A stretch of DNA of 35,048 nt from NCBI GenBank assembly GCA_017887445.1, contig JAGHIA010000029.1, forward strand, positions 1 through 35,048, written 5' to 3'. The notes below the pieces were generated by a model. The model saw only the letters and a program-made list of their open reading frames with translations. It was not told the DNA's origin and did no database searches. Positions 1-35,048 of this stretch are shown in pieces. This DNA is from Fusicatenibacter sp. Its GTDB lineage: Bacteria > Bacillota > Clostridia > Lachnospirales > Lachnospiraceae. Position 1 is the first letter of the stretch. Every line of letters starts with the position of its first letter. The position numbers and the translations under genes are program-made.

Positions 1-143
1 TAACAGTTCAGCCTGCCACTATCCCGCGAGGTGTTTTCGCACAGAATGTGCGAAAATCCCGAGGCCTGCAGCGCGAAACTGCATGAAATGCAGTTTCTGT
101 GCATCGCGAAGCGTGTAATCGTTCAGCAACGCTGAATTGTTAC
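1..143. repeat. Intergenic hairpin repeat, copy 1 (about 142 bp)
   Basis: The unit starts TAACAGTTCAGC and ends GCTGAATTGTTACA, so its ends are imperfect inverted repeats. Inside are two strong hairpins: TTTTCGCACA/TGTGCGAAAA at 34-56 and AAACTGCAT/ATGCAGTTT at 76-96, each with a GAA loop, plus a third palindrome at the right end (about 116-142). The same order of hairpins recurs, in the opposite orientation, at 2217-2356 and 20362-20513. No coding potential is seen. It lies just downstream of the stop codon at 173. It resembles a small non-autonomous (MITE- or REP-like) element. Confidence 0.85.
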
Positions 144-172
144 ATTTCTTGTTTCACGATAAGCAGTGTCCC

Positions 173-2038
173 TCATAATGGGTCTTTCGCCCGCCGGTTA
201 TAAAAATAGATAAACCGGTCGATGCCGTCCAGAATATCCTGAAACTCCTCCCTTGGCGCCAGTTCCACATAACGTCTCAGCAGCTCCTGCTCTCTGCTCT
301 TAAATTTGCCATAGAAAATATCAAACAGATTGTGTCCCCGCAGGTAAGTTCTGATCTCCTCCATATGAGCCTTCATATCCTCCGGACCCGTAAACTCCCG
401 CCCCAGCACCTCCGTCAGATGGCGTCCGCTGGACAGCCGGTACAGATATTCCTTCCACTTTTCCCACAAAATCCGGTAAAAATCCTCCGGCTGCTCCAGA
501 ACCCCGATCCTGGTCATCAGCTCCGGATTCAGAAAATAATTTTCAAAAGAATAATATTTTAGGATCAGCACATTTCTCGGCCGCACCCGGGGCAGATGGT
601 CCGGATCCTCCCGCTGCCGTTCGTCATAATATCTGCACAGGGAAGACGCCAGCTCCTCAGGGTCTTTTCCGTCCCCGTCGCGTATCATGAGAAACTGGTC
701 CTGAATATAAACCTGATTCATATATTTCAGATTCGCATAGGTTTTGATATTGGTACAGCTGTTGGTCGTGATAATGGCAACCCGCGACAGATTTCCCTGT
801 TCGTCGCAGACCTCCGAGTAATACTTTTCCAGCAGCAGCGGCAGGCGGCTTTTATCCTGCTTCCCTTCCACAAAAAAGACAAAGCTGACATTCATAAGGT
901 CATTGGCCGAATATCCCAGGTCGTCCAGGATCGCCGACAGATCCGTCTTCTCACGGATCACCGAATAATCCTCATGGTCCAGCACCACCTGGCGGATCTG
1001 GCGGCGGTTAAAGTGGAACAGAAGATTCGGCGAGTGAGTGGAAAAGATCACCTGGCTTTTGGCGGACAGCCGGAAAAGGATCTCACTGGTGATTTTCTGC
1101 AGCCGCGGGTGCAGGAAAATCTCCGGGTCCTCCACAACGATCAGTCCCGGGATCCGGCCCTCCTGCTCCATGCACGCCTCCAGAAGCGACAGGATATAAA
1201 TACTGCGCATTCCTTTTCCCATCTGCTCCACCGGCATTTCCTCCGTCCGGTGACGGTTCTTCACCATGGCTTTCACCTGGAACATCTCCCCCGTATGGCA
1301 GCAAAGCTCATACCGGATCTCCTCCTTAGCGCCGCCGTTTCCCGCGAGGATCCGGTTGACCCTGCTGGAAAAACCGTCCAGGTTCATCTGATACAGCTTG
1401 TATTCCAACAGTTTCTCCGCCTCAAACGCGTTCAGCTCCTCCGGCGTTTTCTGATAGATCAGACCCACACAGGAAAAACAGTGATTGCAGACTTTCCCCA
1501 CGTCAAACATACAGCACCCGGTTCTCATTCTTTTCAGTAGTTCATCCTCCTGGAACATGAGGATTTTTTCCTGCATCTGCCGGATATCCCGCTGACTGTC
1601 CAGATAAAACACTGCCGGCAGAAGCTGCGAAAGATAGCGGTTGTTTTTGTGGAGACCGTCGCCGTAGCGGATCCTTCCGTCCGGACTGGCCTGGAACGAA
1701 AACCGCAGCCTGCCGTTCTCAAAGGATGGCACCTTGCTCTGAAAATCCGCCAGCCATTTTTCATATCTGCGGTAACTGCTGACCATCCGCTGCTGGTGAA
1801 AGGCTCTTAAGTTTTCCTCTGTGAGAAGCAGCTCCGCGTCAATCTCGATCTTCTGCCTCTGCTCATTGAAATCCGCCTCCGTGATCTCATAGCATCCGGC
1901 CACCGCCCGGACCGCATCCAGGATACAGGTTTTTCCCGAGCTGTTCTGTCCCACCAGAATCAGCGCGTTCTCAATCTCCGTGAGATGGATCTCCCGTATG
2001 GATTTAAAATTGTAAATATGGAGTTCTGTAAACCGCAT
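173..2038 (-). CDS. OLD-family ATPase with C-terminal TOPRIM nuclease domain
   Basis: A 621-residue protein. The N-terminal half is an SMC/ABC-type ATPase: Walker A GQNSSGKT at residues 30-37, Walker B LIVVEDPEIFLHP around 299-311, and a STHSPN switch at 333-338. The C-terminal half is a TOPRIM domain with the Glu in FFVEGKQD (about 391) and the acidic pair in RDGDG (454, 456). Proteins of this architecture are OLD nucleases, which act in phage defence or DNA repair. An unusual cysteine cluster, C175, C176, C184, C187 and C190, lies in the insert between Walker A and Walker B and could bind a metal. The start has AAAGGAGTG just upstream. It appears to be a single-gene unit, separated from the symporter gene by a terminator at 2092-2146. 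The family is secure; the cellular role is inferred. Confidence 0.85.
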   Translation of the reverse strand: MRFTELHIYNFKSIREIHLTEIENALILVGQNSSGKTCILDAVRAVAGCYEITEADFNEQRQKIEIDAELLLTEENLRAFHQQRMVSSYRRYEKWLADFQSKVPSFENGRLRFSFQASPDGRIRYGDGLHKNNRYLSQLLPAVFYLDSQRDIRQMQEKILMFQEDELLKRMRTGCCMFDVGKVCNHCFSCVGLIYQKTPEELNAFEAEKLLEYKLYQMNLDGFSSRVNRILAGNGGAKEEIRYELCCHTGEMFQVKAMVKNRHRTEEMPVEQMGKGMRSIYILSLLEACMEQEGRIPGLIVVEDPEIFLHPRLQKITSEILFRLSAKSQVIFSTHSPNLLFHFNRRQIRQVVLDHEDYSVIREKTDLSAILDDLGYSANDLMNVSFVFFVEGKQDKSRLPLLLEKYYSEVCDEQGNLSRVAIITTNSCTNIKTYANLKYMNQVYIQDQFLMIRDGDGKDPEELASSLCRYYDERQREDPDHLPRVRPRNVLILKYYSFENYFLNPELMTRIGVLEQPEDFYRILWEKWKEYLYRLSSGRHLTEVLGREFTGPEDMKAHMEEIRTYLRGHNLFDIFYGKFKSREQELLRRYVELAPREEFQDILDGIDRFIYFYNRRAKDPL

Positions 2039-2091
2039 GACGTTTTCACTCCTTTACGTCTAAAATCGTTACGTTTCCCCTATTTTATCAT

Positions 2092-2146
2092 AAAAGCCGC
2101 CGCAGGAACATTCCCATGGAAGGAATATTTTCCTGCGGCGGCTTTT
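2092..2146. terminator. Bidirectional-looking intrinsic terminator
   Basis: A 17-bp perfect stem, AAAAGCCGCCGCAGGAA (2092-2108) pairing with its complement at 2130-2146, with T-runs available in both directions. It ends the minus-strand transcript of the symporter at 2370 before the OLD gene begins. Confidence 0.85.
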
Positions 2147-2216
2147 CTTGAGGATTTCATCCTCCTCATATGTAATTTTATATTTCAAACACTACAGCTT
2201 TGCACCATCCGCTGGC

Positions 2217-2356
2217 AACCGTTCAGCCTAGCCGAACGATTACACGCTTCGCGATGCACAGAAACTGCCTTCCGTGCAGTTTCGCGCTGCGGGCCTCAGG
2301 ATTTTCGCGCATTCCGCACGAAAACACCTTGCGGGACAGCAACAGAATCAACAGTT
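2217..2356. repeat. Intergenic hairpin repeat, copy 2 (inverted, degraded end)
   Basis: This is the copy-1 repeat read on the other strand. It keeps the CGATTACACGCTTCGCGATGC segment, the aaactgc/gcagttt hairpin and the ATTTTCGCGCATTCCGCACGAAAA hairpin in the same order. Its left end is the palindrome AACCGTTCAGCC/GCCGAACGATTAC. The right end (…AATCAACAGTTAC) has lost the terminal GCTGAACTG. It stops 13 bp from the symporter stop codon. Confidence 0.8.
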
Positions 2357-2369
2357 ACATCCGCTGCAC

Positions 2370-3770
2370 TTATTCTTTGTCACGTCCCAGGTCGTGCTCC
2401 ATCTTAGCCAGGGTTTTCTTATCCAGGTTGTAGATCAGACCGTAAGCAACAAACTGGATCACCGCGCTCAGAAGGTACATGCCTGCTGTTAAATATCTCA
2501 TATTCAGGGCAACCGCCGCTGTCTGATCCGGACCCAGTTTTGCATTATAACCAAGCCATGTAGCAAACAGAAGTCCCATGGACGGTCCAATACCCTGCGC
2601 CAGTTTACGGAAGAAAGAGTGCATCGCATACGTTGTTCCTTCGTTACGTACACCAAACTTCCACTCCTCATAGTCCATAGCGTCTGCCATCAGCGACCAG
2701 GATACGCAGGTCCCGATACCAGCGCCAACTGCATTGATCAGCTGACATACAACGAACAGAGCCAGACCTTTTCCATCGGGTGTGATCGGCAGAACCAGCA
2801 TCAGAACGTACGCAACTACGCTGACCAGTGAACCAACGGTGATGGCCTCTTTTTTACCAAATTTCTTTACGATTTTACCGATGAACGGCATATACAGGAT
2901 CAGTCCCACATAGGAGATCATTCCGATGATTCCGGAAATTCTCGCGTTCTTGAAGTAAGCCTGGAACATGATCTGCAGAGCAGTCTGAGCGCCGTACATA
3001 CCGATGAACATACCTACAGGAGCCAGTGTCGCGCCTACCGCCGGACGATTCCGCAGGAAGTTACCAATTGCCTTGAAAATGTTGAATTTCTGTGGTTCTT
3101 CGCCTACTTTAAATTCTCTCTCAACACGAATCTCCGTATTTCTGATCATAAACTGGAATGCGATGAATCCAATCACGCCCATGCCCAGCGCGAGAACAAA
3201 AATTCTATCTCCAAGAAGGTTGTTGCTCGCATCATAAATAAGAATCGGCAGAAGGATCTGACAAGATACGCTTCCCAGGGTTGAACCGATGGAACGCCAG
3301 GTTGACAGCTGCGCACGCTCTACCGGGTCTGCAGAAATCAGGGACAGAAGGGAACCATACGGAACGTTTGCGATCGTATAGAACGCATCCCATAAAATGT
3401 ATCCGGCTACAAACAGGATATTTTTTGCCATTGCCGGCGCGCCCTGCCACGGAACGTAGCACAGAGCTCCCGCGAACAGAAGTCCGATGGAACCTACCCA
3501 GACATACTGCAGGAATTTGTTCCGTTTATACTTTCTGCGGTCCGCGTCAACCATCGCTCCAATGACCGGGTCATTGATCGCGTCCCATACCTGAACAAGC
3601 AGCAGCAGAACCGTCATAACATACTGATCGATCCCCATAAACTGTGTCCAGAAAATTGTAAGAGTTCCTTTCAGTGCAAAACTCATGTTGCACCCGAAGT
3701 CACCGGCGCCGTATGCGACTTTGTCGAGCATACCAAATTTGCGGTGCTTCTTTGTTGCTGTATCAGCCAT
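2370..3770 (-). CDS. GPH-family (MelB-like) sugar:cation symporter
   Basis: A 466-residue, twelve-helix membrane protein of the glycoside-pentoside-hexuronide family. The N-terminal KVAYGAGDFGCNM segment and the conserved loop VWDAINDPVIGAMVD between early helices are hallmarks of the family, which imports glycosides or uronides with Na+ or H+. The C-terminal half keeps CQLINAVGAGIGTCVSWSLMADAMDYEEW, the second family signature region, only partly quoted here as GTCVSWSLMADAMDYEEW. The start MADTATKKH is chosen because AAAAGGAGGAATAGT precedes it; ten more residues upstream lack such a site. It stands alone, without a glycosidase beside it, so the substrate cannot be named. Its promoter carries a palindromic operator at 3869-3886. 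Confidence 0.9.
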   Translation of the reverse strand: MADTATKKHRKFGMLDKVAYGAGDFGCNMSFALKGTLTIFWTQFMGIDQYVMTVLLLLVQVWDAINDPVIGAMVDADRRKYKRNKFLQYVWVGSIGLLFAGALCYVPWQGAPAMAKNILFVAGYILWDAFYTIANVPYGSLLSLISADPVERAQLSTWRSIGSTLGSVSCQILLPILIYDASNNLLGDRIFVLALGMGVIGFIAFQFMIRNTEIRVEREFKVGEEPQKFNIFKAIGNFLRNRPAVGATLAPVGMFIGMYGAQTALQIMFQAYFKNARISGIIGMISYVGLILYMPFIGKIVKKFGKKEAITVGSLVSVVAYVLMLVLPITPDGKGLALFVVCQLINAVGAGIGTCVSWSLMADAMDYEEWKFGVRNEGTTYAMHSFFRKLAQGIGPSMGLLFATWLGYNAKLGPDQTAAVALNMRYLTAGMYLLSAVIQFVAYGLIYNLDKKTLAKMEHDLGRDKE

Positions 3771-3868
3771 ACTATTCCTCCTTTTTGGATGTGTGTACAA
3801 AAAGCAATATGAATCCCGTTGAAACCTCAGGACCTTCTACATGCTTTTTAGGCGCATTGTACACCCCT

Positions 3869-3916
3869 TACCAATGTTTATTGGTATAATTATATCATAT
3901 TTACCAATTTTATCAA
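3869..3916 (-). promoter_or_regulatory. Promoter and palindromic operator of the GPH symporter
   Basis: On the minus strand TTGATA (3911-3916) and TATAAT (3889-3894) are 16 bp apart. A perfect palindrome, TACCAAT-GTTT-ATTGGTA, lies at 3869-3886 just after the -10, where transcription would start. A half-site, AAATTGGTAAA, sits between the -35 and -10. The arrangement suggests repression by a dimeric sugar-responsive regulator (LacI, GntR or AraC type) not encoded nearby. Confidence 0.7.
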
Positions 3917-4076
3917 CTAAATATGCGATTTTCATCAGCACTATTTTATTTAATTTTTGGACAATTTTTATACTTTTTTTACTCTTCGCCAATGGGTGTC
4001 TGACTTTGTTTCCGCAAAACCCTGTCCTGTGATTCCGAGAAAAAATCCACTTCAAAATCCGGCAAAAACCACATGG

Positions 4077-4131
4077 AAAAAGGCATTTTCAAAAGTTCTT
4101 TCCCAACGGAAATCTCTCTGAAAATGCCTTT
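4077..4131 (-). terminator. Terminator of the infC-rpmI-rplT operon
   Basis: AAAGGCATTTTC (4079-4090) pairs perfectly with GAAAATGCCTTT (4120-4131); on the minus strand the stem runs into TTTTTCC. It lies about 80 bp after the rplT stop. Confidence 0.75.
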
Positions 4132-4210
4132 GAAAAGCAGATATCTCTGCTCAATATTCTGTTGTCAGCAGGCGAAAAACTACAGCTTACCAATCTCTTC
4201 CAGCTTGCTC

Positions 4211-4567
4211 TCAGGCAACTTTGCTCTTAGCCAGCTCAGCCAGTGTCGCAAAGCCTTCGGAATCGTTGATTGCCATATCAGCCAGCACCTTACGGTTCAG
4301 CTCAACGCCAGCCAGCTTCAGGCCGTGCATAAATTTGCTGTAGGACAGACCGTTCATTCTTGCCGCCGCGTTGATACGAGCAATCCACAGCTGACGGAAC
4401 TGACGTTTTTTCTGTTTTCTTCCTGCGTAGGAAGATGCCAGCGCGCGCATTACGGACTGTTTTGCTACTCTATACTGTTTGCTTCTGGCTCCTCTGTAAC
4501 CTTTCGCCAGTTTTAATACTCTGTTATGTTTCTTCTTAGCGTTCATACCGCCTTTAATTCTTGCCAT
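4211..4567 (-). CDS. rplT: 50S ribosomal protein L20
   Basis: A 118-residue basic protein starting [23 protein letters not shown], cut here to [17 protein letters not shown], and containing [19 protein letters not shown], both diagnostic for L20. It binds 23S rRNA early in large-subunit assembly and in Firmicutes also binds the operon leader to repress it. It is the last gene of infC-rpmI-rplT, about 100 bp after rpmI, with AAGGAGGAATATAAGAA upstream of the start. Length and sequence are normal for the family. Confidence 0.99.
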
Positions 4568-4664
4568 TTCTTATATTCCTCCTTGATCAACGTTCGATTC
4601 AGTCACCGTTACGGCAGATATACCCCTGCCGGAATTGTACGCTGTCCTGGCGACAGCCTTCCAA

Positions 4665-4862
4665 TTACATGTACGGCAGAATCTTCTTCATGTTCTTAAC
4701 GTTTGTTGCGTCAACTACGGTAGACTTTCTCAGATTTCTTTTTCTCTTCTGAGATTTTTTGGTTAAGATATGGCTTTTGTAAGCTTTGTTTCTTACTAAT
4801 TTTCCTGTTCCTGTTGTTTTAAAACGCTTTGCTGCTGCTCTGCTGGTCTTTACCTTTGGCAT
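4665..4862 (-). CDS. rpmI: 50S ribosomal protein L35
   Basis: A 65-residue basic protein beginning [20 protein letters not shown] and containing the [17 protein letters not shown] stretch typical of L35. It is the middle gene of the operon, about 100 bp downstream of infC, with TTAAGGAGGAAACAACT upstream of the ATG. The length is exactly that of the family. Confidence 0.99.
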
Positions 4863-4964
4863 AGTTGTTTCCTCCTTAAAAGTCTTACTTTGCTGCAGCC
4901 GGAAATCGGCCGCGCTATCTTAGAATGTGCAGGAAAACTGCTTGACGCAGTCCTAAGACACGAT

Positions 4965-5471
4965 CTAACGTTTTTCAGCCAAAAACATCGTCATGGTTCT
5001 GCCTTCCACCTTCGGCGCCTTCTCGACAACCGCAATGTCCGCCAGGCTCTTTGCGAAATCCTCCAGAATATATTTGCTGTTGTTCATATGGGCCATCTCA
5101 CGGCCGCGGAAACGCAGTGTGATCTTTACTTTGTTTCCTTTTGAGATGAACTTGCGGGCTGCACTTACTTTTGTATTCAGGTCATTGCTGTCAATATTTG
5201 GAGAAAGACGAACCTCTTTGATCTCTATGATCTTCTGCTTTTTCTTTGCTTCCTTTTCTTTTCTGGCAAGCTCATATTTGTATTTGCCATAATCAATGAT
5301 CTTGCAAACCGGAGGCTTAGCTGTCGGAGCGACCTTTACCAGATCAAGACCTGCTTCCTGAGCTTTAAAATATGCCTCTTTCGCAGACATAATTCCCAAC
5401 TGTTCCCCGTTTTCGCCGATGAGACGTACTTCTCTGTCCCGAATCTGCTCATTAATCATCAAATCGCTAAT
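4965..5471 (-). CDS. infC: Translation initiation factor IF-3, probable AUU start
   Basis: IF-3 binds the 30S subunit and proofreads start codons. The protein shows the N-terminal MINEQIRDREVRLIGENG segment and the C-terminal IKEVRLSPNIDSNDLNTK region with the FRGREMAH motif. I place the start at an ATT codon at 5469-5471, reading (M)SDLMINEQIRD. A GGAGG at 5481-5485 lies nine bases upstream of it, while the in-frame TTG (5460-5462) and ATG (5457-5459) are too far from that site. AUU initiation is the classic way IF-3 limits its own synthesis. It leads the infC-rpmI-rplT operon and is preceded by a leader with an attenuator. Confidence 0.95.
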   Translation of the reverse strand: MSDLMINEQIRDREVRLIGENGEQLGIMSAKEAYFKAQEAGLDLVKVAPTAKPPVCKIIDYGKYKYELARKEKEAKKKQKIIEIKEVRLSPNIDSNDLNTKVSAARKFISKGNKVKITLRFRGREMAHMNNSKYILEDFAKSLADIAVVEKAPKVEGRTMTMFLAEKR

Positions 5472-5670
5472 TGTAGTGCACCTCCATTATATACTCTTGA
5501 GCACTCACCCACCCGCGTTTTCGCATAAAAAAAGCGGATAGACAGACTATCCACATCAAACATTGCATATTGCCTTTTCCCGCTCAACAGAAAAGGATAT
5601 CTCAATATTGAACCATAGTCGCCCGTTTGCGCTAAGGTGAGAGTGGATACTCTACTTTCTTTTTCACACT
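5472..5670 (-). promoter_or_regulatory. infC leader with attenuator (L20-leader type)
   Basis: The leader of about 200 nt before infC contains a terminator: stem GGATAG/CTATCC at 5536-5552 followed, on the minus strand, by GC and seven Ts (5527-5533). Earlier in the same RNA GTAGAGTATCCACTCTC (around 5640-5656) carries TATCCAC, which could pair with GTGGATA of the terminator and so act as antiterminator. In Firmicutes this position is occupied by the L20-binding attenuator. The exact fold is inferred, not computed. Confidence 0.7.
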
Positions 5671-5675
5671 CCGTT

Positions 5676-5705
5676 ACTTTATCACAAGGGGACGGTGGTT
5701 GTCAA
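5676..5705 (-). promoter_or_regulatory. Promoter of infC-rpmI-rplT
   Basis: Minus-strand TTGACA (5700-5705) and TAAAGT (5676-5681) with an 18-bp spacer, directly ahead of the leader. Confidence 0.7.
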
Positions 5706-5735
5706 TACCCTTTTTGACTTTTAGAAAAATCTTTG

Positions 5736-5763
5736 GTAACAGTTCAGCCAGCTGAACTGTTAC
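5736..5763. repeat. Short palindrome of the TAACAGTTCAG repeat family
   Basis: GTAACAGTTCAG-CCAG-CTGAACTGTTAC is a palindrome with perfect 12-bp arms. The arms equal the termini of the 142-bp repeats at 1, 2217 and 20362, so this looks like a solo end or an internally deleted copy. It lies between the infC promoter and the next gene. Confidence 0.8.
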
Positions 5764-5835
5764 GGCATCCGGCCATTGAAAATCGCTTGCGGCCATTCAT
5801 CCGGCAGAATGGTTTCGTCCATATTAAATATAGAA

Positions 5836-5875
5836 ACCGCCGGTACGCATAAATACAAACCTGCGTTCCGGCGGT
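5836..5875. terminator. Terminator after the DUF1540 gene
   Basis: ACCGCCGGtACGCA (5836-5849) pairs with TGCGTtCCGGCGGT (5862-5875), a 14-bp stem with one mismatch. On the plus strand it is followed by CTCCGTTTTTG; on the minus strand by TTCTATATTT. It can serve the DUF1540 transcript that ends at 6012. Confidence 0.6.
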
Positions 5876-6011
5876 CTCCGTTTTTGTAACATTTGAAAGG
5901 GTTCACCTCGCTGCCTGCTCCTGCGGGCCACGGCAGCGCTTTTTAATAATAGCGGCCTTCGACGGCTTCTCCGGCTTTTGCCCAAGCCGCAAGAAAAGCC
6001 ATAGAATCAGT

Positions 6012-6332
6012 TCAGCCGCACTTAAAGCTGCTGCATCTTGTATCATCACAGCAACAGGCCTGGCTGCCTGAAATCTGGATTCCGCCTGCCGTACACTTGC
6101 AGGATTCGTTGAACTGGCAGTTCTGTGCCTCACAGTCAATGGCGATGTTCGTACATCCGCATCCGGACGCTGCGGAATTCATCATGGAATCTCCTGTGCG
6201 CTCCTGGAAGCTCTCGCAGCAGGTTTCTCCCGACTGACGCGCATTGGCGCCGCCGATTTTCACATCGCCTTTGGAGCAAAGCTCCTGTTTGTTGTAAATA
6301 CATGTTGTCGCTGAACAACTTAATGCTGGCAT
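6012..6332 (-). CDS. DUF1540 cysteine-rich protein, two repeats
   Basis: About 106 residues, very rich in cysteine. Two copies of the DUF1540 pattern are visible: LSCSATTCIYNKQELCSKG…CCESF near the N-terminus and IDCEAQNCQFNESCKCTAGG…CCCDDTRCSSF at the C-terminus. Such proteins are presumed small metal-binding proteins; the function is unknown. I chose the second ATG, MPALSC, because AGGAGG lies eight bases before it, while the first ATG is only two bases from that site. The gene is monocistronic. Confidence 0.85.
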   Translation of the reverse strand: MPALSCSATTCIYNKQELCSKGDVKIGGANARQSGETCCESFQERTGDSMMNSAASGCGCTNIAIDCEAQNCQFNESCKCTAGGIQISGSQACCCDDTRCSSFKCG

Positions 6333-6433
6333 AATCATTACCTCCTGATATCTTAGATTTCAGAAGATAGTATTTTCATTTTTCTTTGTTTTATTCCGGA
6401 AGATTTTTCAAATTACAAAATCACAGATCTTCC

Positions 6434-7070
6434 TTATATATCCCTCCGTTTCTCCTTCCATCCACAGACAAGGCTCCCCACACCGCCGGCAAGCAGCCAG
6501 AAGATGCCCACCGCAAACACCGCCCAGCGAGGCCCTGTGATCTCCGTAAAATGACGCAGGAAGAAAATCCCGAACACGATACCGGCAAGCAGCAGCGGCA
6601 GCTGCTCTGCGATTGCCGTGATATAGTTGCGGCAGCGGCCACCACCGTCACACCCCACAGAAGGGCAGCCGCAATCACACCTGCCACACAGCCTGCCGCC
6701 CGCTTCTTTGGGCAGATGCCGCGCCCGGTCCTGGTGGAAAAGACCAGTTCGGCGGTTCCCGCCGAAAATGGCTCGGTCATGCACCACACAATGATCAGCA
6801 CTGCTGTCAGGACTCCCTCCACCGTACAGAACAGAGGAATCAGCCTGCCAAACAACGTATAAAAATTCTCGCTGCACGGCACGAAGAAGGCGGCGGAAAT
6901 CTGGACAATATCCTCCGCCTCGCTCTCGTTCCGGATCAGCGACATGCATATAGCTCCGCCTCCCTGCGGTAACACAGAACAAGAACCTCGTATGCAGTTT
7001 TTTCTCCTCCTGCGGTCAGCCGCATCAGTTCGTTGTCTGTGCAGCCGGCATAACGTTCTCTGGAATCCAT
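6434..7070 (-). pseudogene. Decayed ECF sigma factor fused to a membrane permease remnant
   Basis: An ATG at 7068-7070 opens MDSRERYAGCTDNELMRL…AYEVLVLCYRREAELYA, which looks like the start of an ECF sigma factor. It stops at a TGA, but the sigma region-2 motif LIRNESEAEDIVQ follows at once in another frame. From there the frame changes character to hydrophobic helices with AGTAELVFSTRTGRGIC and VAGVIAAALLWGVTVVAAA, then shifts again into LPLLLAGIVFGIFFLRHF…VFAVGIFWLLAGGVGSLVCGW. The membrane part resembles an ABC-2-type permease that manages exporter genes next to sigma factors. At least two frameshifts and one internal deletion are needed to explain this. The two genes were probably neighbours that fused by deletion. 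Confidence 0.65.
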
Positions 7071-7210
7071 GGGTCTCTCGCTTTCTATTTGAGACAGCGC
7101 AATAGAGCTCAATCGCTGATGGCACTTTGCATTTAGAAGCAGTGCCCCTTTCTTCTGTATAATGCTCGTTTGAAAAAGGTAAAAGTTACAGATGAATATA
7201 TATTTATTAA

Positions 7211-7246
7211 AGGAAAACCAGCATGCTCTTTTGAAAACATGCTGCT
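7211..7246 (-). terminator. Terminator of the T-box operon
   Basis: CAGCATG (7219-7225) pairs with CATGCTG (7238-7244). On the minus strand the stem is followed by GTTTTCCTTT. It lies about 60 bp after the stop codon of the LysRS-like gene. Confidence 0.65.
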
Positions 7247-7301
7247 TATATGAGGCTAAACCATATACCAGTTAATGCATTTCCGTACAGTAACATTTAT
7301 C

Positions 7302-8645
7302 TTACATTTTCATTTGATAATCTCCAATATTTTCGATTCCGCAAAGTGCCGAGACAAACCGATCAACACTGACAAAAAGGCTGGCTGTTCGTGGATATCC
7401 CAAAGCGTTTGCATGTAAAAATGCCCGATATTTTTCCATCTCCCTATCTGGATAGTCTGTTCTTCCCGTCTCCTGCTGCCGCAGCTGTTCCTCCAGACAT
7501 TTAACATCTTCCTGACCTATTGCAGTTTCCATTAATGTAGCCCCGTTTACAATTAAATACCCACGATATAATGTCTTATCTGTTTTTTTCTGGATCAGCG
7601 GACTGACACCCGCGGGCAAATCTGTCAAGATCAACGGATCCTTTTGCTCCGCGATCAATTTTTGTTTTAAGTACTTATAGATTTCTTTCACCAGTTCCTC
7701 ACTGCTACAGTCCTGCTGCTTTCCCAACATTCTCAAGATTTCCTGTTCGCTACTCTTTTCCCAGGAAATACCTGTCTTTTCCATGAAATAATCCTCGAAA
7801 CTGCAAACAGGAATCTTTTTCAAAAACGCTTCCGGGACGCACTGTCCACAAGATTCTAATAAGGGACGCACACCTTTTACAATGCTGTGAAACAATTCTT
7901 CCATAAATTTTTCATTCTGTTCTTCCCCCGAATATGCCGTATAAACCTCTGCTGCCATAAAAGGGGTCAGATACTTGGCACTGGTATTTCCATTTCTAAA
8001 ATAATATCCCATCTCATAGATTTTATCGAACCCACCGGCGATATATTGCCGCAGCGCCAACTCAGACGTTACACGCAGATATACATCGCTTCCGGTATCT
8101 GCCATATGTGTAACAAACGGCCTGGCGCCACCTCCATAAAATTTTTTCTGTAAAATCGGTGTAAAACATTCCATATAACCTTTTTCAGTCAAAAATTTTC
8201 TTAACTCCAACGCTGTTCGAGCTTTTGTTCTAACATACAAAGCACAGTTCTCATTTTCAGCAAGATAAATATGGTAGTACTCTTTCTGCTTGCTCAGCGC
8301 ATATTTTCCACCTTCTGCCAATCCGCTTTCTACGCTGTCCAGACAACTCGCCTTAACAACACGAACAGTAGAAAACTGAAACTCTCTTTCCTGACCTTTG
8401 CAGAATGCTTCTTCTCCACTCCCGCAGATTATATCTCCTGGCTGAAGAAATTTCCTGCATTCTCCATAACAATCAGCTGTTCCTTTTGCAATACATGCTT
8501 TTCGCTTTTTTCCATTTTCCGTTAATTGAAGCAACAACTTATTTTTAATTTTAAAAAGCTTTAAAATCCTTCCACTGATCCATTCTGCAGGAATCTTTTC
8601 GCTGCTATTATATTGCATTGTTTCTGGAATTTCTCGTTTCTGCAT
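7302..8645 (-). CDS. LysRS-like class II aminoacyl-tRNA synthetase paralogue
   Basis: A 447-residue protein with the LysRS layout: an OB-fold anticodon-binding region (AEWISGRILKLFKIKNK…) then a class II catalytic core. Recognisable core segments are GGGARPFVTHMADTGSDVYLR, here shortened to GGGARPFVTH, then RVTSELALRQYIAGGFDKIYEMG, shortened to SELALRQYIAGGF, motif 2 YYFRNGNTSAKYLTPF and motif 3 ASLFVSVDRF. Canonical LysRS has FRNEG and HNPEFT in motif 2; here they read FRNGN and YLTPF, and the lysine-pocket region NGFAELND reads NGATLMETA. It may therefore charge another amino acid or modify something other than tRNA. The start MQKREIP has GGGAGGG nine bases upstream and overlaps the nucleotidyltransferase gene by 38 bp. 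It is the last gene of a Thr T-box operon. Housekeeping LysRS is not in the window. Confidence 0.75.
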   Translation of the reverse strand: MQKREIPETMQYNSSEKIPAEWISGRILKLFKIKNKLLLQLTENGKKRKACIAKGTADCYGECRKFLQPGDIICGSGEEAFCKGQEREFQFSTVRVVKASCLDSVESGLAEGGKYALSKQKEYYHIYLAENENCALYVRTKARTALELRKFLTEKGYMECFTPILQKKFYGGGARPFVTHMADTGSDVYLRVTSELALRQYIAGGFDKIYEMGYYFRNGNTSAKYLTPFMAAEVYTAYSGEEQNEKFMEELFHSIVKGVRPLLESCGQCVPEAFLKKIPVCSFEDYFMEKTGISWEKSSEQEILRMLGKQQDCSSEELVKEIYKYLKQKLIAEQKDPLILTDLPAGVSPLIQKKTDKTLYRGYLIVNGATLMETAIGQEDVKCLEEQLRQQETGRTDYPDREMEKYRAFLHANALGYPRTASLFVSVDRFVSALCGIENIGDYQMKM

Positions 8646-9459
8646 TTTCCATTCCCTCCCACATATCCTGGTACATTGCCAAACTGCTTTCTGCAAGTGC
8701 ACGCAATTCTTCCCATGACATTAACGGCTCTCTCTCTGCCCTCCATACTTTCTCAATGAGTTTCCTTTTTTCAGGAAACAAGCGACTCATTTCAAAGCAG
8801 CAGGTTGTCAAATGCATAGTAAAAATACCTTTTTCTCGCAAGATCAAAGCTGTAAACCCTCGGATCATATTTCTCATATACCATACACAAAGAAATTCAC
8901 TGCCACGCTTCTTTCCCATATATTGCATACACTGTTTGTTTTGGATCATCGCCAGACATTCTTCAGAATCCATGACTGTCTGCATATAAATCTTCTTTGC
9001 AGTATCAATATCCGCAATACAGTCTGGTAATAATCCAATCACATCCTCTCCCTCTACCGTAATCCCTGTCAACTTAAGATTCAACCACAAGCGATGACAT
9101 CTAATCGATGTAGCAATATCCTCAAAAGATTCCACACTCAAATCCACCAAAGAAAACAAATCACTATATTTTTCACTCATTGCAACAGACAACTGTTCAA
9201 TTTTCTCTTGCATTTGTGTATCAGTTTTCTTAAGGAAAATCACCAGATCTAAATCTGAAAGCTTTTTGTGAAATCCACCATACGCCACACTTCCTCGCAA
9301 AACTACCGATCGCAATAATGAACCTGCAATTTTTTTGATTTCTTTTACAACCTGCCTAATTTCATGCCACAGTTCCTTTTCGATATTCTCCTTTCTCGAA
9401 ATAGAGCATAGAACATTTTTAGATGTCATGGGAATATAAAACCGCTTTTCATTTTCCAT
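8608..9459 (-). CDS. Nucleotidyltransferase-fold protein (Pol beta type)
   Basis: About 283 residues from the start MENEKRFYIPMTSK. The motif LRGSVAYGGFHKKLSDLDLVIFL, whose key parts are GSVAYGG and DLDLVIF, matches the GS-x9-DxD active site of minimal and aminoglycoside-type nucleotidyltransferases, which transfer NMP to small molecules, proteins or RNA. The C-terminal half is helical (LCVWYMRNMIRGFTALIL) as in HEPN-like partners. The start lies inside the end of the preceding ATPase gene by 11 bp, with GGGAAGAAAAGG upstream, so translation is coupled. A longer upstream reading is unlikely, since it would lie wholly within the ATPase gene. The substrate is unknown; position suggests it works with the two synthetase-like enzymes of the operon. 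Confidence 0.7.
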   Translation of the reverse strand: MENEKRFYIPMTSKNVLCSISRKENIEKELWHEIRQVVKEIKKIAGSLLRSVVLRGSVAYGGFHKKLSDLDLVIFLKKTDTQMQEKIEQLSVAMSEKYSDLFSLVDLSVESFEDIATSIRCHRLWLNLKLTGITVEGEDVIGLLPDCIADIDTAKKIYMQTVMDSEECLAMIQNKQCMQYMGKKRGSEFLCVWYMRNMIRGFTALILREKGIFTMHLTTCCFEMSRLFPEKRKLIEKVWRAEREPLMSWEELRALAESSLAMYQDMWEGMENAETRNSRNNAI

Positions 9460-11413
9460 TCCTTTTCTTCCCTTCCACAAAATATTTTTCGTCGGAAAAT
9501 GTTTCAAAAGATTCATCTGTTTGGTCACTGAAAAGATAACAAACACCCGACTCTTCCTGATATTCTTCAAGAATCTGAAGAAGAATTTCCCGATGTTCCC
9601 AATCCATAGAGTCAAAAGGTTCATCTAAAATGATAACCTTCGGATTTTGCATGATCATACAAAGGATCAGTAACAGCCTTTTTTGACCTCCGCTGAGAAA
9701 ATATGGAGGAAATTCCCACAATTCTAACAAGCCTGCCTTTTTTAAAAGATCTCTCGCTCTCTCCTCATCCTTCTGTTTTCTTCTTGTTCCAAGCAGCATT
9801 TCCTCTCCTACAGACATTGTAAAAAACTGTCGATTCATTTCCTGACGCATCATCAGACAAAGTTTATCCGGAAAACATTCCTGAAAATGTTGAAAAATAT
9901 AAGTATCCAAGACAGTTTTTCCCGTACCATTTTCGCCCAGGATAGCAAGTGTCTTTCCATATGCAAACTCCAAACTTTGAAACAGATATCCAAACCGCTC
10001 TTTTAGTTCCCCTGGTACCTCCACCTGACAATGCCAATCTCCTTCCTCTATCTGAAATGTTTTCTTCTTATCCGTTCTTTCAATTTGCCGTTTCTTCGGC
10101 TGCCATAGTTTTAGACCATCATGTTCAAGGCAAAAAAACACTGCATCTGCCTTATTAAAGAACTCATCGTGAGTAACCAACAATATAATTTTTCGTTTTT
10201 GCACAGTTTCTATCAATCTTAACAGAGTCATTTTCCCTTTTTCATCTAAATATGCCGATGGTTCGTCCAAAAGCAAAATCTCATGGTCTTCGTTAAGTAT
10301 TTCTCCGATCAGTTCAAACTTTTTACACTCTCCTGATGACAATTCTCCGATATTTCTGGTTTCCAGATCAATACTACTCAATCCAAAAGATTCTATCCAT
10401 GAACTTATAATTTCTTCTGGCAAATGGTCCAGCATACTAGCTGGAGTATCAAAAAAAAGCGATTTTTCTACTCCCTGTGGTACATATCCAATGTGCGCGC
10501 AAGCAGATTTCCCATCCAAGGTCACCAGAATTTCACCTTCTGCGCGGATTATTTCCGGTATCACACCAGAAACAGCATTTAAAAATGTACTTTTTCCGGC
10601 ACCGTTCACGCCACGGATCACATAAACTTGTCCAATTTCGAATGTGCCTTCAACACTTTCAATAACCGGTTCATTTCTACCATAATACATAATCTTTTTC
10701 AAGATCACATTTAAAGTACTCTTTAATTCTTTCGCCACTTTTCTTTCTGATATCGGCATTTTCTTTAAGCTGCTTCGAATACGCTGTGCGTCCAGATAAT
10801 AAATCTTTTTACAGTCACTGATCAGTTCCATAGCTTCCAGCGCTAATGCTATAAATACATAATACGCCCTTGTAAAAATTTCTTTTTTTCCGCATCGCAT
10901 GGCATACCCCTTTTTTAATTCTGTATAAGAACGAATAAAATAAGCCACTGAATTGAACATTAAAACAAGCAAAATAAACACAGAAGCAGGTGCATTTATC
11001 CTTCGAAGACTTGCTAACAATTCATTTTGTGAAGTAATTCCTAAAAATAGCTGTCCCGTCAGAAACATACCATATAAACGCAGAACTGCGTTGCGATACT
11101 CAAAGGAACCAAACGTTTGCTGGACTGTTTCCCAAAAACCCCCGCTCCAGACTTTCTCTACAAATACTACCCAGACCACTGTCAAGATCACTGTAGACAG
11201 CAAAAGAAATTTAAACACCTTTTGTGTGTCTTTTCCCAGAAGAATCAAGCTCAATAGGAAAGTTGCCACAAGCGTAGCAATCATTAACCGCATATTTCTG
11301 ATCAGGAACACGGAAGTTATCGTCCCAAGCATAATAAATTTCAAAAAAAAGGCATCCCTCCCTATTTTTCTGTATGTTCCCAAAAACGTCTTATACTTCT
11401 TTCTTTCGTCCAT
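9449..11413 (-). CDS. ECF transporter energy-coupling module: EcfT-EcfA-EcfA in one chain
   Basis: A 654-residue fusion. Residues 1-about 235 are an EcfT (CbiQ-like) membrane subunit with several helices and the coupling-helix-like segment YYLDAQRIRSSLKKMP. Then follow two ABC ATPase domains. Domain 1 has Walker A GVNGAGKST, signature LSSGECKKF and Walker B ILLLDEPSA. Domain 2 has Walker A GENGTGKTV, signature LSGGQKRLL and Walker B VIILDEPFD. Normally these are three genes (ecfA1, ecfA2, ecfT) shared by many S components; here they form one polypeptide next to its own S component at 12576. The chain powers uptake across the membrane. It lies 69 bp after the NIF3 gene, with GGAGGAGG upstream, and overlaps the next gene. 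Confidence 0.9.
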   Translation of the reverse strand: MDERKKYKTFLGTYRKIGRDAFFLKFIMLGTITSVFLIRNMRLMIATLVATFLLSLILLGKDTQKVFKFLLLSTVILTVVWVVFVEKVWSGGFWETVQQTFGSFEYRNAVLRLYGMFLTGQLFLGITSQNELLASLRRINAPASVFILLVLMFNSVAYFIRSYTELKKGYAMRCGKKEIFTRAYYVFIALALEAMELISDCKKIYYLDAQRIRSSLKKMPISERKVAKELKSTLNVILKKIMYYGRNEPVIESVEGTFEIGQVYVIRGVNGAGKSTFLNAVSGVIPEIIRAEGEILVTLDGKSACAHIGYVPQGVEKSLFFDTPASMLDHLPEEIISSWIESFGLSSIDLETRNIGELSSGECKKFELIGEILNEDHEILLLDEPSAYLDEKGKMTLLRLIETVQKRKIILLVTHDEFFNKADAVFFCLEHDGLKLWQPKKRQIERTDKKKTFQIEEGDWHCQVEVPGELKERFGYLFQSLEFAYGKTLAILGENGTGKTVLDTYIFQHFQECFPDKLCLMMRQEMNRQFFTMSVGEEMLLGTRRKQKDEERARDLLKKAGLLELWEFPPYFLSGGQKRLLLILCMIMQNPKVIILDEPFDSMDWEHREILLQILEEYQEESGVCYLFSDQTDESFETFSDEKYFVEGKKRNGK

Positions 11414-11482
11414 ATATTTTCACCCGTATCCTCCTCCAAATATGTCTATTTCGTAGCATAATCTCTGTCCAGACACTAAGCT

Positions 11483-12382
11483 TTATTTCCACAATTCTTT
11501 ATCATAAATCAAAAGCGGCAACATATCGCTGCATCCCGCCACCAATTCTGTCAGCCTCTTCAGCGCCCAAAATTCACTCTGATAATGAGAAATGCAATAT
11601 ATCTTTAAAGAGGTCTGTGAAATATATTCTTCTATTTGTTTTGTTCGCCTGCTACCATTTCTCAAAAGAACATCACCACAAATTAAAATGCCACAATTTT
11701 GCTTTTCCACACGCTGAAGCATCTCTGTACTACTAATCATTCCGGCAATCACTGCAATTTTTTTCGATAAATCCAGTTTCTGATCCACATTTCCATAGGA
11801 TATGGTATCTGGAAACATTTTTCTCAGCTGTTTTTCTGAAAACATACTGCCATTAACCATATATCCTATAGTCCCAAATGGATACTCCAGCAAATCCTTT
11901 TCAGGAACCAATCCCAGTTGCTCAGTCAATGCCCGATGTGTATTCACAACCGACTTGTTTACATCCAAGGGAAGATGTATAGAACAAATCTGCACTCCTC
12001 TATCATATAATTGCCGCAGTTTCTCAATATTTATCATTGAAAACCCCGTCCCAGAACAAGTTCCTGGCCGTCCGCAGTCGATATCAAAAAAATGATGTGT
12101 CAGCAAAAAAATATTCTGCTCTTTCTGCTGACTTAACAAGTTTTTCACACAGACATCATCCAAAAAAACGGAACACGCGATCACAGAATACTCTCTGTCC
12201 TGAACGCATGGAAATACAGTTCCGTTCATTCCTTCCAGAAACTCCTGTGAAAACATTCTCTCCGCTGTTTTTTCAATCAGATTCCGTCTTTTTCTCATTG
12301 AATGGTCCGTGAACTCTTTCATTATACTTCTATCTGTCCACTGATAAATTCTTTTTAAAATATCTTGTTCTTTCATTTTCAA
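11483..12382 (-). CDS. NIF3 family dinuclear-metal protein
   Basis: A 299-residue protein matching the NIF3 / GTP cyclohydrolase I type 2-like family. Visible family marks are the metal-binding THHFFD (residues around 95-100), the CSIHLPLDV segment where families usually have a YxxHTNLD-like motif, and the C-terminal ISHYQSEFWALKRL with the His and Glu ligands. NIF3 proteins form hexamers with two metal ions; their enzymatic role is still poorly defined. It is an unusual partner for an ECF transporter and synthetases, and may process the imported compound. About 190 bp without any recognised feature separates it from the S-component gene at 12576. Confidence 0.75.
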   Translation of the reverse strand: MKMKEQDILKRIYQWTDRSIMKEFTDHSMRKRRNLIEKTAERMFSQEFLEGMNGTVFPCVQDREYSVIACSVFLDDVCVKNLLSQQKEQNIFLLTHHFFDIDCGRPGTCSGTGFSMINIEKLRQLYDRGVQICSIHLPLDVNKSVVNTHRALTEQLGLVPEKDLLEYPFGTIGYMVNGSMFSEKQLRKMFPDTISYGNVDQKLDLSKKIAVIAGMISSTEMLQRVEKQNCGILICGDVLLRNGSRRTKQIEEYISQTSLKIYCISHYQSEFWALKRLTELVAGCSDMLPLLIYDKELWK

Positions 12383-12575
12383 AGCCTAACCTTCCACGTC
12401 GTTTCCAATTTCCAATAACGAATGTCTCCCATAATCATTATTTCCCCATTCGTGGCGCACTGGCTACGCTAATAATGGTAGATTTAGAAGTTTACTTCAA
12501 AACTTCCATTCCCATTCTCCAAAAAAGCAGAAAAGTTCCGGAGTTTGCATTTCCGAAACCTTTCCACATATTTCT

Positions 12576-13124
12576 TTACAGATTAAATCTCTTTGCCAAC
12601 GGTGCCACGAATTTCATCAGCGGGGTACCGATAATAAAATATACACAAACACCGCCAATCCACCATGGGATAAAAGCTGGCCAAAAGGCATCTCCTGGGA
12701 TAATTCCAACGACCACCCAGCCTCCCAACACCCACAGCGCAGAAACCGCTGGAGCAATTAGAAACAAAACAGCCATTACCAAAATGTCACTGGCTTTTTT
12801 CAGTTCGCAATTACGTTTCAACAGCTTCATGCCATAAACAATCACCACCGATGCCACAACATTCCCCCAGGCACCATAAAGCGGAAACAATGAAAATCCA
12901 CCGGAAATTACGGAAGAAAGAATCAAACCAAGATAAACACCAAGGACACCTTTCCATCCGAAAAGATAGATAAATAAAATATAGAATGCCGAGCTCACAT
13001 AGAAAGCGGACACCGACAAAATACCAGTTGGAAAACCTATGACCGCAAAAATATCCAATACCGCAGTCAATCCTGCAAGCACCGCAATTACAATAATCTC
13101 CATTCCCCTCCGCGTTTCTTTCAT
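12576..13124 (-). CDS. ECF transporter S component (substrate-binding membrane subunit)
   Basis: A 182-residue protein with about five to six hydrophobic helices. The pattern FGWKGVLGVYLGLILSS followed by the GAWGNVVAS segment is typical of the S components of energy-coupling-factor importers. It binds the substrate and couples to the EcfT-EcfA-EcfA chain encoded at 9449. Its ATG overlaps the ThrRS stop in an ATGA, so the two are translationally coupled. Because the operon answers to a threonine T-box, threonine, a threonine-containing peptide or an analogue are the natural guesses for substrate, but the sequence does not prove this. Confidence 0.75.
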   Translation of the reverse strand: MKETRRGMEIIVIAVLAGLTAVLDIFAVIGFPTGILSVSAFYVSSAFYILFIYLFGWKGVLGVYLGLILSSVISGGFSLFPLYGAWGNVVASVVIVYGMKLLKRNCELKKASDILVMAVLFLIAPAVSALWVLGGWVVVGIIPGDAFWPAFIPWWIGGVCVYFIIGTPLMKFVAPLAKRFNL

Positions 13125-14893
13125 TTCATTTGCTCCTCGCTTTCAACCAGCTGCAACGTTCTTTCTTCATTCATTTTGCTGCAAACCTTGACAAACTGCT
13201 CAAGAGGAACATTTTTCAACTGTTTTCCACCGCGAATATTGATAGAAACTGTTTTGTGTTCTGCTTCCTCATTACCAAGTACCAATACATACGGAATTTT
13301 ATAATTTCTGAAGGCCTTAATTTTCTTATTCATATGATTTTCTGAGAAATCAGCCTCACAACGTATACGTTTCTTCTGAAGAGCTTCCATAACCTCCTTA
13401 GCATATTCTGAGTGTTCTTCACGGATCGGCACAATACCAACCTGTACCGGAGAAATCCAGAATGGAAATGCTCCCTTGAAGTTTTCAATTAAAATACCGA
13501 TAAAACGCTCGATAGAACCATAGATAACACGATGAATGATAACTGGAACTTTCTCTGTACCGTCTTTATCCGCATAAGTAATATCAAAATTACGTGGGAG
13601 CTGGAAATCAAGCTGGATTGTACCCATCTGCCATTGTCTGTTCAACGCATCCTTCATCATAATGTCAATCTTAGGACCATAAAACGCTCCGTCACCTTCG
13701 TTGACATCATATCCATCTTCGCCATAACGTTTATTCAAAATATCTCGGAGATTCTCCTCTGCTTTGTTCCAAAGATTAATGTCCCCCATAAAATCTTCCG
13801 GACGCGTGGACAATTCCGGACGATAGGTCAAACCAAAAATACCATAGAACAAATCTGCGATATCAAGAATCGCATTGACTTCGTCATATATCTGATCCTC
13901 TGTGATAAAGTTATGAGAATCATCCTGACGGAACATCTGCACACGGAGCAATCCATTTAACTCACCGGATTTTTCTTTTCTATGAAGTACATCACAATCT
14001 GAGAGACGCAGCGGCAGTTCTCTGTAACTTCTGTTTGTTCTCTTGTATACAACGATAGAATTCGGACAGTTCATCGGCTTCACACCATATGTGTTGTTTT
14101 CATCTACCGGAATTGTAAACATACCATCTCTATAGTGATCCCAGTGTCCGGATGTAATCCAAAGGGAATTGTGGTTAATCAGTGGCGAGGAAATCTCCTG
14201 ATAGCCTCTCTTTTCATGCTCTTCCCTCCAGAAATCCAATAAGGTATTAAACAATTTCCAACCTTTCGGAAGCCAATATGGCATACCCGGTGCTGTAGGA
14301 TCCATAAAAAACAGATCCAACTGCGGTCCAAGAATCTTATGATCGCGCTCCTTTGCTTCCTGCAGGAATTTCAAATGAGCTTTCAGTTCCTCCTTTGTTT
14401 CAAACGCAAACACATAGATTCGCTGAAGGACAGCATTGTGCTCGTCTCCCTTCCAATATGCAGCGGAAACAGATTTAATCTTAAACGCACAGCTGAGAAG
14501 TTCTGCTGAATTGCTCACATGTGGCCCTCTGCAAAGATCTTTAAAATCATCGCCCGTATAATAAATACTAATAGTCTCACCTTCCGGCAGTTCTTCAATC
14601 AGTTCCTCTTTGAACTGCTGCCCCTTAAACTCTTCCAGTGCTTGCTCTCTGGACACCTCCACATAGCGGAAGTCTTCTTTTCGCTTAAGAATCTCACGCA
14701 TTTTACTTTCAATCATCTCGAAATCATCTGGCGTTACAGTTCTCGGTAAAAGAAAGTCATAGTAAAATCCTTCGCTGATCTGCGGTCCTATTGCCAGCTG
14801 AACATTTTCCTTACCAAAAATCTCTACAACCGCCTTCGCCAGAATATGCGCCATGGAATGACGATAACATTCCGAAAAATTCTCAGTCTTCAT
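13121..14893 (-). CDS. thrS: Threonyl-tRNA synthetase lacking the TGS domain
   Basis: A 590-residue ThrRS charging tRNA-Thr. It starts directly with the editing domain (HSMAHILAKAV; CRGPHV), so the usual N-terminal TGS domain of about 60 residues is missing. The class II core is intact: zinc Cys in MNCPNS, HRKEKSG, the zinc His in FRQDDSHNF, FYGPK, GTIQLDF and the motif 3 region IHRVIYGSIERF. The C-terminal anticodon-binding domain follows. The ATG has AAGGAGGAAATGAA before it. The gene is first in a long operon and is preceded by a T-box with an apparent ACC specifier. It is probably a second, regulated ThrRS, though short ThrRS forms also occur as sole copies in clostridia. Confidence 0.93.
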   Translation of the reverse strand: MKTENFSECYRHSMAHILAKAVVEIFGKENVQLAIGPQISEGFYYDFLLPRTVTPDDFEMIESKMREILKRKEDFRYVEVSREQALEEFKGQQFKEELIEELPEGETISIYYTGDDFKDLCRGPHVSNSAELLSCAFKIKSVSAAYWKGDEHNAVLQRIYVFAFETKEELKAHLKFLQEAKERDHKILGPQLDLFFMDPTAPGMPYWLPKGWKLFNTLLDFWREEHEKRGYQEISSPLINHNSLWITSGHWDHYRDGMFTIPVDENNTYGVKPMNCPNSIVVYKRTNRSYRELPLRLSDCDVLHRKEKSGELNGLLRVQMFRQDDSHNFITEDQIYDEVNAILDIADLFYGIFGLTYRPELSTRPEDFMGDINLWNKAEENLRDILNKRYGEDGYDVNEGDGAFYGPKIDIMMKDALNRQWQMGTIQLDFQLPRNFDITYADKDGTEKVPVIIHRVIYGSIERFIGILIENFKGAFPFWISPVQVGIVPIREEHSEYAKEVMEALQKKRIRCEADFSENHMNKKIKAFRNYKIPYVLVLGNEEAEHKTVSINIRGGKQLKNVPLEQFVKVCSKMNEERTLQLVESEEQMK

Positions 14894-15020
14894 TTCATTT
14901 CCTCCTTAATCACTTTTGACCATTCTGGTATCCCTTTTTGAGACTCTCTCATTGCTGCTCTGGGGGACGACAAAAGCTGCCGCGTGCGTCCGTTTTGCGT
15001 TTCCGGCTTCGCACTGCAAC

Positions 15021-15325
15021 AAAAAATCCCCTTCCATACAGACACTCCTGTACAGAAGGGGACGATGTATCATTCATCGCGGTTCCACCCCGCTTGTTCT
15101 GAACCGGCGCTTCCCGCGCCAACCGGACGTTTGGCCGTCCAGGCCACCTGCAGTTATGGGTCCAAAACCTCTCATTTGCGACGATAACGGAATCACCGGG
15201 CCGGATTGGGGCCGCTCAGAGTTGGTCTTCGGCTGTTTCCTGACAAAATCCTTTCACCACCTGGGATTTCTCTCTGGGACATTTCACAGCGTACTCTTCT
15301 CTTCAACGCTTTGGGTTTTTGATTT
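15021..15325 (-). promoter_or_regulatory. T-box riboswitch, probable threonine specifier (ACC)
   Basis: Read on the minus strand. The T-box sequence GGGGTGGAACCGCG lies at 15078-15091. It is followed by the terminator with stem CCCCTTC…GAAGGGG and six Ts (15021-15061). Upstream, stem I shows an AGAGA-type GA motif, the GGTGGTGAAAG apical part and a specifier loop GAAGACCAAC, where ACC (15224-15226) is a threonine codon. Uncharged tRNA-Thr should pair there and with the T-box bulge, allowing read-through into thrS and the transporter genes. Confidence 0.9.
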
Positions 15326-15331
15326 GCTTTT

Positions 15332-15361
15332 AGTATAAGCAGATATTCTGGGTTTTGTCAA
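15332..15361 (-). promoter_or_regulatory. Promoter of the T-box operon
   Basis: Minus-strand TTGACA (15356-15361) and TATACT (15332-15337) separated by 18 bp, just ahead of the T-box leader. Confidence 0.75.
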
Positions 15362-15417
15362 GTACTATTCTGGTCCCTGTGTTATTCTGGTCCCCGATTC
15401 TATTCTGCTCCTCTGCC

Positions 15418-15445
15418 GTAGCAGTTCAGCTGGCTGAACGGTTAC
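15418..15445. repeat. Short palindrome of the TAACAGTTCAG repeat family
   Basis: GTAGCAGTTCAGC followed by TG and GCTGAACGGTTAC forms an imperfect palindrome. It is a near match to the palindrome at 5736-5763 and to the ends of the 142-bp repeats. It forms the 3' end of the remnant at 15446-15577, whose reading frame closes inside it. Confidence 0.7.
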
Positions 15446-15577
15446 CCTCTGCCAGTCTTTGCTTAGCCGCTTCCAAAGTTTCCCCGTCTTTTCTCAGAAA
15501 CTTATCCACGAATCCGTCGCTGATCTTCGTAAATCCGCCGACCACAGTATCTTCGATTGCCTGATACTTGCTGAATT
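15429..15577 (-). pseudogene. 5'-truncated remnant of a small conserved protein tail
   Basis: The minus strand reads YQAIEDTVVGGFTKISDGF then VDKFLRKDGETLEAAKQRLAEG before running into the palindrome and a TGA. Such 'GGF-KIEDGFVD-FL' tails are common as the end of small Firmicute proteins. There is no in-frame start codon; a TAA lies just upstream of the readable part. It is likely a leftover piece of a lost gene. Confidence 0.5.
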
Positions 15578-15586
15578 ATAAATTTG

Positions 15587-16489
15587 TCACACAATCAGGT
15601 TAACGATCAATCCCGCTGCCAAAGAAAACAGCATAACGTAAGCGATATACAGCAGAAAATGCCGCAAACCGAGTATGATTTTCAATGCGCCCAGGTTGGT
15701 GATCTTTGTTGCCGGGCCAGTCAGCATGAAAGAGGCGGCGCTGCCCATACTCATACCATCCCACAGCCAGCCCTGCAAAAGCGGAATCGTGCCTCCGCCG
15801 CAGGCATAAAGCGGCACGCCAATGGTAGCTGCCATCAGAACGCCCCAGGCTTCATTTCCACCGAACAGCCCGGTCATAACATCTGCAGGAACATATCGCT
15901 GAAACAGCACCGACAGAATAATACCAATGAGGAAATATAATCCCGTGGCTTTGATATTCCTCCCCAGATTTTTCAGATACCGCACCAGGATGTTTGTGTC
16001 TATATCTCTGTTTTCCGGCGGTTCAAAACCGTCAAAATTGAAAAATGTCTTTCTGCGGAAGAAAATCCGCACCAGCAGTCCTGCAGTGACACCGCACAAA
16101 AAACAGGTCACAATCCTTACGGTAAGGGCAGTCGCCCCCAGTGCGGCACTGTACAGAATCAGCTGCGGGTTCAGAAGAATCGAGGACACCATGAACGCTG
16201 CCAGCCAATCGTCCTTCATACCGCTTATGGAAAAAGAAGCGGCAATGGGAATGGTTCCATACATGCACAGCGGCGAAGCAATGCCGAGAACACTGGCAGC
16301 TACGACTCCCAGTAGTCCCAGCTTTTTCCCACCTAACGCCCGAAAAGCATTATGTATTCTGTCCTTAAAAAAGACAGAAACAGCAGACCCCAGCGCTATG
16401 CCCAATCCCCAATAGGGGACAAGCTGCTCCAGCTGGACGCTGAAATAATACCAAAGATAAACACCCTCCCGCCTTATGATTTCAAGCAT
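15587..16489 (-). CDS. DUF318 / ArsP-type permease (YraQ family)
   Basis: About 300 residues with some eight hydrophobic helices. The segments ASVLGIASPLCMYGTIPIA and GVPLYACGGGTIPLLQGW are family signatures of predicted permeases of the DUF318/ArsP_1 group, some of which export organoarsenicals or other solutes; both halves carry a Cys in a conserved loop. The start MLEIIRREG is preceded by GGGAAGG. It follows the DUF362 gene closely, apparently in the same transcript, so it probably belongs to the redox/flavin cluster. The substrate is unknown. Confidence 0.8.
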   Translation of the reverse strand: MLEIIRREGVYLWYYFSVQLEQLVPYWGLGIALGSAVSVFFKDRIHNAFRALGGKKLGLLGVVAASVLGIASPLCMYGTIPIAASFSISGMKDDWLAAFMVSSILLNPQLILYSAALGATALTVRIVTCFLCGVTAGLLVRIFFRRKTFFNFDGFEPPENRDIDTNILVRYLKNLGRNIKATGLYFLIGIILSVLFQRYVPADVMTGLFGGNEAWGVLMAATIGVPLYACGGGTIPLLQGWLWDGMSMGSAASFMLTGPATKITNLGALKIILGLRHFLLYIAYVMLFSLAAGLIVNLIV

Positions 16490-16623
16490 AAAACCTTCCC
16501 TTCTATAACAGCCGGTAAGAGCCATCCGGGCGCATAATAAAACTCATTTAGTTCCTCAGAATCAAACCGTTTCATCATTTCATCCATGTCCCGCGCCAGA
16601 GCATACTCCTCCAGCCTATTCAT
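16474..16623 (-). CDS. Possible small protein between DUF362 and permease genes
   Basis: A 49-residue reading frame, MNRLEEYALARDMDEMMKRF…, that overlaps the end of the DUF362 gene by 8 bp and the start of the permease by 16 bp. The amphipathic start and the tight overlaps on both sides suggest real translation coupling, but no family is recognised, and it could equally be the remains of a longer protein. Confidence 0.35.
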   Translation of the reverse strand: MNRLEEYALARDMDEMMKRFDSEELNEFYYAPGWLLPAVIEGKVLCLKS

Positions 16624-17623
16624 CAATGGAGGCCAGCTGGTACTCCCGGCTTCCAAGGCCGATTTTTTCCGCCTGCTCCAAAGTGTGCAATCCATTTCGG
16701 GATTCCATACGATTGACGAGAGAGCCGCCGTCCTCTGCGGCATAAACCAGGTCAATACACGCCTGGTCTACCGCCACCGGGTCATAGGAGGCCAGGATGC
16801 CGATGTCGTGCATATCCGGCTCCGCGGGATTGCCGTCACAGTCACAGTCCACGCTCAGACGGTTCATCACATTGATATAGAGAATATTTCCGTCCAAAGC
16901 ATCCACAACAGATTTTCCGGCTTCTGCCATGGACTCCAGAAATGCGTCCTGTTCGCCGCTCCACATGCTTCCTCCGGTTCCGCCGCTGTGGATATGGGCT
17001 TTTCCCTCTGAGGAAGCAATTCCAATGGAGATGTTTTTGATCGCTCCGCCATAGCCTGCCATTGCATGCCCTTTAAAATGGGAAAGAACCACATAATAGT
17101 CATAGTTTTCAAAATGGGAACCGACATAGTTCTCGGTCAGGTTGTCACCGCCCACCACCGGCAGCGTGATAGATCCTTCCTCGTCCATAATGTCCACATC
17201 AGCAATCGCCGTATAGCCATGATCCTCAGCTACCTGATAATGCATTGCGGTGTTGGCGCGGGAGCCACCGTAAGCCGTGTTGCACTCCACAATCGTCGCC
17301 TCCAGCGACTGTACCAGCTCCCCGATCAAATCGGTACGCAGGTAGTTGCTGCCGGGTTCACCGGTAGACAGCTTTACCGCCACATTTCCGGCGGGGGAAG
17401 CTTCCAGCGCTTCATAAATGGCCATCAACCCTTCGGAACTGATATCCGTCGTCATGTAGACCACGGGAACAGTTCCATCCGTTGTAGGTTCTTCGCTGGG
17501 CATTGAACTGGATTCCTCTTCATCCTCCGTCTCAGACGGTGTTGGCTCTGTTTGGCTGCAGCCAGCCAGACAAACCACGACAAGAAAAACAGTCATTAAA
17601 ATAGAATGCGCCTTCTTGTTCAT
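16616..17623 (-). CDS. DUF362-domain lipoprotein
   Basis: A 335-residue exported protein. The N-terminus is a lipoprotein signal (MNKKAHSILMTVFLVVVCLAGC), with lipobox LAGC and the lipidated Cys at 22, followed by a Glu/Ser/Pro-rich linker. From about residue 50 the DUF362 domain starts (VPVVYMTTDIS), with SHFKGHAMAGYGGAIKNISIG as the family hallmark. Related proteins often carry Fe-S clusters; no ferredoxin motif is present here, only the pair CDCDG. It sits 95 bp after the DUF4405 haem membrane protein and may exchange electrons or a cofactor with it outside the membrane. The molecular function is unknown. Confidence 0.8.
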   Translation of the reverse strand: MNKKAHSILMTVFLVVVCLAGCSQTEPTPSETEDEEESSSMPSEEPTTDGTVPVVYMTTDISSEGLMAIYEALEASPAGNVAVKLSTGEPGSNYLRTDLIGELVQSLEATIVECNTAYGGSRANTAMHYQVAEDHGYTAIADVDIMDEEGSITLPVVGGDNLTENYVGSHFENYDYYVVLSHFKGHAMAGYGGAIKNISIGIASSEGKAHIHSGGTGGSMWSGEQDAFLESMAEAGKSVVDALDGNILYINVMNRLSVDCDCDGNPAEPDMHDIGILASYDPVAVDQACIDLVYAAEDGGSLVNRMESRNGLHTLEQAEKIGLGSREYQLASIDE

Positions 17624-17718
17624 TGGGTACTCCTTTCTGCGCCATGCGCTGTTCTTTGCTTTATTCCATTTGTTCCAGCTCCCCGGCTGTCATTTGGATC
17701 TTCTGCCGCACAGGCTCC

Positions 17719-18402
17719 TCATCTGCTGTTTCCTCCCAGTTTCCTCACTCGTTTGGACAGATAGTGGGCAAGGAACACCCAAAGTCCCATCAGGCTGATG
17801 TAATCCAGATAGAAGGACCAAAGGGGTTCCCCATAATCCAAAAAGACAAACTCGGACTGCAGGAACAAATAAGTAGGGAAATCCCGGTCTATAAATACAA
17901 AAGCGCCGTAAACTGCAATCAGCAGGCCAATCAGAAACAGGAGCAAATTGCGGGGTTTGGATGGGGCGGTCATACCAGTTCGTTTCCTTGCCATGCCTAA
18001 AAACATATTCCAGTGCAGTCCCAGATGAACGCTCATAAGAATAAAGCCCCAATAGGCGCCCAGGATATGCAATCTTCTGGCCAGCGCCATTCCTCCGTCA
18101 ATGGGTAAAAACGCGAATACATGACGGGACATCACAATGCCGCTGTACATCTGTGCCAGCATGGTGATCAGGAGCAGCGTATCCGCACAGATTTGAACTA
18201 CCCGCCTAGGCGTATACCTGCCCTTGAACAGGCTTTTGTACCAGCCGCGGTTTAAAATGTGATGTGCAAGAAACAAAACAAGCATTCCGGCTCCAGCCCA
18301 TTCGTGGGCGGCTTCACCCCAAAGCTGGTACCCCATCAAAAACAACAGGGCCAGCGTCATCAACACATCTACGATGATTTTTATGATGGCGGTTGGCTTC
18401 AT
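17719..18402 (-). CDS. DUF4405 cytochrome b-like membrane protein
   Basis: A 227-residue protein with about five transmembrane helices. Histidines lie at regular positions within helices (HEWAGAGMLVLFLAHHIL; RRLHILGAYWGFILMSVHLGLHW), as expected for a b-type haem membrane protein of the DUF4405 group. It probably shuttles electrons across the membrane. It lies between the CMD-cupin fusion and the DUF362 lipoprotein and is likely co-transcribed with both; a soluble flavodoxin and flavin reductase are encoded in the same locus upstream. Confidence 0.8.
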   Translation of the reverse strand: MKPTAIIKIIVDVLMTLALLFLMGYQLWGEAAHEWAGAGMLVLFLAHHILNRGWYKSLFKGRYTPRRVVQICADTLLLITMLAQMYSGIVMSRHVFAFLPIDGGMALARRLHILGAYWGFILMSVHLGLHWNMFLGMARKRTGMTAPSKPRNLLLFLIGLLIAVYGAFVFIDRDFPTYLFLQSEFVFLDYGEPLWSFYLDYISLMGLWVFLAHYLSKRVRKLGGNSR

Positions 18403-18448
18403 CAGTCTAACCTCCTATCTGTCTTCCAACAAATTTTATCCGCTCTCC

Positions 18449-19189
18449 TTACGGTAAACGGTTATACTCTTCTTCAGAAACGGCCTCCAGCCATTCATTG
18501 GCAGCATTTTCTCCCGGAACCTCTACCGCCAGATGGGTGAACCAGCTGTCCTTTGCCGCGCCGTGCCAGTGCTTAACACCTGCGGGAATCACCACAGCAT
18601 CGCCAGGATGGAGTTCCTGGGCTTCTTTGCCCCATTCCTGATACCAGCCCCTGCCTTCGGTGCAGAGCAGAATCTGCCCGCCGTTTTTGTCGGCCTTGTG
18701 AATATGCCAGTTGTTGCGGCACCCCGGCTCAAAAGTCACGTTAGCAATGGGAACTCCCGATGTGGTAAGCATTTTCAGGTAGCTTTGCCCAACAAAATAC
18801 TGGGCAAAGGCGTCGTTGGGCGCTCCAAGCCCAAAGAAACCGCCACGGGATTCCTCTCCGTTTTCTGCTTCTTTCCAGACCTCCTTCGCCATGCGGAAGG
18901 CCGCCCATCCCTTGGGCCATCCGGCATAGAAAGCTGCATGGGTCAGGATTTCCGCAATTTCCTCTCTGGTGATCCCATTCTTTTTGGCTGTTTCCAAGTG
19001 ATACTGGAAAGACGAATCCACAAGCCCCTGAGACATCAACGCCACCACGGTGACAAGGGAACGATCCCTCAAGGAAAGCTTATCCTCCCGGCTCCATACC
19101 TCGCCAAACAATACATCGTCGTTCAGCTCTGCAAACTTCGGGGCAAATTCCCCTAAATCCCTACGTCCTGCTATCTGTTTTACTGCCAT
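18449..19189 (-). CDS. Carboxymuconolactone decarboxylase-like domain fused to cupin
   Basis: About 246 residues in two parts. Residues 1-110 match the CMD/AhpD-like fold (FGEVWSREDKLSLRDRSLV…, QYHLETAKKNGITREEI), but without the CxxC of true AhpD. Residues 125-235 are a cupin with the metal-binding pattern NNWHIHKADKNGGQ and the second motif PGDAVVIPAGVKHWHG. This fusion is common in Firmicute redox clusters next to aldo/keto reductases and flavodoxins. The second ATG, MAVKQIAG, is preferred because AGGAGG lies seven bases upstream. The exact reaction is unknown. Confidence 0.85.
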   Translation of the reverse strand: MAVKQIAGRRDLGEFAPKFAELNDDVLFGEVWSREDKLSLRDRSLVTVVALMSQGLVDSSFQYHLETAKKNGITREEIAEILTHAAFYAGWPKGWAAFRMAKEVWKEAENGEESRGGFFGLGAPNDAFAQYFVGQSYLKMLTTSGVPIANVTFEPGCRNNWHIHKADKNGGQILLCTEGRGWYQEWGKEAQELHPGDAVVIPAGVKHWHGAAKDSWFTHLAVEVPGENAANEWLEAVSEEEYNRLP

Positions 19190-19381
19190 TTTCATTCCTC
19201 CTACTCAGTCATATTGAACTTCCGACATTGCAAATAAGCGCATCCATCATGCCGAAACGTTCACCAATTTTATCAAATCTTTTTGATATTCCTTCCGCGC
19301 AGCTTCCTTGCAGGTCAGCAAAACCACCCGAAAGTCCATAGCGCCAAACTTTAAAAAGCGGCCGCTTCTCCCCAAGCAAAA

Positions 19382-20335
19382 TCATGCCATGGGATTTTCC
19401 CAGGAACCTCTTGTATCTACATTTGCCTCTTTCGCCAGTGTTTCCAGCTGCTCCATCTCCTCTGCGCTCAGTACAACCTGAGCTGCTTTTGCGGCATCCT
19501 CCACCTGAGAAGGCTTCGTCACACCGATGATAGGCCGGGTTCCTTTGGCAATCGCCTAGGCAATGGCTACCTGCGCAACAGTTACGCCATGTTTTTCTCC
19601 CATAGAACGCATAGCGTCTGTCAGCTTCTCCAGCTGCGGCAGAATCGGATTGTAGGTATCACCCCGCTGGCTGCCCTCCGGGAGAGGATTCTTTGTGTTG
19701 TATTTACCGCTGAGCGCTCCCTGCTCCAGCACCATATAAGCATAGAAGCCGATTCCGTTTTCCTTACAGTAATCCAGAATTCCAGCGTCCTCAGAAGAAC
19801 GGTACAGCAGGCTGTAATGGTTCTGGACGGCAGAAACGTGAACGCCCTCTTTGCTGAGGATTTCTTCGGCTCGTTTGATCTGCGCCAGATTGTGGTTGGA
19901 AACGCCCACCTGCTTTACCTTGCCGCTTTTGACCAGGGAAACCAGTCCCGGCGTCCAGCGCTCTACATCAGCGGGATTGTGAATCCAGTAGATATCAATA
20001 TAGTCCGTACCCAGGCGCTCCATGCTGGCGTCGCACAGTTCCGCCACCGGATCTGCGCCATCTCCCGCAATCTGCGGGGTGAATTTCGTAGAAAGGATCA
20101 CATCCTCGCGGGGATAGGTCTTGGCAAAAGCGCCCAGGATATCTTCAGATGCGCCCATGCCATATACCGTGGCGGTGTCCCAAAGGTTCAGTCCCTCTTT
20201 CATCGCCGTATCAAATACCGCTTTCAGATCGGCTTCTCCCAGATGGTTGCCAAATACCTGGTCGCCACCAACAGCGCCAACGCCCCAGGACCAGGTGCCA
20301 AGTGCAATTTTCGGGAATTTCTTTACGTTTTCCAT
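19382..20335 (-). pseudogene. Aldo/keto reductase interrupted by an in-frame amber codon
   Basis: The reading frame starts MENVKKFPKIALGTWSWG and runs through the AKR motifs GLNLWDTATVYGMGASE, DIYWIHNPADVERW and KVKQVGVSNHN, then stops at TAG (19556-19558) after VAQVAIA. The same frame continues without shift as AIAKGTRPIIGVTKPSQVEDAAKAAQ to a stop at 19382, giving about 317 residues, the normal AKR length. Family members usually read AIAWAIAKGT here, so the change is TGG to TAG. Everything else is intact, so the loss is recent, a sequencing error, or the codon is read through. It follows the flavodoxin in the MerR-linked redox locus. Confidence 0.8.
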
Positions 20336-20361
20336 GATAAAAGTCTCCTTTTCATTTCTTG

Positions 20362-20513
20362 TAACAATTCAGCGTTGCTGAACTATTACACATTTCGCGC
20401 TGCACAGAAACTGCAGTTCATGCAGTTCATGCAGTTTCGCGCCGCAGCCTCGGGATTTTCGCACATTCTGCGCGGAAACACCTCGCGGGACAGTGGCGGG
20501 CTGAACTGTTACG
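20362..20513. repeat. Intergenic hairpin repeat, copy 3
   Basis: Same orientation as copy 2. It begins GTAACAATTCAGC (20362-20374) and ends GCTGAACTGTTAC (20501-20513), so the terminal inverted repeats are best preserved here. The inner hairpins are present, and a ten-base unit GCAGTTCAT is duplicated in the first one. It lies between the AKR gene and the 3' flavodoxin fragment. Confidence 0.85.
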
Positions 20514-20521
20514 TTTTTTAT

Positions 20522-20768
20522 TTAGTTATTGGATATTCCATTGGCAGCCAGCCAGCTGCTCACATCATCGGGCATGCTGCTCCCGCCGGAATAGTGGATG
20601 CTTAAAGCTTCTCCCATAGCCGCATCCGGCGCCAGCTTTGCAATGGCCGTCAAACTCTGTCCGAACCGTCCGCCGCCGTGGCTGCAAAACGGAATAATGG
20701 TTTTTCCGGCAAAATCGTACTCCTCCATGAAAGAAGCAATCGGCATGGGGATGGACGCCCACCAGTTG
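20522..20768 (-). pseudogene. 3' part of the split flavodoxin gene
   Basis: The minus strand reads NWWASIPMPIASFMEEYDF, then AGKTIIPFCSHGGGRFGQS and ends SSWLAANGISNN. This is the C-terminal third of a flavodoxin of the FldA/DUF-type lipoprotein group. It has no start of its own and is cut off at codon CC(C) at 20768. The missing N-terminal part is at 29200-29654: it ends VVYLGYP, and the two halves join in frame to give LGYPNWW, the normal family sequence. Confidence 0.9.
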
Positions 20769-20879
20769 GGGAACTAAAACTTGTATCATGTAAAATATCC
20801 CTTTATTTATCAGCATTTGAACAGCATACACACTTTTTTCTATTTTTATTTATTCTCCGCTTTCTGAACATCTAATCTT

Positions 20880-22661
20880 CTACTTCATTGACAGCTTTTC
20901 CACTTTTCTTGTCAGCATTATATTCTCTTTTTTCAGGCGTTCATTTTCTTCCAATAACTTTTTTATCTCATTCCGGTAGATTTCCACCTGTTTCTCCATA
21001 CTTTTCTCGCGGACTTCCCGTTTAATCTGCGCCAATTTTCCTTGATCTATTTTTTCTCTTTCTTTATCCAGCACAGACTTTACTTCTTCATTTTTGTAAA
21101 AGAAACCCTTGGACAGTCCTGTATTTTGCGAAAGTTCAGACACTGATAGACCTTTACCTTCTGAAGATGCTCTGCGGATTTCTTCAACAGCACGTTCTAT
21201 TTTTCGTCTACTTTCCTGGCGATTTTTCTCATTCATCTTATCGTATTTTGCCATTAACAAATTTCCTCGCAGGCTGCTTTCCATCTTTGCATAATACTCC
21301 ATCGACTTTTTCACCAGTTCTTCATCCAGCAATCCGATGTGTTTCTTTACCATTTCATCCGTTTGGTAACCCATATAATCACGAATTACCTGAATTGAAG
21401 CGCCACTTCTATAAAATGCTTTACATACTTCTTTTTGATAGCCATTCCCTTTAAACACATACTCATCTGTCAATATACCAGACCTTCTGCATTGTTTCAT
21501 AATTGCATTTTGAAATCCTTCTGCCGTAAACTTTTTCCCGTTATTCAGGAAAAGCAGATTTTCCACAGATATGTGATTTCTATCCGAATATTTCAGGACA
21601 AACCAGTGCAAAACATCTGGAATCGGTATGCTTCTGGTGGTATCCGGTACCTTCATCCAGCTATTCTCATTTTCATAGTAAAAATCCGCATTTTTCAAAA
21701 GAAATAGTTGTCCCTTCTTGATACCTGTCGTAAGAAGGATGAGACTCATAATACGAAGTTTGTCTGGAAATTCTCCAAGATGGGCTGTTAACAAATCCAG
21801 TTTCTGATCCAGATTATTAATTTCCTTTACGGTCGGATAGCTCTTCTTATAATACAAGGGAATCGGATCAGAAAACTCGCCGATACAATCTGTTACCTGC
21901 AAATAATGCAAAAATGACGAAATAACCCGCAGCTTGTTATTATAACTTTCCGCTGAGATATGCTGCATAGATAATCTTTTCAAATATTCCTCTACCGAAT
22001 TACGCTCAATATCTGTTATACTCTTTTCACGTTTTCCTAAAAACCTCAAGAACTCTTTGATATAAGTATGATGAATACGGATGGTTCCTATATTTAGAGA
22101 AGTGACCCTCAAAAGATATTTTAGATATCTTTGCAGACTCTGACGATTCTCGTTAAAATGAATATCTAAAAAAGCAAAACTTTCAATGGCGTTGCTTCGG
22201 CTATATCTCTCTGACGAAATATTCAGTCTTTCCGTAAACCAGACATTCGCTTCCCAATTTATTTCCTCAGCTTTCAGAAATAATACCCTACGGCAGAAAA
22301 AGATAAATTTTTTTGGACTCAAATAAGGATTGCCATATTCTTTTTTAAGCATACAAAAATATTCCTGCTCTTGAGCAGACTCCATTTTCATAATATCTCT
22401 CATTCCGCTTTTTTCAGCATAGTAAAACAGGCACTTGAGCGGAAGCAAGTACCCGTTTCGTCTCTCTGCTTTATTTTTTATTGATTTTACAATCTCATTC
22501 AGAAGTATTTCTATCTGCATTTTGATCTTTTCGTCAAGAGTTTTTCCAAAATCCCAGTATAGGATTCTCTGTTCGGACTCTTTTTCAAAGGATCTGGCGA
22601 CAGTATCACTAAAATATTCCGGCAGATAGATTTCCTGATTCAGCGGAAGTTTTCTCTTCAT
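20880..22661 (-). CDS. Catalytically degenerate tyrosine-recombinase-like protein fused to a DUF6262/TnpC-like tail
   Basis: About 593 residues from MKRKLPLNQEIYLPEYF. The body aligns by eye with Tn554 TnpB-type tyrosine recombinases: a SAM-like core-binding domain, then the catalytic domain. The five catalytic positions all differ: Arg is Lys in TTGIKKGQL, the HxxR(H) box reads NGYQK, LGH is MGY, and the nucleophile Tyr is His in VKKHIG. The tail from about residue 490 (NRQESRRKIERAVEEIR…LSVSELSQNTGLSKGFFYKN…, then a coiled coil) resembles the separate TnpC/DUF6262 protein of Tn554 elements. It could be an architectural or regulatory partner that needs an active recombinase elsewhere. The 13 residues upstream lack a ribosome-binding site. 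Confidence 0.75.
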   Translation of the reverse strand: MKRKLPLNQEIYLPEYFSDTVARSFEKESEQRILYWDFGKTLDEKIKMQIEILLNEIVKSIKNKAERRNGYLLPLKCLFYYAEKSGMRDIMKMESAQEQEYFCMLKKEYGNPYLSPKKFIFFCRRVLFLKAEEINWEANVWFTERLNISSERYSRSNAIESFAFLDIHFNENRQSLQRYLKYLLRVTSLNIGTIRIHHTYIKEFLRFLGKREKSITDIERNSVEEYLKRLSMQHISAESYNNKLRVISSFLHYLQVTDCIGEFSDPIPLYYKKSYPTVKEINNLDQKLDLLTAHLGEFPDKLRIMSLILLTTGIKKGQLFLLKNADFYYENENSWMKVPDTTRSIPIPDVLHWFVLKYSDRNHISVENLLFLNNGKKFTAEGFQNAIMKQCRRSGILTDEYVFKGNGYQKEVCKAFYRSGASIQVIRDYMGYQTDEMVKKHIGLLDEELVKKSMEYYAKMESSLRGNLLMAKYDKMNEKNRQESRRKIERAVEEIRRASSEGKGLSVSELSQNTGLSKGFFYKNEEVKSVLDKEREKIDQGKLAQIKREVREKSMEKQVEIYRNEIKKLLEENERLKKENIMLTRKVEKLSMK

Positions 22662-22684
22662 ATCTTTTTCTTGTTTGTAAAATG

Positions 22685-23075
22685 CTATTTGACAACCCAT
22701 TGTCCTGATTTACGACTGCCAATACGCTCGATCATTCCTTTTTCTCTCAGTTCCTTTATAACTCGCCTTATTTGCCTGTCAGAACGACTCAGTTTTTGGG
22801 AAAGCTGTGCCTATGTGATATGAGAATTTTCTCTCATTGCTGATAACACTATTTCCTCTAATGAAACATCTAATAGGACATTTAATGGGCCATTTATTAG
22901 GACATTGTGATCTTTTAAAACGTTCTGCTGTCCTAAAGGCGTAAATTTTACCATAATATCTTCTAAGTGAAGCGTATATTCCGGTATTGGAACACCATGT
23001 TTTTTACAGGTTTCGCAGATTTTTTCGATTCCTCTCCCCATGTTTCCACATATCCTGCCCGGAAAAACAGTTTAC
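22685..23075 (-). pseudogene. C-terminal remnant of a Schlafen/AlbA-type ATP-binding protein
   Basis: The segment GRGIEKICETCKKHGVPIPEY then EDIMVKFTPLG is typical of the C-terminal half of AlbA_2/HATPase_c_4 transcriptional regulators. The frame closes at a TAG (22811-22813) but the same frame resumes as AQLSQKLSRSDRQIRRVIKEL…RIGSRKSGQWVVK, a winged-helix end. Upstream, FRAGYVETW is in another frame, a one-base loss near 23038, and nothing precedes it. So the gene is truncated, frameshifted and amber-interrupted. Its last codons overlap the upstream end of the recombinase-like gene. Confidence 0.8.
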
Positions 23076-23126
23076 TGGGTACAATTTAGATTATCCGTTC
23101 TACATTCATATTTCTTACTATACCGA

Positions 23127-24902
23127 TTATTGATGCCATTCCTGCCGCAATTTATCAAAATTGAGATTTTTCCATTCATCTTTCCACAAGTTCCAATATG
23201 GTATATCGTTTGATGAAGGTGGATAATCTTTACATTCATCAATTTGAACGACCGATGGCATTACAATCGATTCTCCAATTAGTAAAGCTTCACCTGCGGA
23301 AAGTGATGGCAATTTCTCAATTAAATTACCTAACGTATCTGGCAATAACTTTTTTACATAACCCTGATCATTTGGATTGGTAAGTCGCATTGCAATGAAA
23401 TTATTACACTGGGAAAAAATAGTTTCTGATATTTCCGACGGTCTTTGACTTGCAAGCATTAGTGTAATTCCATATTTTCTGCCTTCCTTTGCAATACGTT
23501 CTATTGCTTTTTGAGATGACCTATATTTTGTCAATTCACTTTTAGGAACATATTTATGAGCCTCTTCATATACAAGTAAGACTGGCACATCATTATTTAT
23601 TTTTTCTTCTTCGCTAATTTTACATCTATATCTCTTATAAAAATAGCCATATTCAAAAATTAATCTTGATATTAGTGATACTGTAATGCTTAAAACTTCA
23701 AAGGGTACACCACTTAAATCTATAACCGTTACATTTGATTTATTCTCATCTATGTACCCCATCAATTGTTTTAAAACTTTTTCAAATGTTATTTGCCTTG
23801 TCTTTTCACCAAACAAAAAATCCAATCGTTTATCTTTAACTTTTGCCATTAATCTTGTAGAAAATTTGTCCAAAGTTCCATCATTATAATCACCTTTTGT
23901 AATACTTTGCGATTTAGTAGAATAAAATTTCCACTCTGCCTCAAAATATTTTTTGATTCTTTCCTCTTCTGTTAGTTCTATTCCTGATGTTTCATTTGTT
24001 TTACGATCCTCTGGAAGTGAATAAGTGCCATCATTTATCATATACCTTGTACTATTTTTTGCATTATACGTTTCATTTTTTAAATTATTAACAGCATTTG
24101 TTATTTCATCAATATCAAAAAAAACAGGTGTGTCATAATAAATCTTTTCTTCTTCTGGATTATGTTTTGATTTGTTTTCAGTGACCAATGTCCTAAAAAT
24201 TGATGCTTGATTATAATTATCCCTTTCTCCAGTATCCAGTAAAATTTCTTCAAGTTCTTCACTATTCAATAACCAATATGGCAATATCAAATTATCAATG
24301 TTTAAAAAATTAGCTTCTGGAAATGCACTTTTATACTCGGAATGTATATCAAAAATAATAATATGTGAATTATTAAGTGAAAACTCCCCACCTTTTTCTT
24401 TTACTGCATTCTGTATTATTTTACAAACTGTATGCGATTTTCCTGAACCTGTTGATCCTACAATTGCTATATGCTTATTAAAAAACTTATTTCCATTCAC
24501 TGGAATAAGAATTTCTCTATCGGAAGATAATCTTGAAAAAAGAAATTGCTCATCCTCACCCACTGATTCCATAAAGATTTTTTTAATGTCTTCCTTTGAG
24601 GCAGGTTCAACTTTCTTTGGCGGAATTGCAATCGTATCTCCTCCACGAATAAATTCATCCCCTACCAACATTCCCAATGGTAATGCTTCAATATTATATG
24701 TTCGTTCACCACTATCTTTGACTTCTATTGAAAAGTTTTCAATAATCGCAATTAAAACTGCATTTTCATTATCTGCAATTCGAAGATAAGAGCCTACTTT
24801 TAATGATTCATTTGCTACCTGAAATTCAGACAAATCATCAACAGCAATCTTTATCTTATTGGGATAAACAGATATTACTTCCGCATTTATTTTTTCAACC
24901 AT
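23127..24902 (-). CDS. HerA-family hexameric ATPase
   Basis: A 591-residue protein. An N-terminal HAS-type barrel (residues 1-95) precedes the P-loop ATPase: Walker A GSTGSGKS at 149-156, an IIIFDIHSEY segment, Walker B VLLVYEEAHKY near 441-451 and LASQRPSEIS near 484-493. HerA ATPases form hexamers that pump or load DNA; in defence systems they pair with a nuclease or Sir2 effector. Its ATG overlaps the stop of the DUF4297-like gene by one base (TAATG), so the two are translationally coupled. It is the last gene of a four-gene run read from 28086. AT-rich compared with the chromosome on either side. Confidence 0.9.
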   Translation of the reverse strand: MVEKINAEVISVYPNKIKIAVDDLSEFQVANESLKVGSYLRIADNENAVLIAIIENFSIEVKDSGERTYNIEALPLGMLVGDEFIRGGDTIAIPPKKVEPASKEDIKKIFMESVGEDEQFLFSRLSSDREILIPVNGNKFFNKHIAIVGSTGSGKSHTVCKIIQNAVKEKGGEFSLNNSHIIIFDIHSEYKSAFPEANFLNIDNLILPYWLLNSEELEEILLDTGERDNYNQASIFRTLVTENKSKHNPEEEKIYYDTPVFFDIDEITNAVNNLKNETYNAKNSTRYMINDGTYSLPEDRKTNETSGIELTEEERIKKYFEAEWKFYSTKSQSITKGDYNDGTLDKFSTRLMAKVKDKRLDFLFGEKTRQITFEKVLKQLMGYIDENKSNVTVIDLSGVPFEVLSITVSLISRLIFEYGYFYKRYRCKISEEEKINNDVPVLLVYEEAHKYVPKSELTKYRSSQKAIERIAKEGRKYGITLMLASQRPSEISETIFSQCNNFIAMRLTNPNDQGYVKKLLPDTLGNLIEKLPSLSAGEALLIGESIVMPSVVQIDECKDYPPSSNDIPYWNLWKDEWKNLNFDKLRQEWHQ

Positions 24903-26143
24903 TACACAATCTCCTTTATATTATTAGGTTTTTCTATTTGTATTTTTATATGTTTTACCTCATCAGATCCATTATAAAAAATTTCATCTATGTAAAACTG
25001 ATAAATCTCTATTTTTTTATGAATCTTGGAAATCACTTCATCTAACATTACGATATCATTTATAAATTTTATTGCAATTTTGTTTGCAAAAGTTGCTGCT
25101 ACAGTCAATGCGTCAGGATAAAAATCTGACATATAAAATGGAAAACCATCGGCGAAAACTACTCCTTCTCTAAATAGCTCCCCTTTAATCATTGCCAATT
25201 GTTCTTCTGAAATATTATGAAAATAAACATATGGACAAAAGGATTGTCTTTCTCTTTTAGAGCACTTTGACCACTTTTTTATGAGCAAATAAGCTAAATC
25301 TTTTAAGATTATTGGCTCAAAACCAGTCTTTCCAGCATCGATCAGAAAAAAACGTTCATATGGCGAAACATTAAAACATGTAAAATACTCTTTTCGTATT
25401 TCTTTGAATACTGCTTTTTGCGTCCTAAATAAGTAAAACCACTGATTAAAAAGTATTTCCTTTTTATTTATGCATTCTAAAAATTCTCCTTTTGAAATTT
25501 CCCTTTCTGAAGGAATTTGACAGATTGCAATATTTTTTATAACTTTCAATGCATTATTATAATAATAGTGTTCGGCCTCGAATCTTGTACACTTGAAATT
25601 GTCAACAATTTTATCAAAAATATCGTGTATTTGTTGCTGAAATGCTTGTGCATTTACATCTATTTTCAGTAATGAAAGAAATTCTTCTAAATCAGTATCT
25701 GAAAGGTTCAGCAACTTATATTCCTCAATAATTTCATATCGATCACTGTCTTTTATCTTCCGCTTATGTGTCAAAAACTTCTGTTTAAGAAATGGAACAT
25801 CTAATGTATCTGGAAACTTGTCCTGCCCTGTTGAATAATATCCATATAACATATATTTTATTTTATTCTTGCCATTATTTTTTCTCTCTGCAAAATCCAC
25901 TAATAAATATTTTACAGCCTCCGATATTACAGAATGATTATATTCAGTACCTTCATAATATTTACATTGAATTGCTATTTTATTATCTGCTGATGTTACA
26001 TCAACATCCTCAATTCCTTCTACCATTATTTTATCTGTCATATGTTCAAGCTTCAACAACTGCAAAATAGTAAAGTCAAATTGGTAGAAATAACCCTTTA
26101 AGGTACTAACCGCACTTCTATCTTTCAAAATATTCTCCCTCAA
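24902..26143 (-). CDS. DUF4297-like nuclease, HerA partner
   Basis: A 413-residue protein. The N-terminus (TLKGYFYQFDFTILQLL … VEGIEDVDV … IAIQCKYYEG) matches the PD-(D/E)xK-type fold of DUF4297/Cap4 nucleases, with acidic residues near 42-48 and the QxK at Q59 and K61. The remaining 300 residues are a helical region without a recognised motif. DUF4297-HerA pairs are a known type of antiphage system in which the two form a large complex that degrades DNA. Its start lies 26 bp inside the end of the RloB gene. Family assignment rests on motif and gene partner only. Confidence 0.75.
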   Translation of the reverse strand: MRENILKDRSAVSTLKGYFYQFDFTILQLLKLEHMTDKIMVEGIEDVDVTSADNKIAIQCKYYEGTEYNHSVISEAVKYLLVDFAERKNNGKNKIKYMLYGYYSTGQDKFPDTLDVPFLKQKFLTHKRKIKDSDRYEIIEEYKLLNLSDTDLEEFLSLLKIDVNAQAFQQQIHDIFDKIVDNFKCTRFEAEHYYYNNALKVIKNIAICQIPSEREISKGEFLECINKKEILFNQWFYLFRTQKAVFKEIRKEYFTCFNVSPYERFFLIDAGKTGFEPIILKDLAYLLIKKWSKCSKRERQSFCPYVYFHNISEEQLAMIKGELFREGVVFADGFPFYMSDFYPDALTVAATFANKIAIKFINDIVMLDEVISKIHKKIEIYQFYIDEIFYNGSDEVKHIKIQIEKPNNIKEIV

Positions 26144-26801
26144 CTTTACGCTGTATTTCTCCTACTAACCGCTGCACCATACAAGCCGGCCACATCTCCG
26201 ATGGCTTTTTCTTTCCATCATCTACACATTTCTTATAGCACCGTTCCGCTATTTGAATTGCCTTTTCCTCATTCCCATACTGCACCAGCTTGCGGTAAAT
26301 ATCCTTATCCTTCTTAAGATATTTCTGCCCTGTAACCTGCTCAAATTTATCCGCAAACCGGTCACAGCATGTATAAGATTCCTGTATTGCCGGCATCTCT
26401 CCAAAATAAGCATACATCCAAATCTCAAAACAAGGATTGGACCAGCCTGCACCAACACCACTTTTTTCTGCCGCCTGAATAATATTGTCAAAATTCTTTA
26501 CCTGATCCCTATCAAATACAATCCAAGGGATACGGTATTGTGGCTCCTTACTCGCAAGTTCCAGTGCCCGTTCCACCAATTCTACCGTCTTCGCTTTTTC
26601 CACCTTTATTACCAGACGATCCTTCAGCTCTGCCGGAATACTGTCCCGCAAACCCTCAAAATAGTTCTTTTCTGTTTCCTCTGTATCTGTCACTATTAGA
26701 TAATATCCTAACTCTGGTACTCTTATTCCCACACGCTGGTTCCGGTCTTTTCTTTTCCCGGCTCTGCGGTCGCTGGGCTTTCCTCCACTTTTATTCGCCA
26801 T
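26118..26801 (-). CDS. RloB-family protein (TOPRIM-like)
   Basis: A 227-residue basic protein of the RloB group. The N-terminus is Lys/Arg-rich. LIVTDTEETEKNYFEGLRD contains the acidic residues of a TOPRIM-like site (about E41, E44) and PWIVFDRDQVKNF carries the DxD pair (97, 99); WSNPCFEIWMYAYF is another conserved block. RloB proteins always travel with an AAA15-type ATPase and are associated with phage resistance or restriction loci. Its ATG is inside the end of that ATPase gene by 11 bp. It probably supplies a nuclease activity controlled by the ATPase. Confidence 0.85.
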   Translation of the reverse strand: MANKSGGKPSDRRAGKRKDRNQRVGIRVPELGYYLIVTDTEETEKNYFEGLRDSIPAELKDRLVIKVEKAKTVELVERALELASKEPQYRIPWIVFDRDQVKNFDNIIQAAEKSGVGAGWSNPCFEIWMYAYFGEMPAIQESYTCCDRFADKFEQVTGQKYLKKDKDIYRKLVQYGNEEKAIQIAERCYKKCVDDGKKKPSEMWPACMVQRLVGEIQRKVEGEYFER

Positions 26802-28086
26802 CCGCAGCCCTCCCTGTAAGCATCTTCATCGGTTTCAGTGCCGGAATAGCTCCATAGTTACCTGTAAGATAATTCTTTGCCAGTGCCTCATCTCTGCGTA
26901 CTTTATTGCCTTCCTCGTCTTTAAACTCGGCCAAAGAATACAAATCTGATACCCCATCTATGTTCTTGTTTACCATCCAGATTTCATCCCTACGCAGCAA
27001 TTCATTGGAAAACTGCCAGATGTCATGGGTAGTAAAAACAATCTGAGCATTCTGCGTATTAATTTCTGGCGATAAAAAGGTCAGTATGATATTCCGAACC
27101 AGCAATGGATGCAACCTGGCATTCAGTTCATCTACAAATAATGTTCCACCGTTATCCAGTACATCTTTCAAAGATGGGTAAAGTGCAAACATTTTCAGTG
27201 TACCGCTTGACTCCTGTTTTAGCGGAATCGAAGCCATCTCCTTACTGCCCACCTTTCTATGGAGAGCATCAATCGTATAGCTCTTGCTCATATCTTTCTC
27301 ATCTTCTGGCGGTAATTCTTCCACTTCAAAATCTTGTATTGCCTCATCAAAGGATGCAAAATACTTTACCACATTCTCCTGCACTTCCTTACTATCTATA
27401 AATCCATCTGGCAGGACTCTGGAGCGAAAGAAATTTTCTGCCGGGTCACCGAAATCAATGATATCATTGTTTAAAAACCAATCCCTCACTTTCTTCAGTT
27501 TTGCAACACGCAGTTTTGCCCCCAGAGAAACAATAAGCGACTCTTTATTCAATGATGCCTTAATATTCTCCACATGACTCCTGGAAAATCCATTCATCTC
27601 CAATTCTTCACCTTTTTTACGGTAAAACACAGTCCTATAATTGTTTCTTGCTGTTTTAGCCTTGGAATACAGCCATTCCTCCACTACCTCATCTGCTTTT
27701 AGAGAAAATCCATACTGGTATATCTTTCCGGTATTCTCTGAATTGTCAACATAGAAAACTTCAAATGTAGTCTCTTCATTACGACTGTTATCATCAAACA
27801 GAAACGGAGTGACTTTCAGATAATCCTCCTCCTTCTTTCGGCGTTTTTCATCCTCATCTCCAAATTTAAACGACTCTGCCACATAATAAGTCATATAGTT
27901 AAATGCATCATACACATTTGACTTACCGCTTGCATTAGCACCATAAATCGCAGCTACCTTGAGTAACTTGTCATTTGCAATAGCCACAACATGATCCTCA
28001 TGTTCTGTTATTTTAGTCGCTGACAAATCCAACGACACCTCATCACGAAATGATTTGAAATTTTTAAAGTTAAATTGTATCAGCAT
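26791..28086 (-). CDS. AAA15-family ATPase (RloA-like), partner of RloB
   Basis: A 431-residue ATPase of the OLD/ABC-ATPase-like AAA15 group. Walker A GANASGKS is at 49-56 and Walker B TLFVDELNARLHP follows in the C-terminal part, with TTHDIWQFSN as the switch region. The start MLIQFNFKNFKSFRDE is chosen because GAGGAGATTAAT precedes it; 21 extra residues upstream have no such site. It heads the overlapping run of four genes and has its own promoter at 28129-28156. In known systems such ATPases sense phage components and unleash the partner nuclease. Confidence 0.9.
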   Translation of the reverse strand: MLIQFNFKNFKSFRDEVSLDLSATKITEHEDHVVAIANDKLLKVAAIYGANASGKSNVYDAFNYMTYYVAESFKFGDEDEKRRKKEEDYLKVTPFLFDDNSRNEETTFEVFYVDNSENTGKIYQYGFSLKADEVVEEWLYSKAKTARNNYRTVFYRKKGEELEMNGFSRSHVENIKASLNKESLIVSLGAKLRVAKLKKVRDWFLNNDIIDFGDPAENFFRSRVLPDGFIDSKEVQENVVKYFASFDEAIQDFEVEELPPEDEKDMSKSYTIDALHRKVGSKEMASIPLKQESSGTLKMFALYPSLKDVLDNGGTLFVDELNARLHPLLVRNIILTFLSPEINTQNAQIVFTTHDIWQFSNELLRRDEIWMVNKNIDGVSDLYSLAEFKDEEGNKVRRDEALAKNYLTGNYGAIPALKPMKMLTGRAADGE

Positions 28087-28128
28087 ATTAATCTCCTCAT
28101 TCTGCCTTCTATGAACTCTTACTATTAT

Positions 28129-28191
28129 AGTATATGCCTTTTTAAGCAAAAATCAACATCTATTTTCGCAAAAATATAAAATTAGATGTTG
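28129..28191 (-). promoter_or_regulatory. Promoter of the four-gene defence run with an inverted repeat
   Basis: Minus-strand TTGATT (28151-28156) and TATACT (28129-28134) with a 16-bp spacer. The inverted repeat CAACATCTA (28154-28162) and TAGATGTTG (28183-28191), 20 bp apart, overlaps the -35 and could be a repressor site. Confidence 0.55.
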
Positions 28192-28317
28192 TTTTTTCTT
28201 TGATATGTCTTTTCTCTTACAATTCATTCTCTGCAACTACCGTACGGCTTCGCCAATTGAATCTTTATCATGAACCGCTCCTTCCTCTCTCAAAACAGTC
28301 ACATTTTCCCTTTATAA

Positions 28318-28347
28318 AAGGCATAATCCGTTTCCGAACTATGCCTT
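28318..28347 (-). terminator. Terminator of the cargo flavodoxin gene
   Basis: AAGGCATA (28318-28325) pairs with TATGCCTT (28340-28347); the minus strand continues TTTATAAAGG. It lies about 20 bp after the flavodoxin stop. Confidence 0.6.
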
Positions 28348-28367
28348 ATCAAAAAATATCTATTCAA

Positions 28368-29057
28368 TTACTGCTCCAGGCTCTCCAACCAAGCTATCAC
28401 ATCTTCGTCAGAATCACTGGAACGAAAACGCATACCTTCCTGCCAATCTCCAGTTCCAGCCAACTCTTCCAGCAATTTACCGCTCTCACCCAAACCAGAG
28501 CTTGCTGATGTACAGAATGGATTGACAGTTTTTCCGGCAAAATCATTTGCCTCTACAAAAGTGTTTACCGGCCATGCTGCAATTTCCCACCACACATGGT
28601 AACCCAGATAGATTTTTTCCACGTTCTGCCAATCATCTATGGTATCAGCTACTAGCTCTACATTCCTCAGGCTTTCATTGGCATATTCCTGAGACACACG
28701 GCTATTATCATCATTGTATTTCAAATCTTCATTGGTATAAGGAGTAACCGGCTCCAGCTCGAACAATTCTCCACCTGTCGTTTCGGCAATCACTTTCGCC
28801 ACACGCTCTGTGTTACCGGTAGCTGAGAAATACACGACAAGAGTTTTTCCTTCTGTTCCACCACCGATTTTTTCCGCCTCACTGTTTGCTTCAGTACTAT
28901 TTTCTTCTGTTGTGGCTAAAATGGATTCATTCTCAACTTCTTCCTCTGCATTTAACTGTTCTTGATTTTCCACTTGACCATTCCCGCTCCCGCATCCAAC
29001 CAACATACTGACTATCAGGATACACACTGTTACCAATAAAAATCCGCGTTTCTTCAT
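28368..29057 (-). CDS. Flavodoxin lipoprotein carried inside the element
   Basis: A 229-residue exported flavodoxin. The N-terminus is a lipoprotein signal (MKKRGFLLVTVCILIVSMLVGCG) with Cys in LVGC, then a Glu/Asn-rich linker and the flavodoxin fold. TLVVYFSATGNTERVAKVIAE is the FMN-phosphate loop, VTPYTNEDLKYNDD and YLGYHVWWEIAAWPV are typical family blocks. It aligns along its length with the interrupted host flavodoxin, including the very place where the element sits (YLGYP/NWW against YLGYHVWW). It is complete and lies 127 bp inside the right border, in the same direction as the broken gene. An upstream in-frame ATG at 29070-29072 is an alternative start. It carries electrons on the outer face of the membrane. 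Confidence 0.85.
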   Translation of the reverse strand: MKKRGFLLVTVCILIVSMLVGCGSGNGQVENQEQLNAEEEVENESILATTEENSTEANSEAEKIGGGTEGKTLVVYFSATGNTERVAKVIAETTGGELFELEPVTPYTNEDLKYNDDNSRVSQEYANESLRNVELVADTIDDWQNVEKIYLGYHVWWEIAAWPVNTFVEANDFAGKTVNPFCTSASSGLGESGKLLEELAGTGDWQEGMRFRSSDSDEDVIAWLESLEQ

Positions 29058-29199
29058 AGGGCATGCCCTCATTCATCTAATACGATCTATACTCAACACA
29101 ATACACAAATCTTATCTTTCCTTGTGTACACAGTTCCATTCATTCTCAAAAAACCTACTTAATACACACTATACACAGTTAAAACCATACTCCATTTTA

Positions 29200-29654
29200 G
29201 GATATCCCAGATACACCACATCGTACTGCTCAAAGTTATCTACGGTATCGGCAATCGCTGGGCGAGCGTCGTTTACCTGTTCGTCCTGCGCAATATCCAA
29301 CAGGGTATCGTAGTCATCGGTATAGGGTTCCGCGGGAACAATCTCAAAAACATCCGCGCCGGTCTGAGCCTGGATTTCATTTGCCACTGACTCGGTATTG
29401 CCAGACCAGGAAAAATACACCACCAATGATGTGGAACCTGTTCCTGTTTCCGGCTGAGAGGATTCCCCGTCCTGCGGTACACTCTCAGTAGGAACCGTAC
29501 TTTCAGAAGAGGACATATTTTCTCCGGGTGCGGCAGAGCTTTCCGGCCTGGAGGCCGCTTCCAGGGTACTGCTTTCCGTAGTGCCGCTGTTTCCACAGGC
29601 GGCAAGGAAAAATACCATTGTGAGTGTCAACATAAGAGAAAGAATTTTTTTCAT
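29200..29654 (-). pseudogene. 5' part of the split flavodoxin lipoprotein gene
   Basis: The frame starts MKKILSLMLTLTMVFFLAACG, a lipoprotein signal with lipobox LAAC, preceded by GTGGAAAGGAGATTCTT. A Ser/Glu/Pro-rich linker leads to STSLVVYFSWSGNTESVANEI, the FMN loop, and it ends VVYLGYP at the element border; eight or nine element-encoded residues (KMEYGFNCV) follow before a stop at 29169. Its C-terminal third is at 20522-20768. Joined, the protein would be about 234 residues. A five-copy 52-bp tandem repeat lies directly upstream. Confidence 0.9.
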
Positions 29655-29667
29655 ACTAAGAATCTCC

Positions 29668-29934
29668 TTTCCACTTTCTTGCGCTGTTTTTAAGCGCATT
29701 CTGGTATACCCGAAGGGTATTTCCACTTTTTTGCGCTGATATTAAGCGCATTCTGGTATATCCGAAGGGTATTTCCACTTTTTTGCGCTGTTTTTAACTG
29801 CATTCAGGTATACCCGAAGGGTATTTTCACTTTTTTTGTACTGCTTTTAAGCGCATTCTGGTATACCCGAAGGGTATTTCCACTTTTTTGCGCTGTTTCC
29901 AGCGCAATCAAGGTATACTCAAAGGGTGTTTCCG
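29668..29934. repeat. Five tandem 52-bp repeats upstream of the flavodoxin gene
   Basis: Units at 29668-29719, 29720-29771, 29772-29823, 29824-29876 (53 bp) and 29877-29928, plus a short trailing part. Each contains two dyads: ATACCC-GAA-GGGTAT, and GCGCT-N7-AGCGC, joined by a T-run. Units 1, 2 and 4 are closest to each other, unit 5 is the most divergent. There are no spacers. They occupy the space between the flavin reductase stop and the flavodoxin ribosome-binding site and could be a stack of regulator sites, for instance for the MerR protein at 30552. Confidence 0.9.
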
Positions 29935-29983
29935 TCGGCCGGCTGCCGCAGGGCAGAATTGCTTCGCCTGCCGCCTGACCTTT

Positions 29984-30541
29984 TTATTGTTTTTCTTTTC
30001 CCAGCGTCATGCACTTTGCGGCAGTGCCGCCGGTTTTCAGATATGTGTAACCGGGCATTTCAAACAGGATGGGTTTGAAAACACTGTAGTCAATTTTCCC
30101 GGCTTCATTAAGGATGCTTTCCTCTGCATAGGTATGATCAATCTTCAGGATGAAGTTGTCAAACCCTTTGGTTTCATAGATGTCCTCCACTGTGCATTCC
30201 ATGGAAAGCTTTGCCTCATCGATCAGCGGAGCGCCGTTTTGCCCGATGCTGCAGCCGAACACCTCGGATTTATCTGTCTTGCCGCCGCTGACGCAGCCCA
30301 CATAGTCTGCCTTGGAAAGCATGGCTTCGTCCACGATGTTTACAGACAACACCTGCGTATCGCGGATGCCCTGATTGGTATAATGAGCTTTTGCAAGGCT
30401 GACCATGATGCGGTCATGCCCCATGATCCCCACATGACCTACCAGAAGCCAGTTGGGTTTGCCGTTTACCATAGCGCCCACTACCGTCAATGGCGTGGGA
30501 TAAAGCGCCAATACACTGCCTAAATCTTTTTTCATAGTCAT
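29984..30541 (-). CDS. Flavin reductase family protein
   Basis: A 185-residue protein of the flavin-reductase/FMN-binding split-barrel family. LYPTPLTVVGAMVNGKPN then VGHVGIMGHDRIMVSLAKAHYT matches the conserved N-terminal part, in which FMN binds, and SVNIVDEAMLSKADYVG follows. It reduces flavin with NAD(P)H or binds FMN as an electron carrier. It lies 10 bp after the MerR regulator gene and about 330 bp before the flavodoxin, so it belongs to the redox locus. The ribosome-binding site is AGGAGAGAG. Confidence 0.85.
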   Translation of the reverse strand: MTMKKDLGSVLALYPTPLTVVGAMVNGKPNWLLVGHVGIMGHDRIMVSLAKAHYTNQGIRDTQVLSVNIVDEAMLSKADYVGCVSGGKTDKSEVFGCSIGQNGAPLIDEAKLSMECTVEDIYETKGFDNFILKIDHTYAEESILNEAGKIDYSVFKPILFEMPGYTYLKTGGTAAKCMTLGKEKQ

Positions 30542-30551
30542 CTCTCTCCTG

Positions 30552-30920
30552 TTATTCTTTTGCTTTTTTCGATTGATCTGCCTTCTGGATTTTGTATCGC
30601 AGATAATCCAGGCGGTCTAATTGCGCCTGTTTGAAGTGGATCTCATCCAACGTACTGTTGCGGTGCCGGCTGATCATCGCCAACCGCTCCTGCTCCGTGT
30701 TTTCTCCCTCCAACAGCAGCCGCATGTAACTCTCCACCTCTTCGTTGGAAAAACCCACGTCATGAAGTGTCATGATAGTACTCAGACGGCGGATATCTTC
30801 GTCGTCATACTGCCATGCACCCATCACTTTTTTCACTGCGCCGCATAGTCCCCAGCTTTCATACTCCTTGAGAATCTCAATAGGAATACTGTAGCGCTCG
30901 CTTGCTTCCTGCATCGTCAT
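30552..30920 (-). CDS. MerR-family transcriptional regulator
   Basis: A 122-residue protein. The N-terminus (MTMQEASERYSIPIEILKEYESWGL) is the winged helix-turn-helix of MerR regulators, GAWQYDDEDIRRLSTIMTLHDVGFS continues it and the C-terminus is a coiled coil for dimerisation. It has no cysteine cluster or ligand domain, so the signal is unknown. Genes of this kind commonly control clusters of flavodoxin, flavin reductase and aldo/keto reductase. It is the first gene of this unit, with GAGGTG ahead of the start, and has its own promoter at 30983-31011. Confidence 0.85.
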   Translation of the reverse strand: MTMQEASERYSIPIEILKEYESWGLCGAVKKVMGAWQYDDEDIRRLSTIMTLHDVGFSNEEVESYMRLLLEGENTEQERLAMISRHRNSTLDEIHFKQAQLDRLDYLRYKIQKADQSKKAKE

Positions 30921-30957
30921 CTTTTCACCTCGAATGCTTTACCATGTAAAAAAATTA

Positions 30958-31011
30958 AAGGTGCTCCGTCCGGAACACCTTCATTGTAGCGTGTTTTATT
31001 ATCTATGTAAA
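30958..31011 (-). promoter_or_regulatory. Promoter of merR with start-site palindrome
   Basis: Minus-strand TTTACA (31006-31011) and TACAAT (30983-30988) are 17 bp apart. Immediately after the -10 lies AAGGTGTTCCG/CGGAGCACCTT (30958-30981, one mismatch), where transcription should begin; it is followed by TTTAATTTTTTT. It can act as an operator, as a hairpin at the very 5' end of the RNA that ends transcription early, or as the terminator of the gene at 31159. Confidence 0.65.
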
Positions 31012-31158
31012 ATGCTTATATTTTATCGTTAGAAATAATTTTTATGCATTGTTCTTAATGAAAGAACCAGCACCGGAAACCAGAGGTTAGTTGAAATCCT
31101 AACTGCAACCAGCACCAAGAACCAAAAACCAAGAAACCAGACACAGAGAGCAGCTTCT

Positions 31159-31545
31159 TTACTTTTTCTCCGAGAACTCGTACGCCTGATCCACCCATCC
31201 AAACAGTTCTTCGTCCAAATCTGAGCTTTTACTTATCACAATATGTGTCGTCCAGCGCCCTGGGTAAGGCTCTGTCTTTACTGCCACACGCCCCGATTCC
31301 AGAGCATAGGGCAGCCCCAGTGTCAAAACAAAATAATCATCCGGAAGCTCCGCTTTCTTTTTTACGCGCAAAAAAGAAACACAGGCATAAACATGACGGT
31401 TAGAAAATGTAATCTGCGACTTCTGTACCTTCATTCTGGTATCCGGAAACCGTGCCTCAATGTTATCAGCAAACACTTCATATAAAGAAAATGCCGTCTG
31501 ATGTTTCTCAAAAAAGAACAGGACATCCTGATTAATATAATTCAT
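31159..31545 (-). CDS. DUF5655-domain protein
   Basis: A 128-residue protein. The pattern FSLYEVFADNIEARFPDTRMKVQKSQITFSNR is typical of the DUF5655 domain, a small domain often found beside DUF1801 proteins; only VQKSQITFSNR is quoted as the key block. It lies 26 bp after the DUF1801 gene upstream, and both likely share a transcript. The role is unknown. About 170 bp of intergenic sequence with repeated ACCAG/ACCAA motifs separates it from the merR promoter. Confidence 0.75.
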   Translation of the reverse strand: MNYINQDVLFFFEKHQTAFSLYEVFADNIEARFPDTRMKVQKSQITFSNRHVYACVSFLRVKKKAELPDDYFVLTLGLPYALESGRVAVKTEPYPGRWTTHIVISKSSDLDEELFGWVDQAYEFSEKK

Positions 31546-31571
31546 CTTCGCTCCTTAATCATAGAATACTT

Positions 31572-31967
31572 TTATAACATACACCATTTCACCATGTCTT
31601 CGATCAATTTCAATGGAAGGCTTTTGCTGTAAGGAAAATATACAGCATTTTTCTTTGTGACAAATCCGTTTAAATCAGATGCGAATTTTTCAATCGCTTC
31701 ACTGCCAACATATACGCTGACATGATTTTTACAGGCAGAAAAAGAAATGGATTTCCCGTCTTTTTCATAAACAGGCATACTCCAGGATATACTCTCCTGT
31801 ACACCCGGAACGCCAGCTCTGATCACGTCCACGATTGTGGCCAGATGGTCTTGCGCTCCTCCAGGCTGTGATTTGATATATTCCGATACTGTTTTAGGCG
31901 GTTCTCCGCAATAATGTCCCTGATTTGTCCTTTTAAATTCTCTTCCGCATTTTGGGCATACCCACAT
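31572..31967 (-). CDS. DUF1801-domain protein with N-terminal zinc ribbon
   Basis: A 131-residue protein. The N-terminus MWVCPKCGREFKRTNQGHYC is a CxxC…H…C zinc ribbon. VSEYIKSQPGGAQDHLATIVDVIRA then the ISWSMPVYEKDGKSISFSACKNHVSVY block is the DUF1801 (YdhG-like) fold, the latter quoted here for its WSMPVY and FSACKNHVSVY parts. Such small proteins are sometimes linked to stress responses or to binding iron; no function can be given. It probably forms a pair with the DUF5655 protein. Confidence 0.8.
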   Translation of the reverse strand: MWVCPKCGREFKRTNQGHYCGEPPKTVSEYIKSQPGGAQDHLATIVDVIRAGVPGVQESISWSMPVYEKDGKSISFSACKNHVSVYVGSEAIEKFASDLNGFVTKKNAVYFPYSKSLPLKLIEDMVKWCML

Positions 31968-32108
31968 GTTTTACTCCCTCCGTTTTTTCCAGATTTTTCA
32001 CTGAACACCAGCCTTCTCATGTCTCCCACGAATCACAACCGGAACATGTCTCATGTTCAGAATAAAGACAACAGGCAAGTCCAGATCTTGCTATTCCTAA
32101 TTCCCTTT

Positions 32109-32687
32109 TCATATCCGTTCGCGCTGCTGCATTTCTTTCTCTTTTGCAGACCTCTTCCTCAGTTTGATAGATATCCCCTTCTGAGCAGCTGCTTCCTGAA
32201 ACAATCCTGCCATACGAGCCGCCTTTTCTTTTACGGAAAGCTCCGGCGCATCTTCTTTTATCTGTCCCATCACTTTTCGTAAATCATTCAACTCCAGAAG
32301 GTTCACTGCCAAACAAAAAAATGTTTTCTTTCTTCCATCATTATAATTCTCGAGCAATTCCTTTAATATAGCAGCTTTCTCCCTCTGCTCCTCCTGATAT
32401 GCTTTTACGCCAATTTTTTTCAATTTCTCAAAATCCCGGTATCTGTTGCGGTATGTAATAAAGGAATCATATTCATCTTCTCCCGAATACTTTTCACAGG
32501 GAAAACTCTCACACTGATTGCAATATGCAATTTTTCCATGCTCCAGACTACATTTTGCTATTTTGCAGGGCTGATTTCCTGCTCCGCCCCCACAACCGGG
32601 ACAATGTCCCCCTAAGTGCATGGAACATAATCCGCAATTTAAGCCACAGAGAGAAAACAACTGGTCTTCTCTGATAAAATTTTTCAT
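32109..32687 (-). CDS. DUF3795-domain cysteine-rich protein
   Basis: About 192 residues from MKNFIREDQL. The N-terminal half has ten cysteines in the DUF3795 order (CGLNCGLCSMHLGGHCPGCGG…CKIAKC…CNQCESFPC), probably binding metal. The C-terminal half is charged and helical. It begins 7 bp after the stop of the EcsC-family gene, so the two form a unit. An earlier start would lie within the EcsC gene. The function is unknown. Confidence 0.8.
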   Translation of the reverse strand: MKNFIREDQLFSLCGLNCGLCSMHLGGHCPGCGGGAGNQPCKIAKCSLEHGKIAYCNQCESFPCEKYSGEDEYDSFITYRNRYRDFEKLKKIGVKAYQEEQREKAAILKELLENYNDGRKKTFFCLAVNLLELNDLRKVMGQIKEDAPELSVKEKAARMAGLFQEAAAQKGISIKLRKRSAKEKEMQQRERI

Positions 32688-32694
32688 AATCTCA

Positions 32695-33420
32695 CTATTC
32701 TTCCGACAAAGCGTCCTCAAAATCGGTCACATCCACATCTACAATTACTTCTTCCGTTGTTTTCTCATCAGTGAAATCTCCCTCTAAAAACCATTTATAA
32801 GCCCTGTTTGCAATTATTTTTGTCTCTACCAAATCTAGGCTACCGCCAACCACCGCACCTACACCAGGCAGCATCTTTCCAAGATTCACTATTCCCTTTG
32901 TACCGAACTTTGTAATGAATCTGAAGCCCACTTTCTGATTAATTTTCGTTAATACTTTTCCCGGAATTTTCTTTATTAACCCATTTGCAAATTTGATTCC
33001 AAACTTAATTCCAGCTTGTTTTATCAATTCATTAACAGCCACTCCAGCCAAACAAGCATATATAAATGTCTGCGTTTGATCACTATTTAACTCATATCCA
33101 TTCATATATGCCACACACGCTATCATGCGCATCTGCACATATAATACACTCCCAACATTTGCAGGTAACGTCACTGGCATTGTAATAATGCCTCCAAAGC
33201 CTGTTACAAACCCTGATGTCGTACACTTCGCAATCTGATTTCGCAACATCGCTTTACACGCTTCCTCCTTCGTAGGATATTTCGTCAAATAATCATTCGC
33301 CATACTTTCAACGCTAGAACTTACTTTTGGTACTCCATGTAAACATTTTCCATAACATGAATCCAAAAGCCTCATTATATCTTCCTGTGTCAATAATTTT
33401 TTCTTCTCTTGCTCTTTCAT
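32695..33420 (-). CDS. EcsC-family protein
   Basis: About 241 residues. The blocks FVTGFGGIITMPVTLPANVGSVLYVQMRMIACVAYMNGY, quoted by its PVTLPANVGSVLYVQMRM part, and SDQTQTFIYACLAGVAVNELIK are characteristic of the EcsC family; the C-terminal part has the glycine-rich LGKMLPGVGAVVGGSLDLVE. The protein has hydrophobic stretches but no clear multi-pass topology. The ATG at 33420 is chosen because GAGGAG lies seven bases upstream; a TTG two codons earlier is less likely. The role of stand-alone EcsC proteins is unknown. Confidence 0.8.
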   Translation of the reverse strand: MKEQEKKKLLTQEDIMRLLDSCYGKCLHGVPKVSSSVESMANDYLTKYPTKEEACKAMLRNQIAKCTTSGFVTGFGGIITMPVTLPANVGSVLYVQMRMIACVAYMNGYELNSDQTQTFIYACLAGVAVNELIKQAGIKFGIKFANGLIKKIPGKVLTKINQKVGFRFITKFGTKGIVNLGKMLPGVGAVVGGSLDLVETKIIANRAYKWFLEGDFTDEKTTEEVIVDVDVTDFEDALSEE

Positions 33421-33743
33421 TCTCAATCTCCTCGTATAATAAGTTTGTAAGTAATGATCAGCCCCTTGTCAAGTAGACAACCGAGATATCTAAAATAAAT
33501 TTATAGATATCCGTCATATCTGGATTGATATGGCGGATATTTGTGTTTGTGAGACTTTTATTCACAGTCAGTTTGACAACGGGCCTCAGCGACAAGGCAG
33601 ACGACCGTCCCTCATCGGAAAGTGCTTTCGCGGTATAAATGCCAGTCAGAATCATGCGCACCATTTGGCCTTATATGCTTCAATCCGCTTGTTCTCTGCA
33701 ATCGGATTCTCCGCCAATAACGCCTCCCGTCTTACTTTCTGCC
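33421..33743 (-). other. Remnant-bearing intergenic region with a stem-loop
   Basis: The minus strand carries an open reading frame of up to 68 codons (MVRMILTGIYTAKALSDEG…LSLRPVVKLTVNKSLTN) and, just upstream in another frame, ALLAENPIAENKRIEAYKAKWCA. Neither matches a family I recognise, and both lack a sound ribosome-binding site; they look like pieces of mobile-element genes. ATATCCGTCATATC (33507-33520) pairs with GATATGGCGGATAT (33527-33540) with one mismatch and may end the transcript of the acetyltransferase gene. Confidence 0.45.
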
Positions 33744-34271
33744 TTATAATTTTTTTGCCATAAAGAGAAGTAGGTCATCATCATTGCAGCATGGCGCATA
33801 CTGCTCTAATTGCTTTCCCTGATACCAAACACCGCTACCGTCTGGAATATAACCACGTTTCACATATATTCTTTGTGCCGCGCCATAACCCGAATGAACA
33901 CCAACCGCCAAATATACGGTATCAGATACTTTTGCTGCCTCTCGTTCAACAACATCAAGAAGTTTGTTCCCTATTCCTTTGTTATGAACATGGAAAAAAA
34001 CTGTTAAATCAACTATTTCCGGATAACCCATACCTGAGAATGGTCCTTCCGTGGGATTCAATACCAAAGTACATAGTCCAGATACCGCTCCTTCATATTC
34101 TGCAATAAATACCATCCTTTTGCTTTCTTCCTGTTCCTTATAATAGTTTTCATATGTTTCCAAGGAAGGATGCCACCCATATGATAAATATGTATCGTAT
34201 ATTATTTTAGCATCATCACTTTTCATGCTTCTGATTCGTAAATTGCTATTTGAAAAATAAATTCTATCCAT
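33744..34271 (-). CDS. GNAT-family N-acetyltransferase
   Basis: A 175-residue protein. LRIRSMKSDDAKIIYDTYLS is the N-terminal GNAT strand-helix, EIVDLTVFFHVHNKGIGNKLLDVVE holds the acetyl-CoA loop (HNKGIGNKL), and AAQRIYVKRGYIPDGSGVWYQGKQL the late strand; these long blocks are quoted by position only: about 7-26, 83-107 and 134-158. It transfers an acetyl group from acetyl-CoA to an amine; the substrate is unknown. MDRIYFSN is taken as the start; ten residues upstream are possible but unlikely. Confidence 0.85.
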   Translation of the reverse strand: MDRIYFSNSNLRIRSMKSDDAKIIYDTYLSYGWHPSLETYENYYKEQEESKRMVFIAEYEGAVSGLCTLVLNPTEGPFSGMGYPEIVDLTVFFHVHNKGIGNKLLDVVEREAAKVSDTVYLAVGVHSGYGAAQRIYVKRGYIPDGSGVWYQGKQLEQYAPCCNDDDLLLFMAKKL

Positions 34272-34382
34272 TATCCACCTTCTAACATCCAATCCGCTCA
34301 CTCAATTTGCGTTATCTAATCCGAAATCACAACTCGATACAAATTTTGCAGTAGATATATTTCCATATAAAACAACCGAGCC

Positions 34383-34420
34383 TTTTCAGAAGTTAGGTTT
34401 CTTATCCTAACTTCCGAAAA
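34383..34420. repeat. Inverted repeat (stem-loop)
   Basis: TTTTCaGAAGTTAGG (34383-34397) pairs with CCTAACTTCcGAAAA (34406-34420), a 15-bp stem with one mismatch and an 8-base loop. There is no U-rich tail on either strand. It could slow or end transcription between the AlbA-type gene and the acetyltransferase. Confidence 0.6.
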
Positions 34421-34448
34421 AGTACGGAAATACGCCACTTTTCAGCTT

Positions 34449-34562
34449 TTATTTATCTTTTCTTGACATCAATAGTACGCAGTCCACATGCCCCGAGACA
34501 CCAGCATGAATGTCATCCGTATGAGGAAACATATCATTGCGTTTGGTCGTCTTCGGAAACAT
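34449..34562 (-). pseudogene. C-terminal fragment of an rRNA methyltransferase-like gene
   Basis: A 37-codon frame, MFPKTTKRNDMFPHTDDIHAGVSG, then HVDCVLLMSRKDK and a stop. The 'D-M-FP-T…HVDCVLLMSR' end resembles the C-terminus of RumA-type 23S rRNA (uracil-5) methyltransferases. The short motif DMFP is repeated. It starts at the end of the AlbA-type gene. It seems to be a leftover, not a working gene. Confidence 0.45.
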
Positions 34563-34563
34563 A

Positions 34564-35048
34564 TCAATCCTCATTAACTTTCCAGTATCCTGCTTTCCTG
34601 GATCCAACACGCTCTATATAACCATATTTTTTCAGTACTGACAATCCATTGTCAATTGTAGTCTTCCCCAAACCGAGCAGTTCCGTCAGCCGTACCTTTG
34701 TAATGTTGGGGTTATTTCTTATTTCAGCAAGAATACGCACTTGTGTTTGATTCAAGCCATACTCGCGGTTTTTATTACCCCCTTTATTGCCCTCTTTATT
34801 ACCCACTCTATCGCCCATGGCTTTAATCCAGTTAAACGGAATCGTGACAACAATCGAATTCTCCCTGAATTCGTAGGCGTTTCTTCCATAGCGCTGCGTG
34901 ACAATCGGCACCCCTCTGCCCGTTTTCTCACTGATATGCAATTGCAGGAAAATCTCAGACAGCTTCTTATTCACCGGGATTGACTCTCCAGCGAAAAAGC
35001 CTTCCAGTGTCTGTCCCGGCGCAAGTGTACCACGGGAAAGAATTTCTA
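34564..35048 (-). CDS. Schlafen/AlbA-type ATP-binding regulator, C-terminal part (continues past the window)
   Basis: The frame is open to the window end: EILSRGTLAPGQTLEGFFAG then ESIPVNKKLSEIFLQLHISEKTGRGVPIV, with the conserved TGRGVP block. The C-terminus is a winged helix (GLNQTQVRILAEIRNNPNI … IERVGSRKAGYWKV), preceded by NKEGNKGGNKNRE, a short Asn/Gly/Lys repeat. It belongs to the same family as the pseudogene at 22685-23075 and shares its RIGSRKSG-type end. The N-terminal AlbA_2 domain lies beyond the window. A GTG at 34972-34974 could look like a start, but the homology continues upstream of it. Confidence 0.85.
   Translation of the reverse strand, partial: EILSRGTLAPGQTLEGFFAGESIPVNKKLSEIFLQLHISEKTGRGVPIVTQRYGRNAYEFRENSIVVTIPFNWIKAMGDRVGNKEGNKGGNKNREYGLNQTQVRILAEIRNNPNITKVRLTELLGLGKTTIDNGLSVLKKYGYIERVGSRKAGYWKVNED

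What the first reader, a model, noticed from the sequence alone, without database searches (positions are those of the whole stretch)
20769..29199. An 8.4-kb element splits a flavodoxin gene; deleting it restores the frame exactly
The 5' part of a flavodoxin lipoprotein ends VVYLGYP at 29200, and its 3' part starts NWWASIP at 20768. Joined at the shared GG they read GGA TAT CCC AAC TGG TGG, the usual family sequence, without any gained or lost base. This fixes both borders by reading frame alone. The ends show a weak inverted repeat (CTAAAA…GTAT) and no clear target duplication, as in site-specific recombination rather than DDE transposition. The target (a codon pair in a conserved flavodoxin motif) would be a new kind of att site.
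Basis: partly seen in the sequence, partly recalled or inferred. Interest (0 to 1): 0.85.

Follow-up and report, generated by a model that had tools for sequence, protein, structure and literature searches.

The report
Defence-gene satellite inserted in flavodoxin gene
A small mobile DNA element carrying anti-phage defence genes has cut a bacterial flavodoxin gene in two at one exact conserved spot, and sister elements use the same spot in other gut bacteria even though their own recombinase has lost its active site.

Summary
Window 20769-29199 (8,431 bp) interrupts a Flavodoxin_4 lipoprotein gene; removing it rejoins G-Y-P|N-W-W in frame. Two uninterrupted homologues, about 73% identical, align without a gap across the join. 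The site is recurrent: 12 loci carry the same right end directly after flavodoxin codons, and the 9 with both ends rejoin in frame. For a 54-kb conjugative relative, a sister species carries the uninterrupted allele, base-identical at the join. So this is site-specific integration at flavodoxin codons; my paper searches found no such att site. The element belongs to a non-autonomous family. Its 606-aa tyrosine recombinase is fused to a TnpC-like DUF6262 domain and has lost every catalytic residue, yet dN/dS is 0.11-0.30 in 36 of 36 (non-independent) comparisons. Recombinase quartets end at the same codons in other genomes. Best reading: a satellite with interchangeable, mostly defence-type cargo, moved in trans by Tn554/GInt-type quartets, sometimes carrying a replacement flavodoxin (complete in 4 of 12 loci, broken in a fifth). 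Integration and site choice are shown by comparison; trans-mobilisation is inferred.

The parts
20769..29199 (-). integrated element, 8,431 bp (right end R at 29199, left end L at 20769)
29200..29654 (-). 5' half of the disrupted flavodoxin lipoprotein gene (target), from the ATG of MKKILSL
   Evidence: ORF 29169-29726; Pfam Flavodoxin_4
20522..20768 (-). 3' half of the disrupted flavodoxin gene
   Evidence: (Flavodoxin_4 positions 92-152)
29070..29199 (-). R end: TAAAATGGAG at the border, then GTGTA/TACAC motifs (5 in 130 nt; interior of this element 0.18 per 130 nt)
20769..20898 (-). L end: ...AGTTTT then the 7-nt internal core
20769..20775 (-). 7-nt internal core AGTTCCC, read as a copy of a former donor's G-F-P codons (Tn554-type brought-in att); inferred
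   Evidence: with PMC12486829 (introduction part 1 read) and PMC10214605 (passages)
20880..22700 (-). 606-aa fusion: catalytically dead TnpB-like tyrosine recombinase plus C-terminal DUF6262 (TnpC-like, residues 485-594)
22811..23041 (-). 76-aa remnant of the SLFN_AlbA_2 / HATPase_c_4 / winged-helix protein that is an open frame of 444-448 aa in L050, L052, L054, L057, L058
   Evidence: domains from the L050 copy; no Pfam match for the remnant itself
23127..24902 (-). HerA-type ATPase, defence cargo
   Evidence: PADLOC HerA E 5.5e-292
24902..26143 (-). DUF4297 protein, partner of HerA
   Evidence: E 2e-148
26118..26801 (-). RloB / AbiLii, defence cargo
26791..28149 (-). AAA ATPase AbiLi, defence cargo
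28368..29072 (-). flavB: complete flavodoxin lipoprotein carried just inside the R end, possible replacement of the killed gene

Best explanation
This is a non-autonomous, site-specific element (a satellite). Shown by comparison: such elements sit in one orientation between Pro and Asn/Ile of the conserved G-(Y/F)-P-(N/I)-W-W codons of flavodoxin genes; the same ends and codons are used in diverged flavodoxins of several genera; recombinase quartets (TnpA, TnpB, a third tyrosine recombinase and DUF6262/TnpC), one on a 54-kb conjugative element, end at the same codons; the small elements carry interchangeable, mostly defence-type cargo; their signature protein, a TnpB-TnpC fusion, has lost all catalytic residues while staying under purifying selection. 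Inferred: an incoming or co-resident quartet cuts and joins the satellite ends in trans; the dead fusion binds the ends or target and acts as an adaptor; as in Tn554 and SE elements, about 6-7 bp of the donor site are carried along; the complete flavodoxin inside the R end restores the function lost by insertion.
For: Site: 12 R junctions; 9 of 9 two-ended loci rejoin in frame, 8 of 9 continue into a flavodoxin 3' half. Uninterrupted allele: G423 matches the joined G132 flanks over 460 of 460 bp at 99%, identical at the join; 6-bp CTTCCC at both junctions. Mobility: flavB of L051/L054/L055 is 92.1-97.9% identical in DNA while their disrupted 5' halves are 62.0-62.7% identical. Dead site: R to K328, beta-Lys region deleted, H to N419, R to Q422, H to Y445, Tyr to H454; the same motifs in the 7 sister copies that cover them (one motif of L057 is hit by a frameshift), with Tyr to N in six of them. 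Selection: dN/dS 0.11-0.30 in 36 of 36 pairs of 9 sequences. A shared inactivating deletion in L052 and L054, two different organisms, means that a broken copy spread. Quartets at flavodoxin 3' halves: G177, G318, G132 (third recombinase split in two frames) and a two-piece remnant with DUF6262 in G065. Shared end signature: GTGTA/TACAC mean 3.56 per 130 nt at R ends of 9 elements versus 0.17 inside; 4 at the G132 R end.
Against: No movement or circle was observed. With the G177 third recombinase as query, a full-length match was found in only 2 of 12 genomes bearing these elements (G451 and the window's own), plus a remnant in G034; the window genome's quartet on C18 shows no flavodoxin flank and no matching L end, and a look 1.5 kb to each side of G451's shows no flavodoxin. 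The fusion is broken in 7 of 9 sister loci and cut by a contig end in an eighth. The uninterrupted allele is for the G132 relative, not for the window's species; genus searches for G065 and G230 found none. In G034 and L055 the halves look like different paralogues. 21 of 25 places with the third recombinase showed no flavodoxin within the stretches searched. The family is rare in the sample: a strict R-end pattern hit 4 of 397 family genomes, though it misses variants such as G230.
Confidence: 0.7

Rival explanations
1. The element is autonomous: the 606-aa protein is a divergent but active recombinase using another nucleophile.
For: It is the only recombinase recognised in the element, its frame is open in the window and L050, and it is under purifying selection.
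Against: All six catalytic positions are lost, including the nucleophile, which is H in the window and L050 and N in six other copies; 7 of the 9 sister loci hold broken genes and L056 is cut by a contig end; a broken copy is shared by two organisms.
Confidence: 0.1
2. The islands are immobile relics of flavodoxin-targeting conjugative elements that now spread only by homologous recombination between flavodoxin loci.
For: Remnants of the third recombinase and TnpC in G034; mosaic halves in G034 and L055; repeated flavodoxin 3' pieces in L055, G034 and G435.
Against: The flavodoxin 5' halves of L051, L054 and L055 are 62.0-62.7% identical, while their R ends agree closely from the element border on; homologous exchange would be expected to carry flanks along.
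Confidence: 0.15
3. The dead fusion works as a repressor or site-exclusion factor against conjugative elements using the same att site, not as an adaptor for transposition.
For: Recombinase-family protein with a DUF6262 domain, under selection, next to an SLFN_AlbA_2 winged-helix gene in several sister loci.
Against: Broken in 7 of 9 landed sister copies, which fits a transposition role better than a resident function.
Confidence: 0.12
4. Chance: a DDE transposon or random insertion that happens to restore the frame.
For: None beyond the single window locus.
Against: Recurrent identical site, orientation and ends in 12 loci; no DDE transposase among the Pfam matches of the element's proteins.
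Confidence: 0.01

Closest known systems
Tn554 / Tn552-II type elements (TnpA, TnpB, TnpC)
   Same: TnpC-like DUF6262 domain (that Tn554 TnpC is DUF6262 is recalled), tyrosine-recombinase ancestry, no target duplication, about 7 bp brought-in core; Tn552-II also carries a target-gene-like gene proposed to rescue the target (PMC12486829, abstract and introduction part 1 read)
   Different: Target is flavodoxin codons, not radC (recalled) or a YolD-like gene; no active recombinase; defence rather than resistance cargo
GInt and SE elements (integrases plus dead Tfp or GinC and GinD/Srap)
   Same: Quartet organisation of the presumed helpers; a recombinase-related protein without the RHRY motif is part of the required set there; 6-bp footprint (PMC10214605, abstract and passages)
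   Different: Hosts listed there are mainly Proteobacteria; here Lachnospiraceae; here dead TnpB is fused to TnpC and stands alone in small elements. No sequence comparison with Tfp or GinC was made
Integrative mobilizable elements and other helper-dependent elements
   Same: Small, no transfer machinery recognised, presumed to need a helper
   Different: No relaxase among its Pfam matches; would borrow the integrase function, not only conjugation
Phage-satellite defence hotspots (P2/P4)
   Same: Fixed core with swappable defence modules (PMC9122126, title and abstract start seen in a listing)
   Different: No phage genes among the Pfam matches other than integrase-type domains; helper would be a conjugative recombinase element

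Membership tests
Tn554 family | encodes TnpA and TnpB with the RHRY residues plus TnpC | tested here: not met
   one TnpB-like domain without catalytic residues, fused to DUF6262; no TnpA recognised
Tn554 family | site-specific insertion without target duplication | tested here: met
   (the 6 bp shared at both G132 junctions count as a carried core, not a duplication, by analogy)
Tn554 family | short donor core carried to the new site | tested here: inconclusive
   variable 7 nt at the L end can be read as G-(Y/F/H)-P codons in 11 of 12 L junctions, in two codon phases; the pattern is permissive, no control was run and donors are unknown
Tn554 family | radC target (recalled for Tn554 itself) | tested here: not met
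   flavodoxin
GInt / SE | four-gene operon of integrases plus a GinD/Srap protein | tested here: not met
   not in the window element; a quartet of that kind of layout is present in G177, G132 and G318
Conjugative element (ICE) | type IV coupling protein and VirB4-like ATPase inside the element | tested here: not met
   no PF02534 in the window element; its HerA has only a weak TrwB_AAD_bind match, E 1.6e-6. PF02534 and P-loop_TraG are in the 54-kb G132 element
Lamassu / HerA-DUF4297 / AbiL and other defence cargo | matches to defence profiles | tested here: met
   window: HerA, DUF4297, AbiLi, AbiLii; Lmu in L050, L051, L058 and G034, PDC-S60 in G310, weak SAVED3 in L055; none for L053, L054, L057; G065 only a methyltransferase match to mad2, not counted. 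7 of 11 elements scanned, not every cargo protein of each
Lamassu / HerA-DUF4297 / AbiL and other defence cargo | protects against phage | not testable with these tools
   no assay

The most novel reading that the evidence does not exclude
A family of satellites of conjugative elements in gut Lachnospiraceae keeps a catalytically dead recombinase-TnpC fusion as an adaptor that draws a helper's recombinases onto its own ends, inserts into flavodoxin codons, ferries swappable anti-phage systems and repays the host with a spare flavodoxin.
Probability: 0.45. Interest if true: 0.85.

Novelty: new variant of a known kind. Interest (0 to 1): 0.72.

Why it matters
It gives an apparently undescribed codon-level attachment site shared by a conjugative element and its presumed satellites, a testable case of a selected but catalytically dead recombinase, and a concrete vehicle by which different anti-phage systems could be swapped between genera of gut bacteria. 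It also offers an example of an element carrying a copy of the gene it destroys.

Tried and rejected
Autonomous recombinase: rejected on lost catalytic residues. The window genome's own quartet on C18 as a flavodoxin-specific helper: no flavodoxin flank (one weak 17-residue match, E 0.057) and no L-end match in C18. Viral contigs: no relative of the recombinase confirmed. Other quartets as flavodoxin inserts: stretches beside the third recombinase in G002, G033, G243, G167, G181, G212 and G198, G331 and, for G261, G268, G184 and one G167 place had no flavodoxin at the thresholds used; the rest were looked at only within 1.5 kb. Conspecific uninterrupted allele for the window: not available, since the held genomes are one per species and the best-scoring same-genus match to the flavodoxin 5' part was 37% identical. 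Genera of G065 and G230: none found. Genus of G034: flavodoxin A runs uninterrupted through the join codons in G435 and G376, but G034's 3' half is of another type. A relaxed R-end pattern is not discriminating: control counts are similar to the real ones; a one-mismatch hit in G457 is not beside a flavodoxin.

Rows dropped: seven of 17 rows (L017, L020, L022-L025, L028) were extracted on the wrong strand and ignored; one search is the clean alignment. In one search the row meant as G132 TnpC was given wrong coordinates and returned a piece of the third recombinase; TnpC of G132 rests on the DUF6262-region match. Of the 9 loci, L052 had no flavodoxin on either side and L056 is cut by a contig end; L054 and L058 have only the R junction. 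L057 is the G230/L044 contig and is counted once. The flavodoxin tree used 29 ORFs kept by length and coverage filters; the cargo clade has moderate support (87/76; 90% of 200 bootstrap trees).
Full report
OBSERVATION. On the minus strand the flavodoxin lipoprotein gene runs from the ATG near 29654 to ...GGATATCC (29200), is interrupted by 20769-29199, and resumes at CAACTGGTGG (20768) down to its stop at 20522. Each half hits Pfam Flavodoxin_4 by itself. The join translates NFEQYDVVYLGYPNWWASIPMPIASFMEEYDFAG. Two uninterrupted homologues in other genomes align without a gap through the join (L104, 73.4% over 154 residues; L006, 72.5% over 153) and read G-Y-P-N-W-W-A there.

RECURRENCE. A scan of genome contigs with the 606-aa recombinase gave 9 loci. 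Seven of the nine (L050, L051, L053, L054, L055, L057, L058) have the same R end directly after flavodoxin codons; L052 has an L end beside unrelated sequence, and L056 is cut by a contig end. In all, 12 R junctions read GG-NNN-CC|TAA(A/T)(A/C)TG(G/A)AG, and 12 L junctions were aligned, 11 of them flavodoxin and L052 not. One cut rule was used for every locus: 5' side after CC, 3' side one base before A(A/T)(C/T)TGG. Nine loci have both ends; all nine rejoin in frame, and eight continue as a flavodoxin (L057 stops soon after IWWGD). The 5' half of L053 gives only a weak tblastn match (33% over 24 residues, E 0.003) but reads YDTIFLGFP at the join. The eight small two-ended elements are 3,452 to 9,099 bp. 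The family is not common in the sample: the strict R-end pattern hit 4 of 397 family genomes, and 28 of 299 genomes matched the recombinase, of which only G230 besides the window was a close relative, the rest being about 22-42% identical.

UNINTERRUPTED ALLELE. The G132 element is 54,087 bp. The same-genus species G423 matches the joined G132 flanks over all 460 bases at 99%, with identical bases around the join; the two flank alignments overlap by the 6 bp CTTCCC. Genus searches for G065 (3 genomes) and G230 (4 genomes) found no such allele. For G034, relatives G435 and G376 have intact tandem flavodoxins A and B; G034's 5' half is A and its 3' half is of type B, so DNA between them was lost or exchanged there. 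L055 looks alike.

THE ELEMENT MOVES AS A UNIT. The carried flavodoxins of L051, L054 and L055 are 92.1-97.9% identical in DNA, while the disrupted 5' halves beside them are 62.0-62.7% identical. A carried copy just inside the R end is an open gene in the window, L051, L054 and L055 and broken in L050, so 4 complete plus 1 broken of 12 loci with an R junction; none was seen in L053, L057, L058, G034, G065, G132 or, on its truncated contig, G310. The five form one clade with moderate support, next to chromosomal type-B flavodoxins.

THE RECOMBINASE IS DEAD BUT SELECTED. Against TnpB proteins of quartets (C18 of this genome, G177, G132, G318) the catalytic positions read: Arg I to K328, the beta-strand lysine segment deleted, HxxR to N419 and Q422, the second His to Y445, the nucleophile Tyr to H454. 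The 7 sister copies that cover these motifs agree (one L057 motif is hit by a frameshift), except that the nucleophile position is N in six of them; L058 does not cover them. A DUF6262 domain is fused at the C terminus. Pairwise dN/dS over gap-free codons is 0.11-0.30 in 36 of 36 pairs of 9 sequences, which are not independent (first estimate). So the protein was kept by selection although it should not be able to cut DNA. The reading frame is open in the window and L050; L051 has one in-frame stop, and L052-L055, L057 and L058 carry frameshifts or deletions. L052 and L054, in different organisms, share one inactivating deletion, so an already broken copy spread. This fits help in trans; it does not prove it.

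PRESUMED HELPERS. Quartets (TnpA, TnpB, third tyrosine recombinase, TnpC) end at flavodoxin 3' halves in G177 (open frames of 372, 587, 504 and 140 aa), G318 (446, 585, 521 and 151 aa) and, with the third recombinase split in two frames, G132; G065 has a two-piece third recombinase plus DUF6262 in a flavodoxin. The 5' flavodoxin half and R end were found for G132 and G065 but not for G177 and G318 in the stretches read. The G132 element has a type IV coupling protein (PF02534), a TraG-type ATPase, and lysozyme-like and CHAP domains; one 427-aa protein looks relaxase-like by eye (recalled, not tested). Of 25 places with the third recombinase in 21 of 329 genomes, four are in flavodoxins; for 21 no flavodoxin was found in the stretches searched, so quartets use several targets. 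A full-length third recombinase was found in 2 of 12 genomes bearing these elements, plus a remnant in G034: the helper is mostly not resident.

ENDS AND CORE. R ends carry 2-5 GTGTA/TACAC motifs in 130 nt (mean 3.56 over 9 elements; L ends 1.00; interior 0.17), including the 54-kb element. At the L end 7 variable nucleotides precede the target; in the window they are AGTTCCC. In 11 of 12 cases they can be read as the end of a G-(Y/F/H)-P codon string, in two phases; this is a permissive reading without a control. Tn552-II and SE elements carry a short donor core in this way (PMC12486829, introduction part 1 read; PMC10214605, passages read). I infer the same here; donors are unknown.

CARGO. 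Window: HerA plus DUF4297, and AbiL. Sisters: Lamassu parts in L050, L051, L058 and G034, PDC-S60 in G310, a weak SAVED3 match in L055, nothing for L053, L054 and L057; in G065 a methyltransferase matched mad2, which I take as generic and do not count. So 7 of 11 elements scanned, window included, match defence profiles; not every cargo protein of each was scanned. The unmatched L053 and L054 proteins are candidate defence genes by position only.

LITERATURE. Searches for Tn554 with recombinase, defence and target site, DUF6262, flavodoxin with ICE, attB and Lachnospiraceae, trios and Tn554-like, defence-island satellites, flavodoxin with Tn554 (0 papers) and Tn554 core or radC listed no paper whose title or abstract start describes a flavodoxin att site; most lists were capped (for example 20 of 91). 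I read abstracts of two papers, one introduction part, and passages of PMC10214605, PMC11706625 and PMC8138268, no whole paper; most subscription journals are not held.

VERDICT. Ordinary in its parts (Tn554/GInt recombination, defence cargo), new in combination: an apparently undescribed flavodoxin attachment site, a selected dead recombinase-TnpC fusion, and a carried replacement target. Integration and site are shown by comparison; trans-mobilisation, the adaptor role and rescue by flavB are inferred.

Noticed in passing
L055 11905-18056, L043 15366-18411, L132 (G435): Arrays of cargo genes (Fic-type, AbiE-type, DUF4143-type by eye) are followed by L-end-like sequences or displaced type-B flavodoxin 3' pieces, as if modules accrete at the site and some carry their own 3' half of the target.
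   Followed up: partly
G000:C18 (L045) 5711-11640: The window's own genome holds a complete quartet with three successive DUF6262-like genes, with no flavodoxin found on that contig.
   Followed up: partly
window 22811-23041; L050 8656-9990: An SLFN_AlbA_2 / HATPase_c_4 / winged-helix gene precedes the dead recombinase and is an open frame in five sister loci; its role is unknown (the L050 copy also has weak PADLOC pAgo-type matches).
   Followed up: partly
window 22859-22906: Short 12-nt tandem repeats inside the remnant of that gene; the homologue in G230 has a similar repeated stretch by eye.
   Followed up: no
window 7302-14893: Cluster read by eye as a fused ECF-type ABC transporter, a threonyl-tRNA synthetase, a lysyl-tRNA-synthetase-like protein, a nucleotidyltransferase and a NIF3-like protein; possibly a biosynthetic or self-resistance cluster.
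   Followed up: no
window 173-2038: 621-aa ATPase that looks like an OLD-type nuclease by eye, a possible further defence gene outside the element.
   Followed up: no
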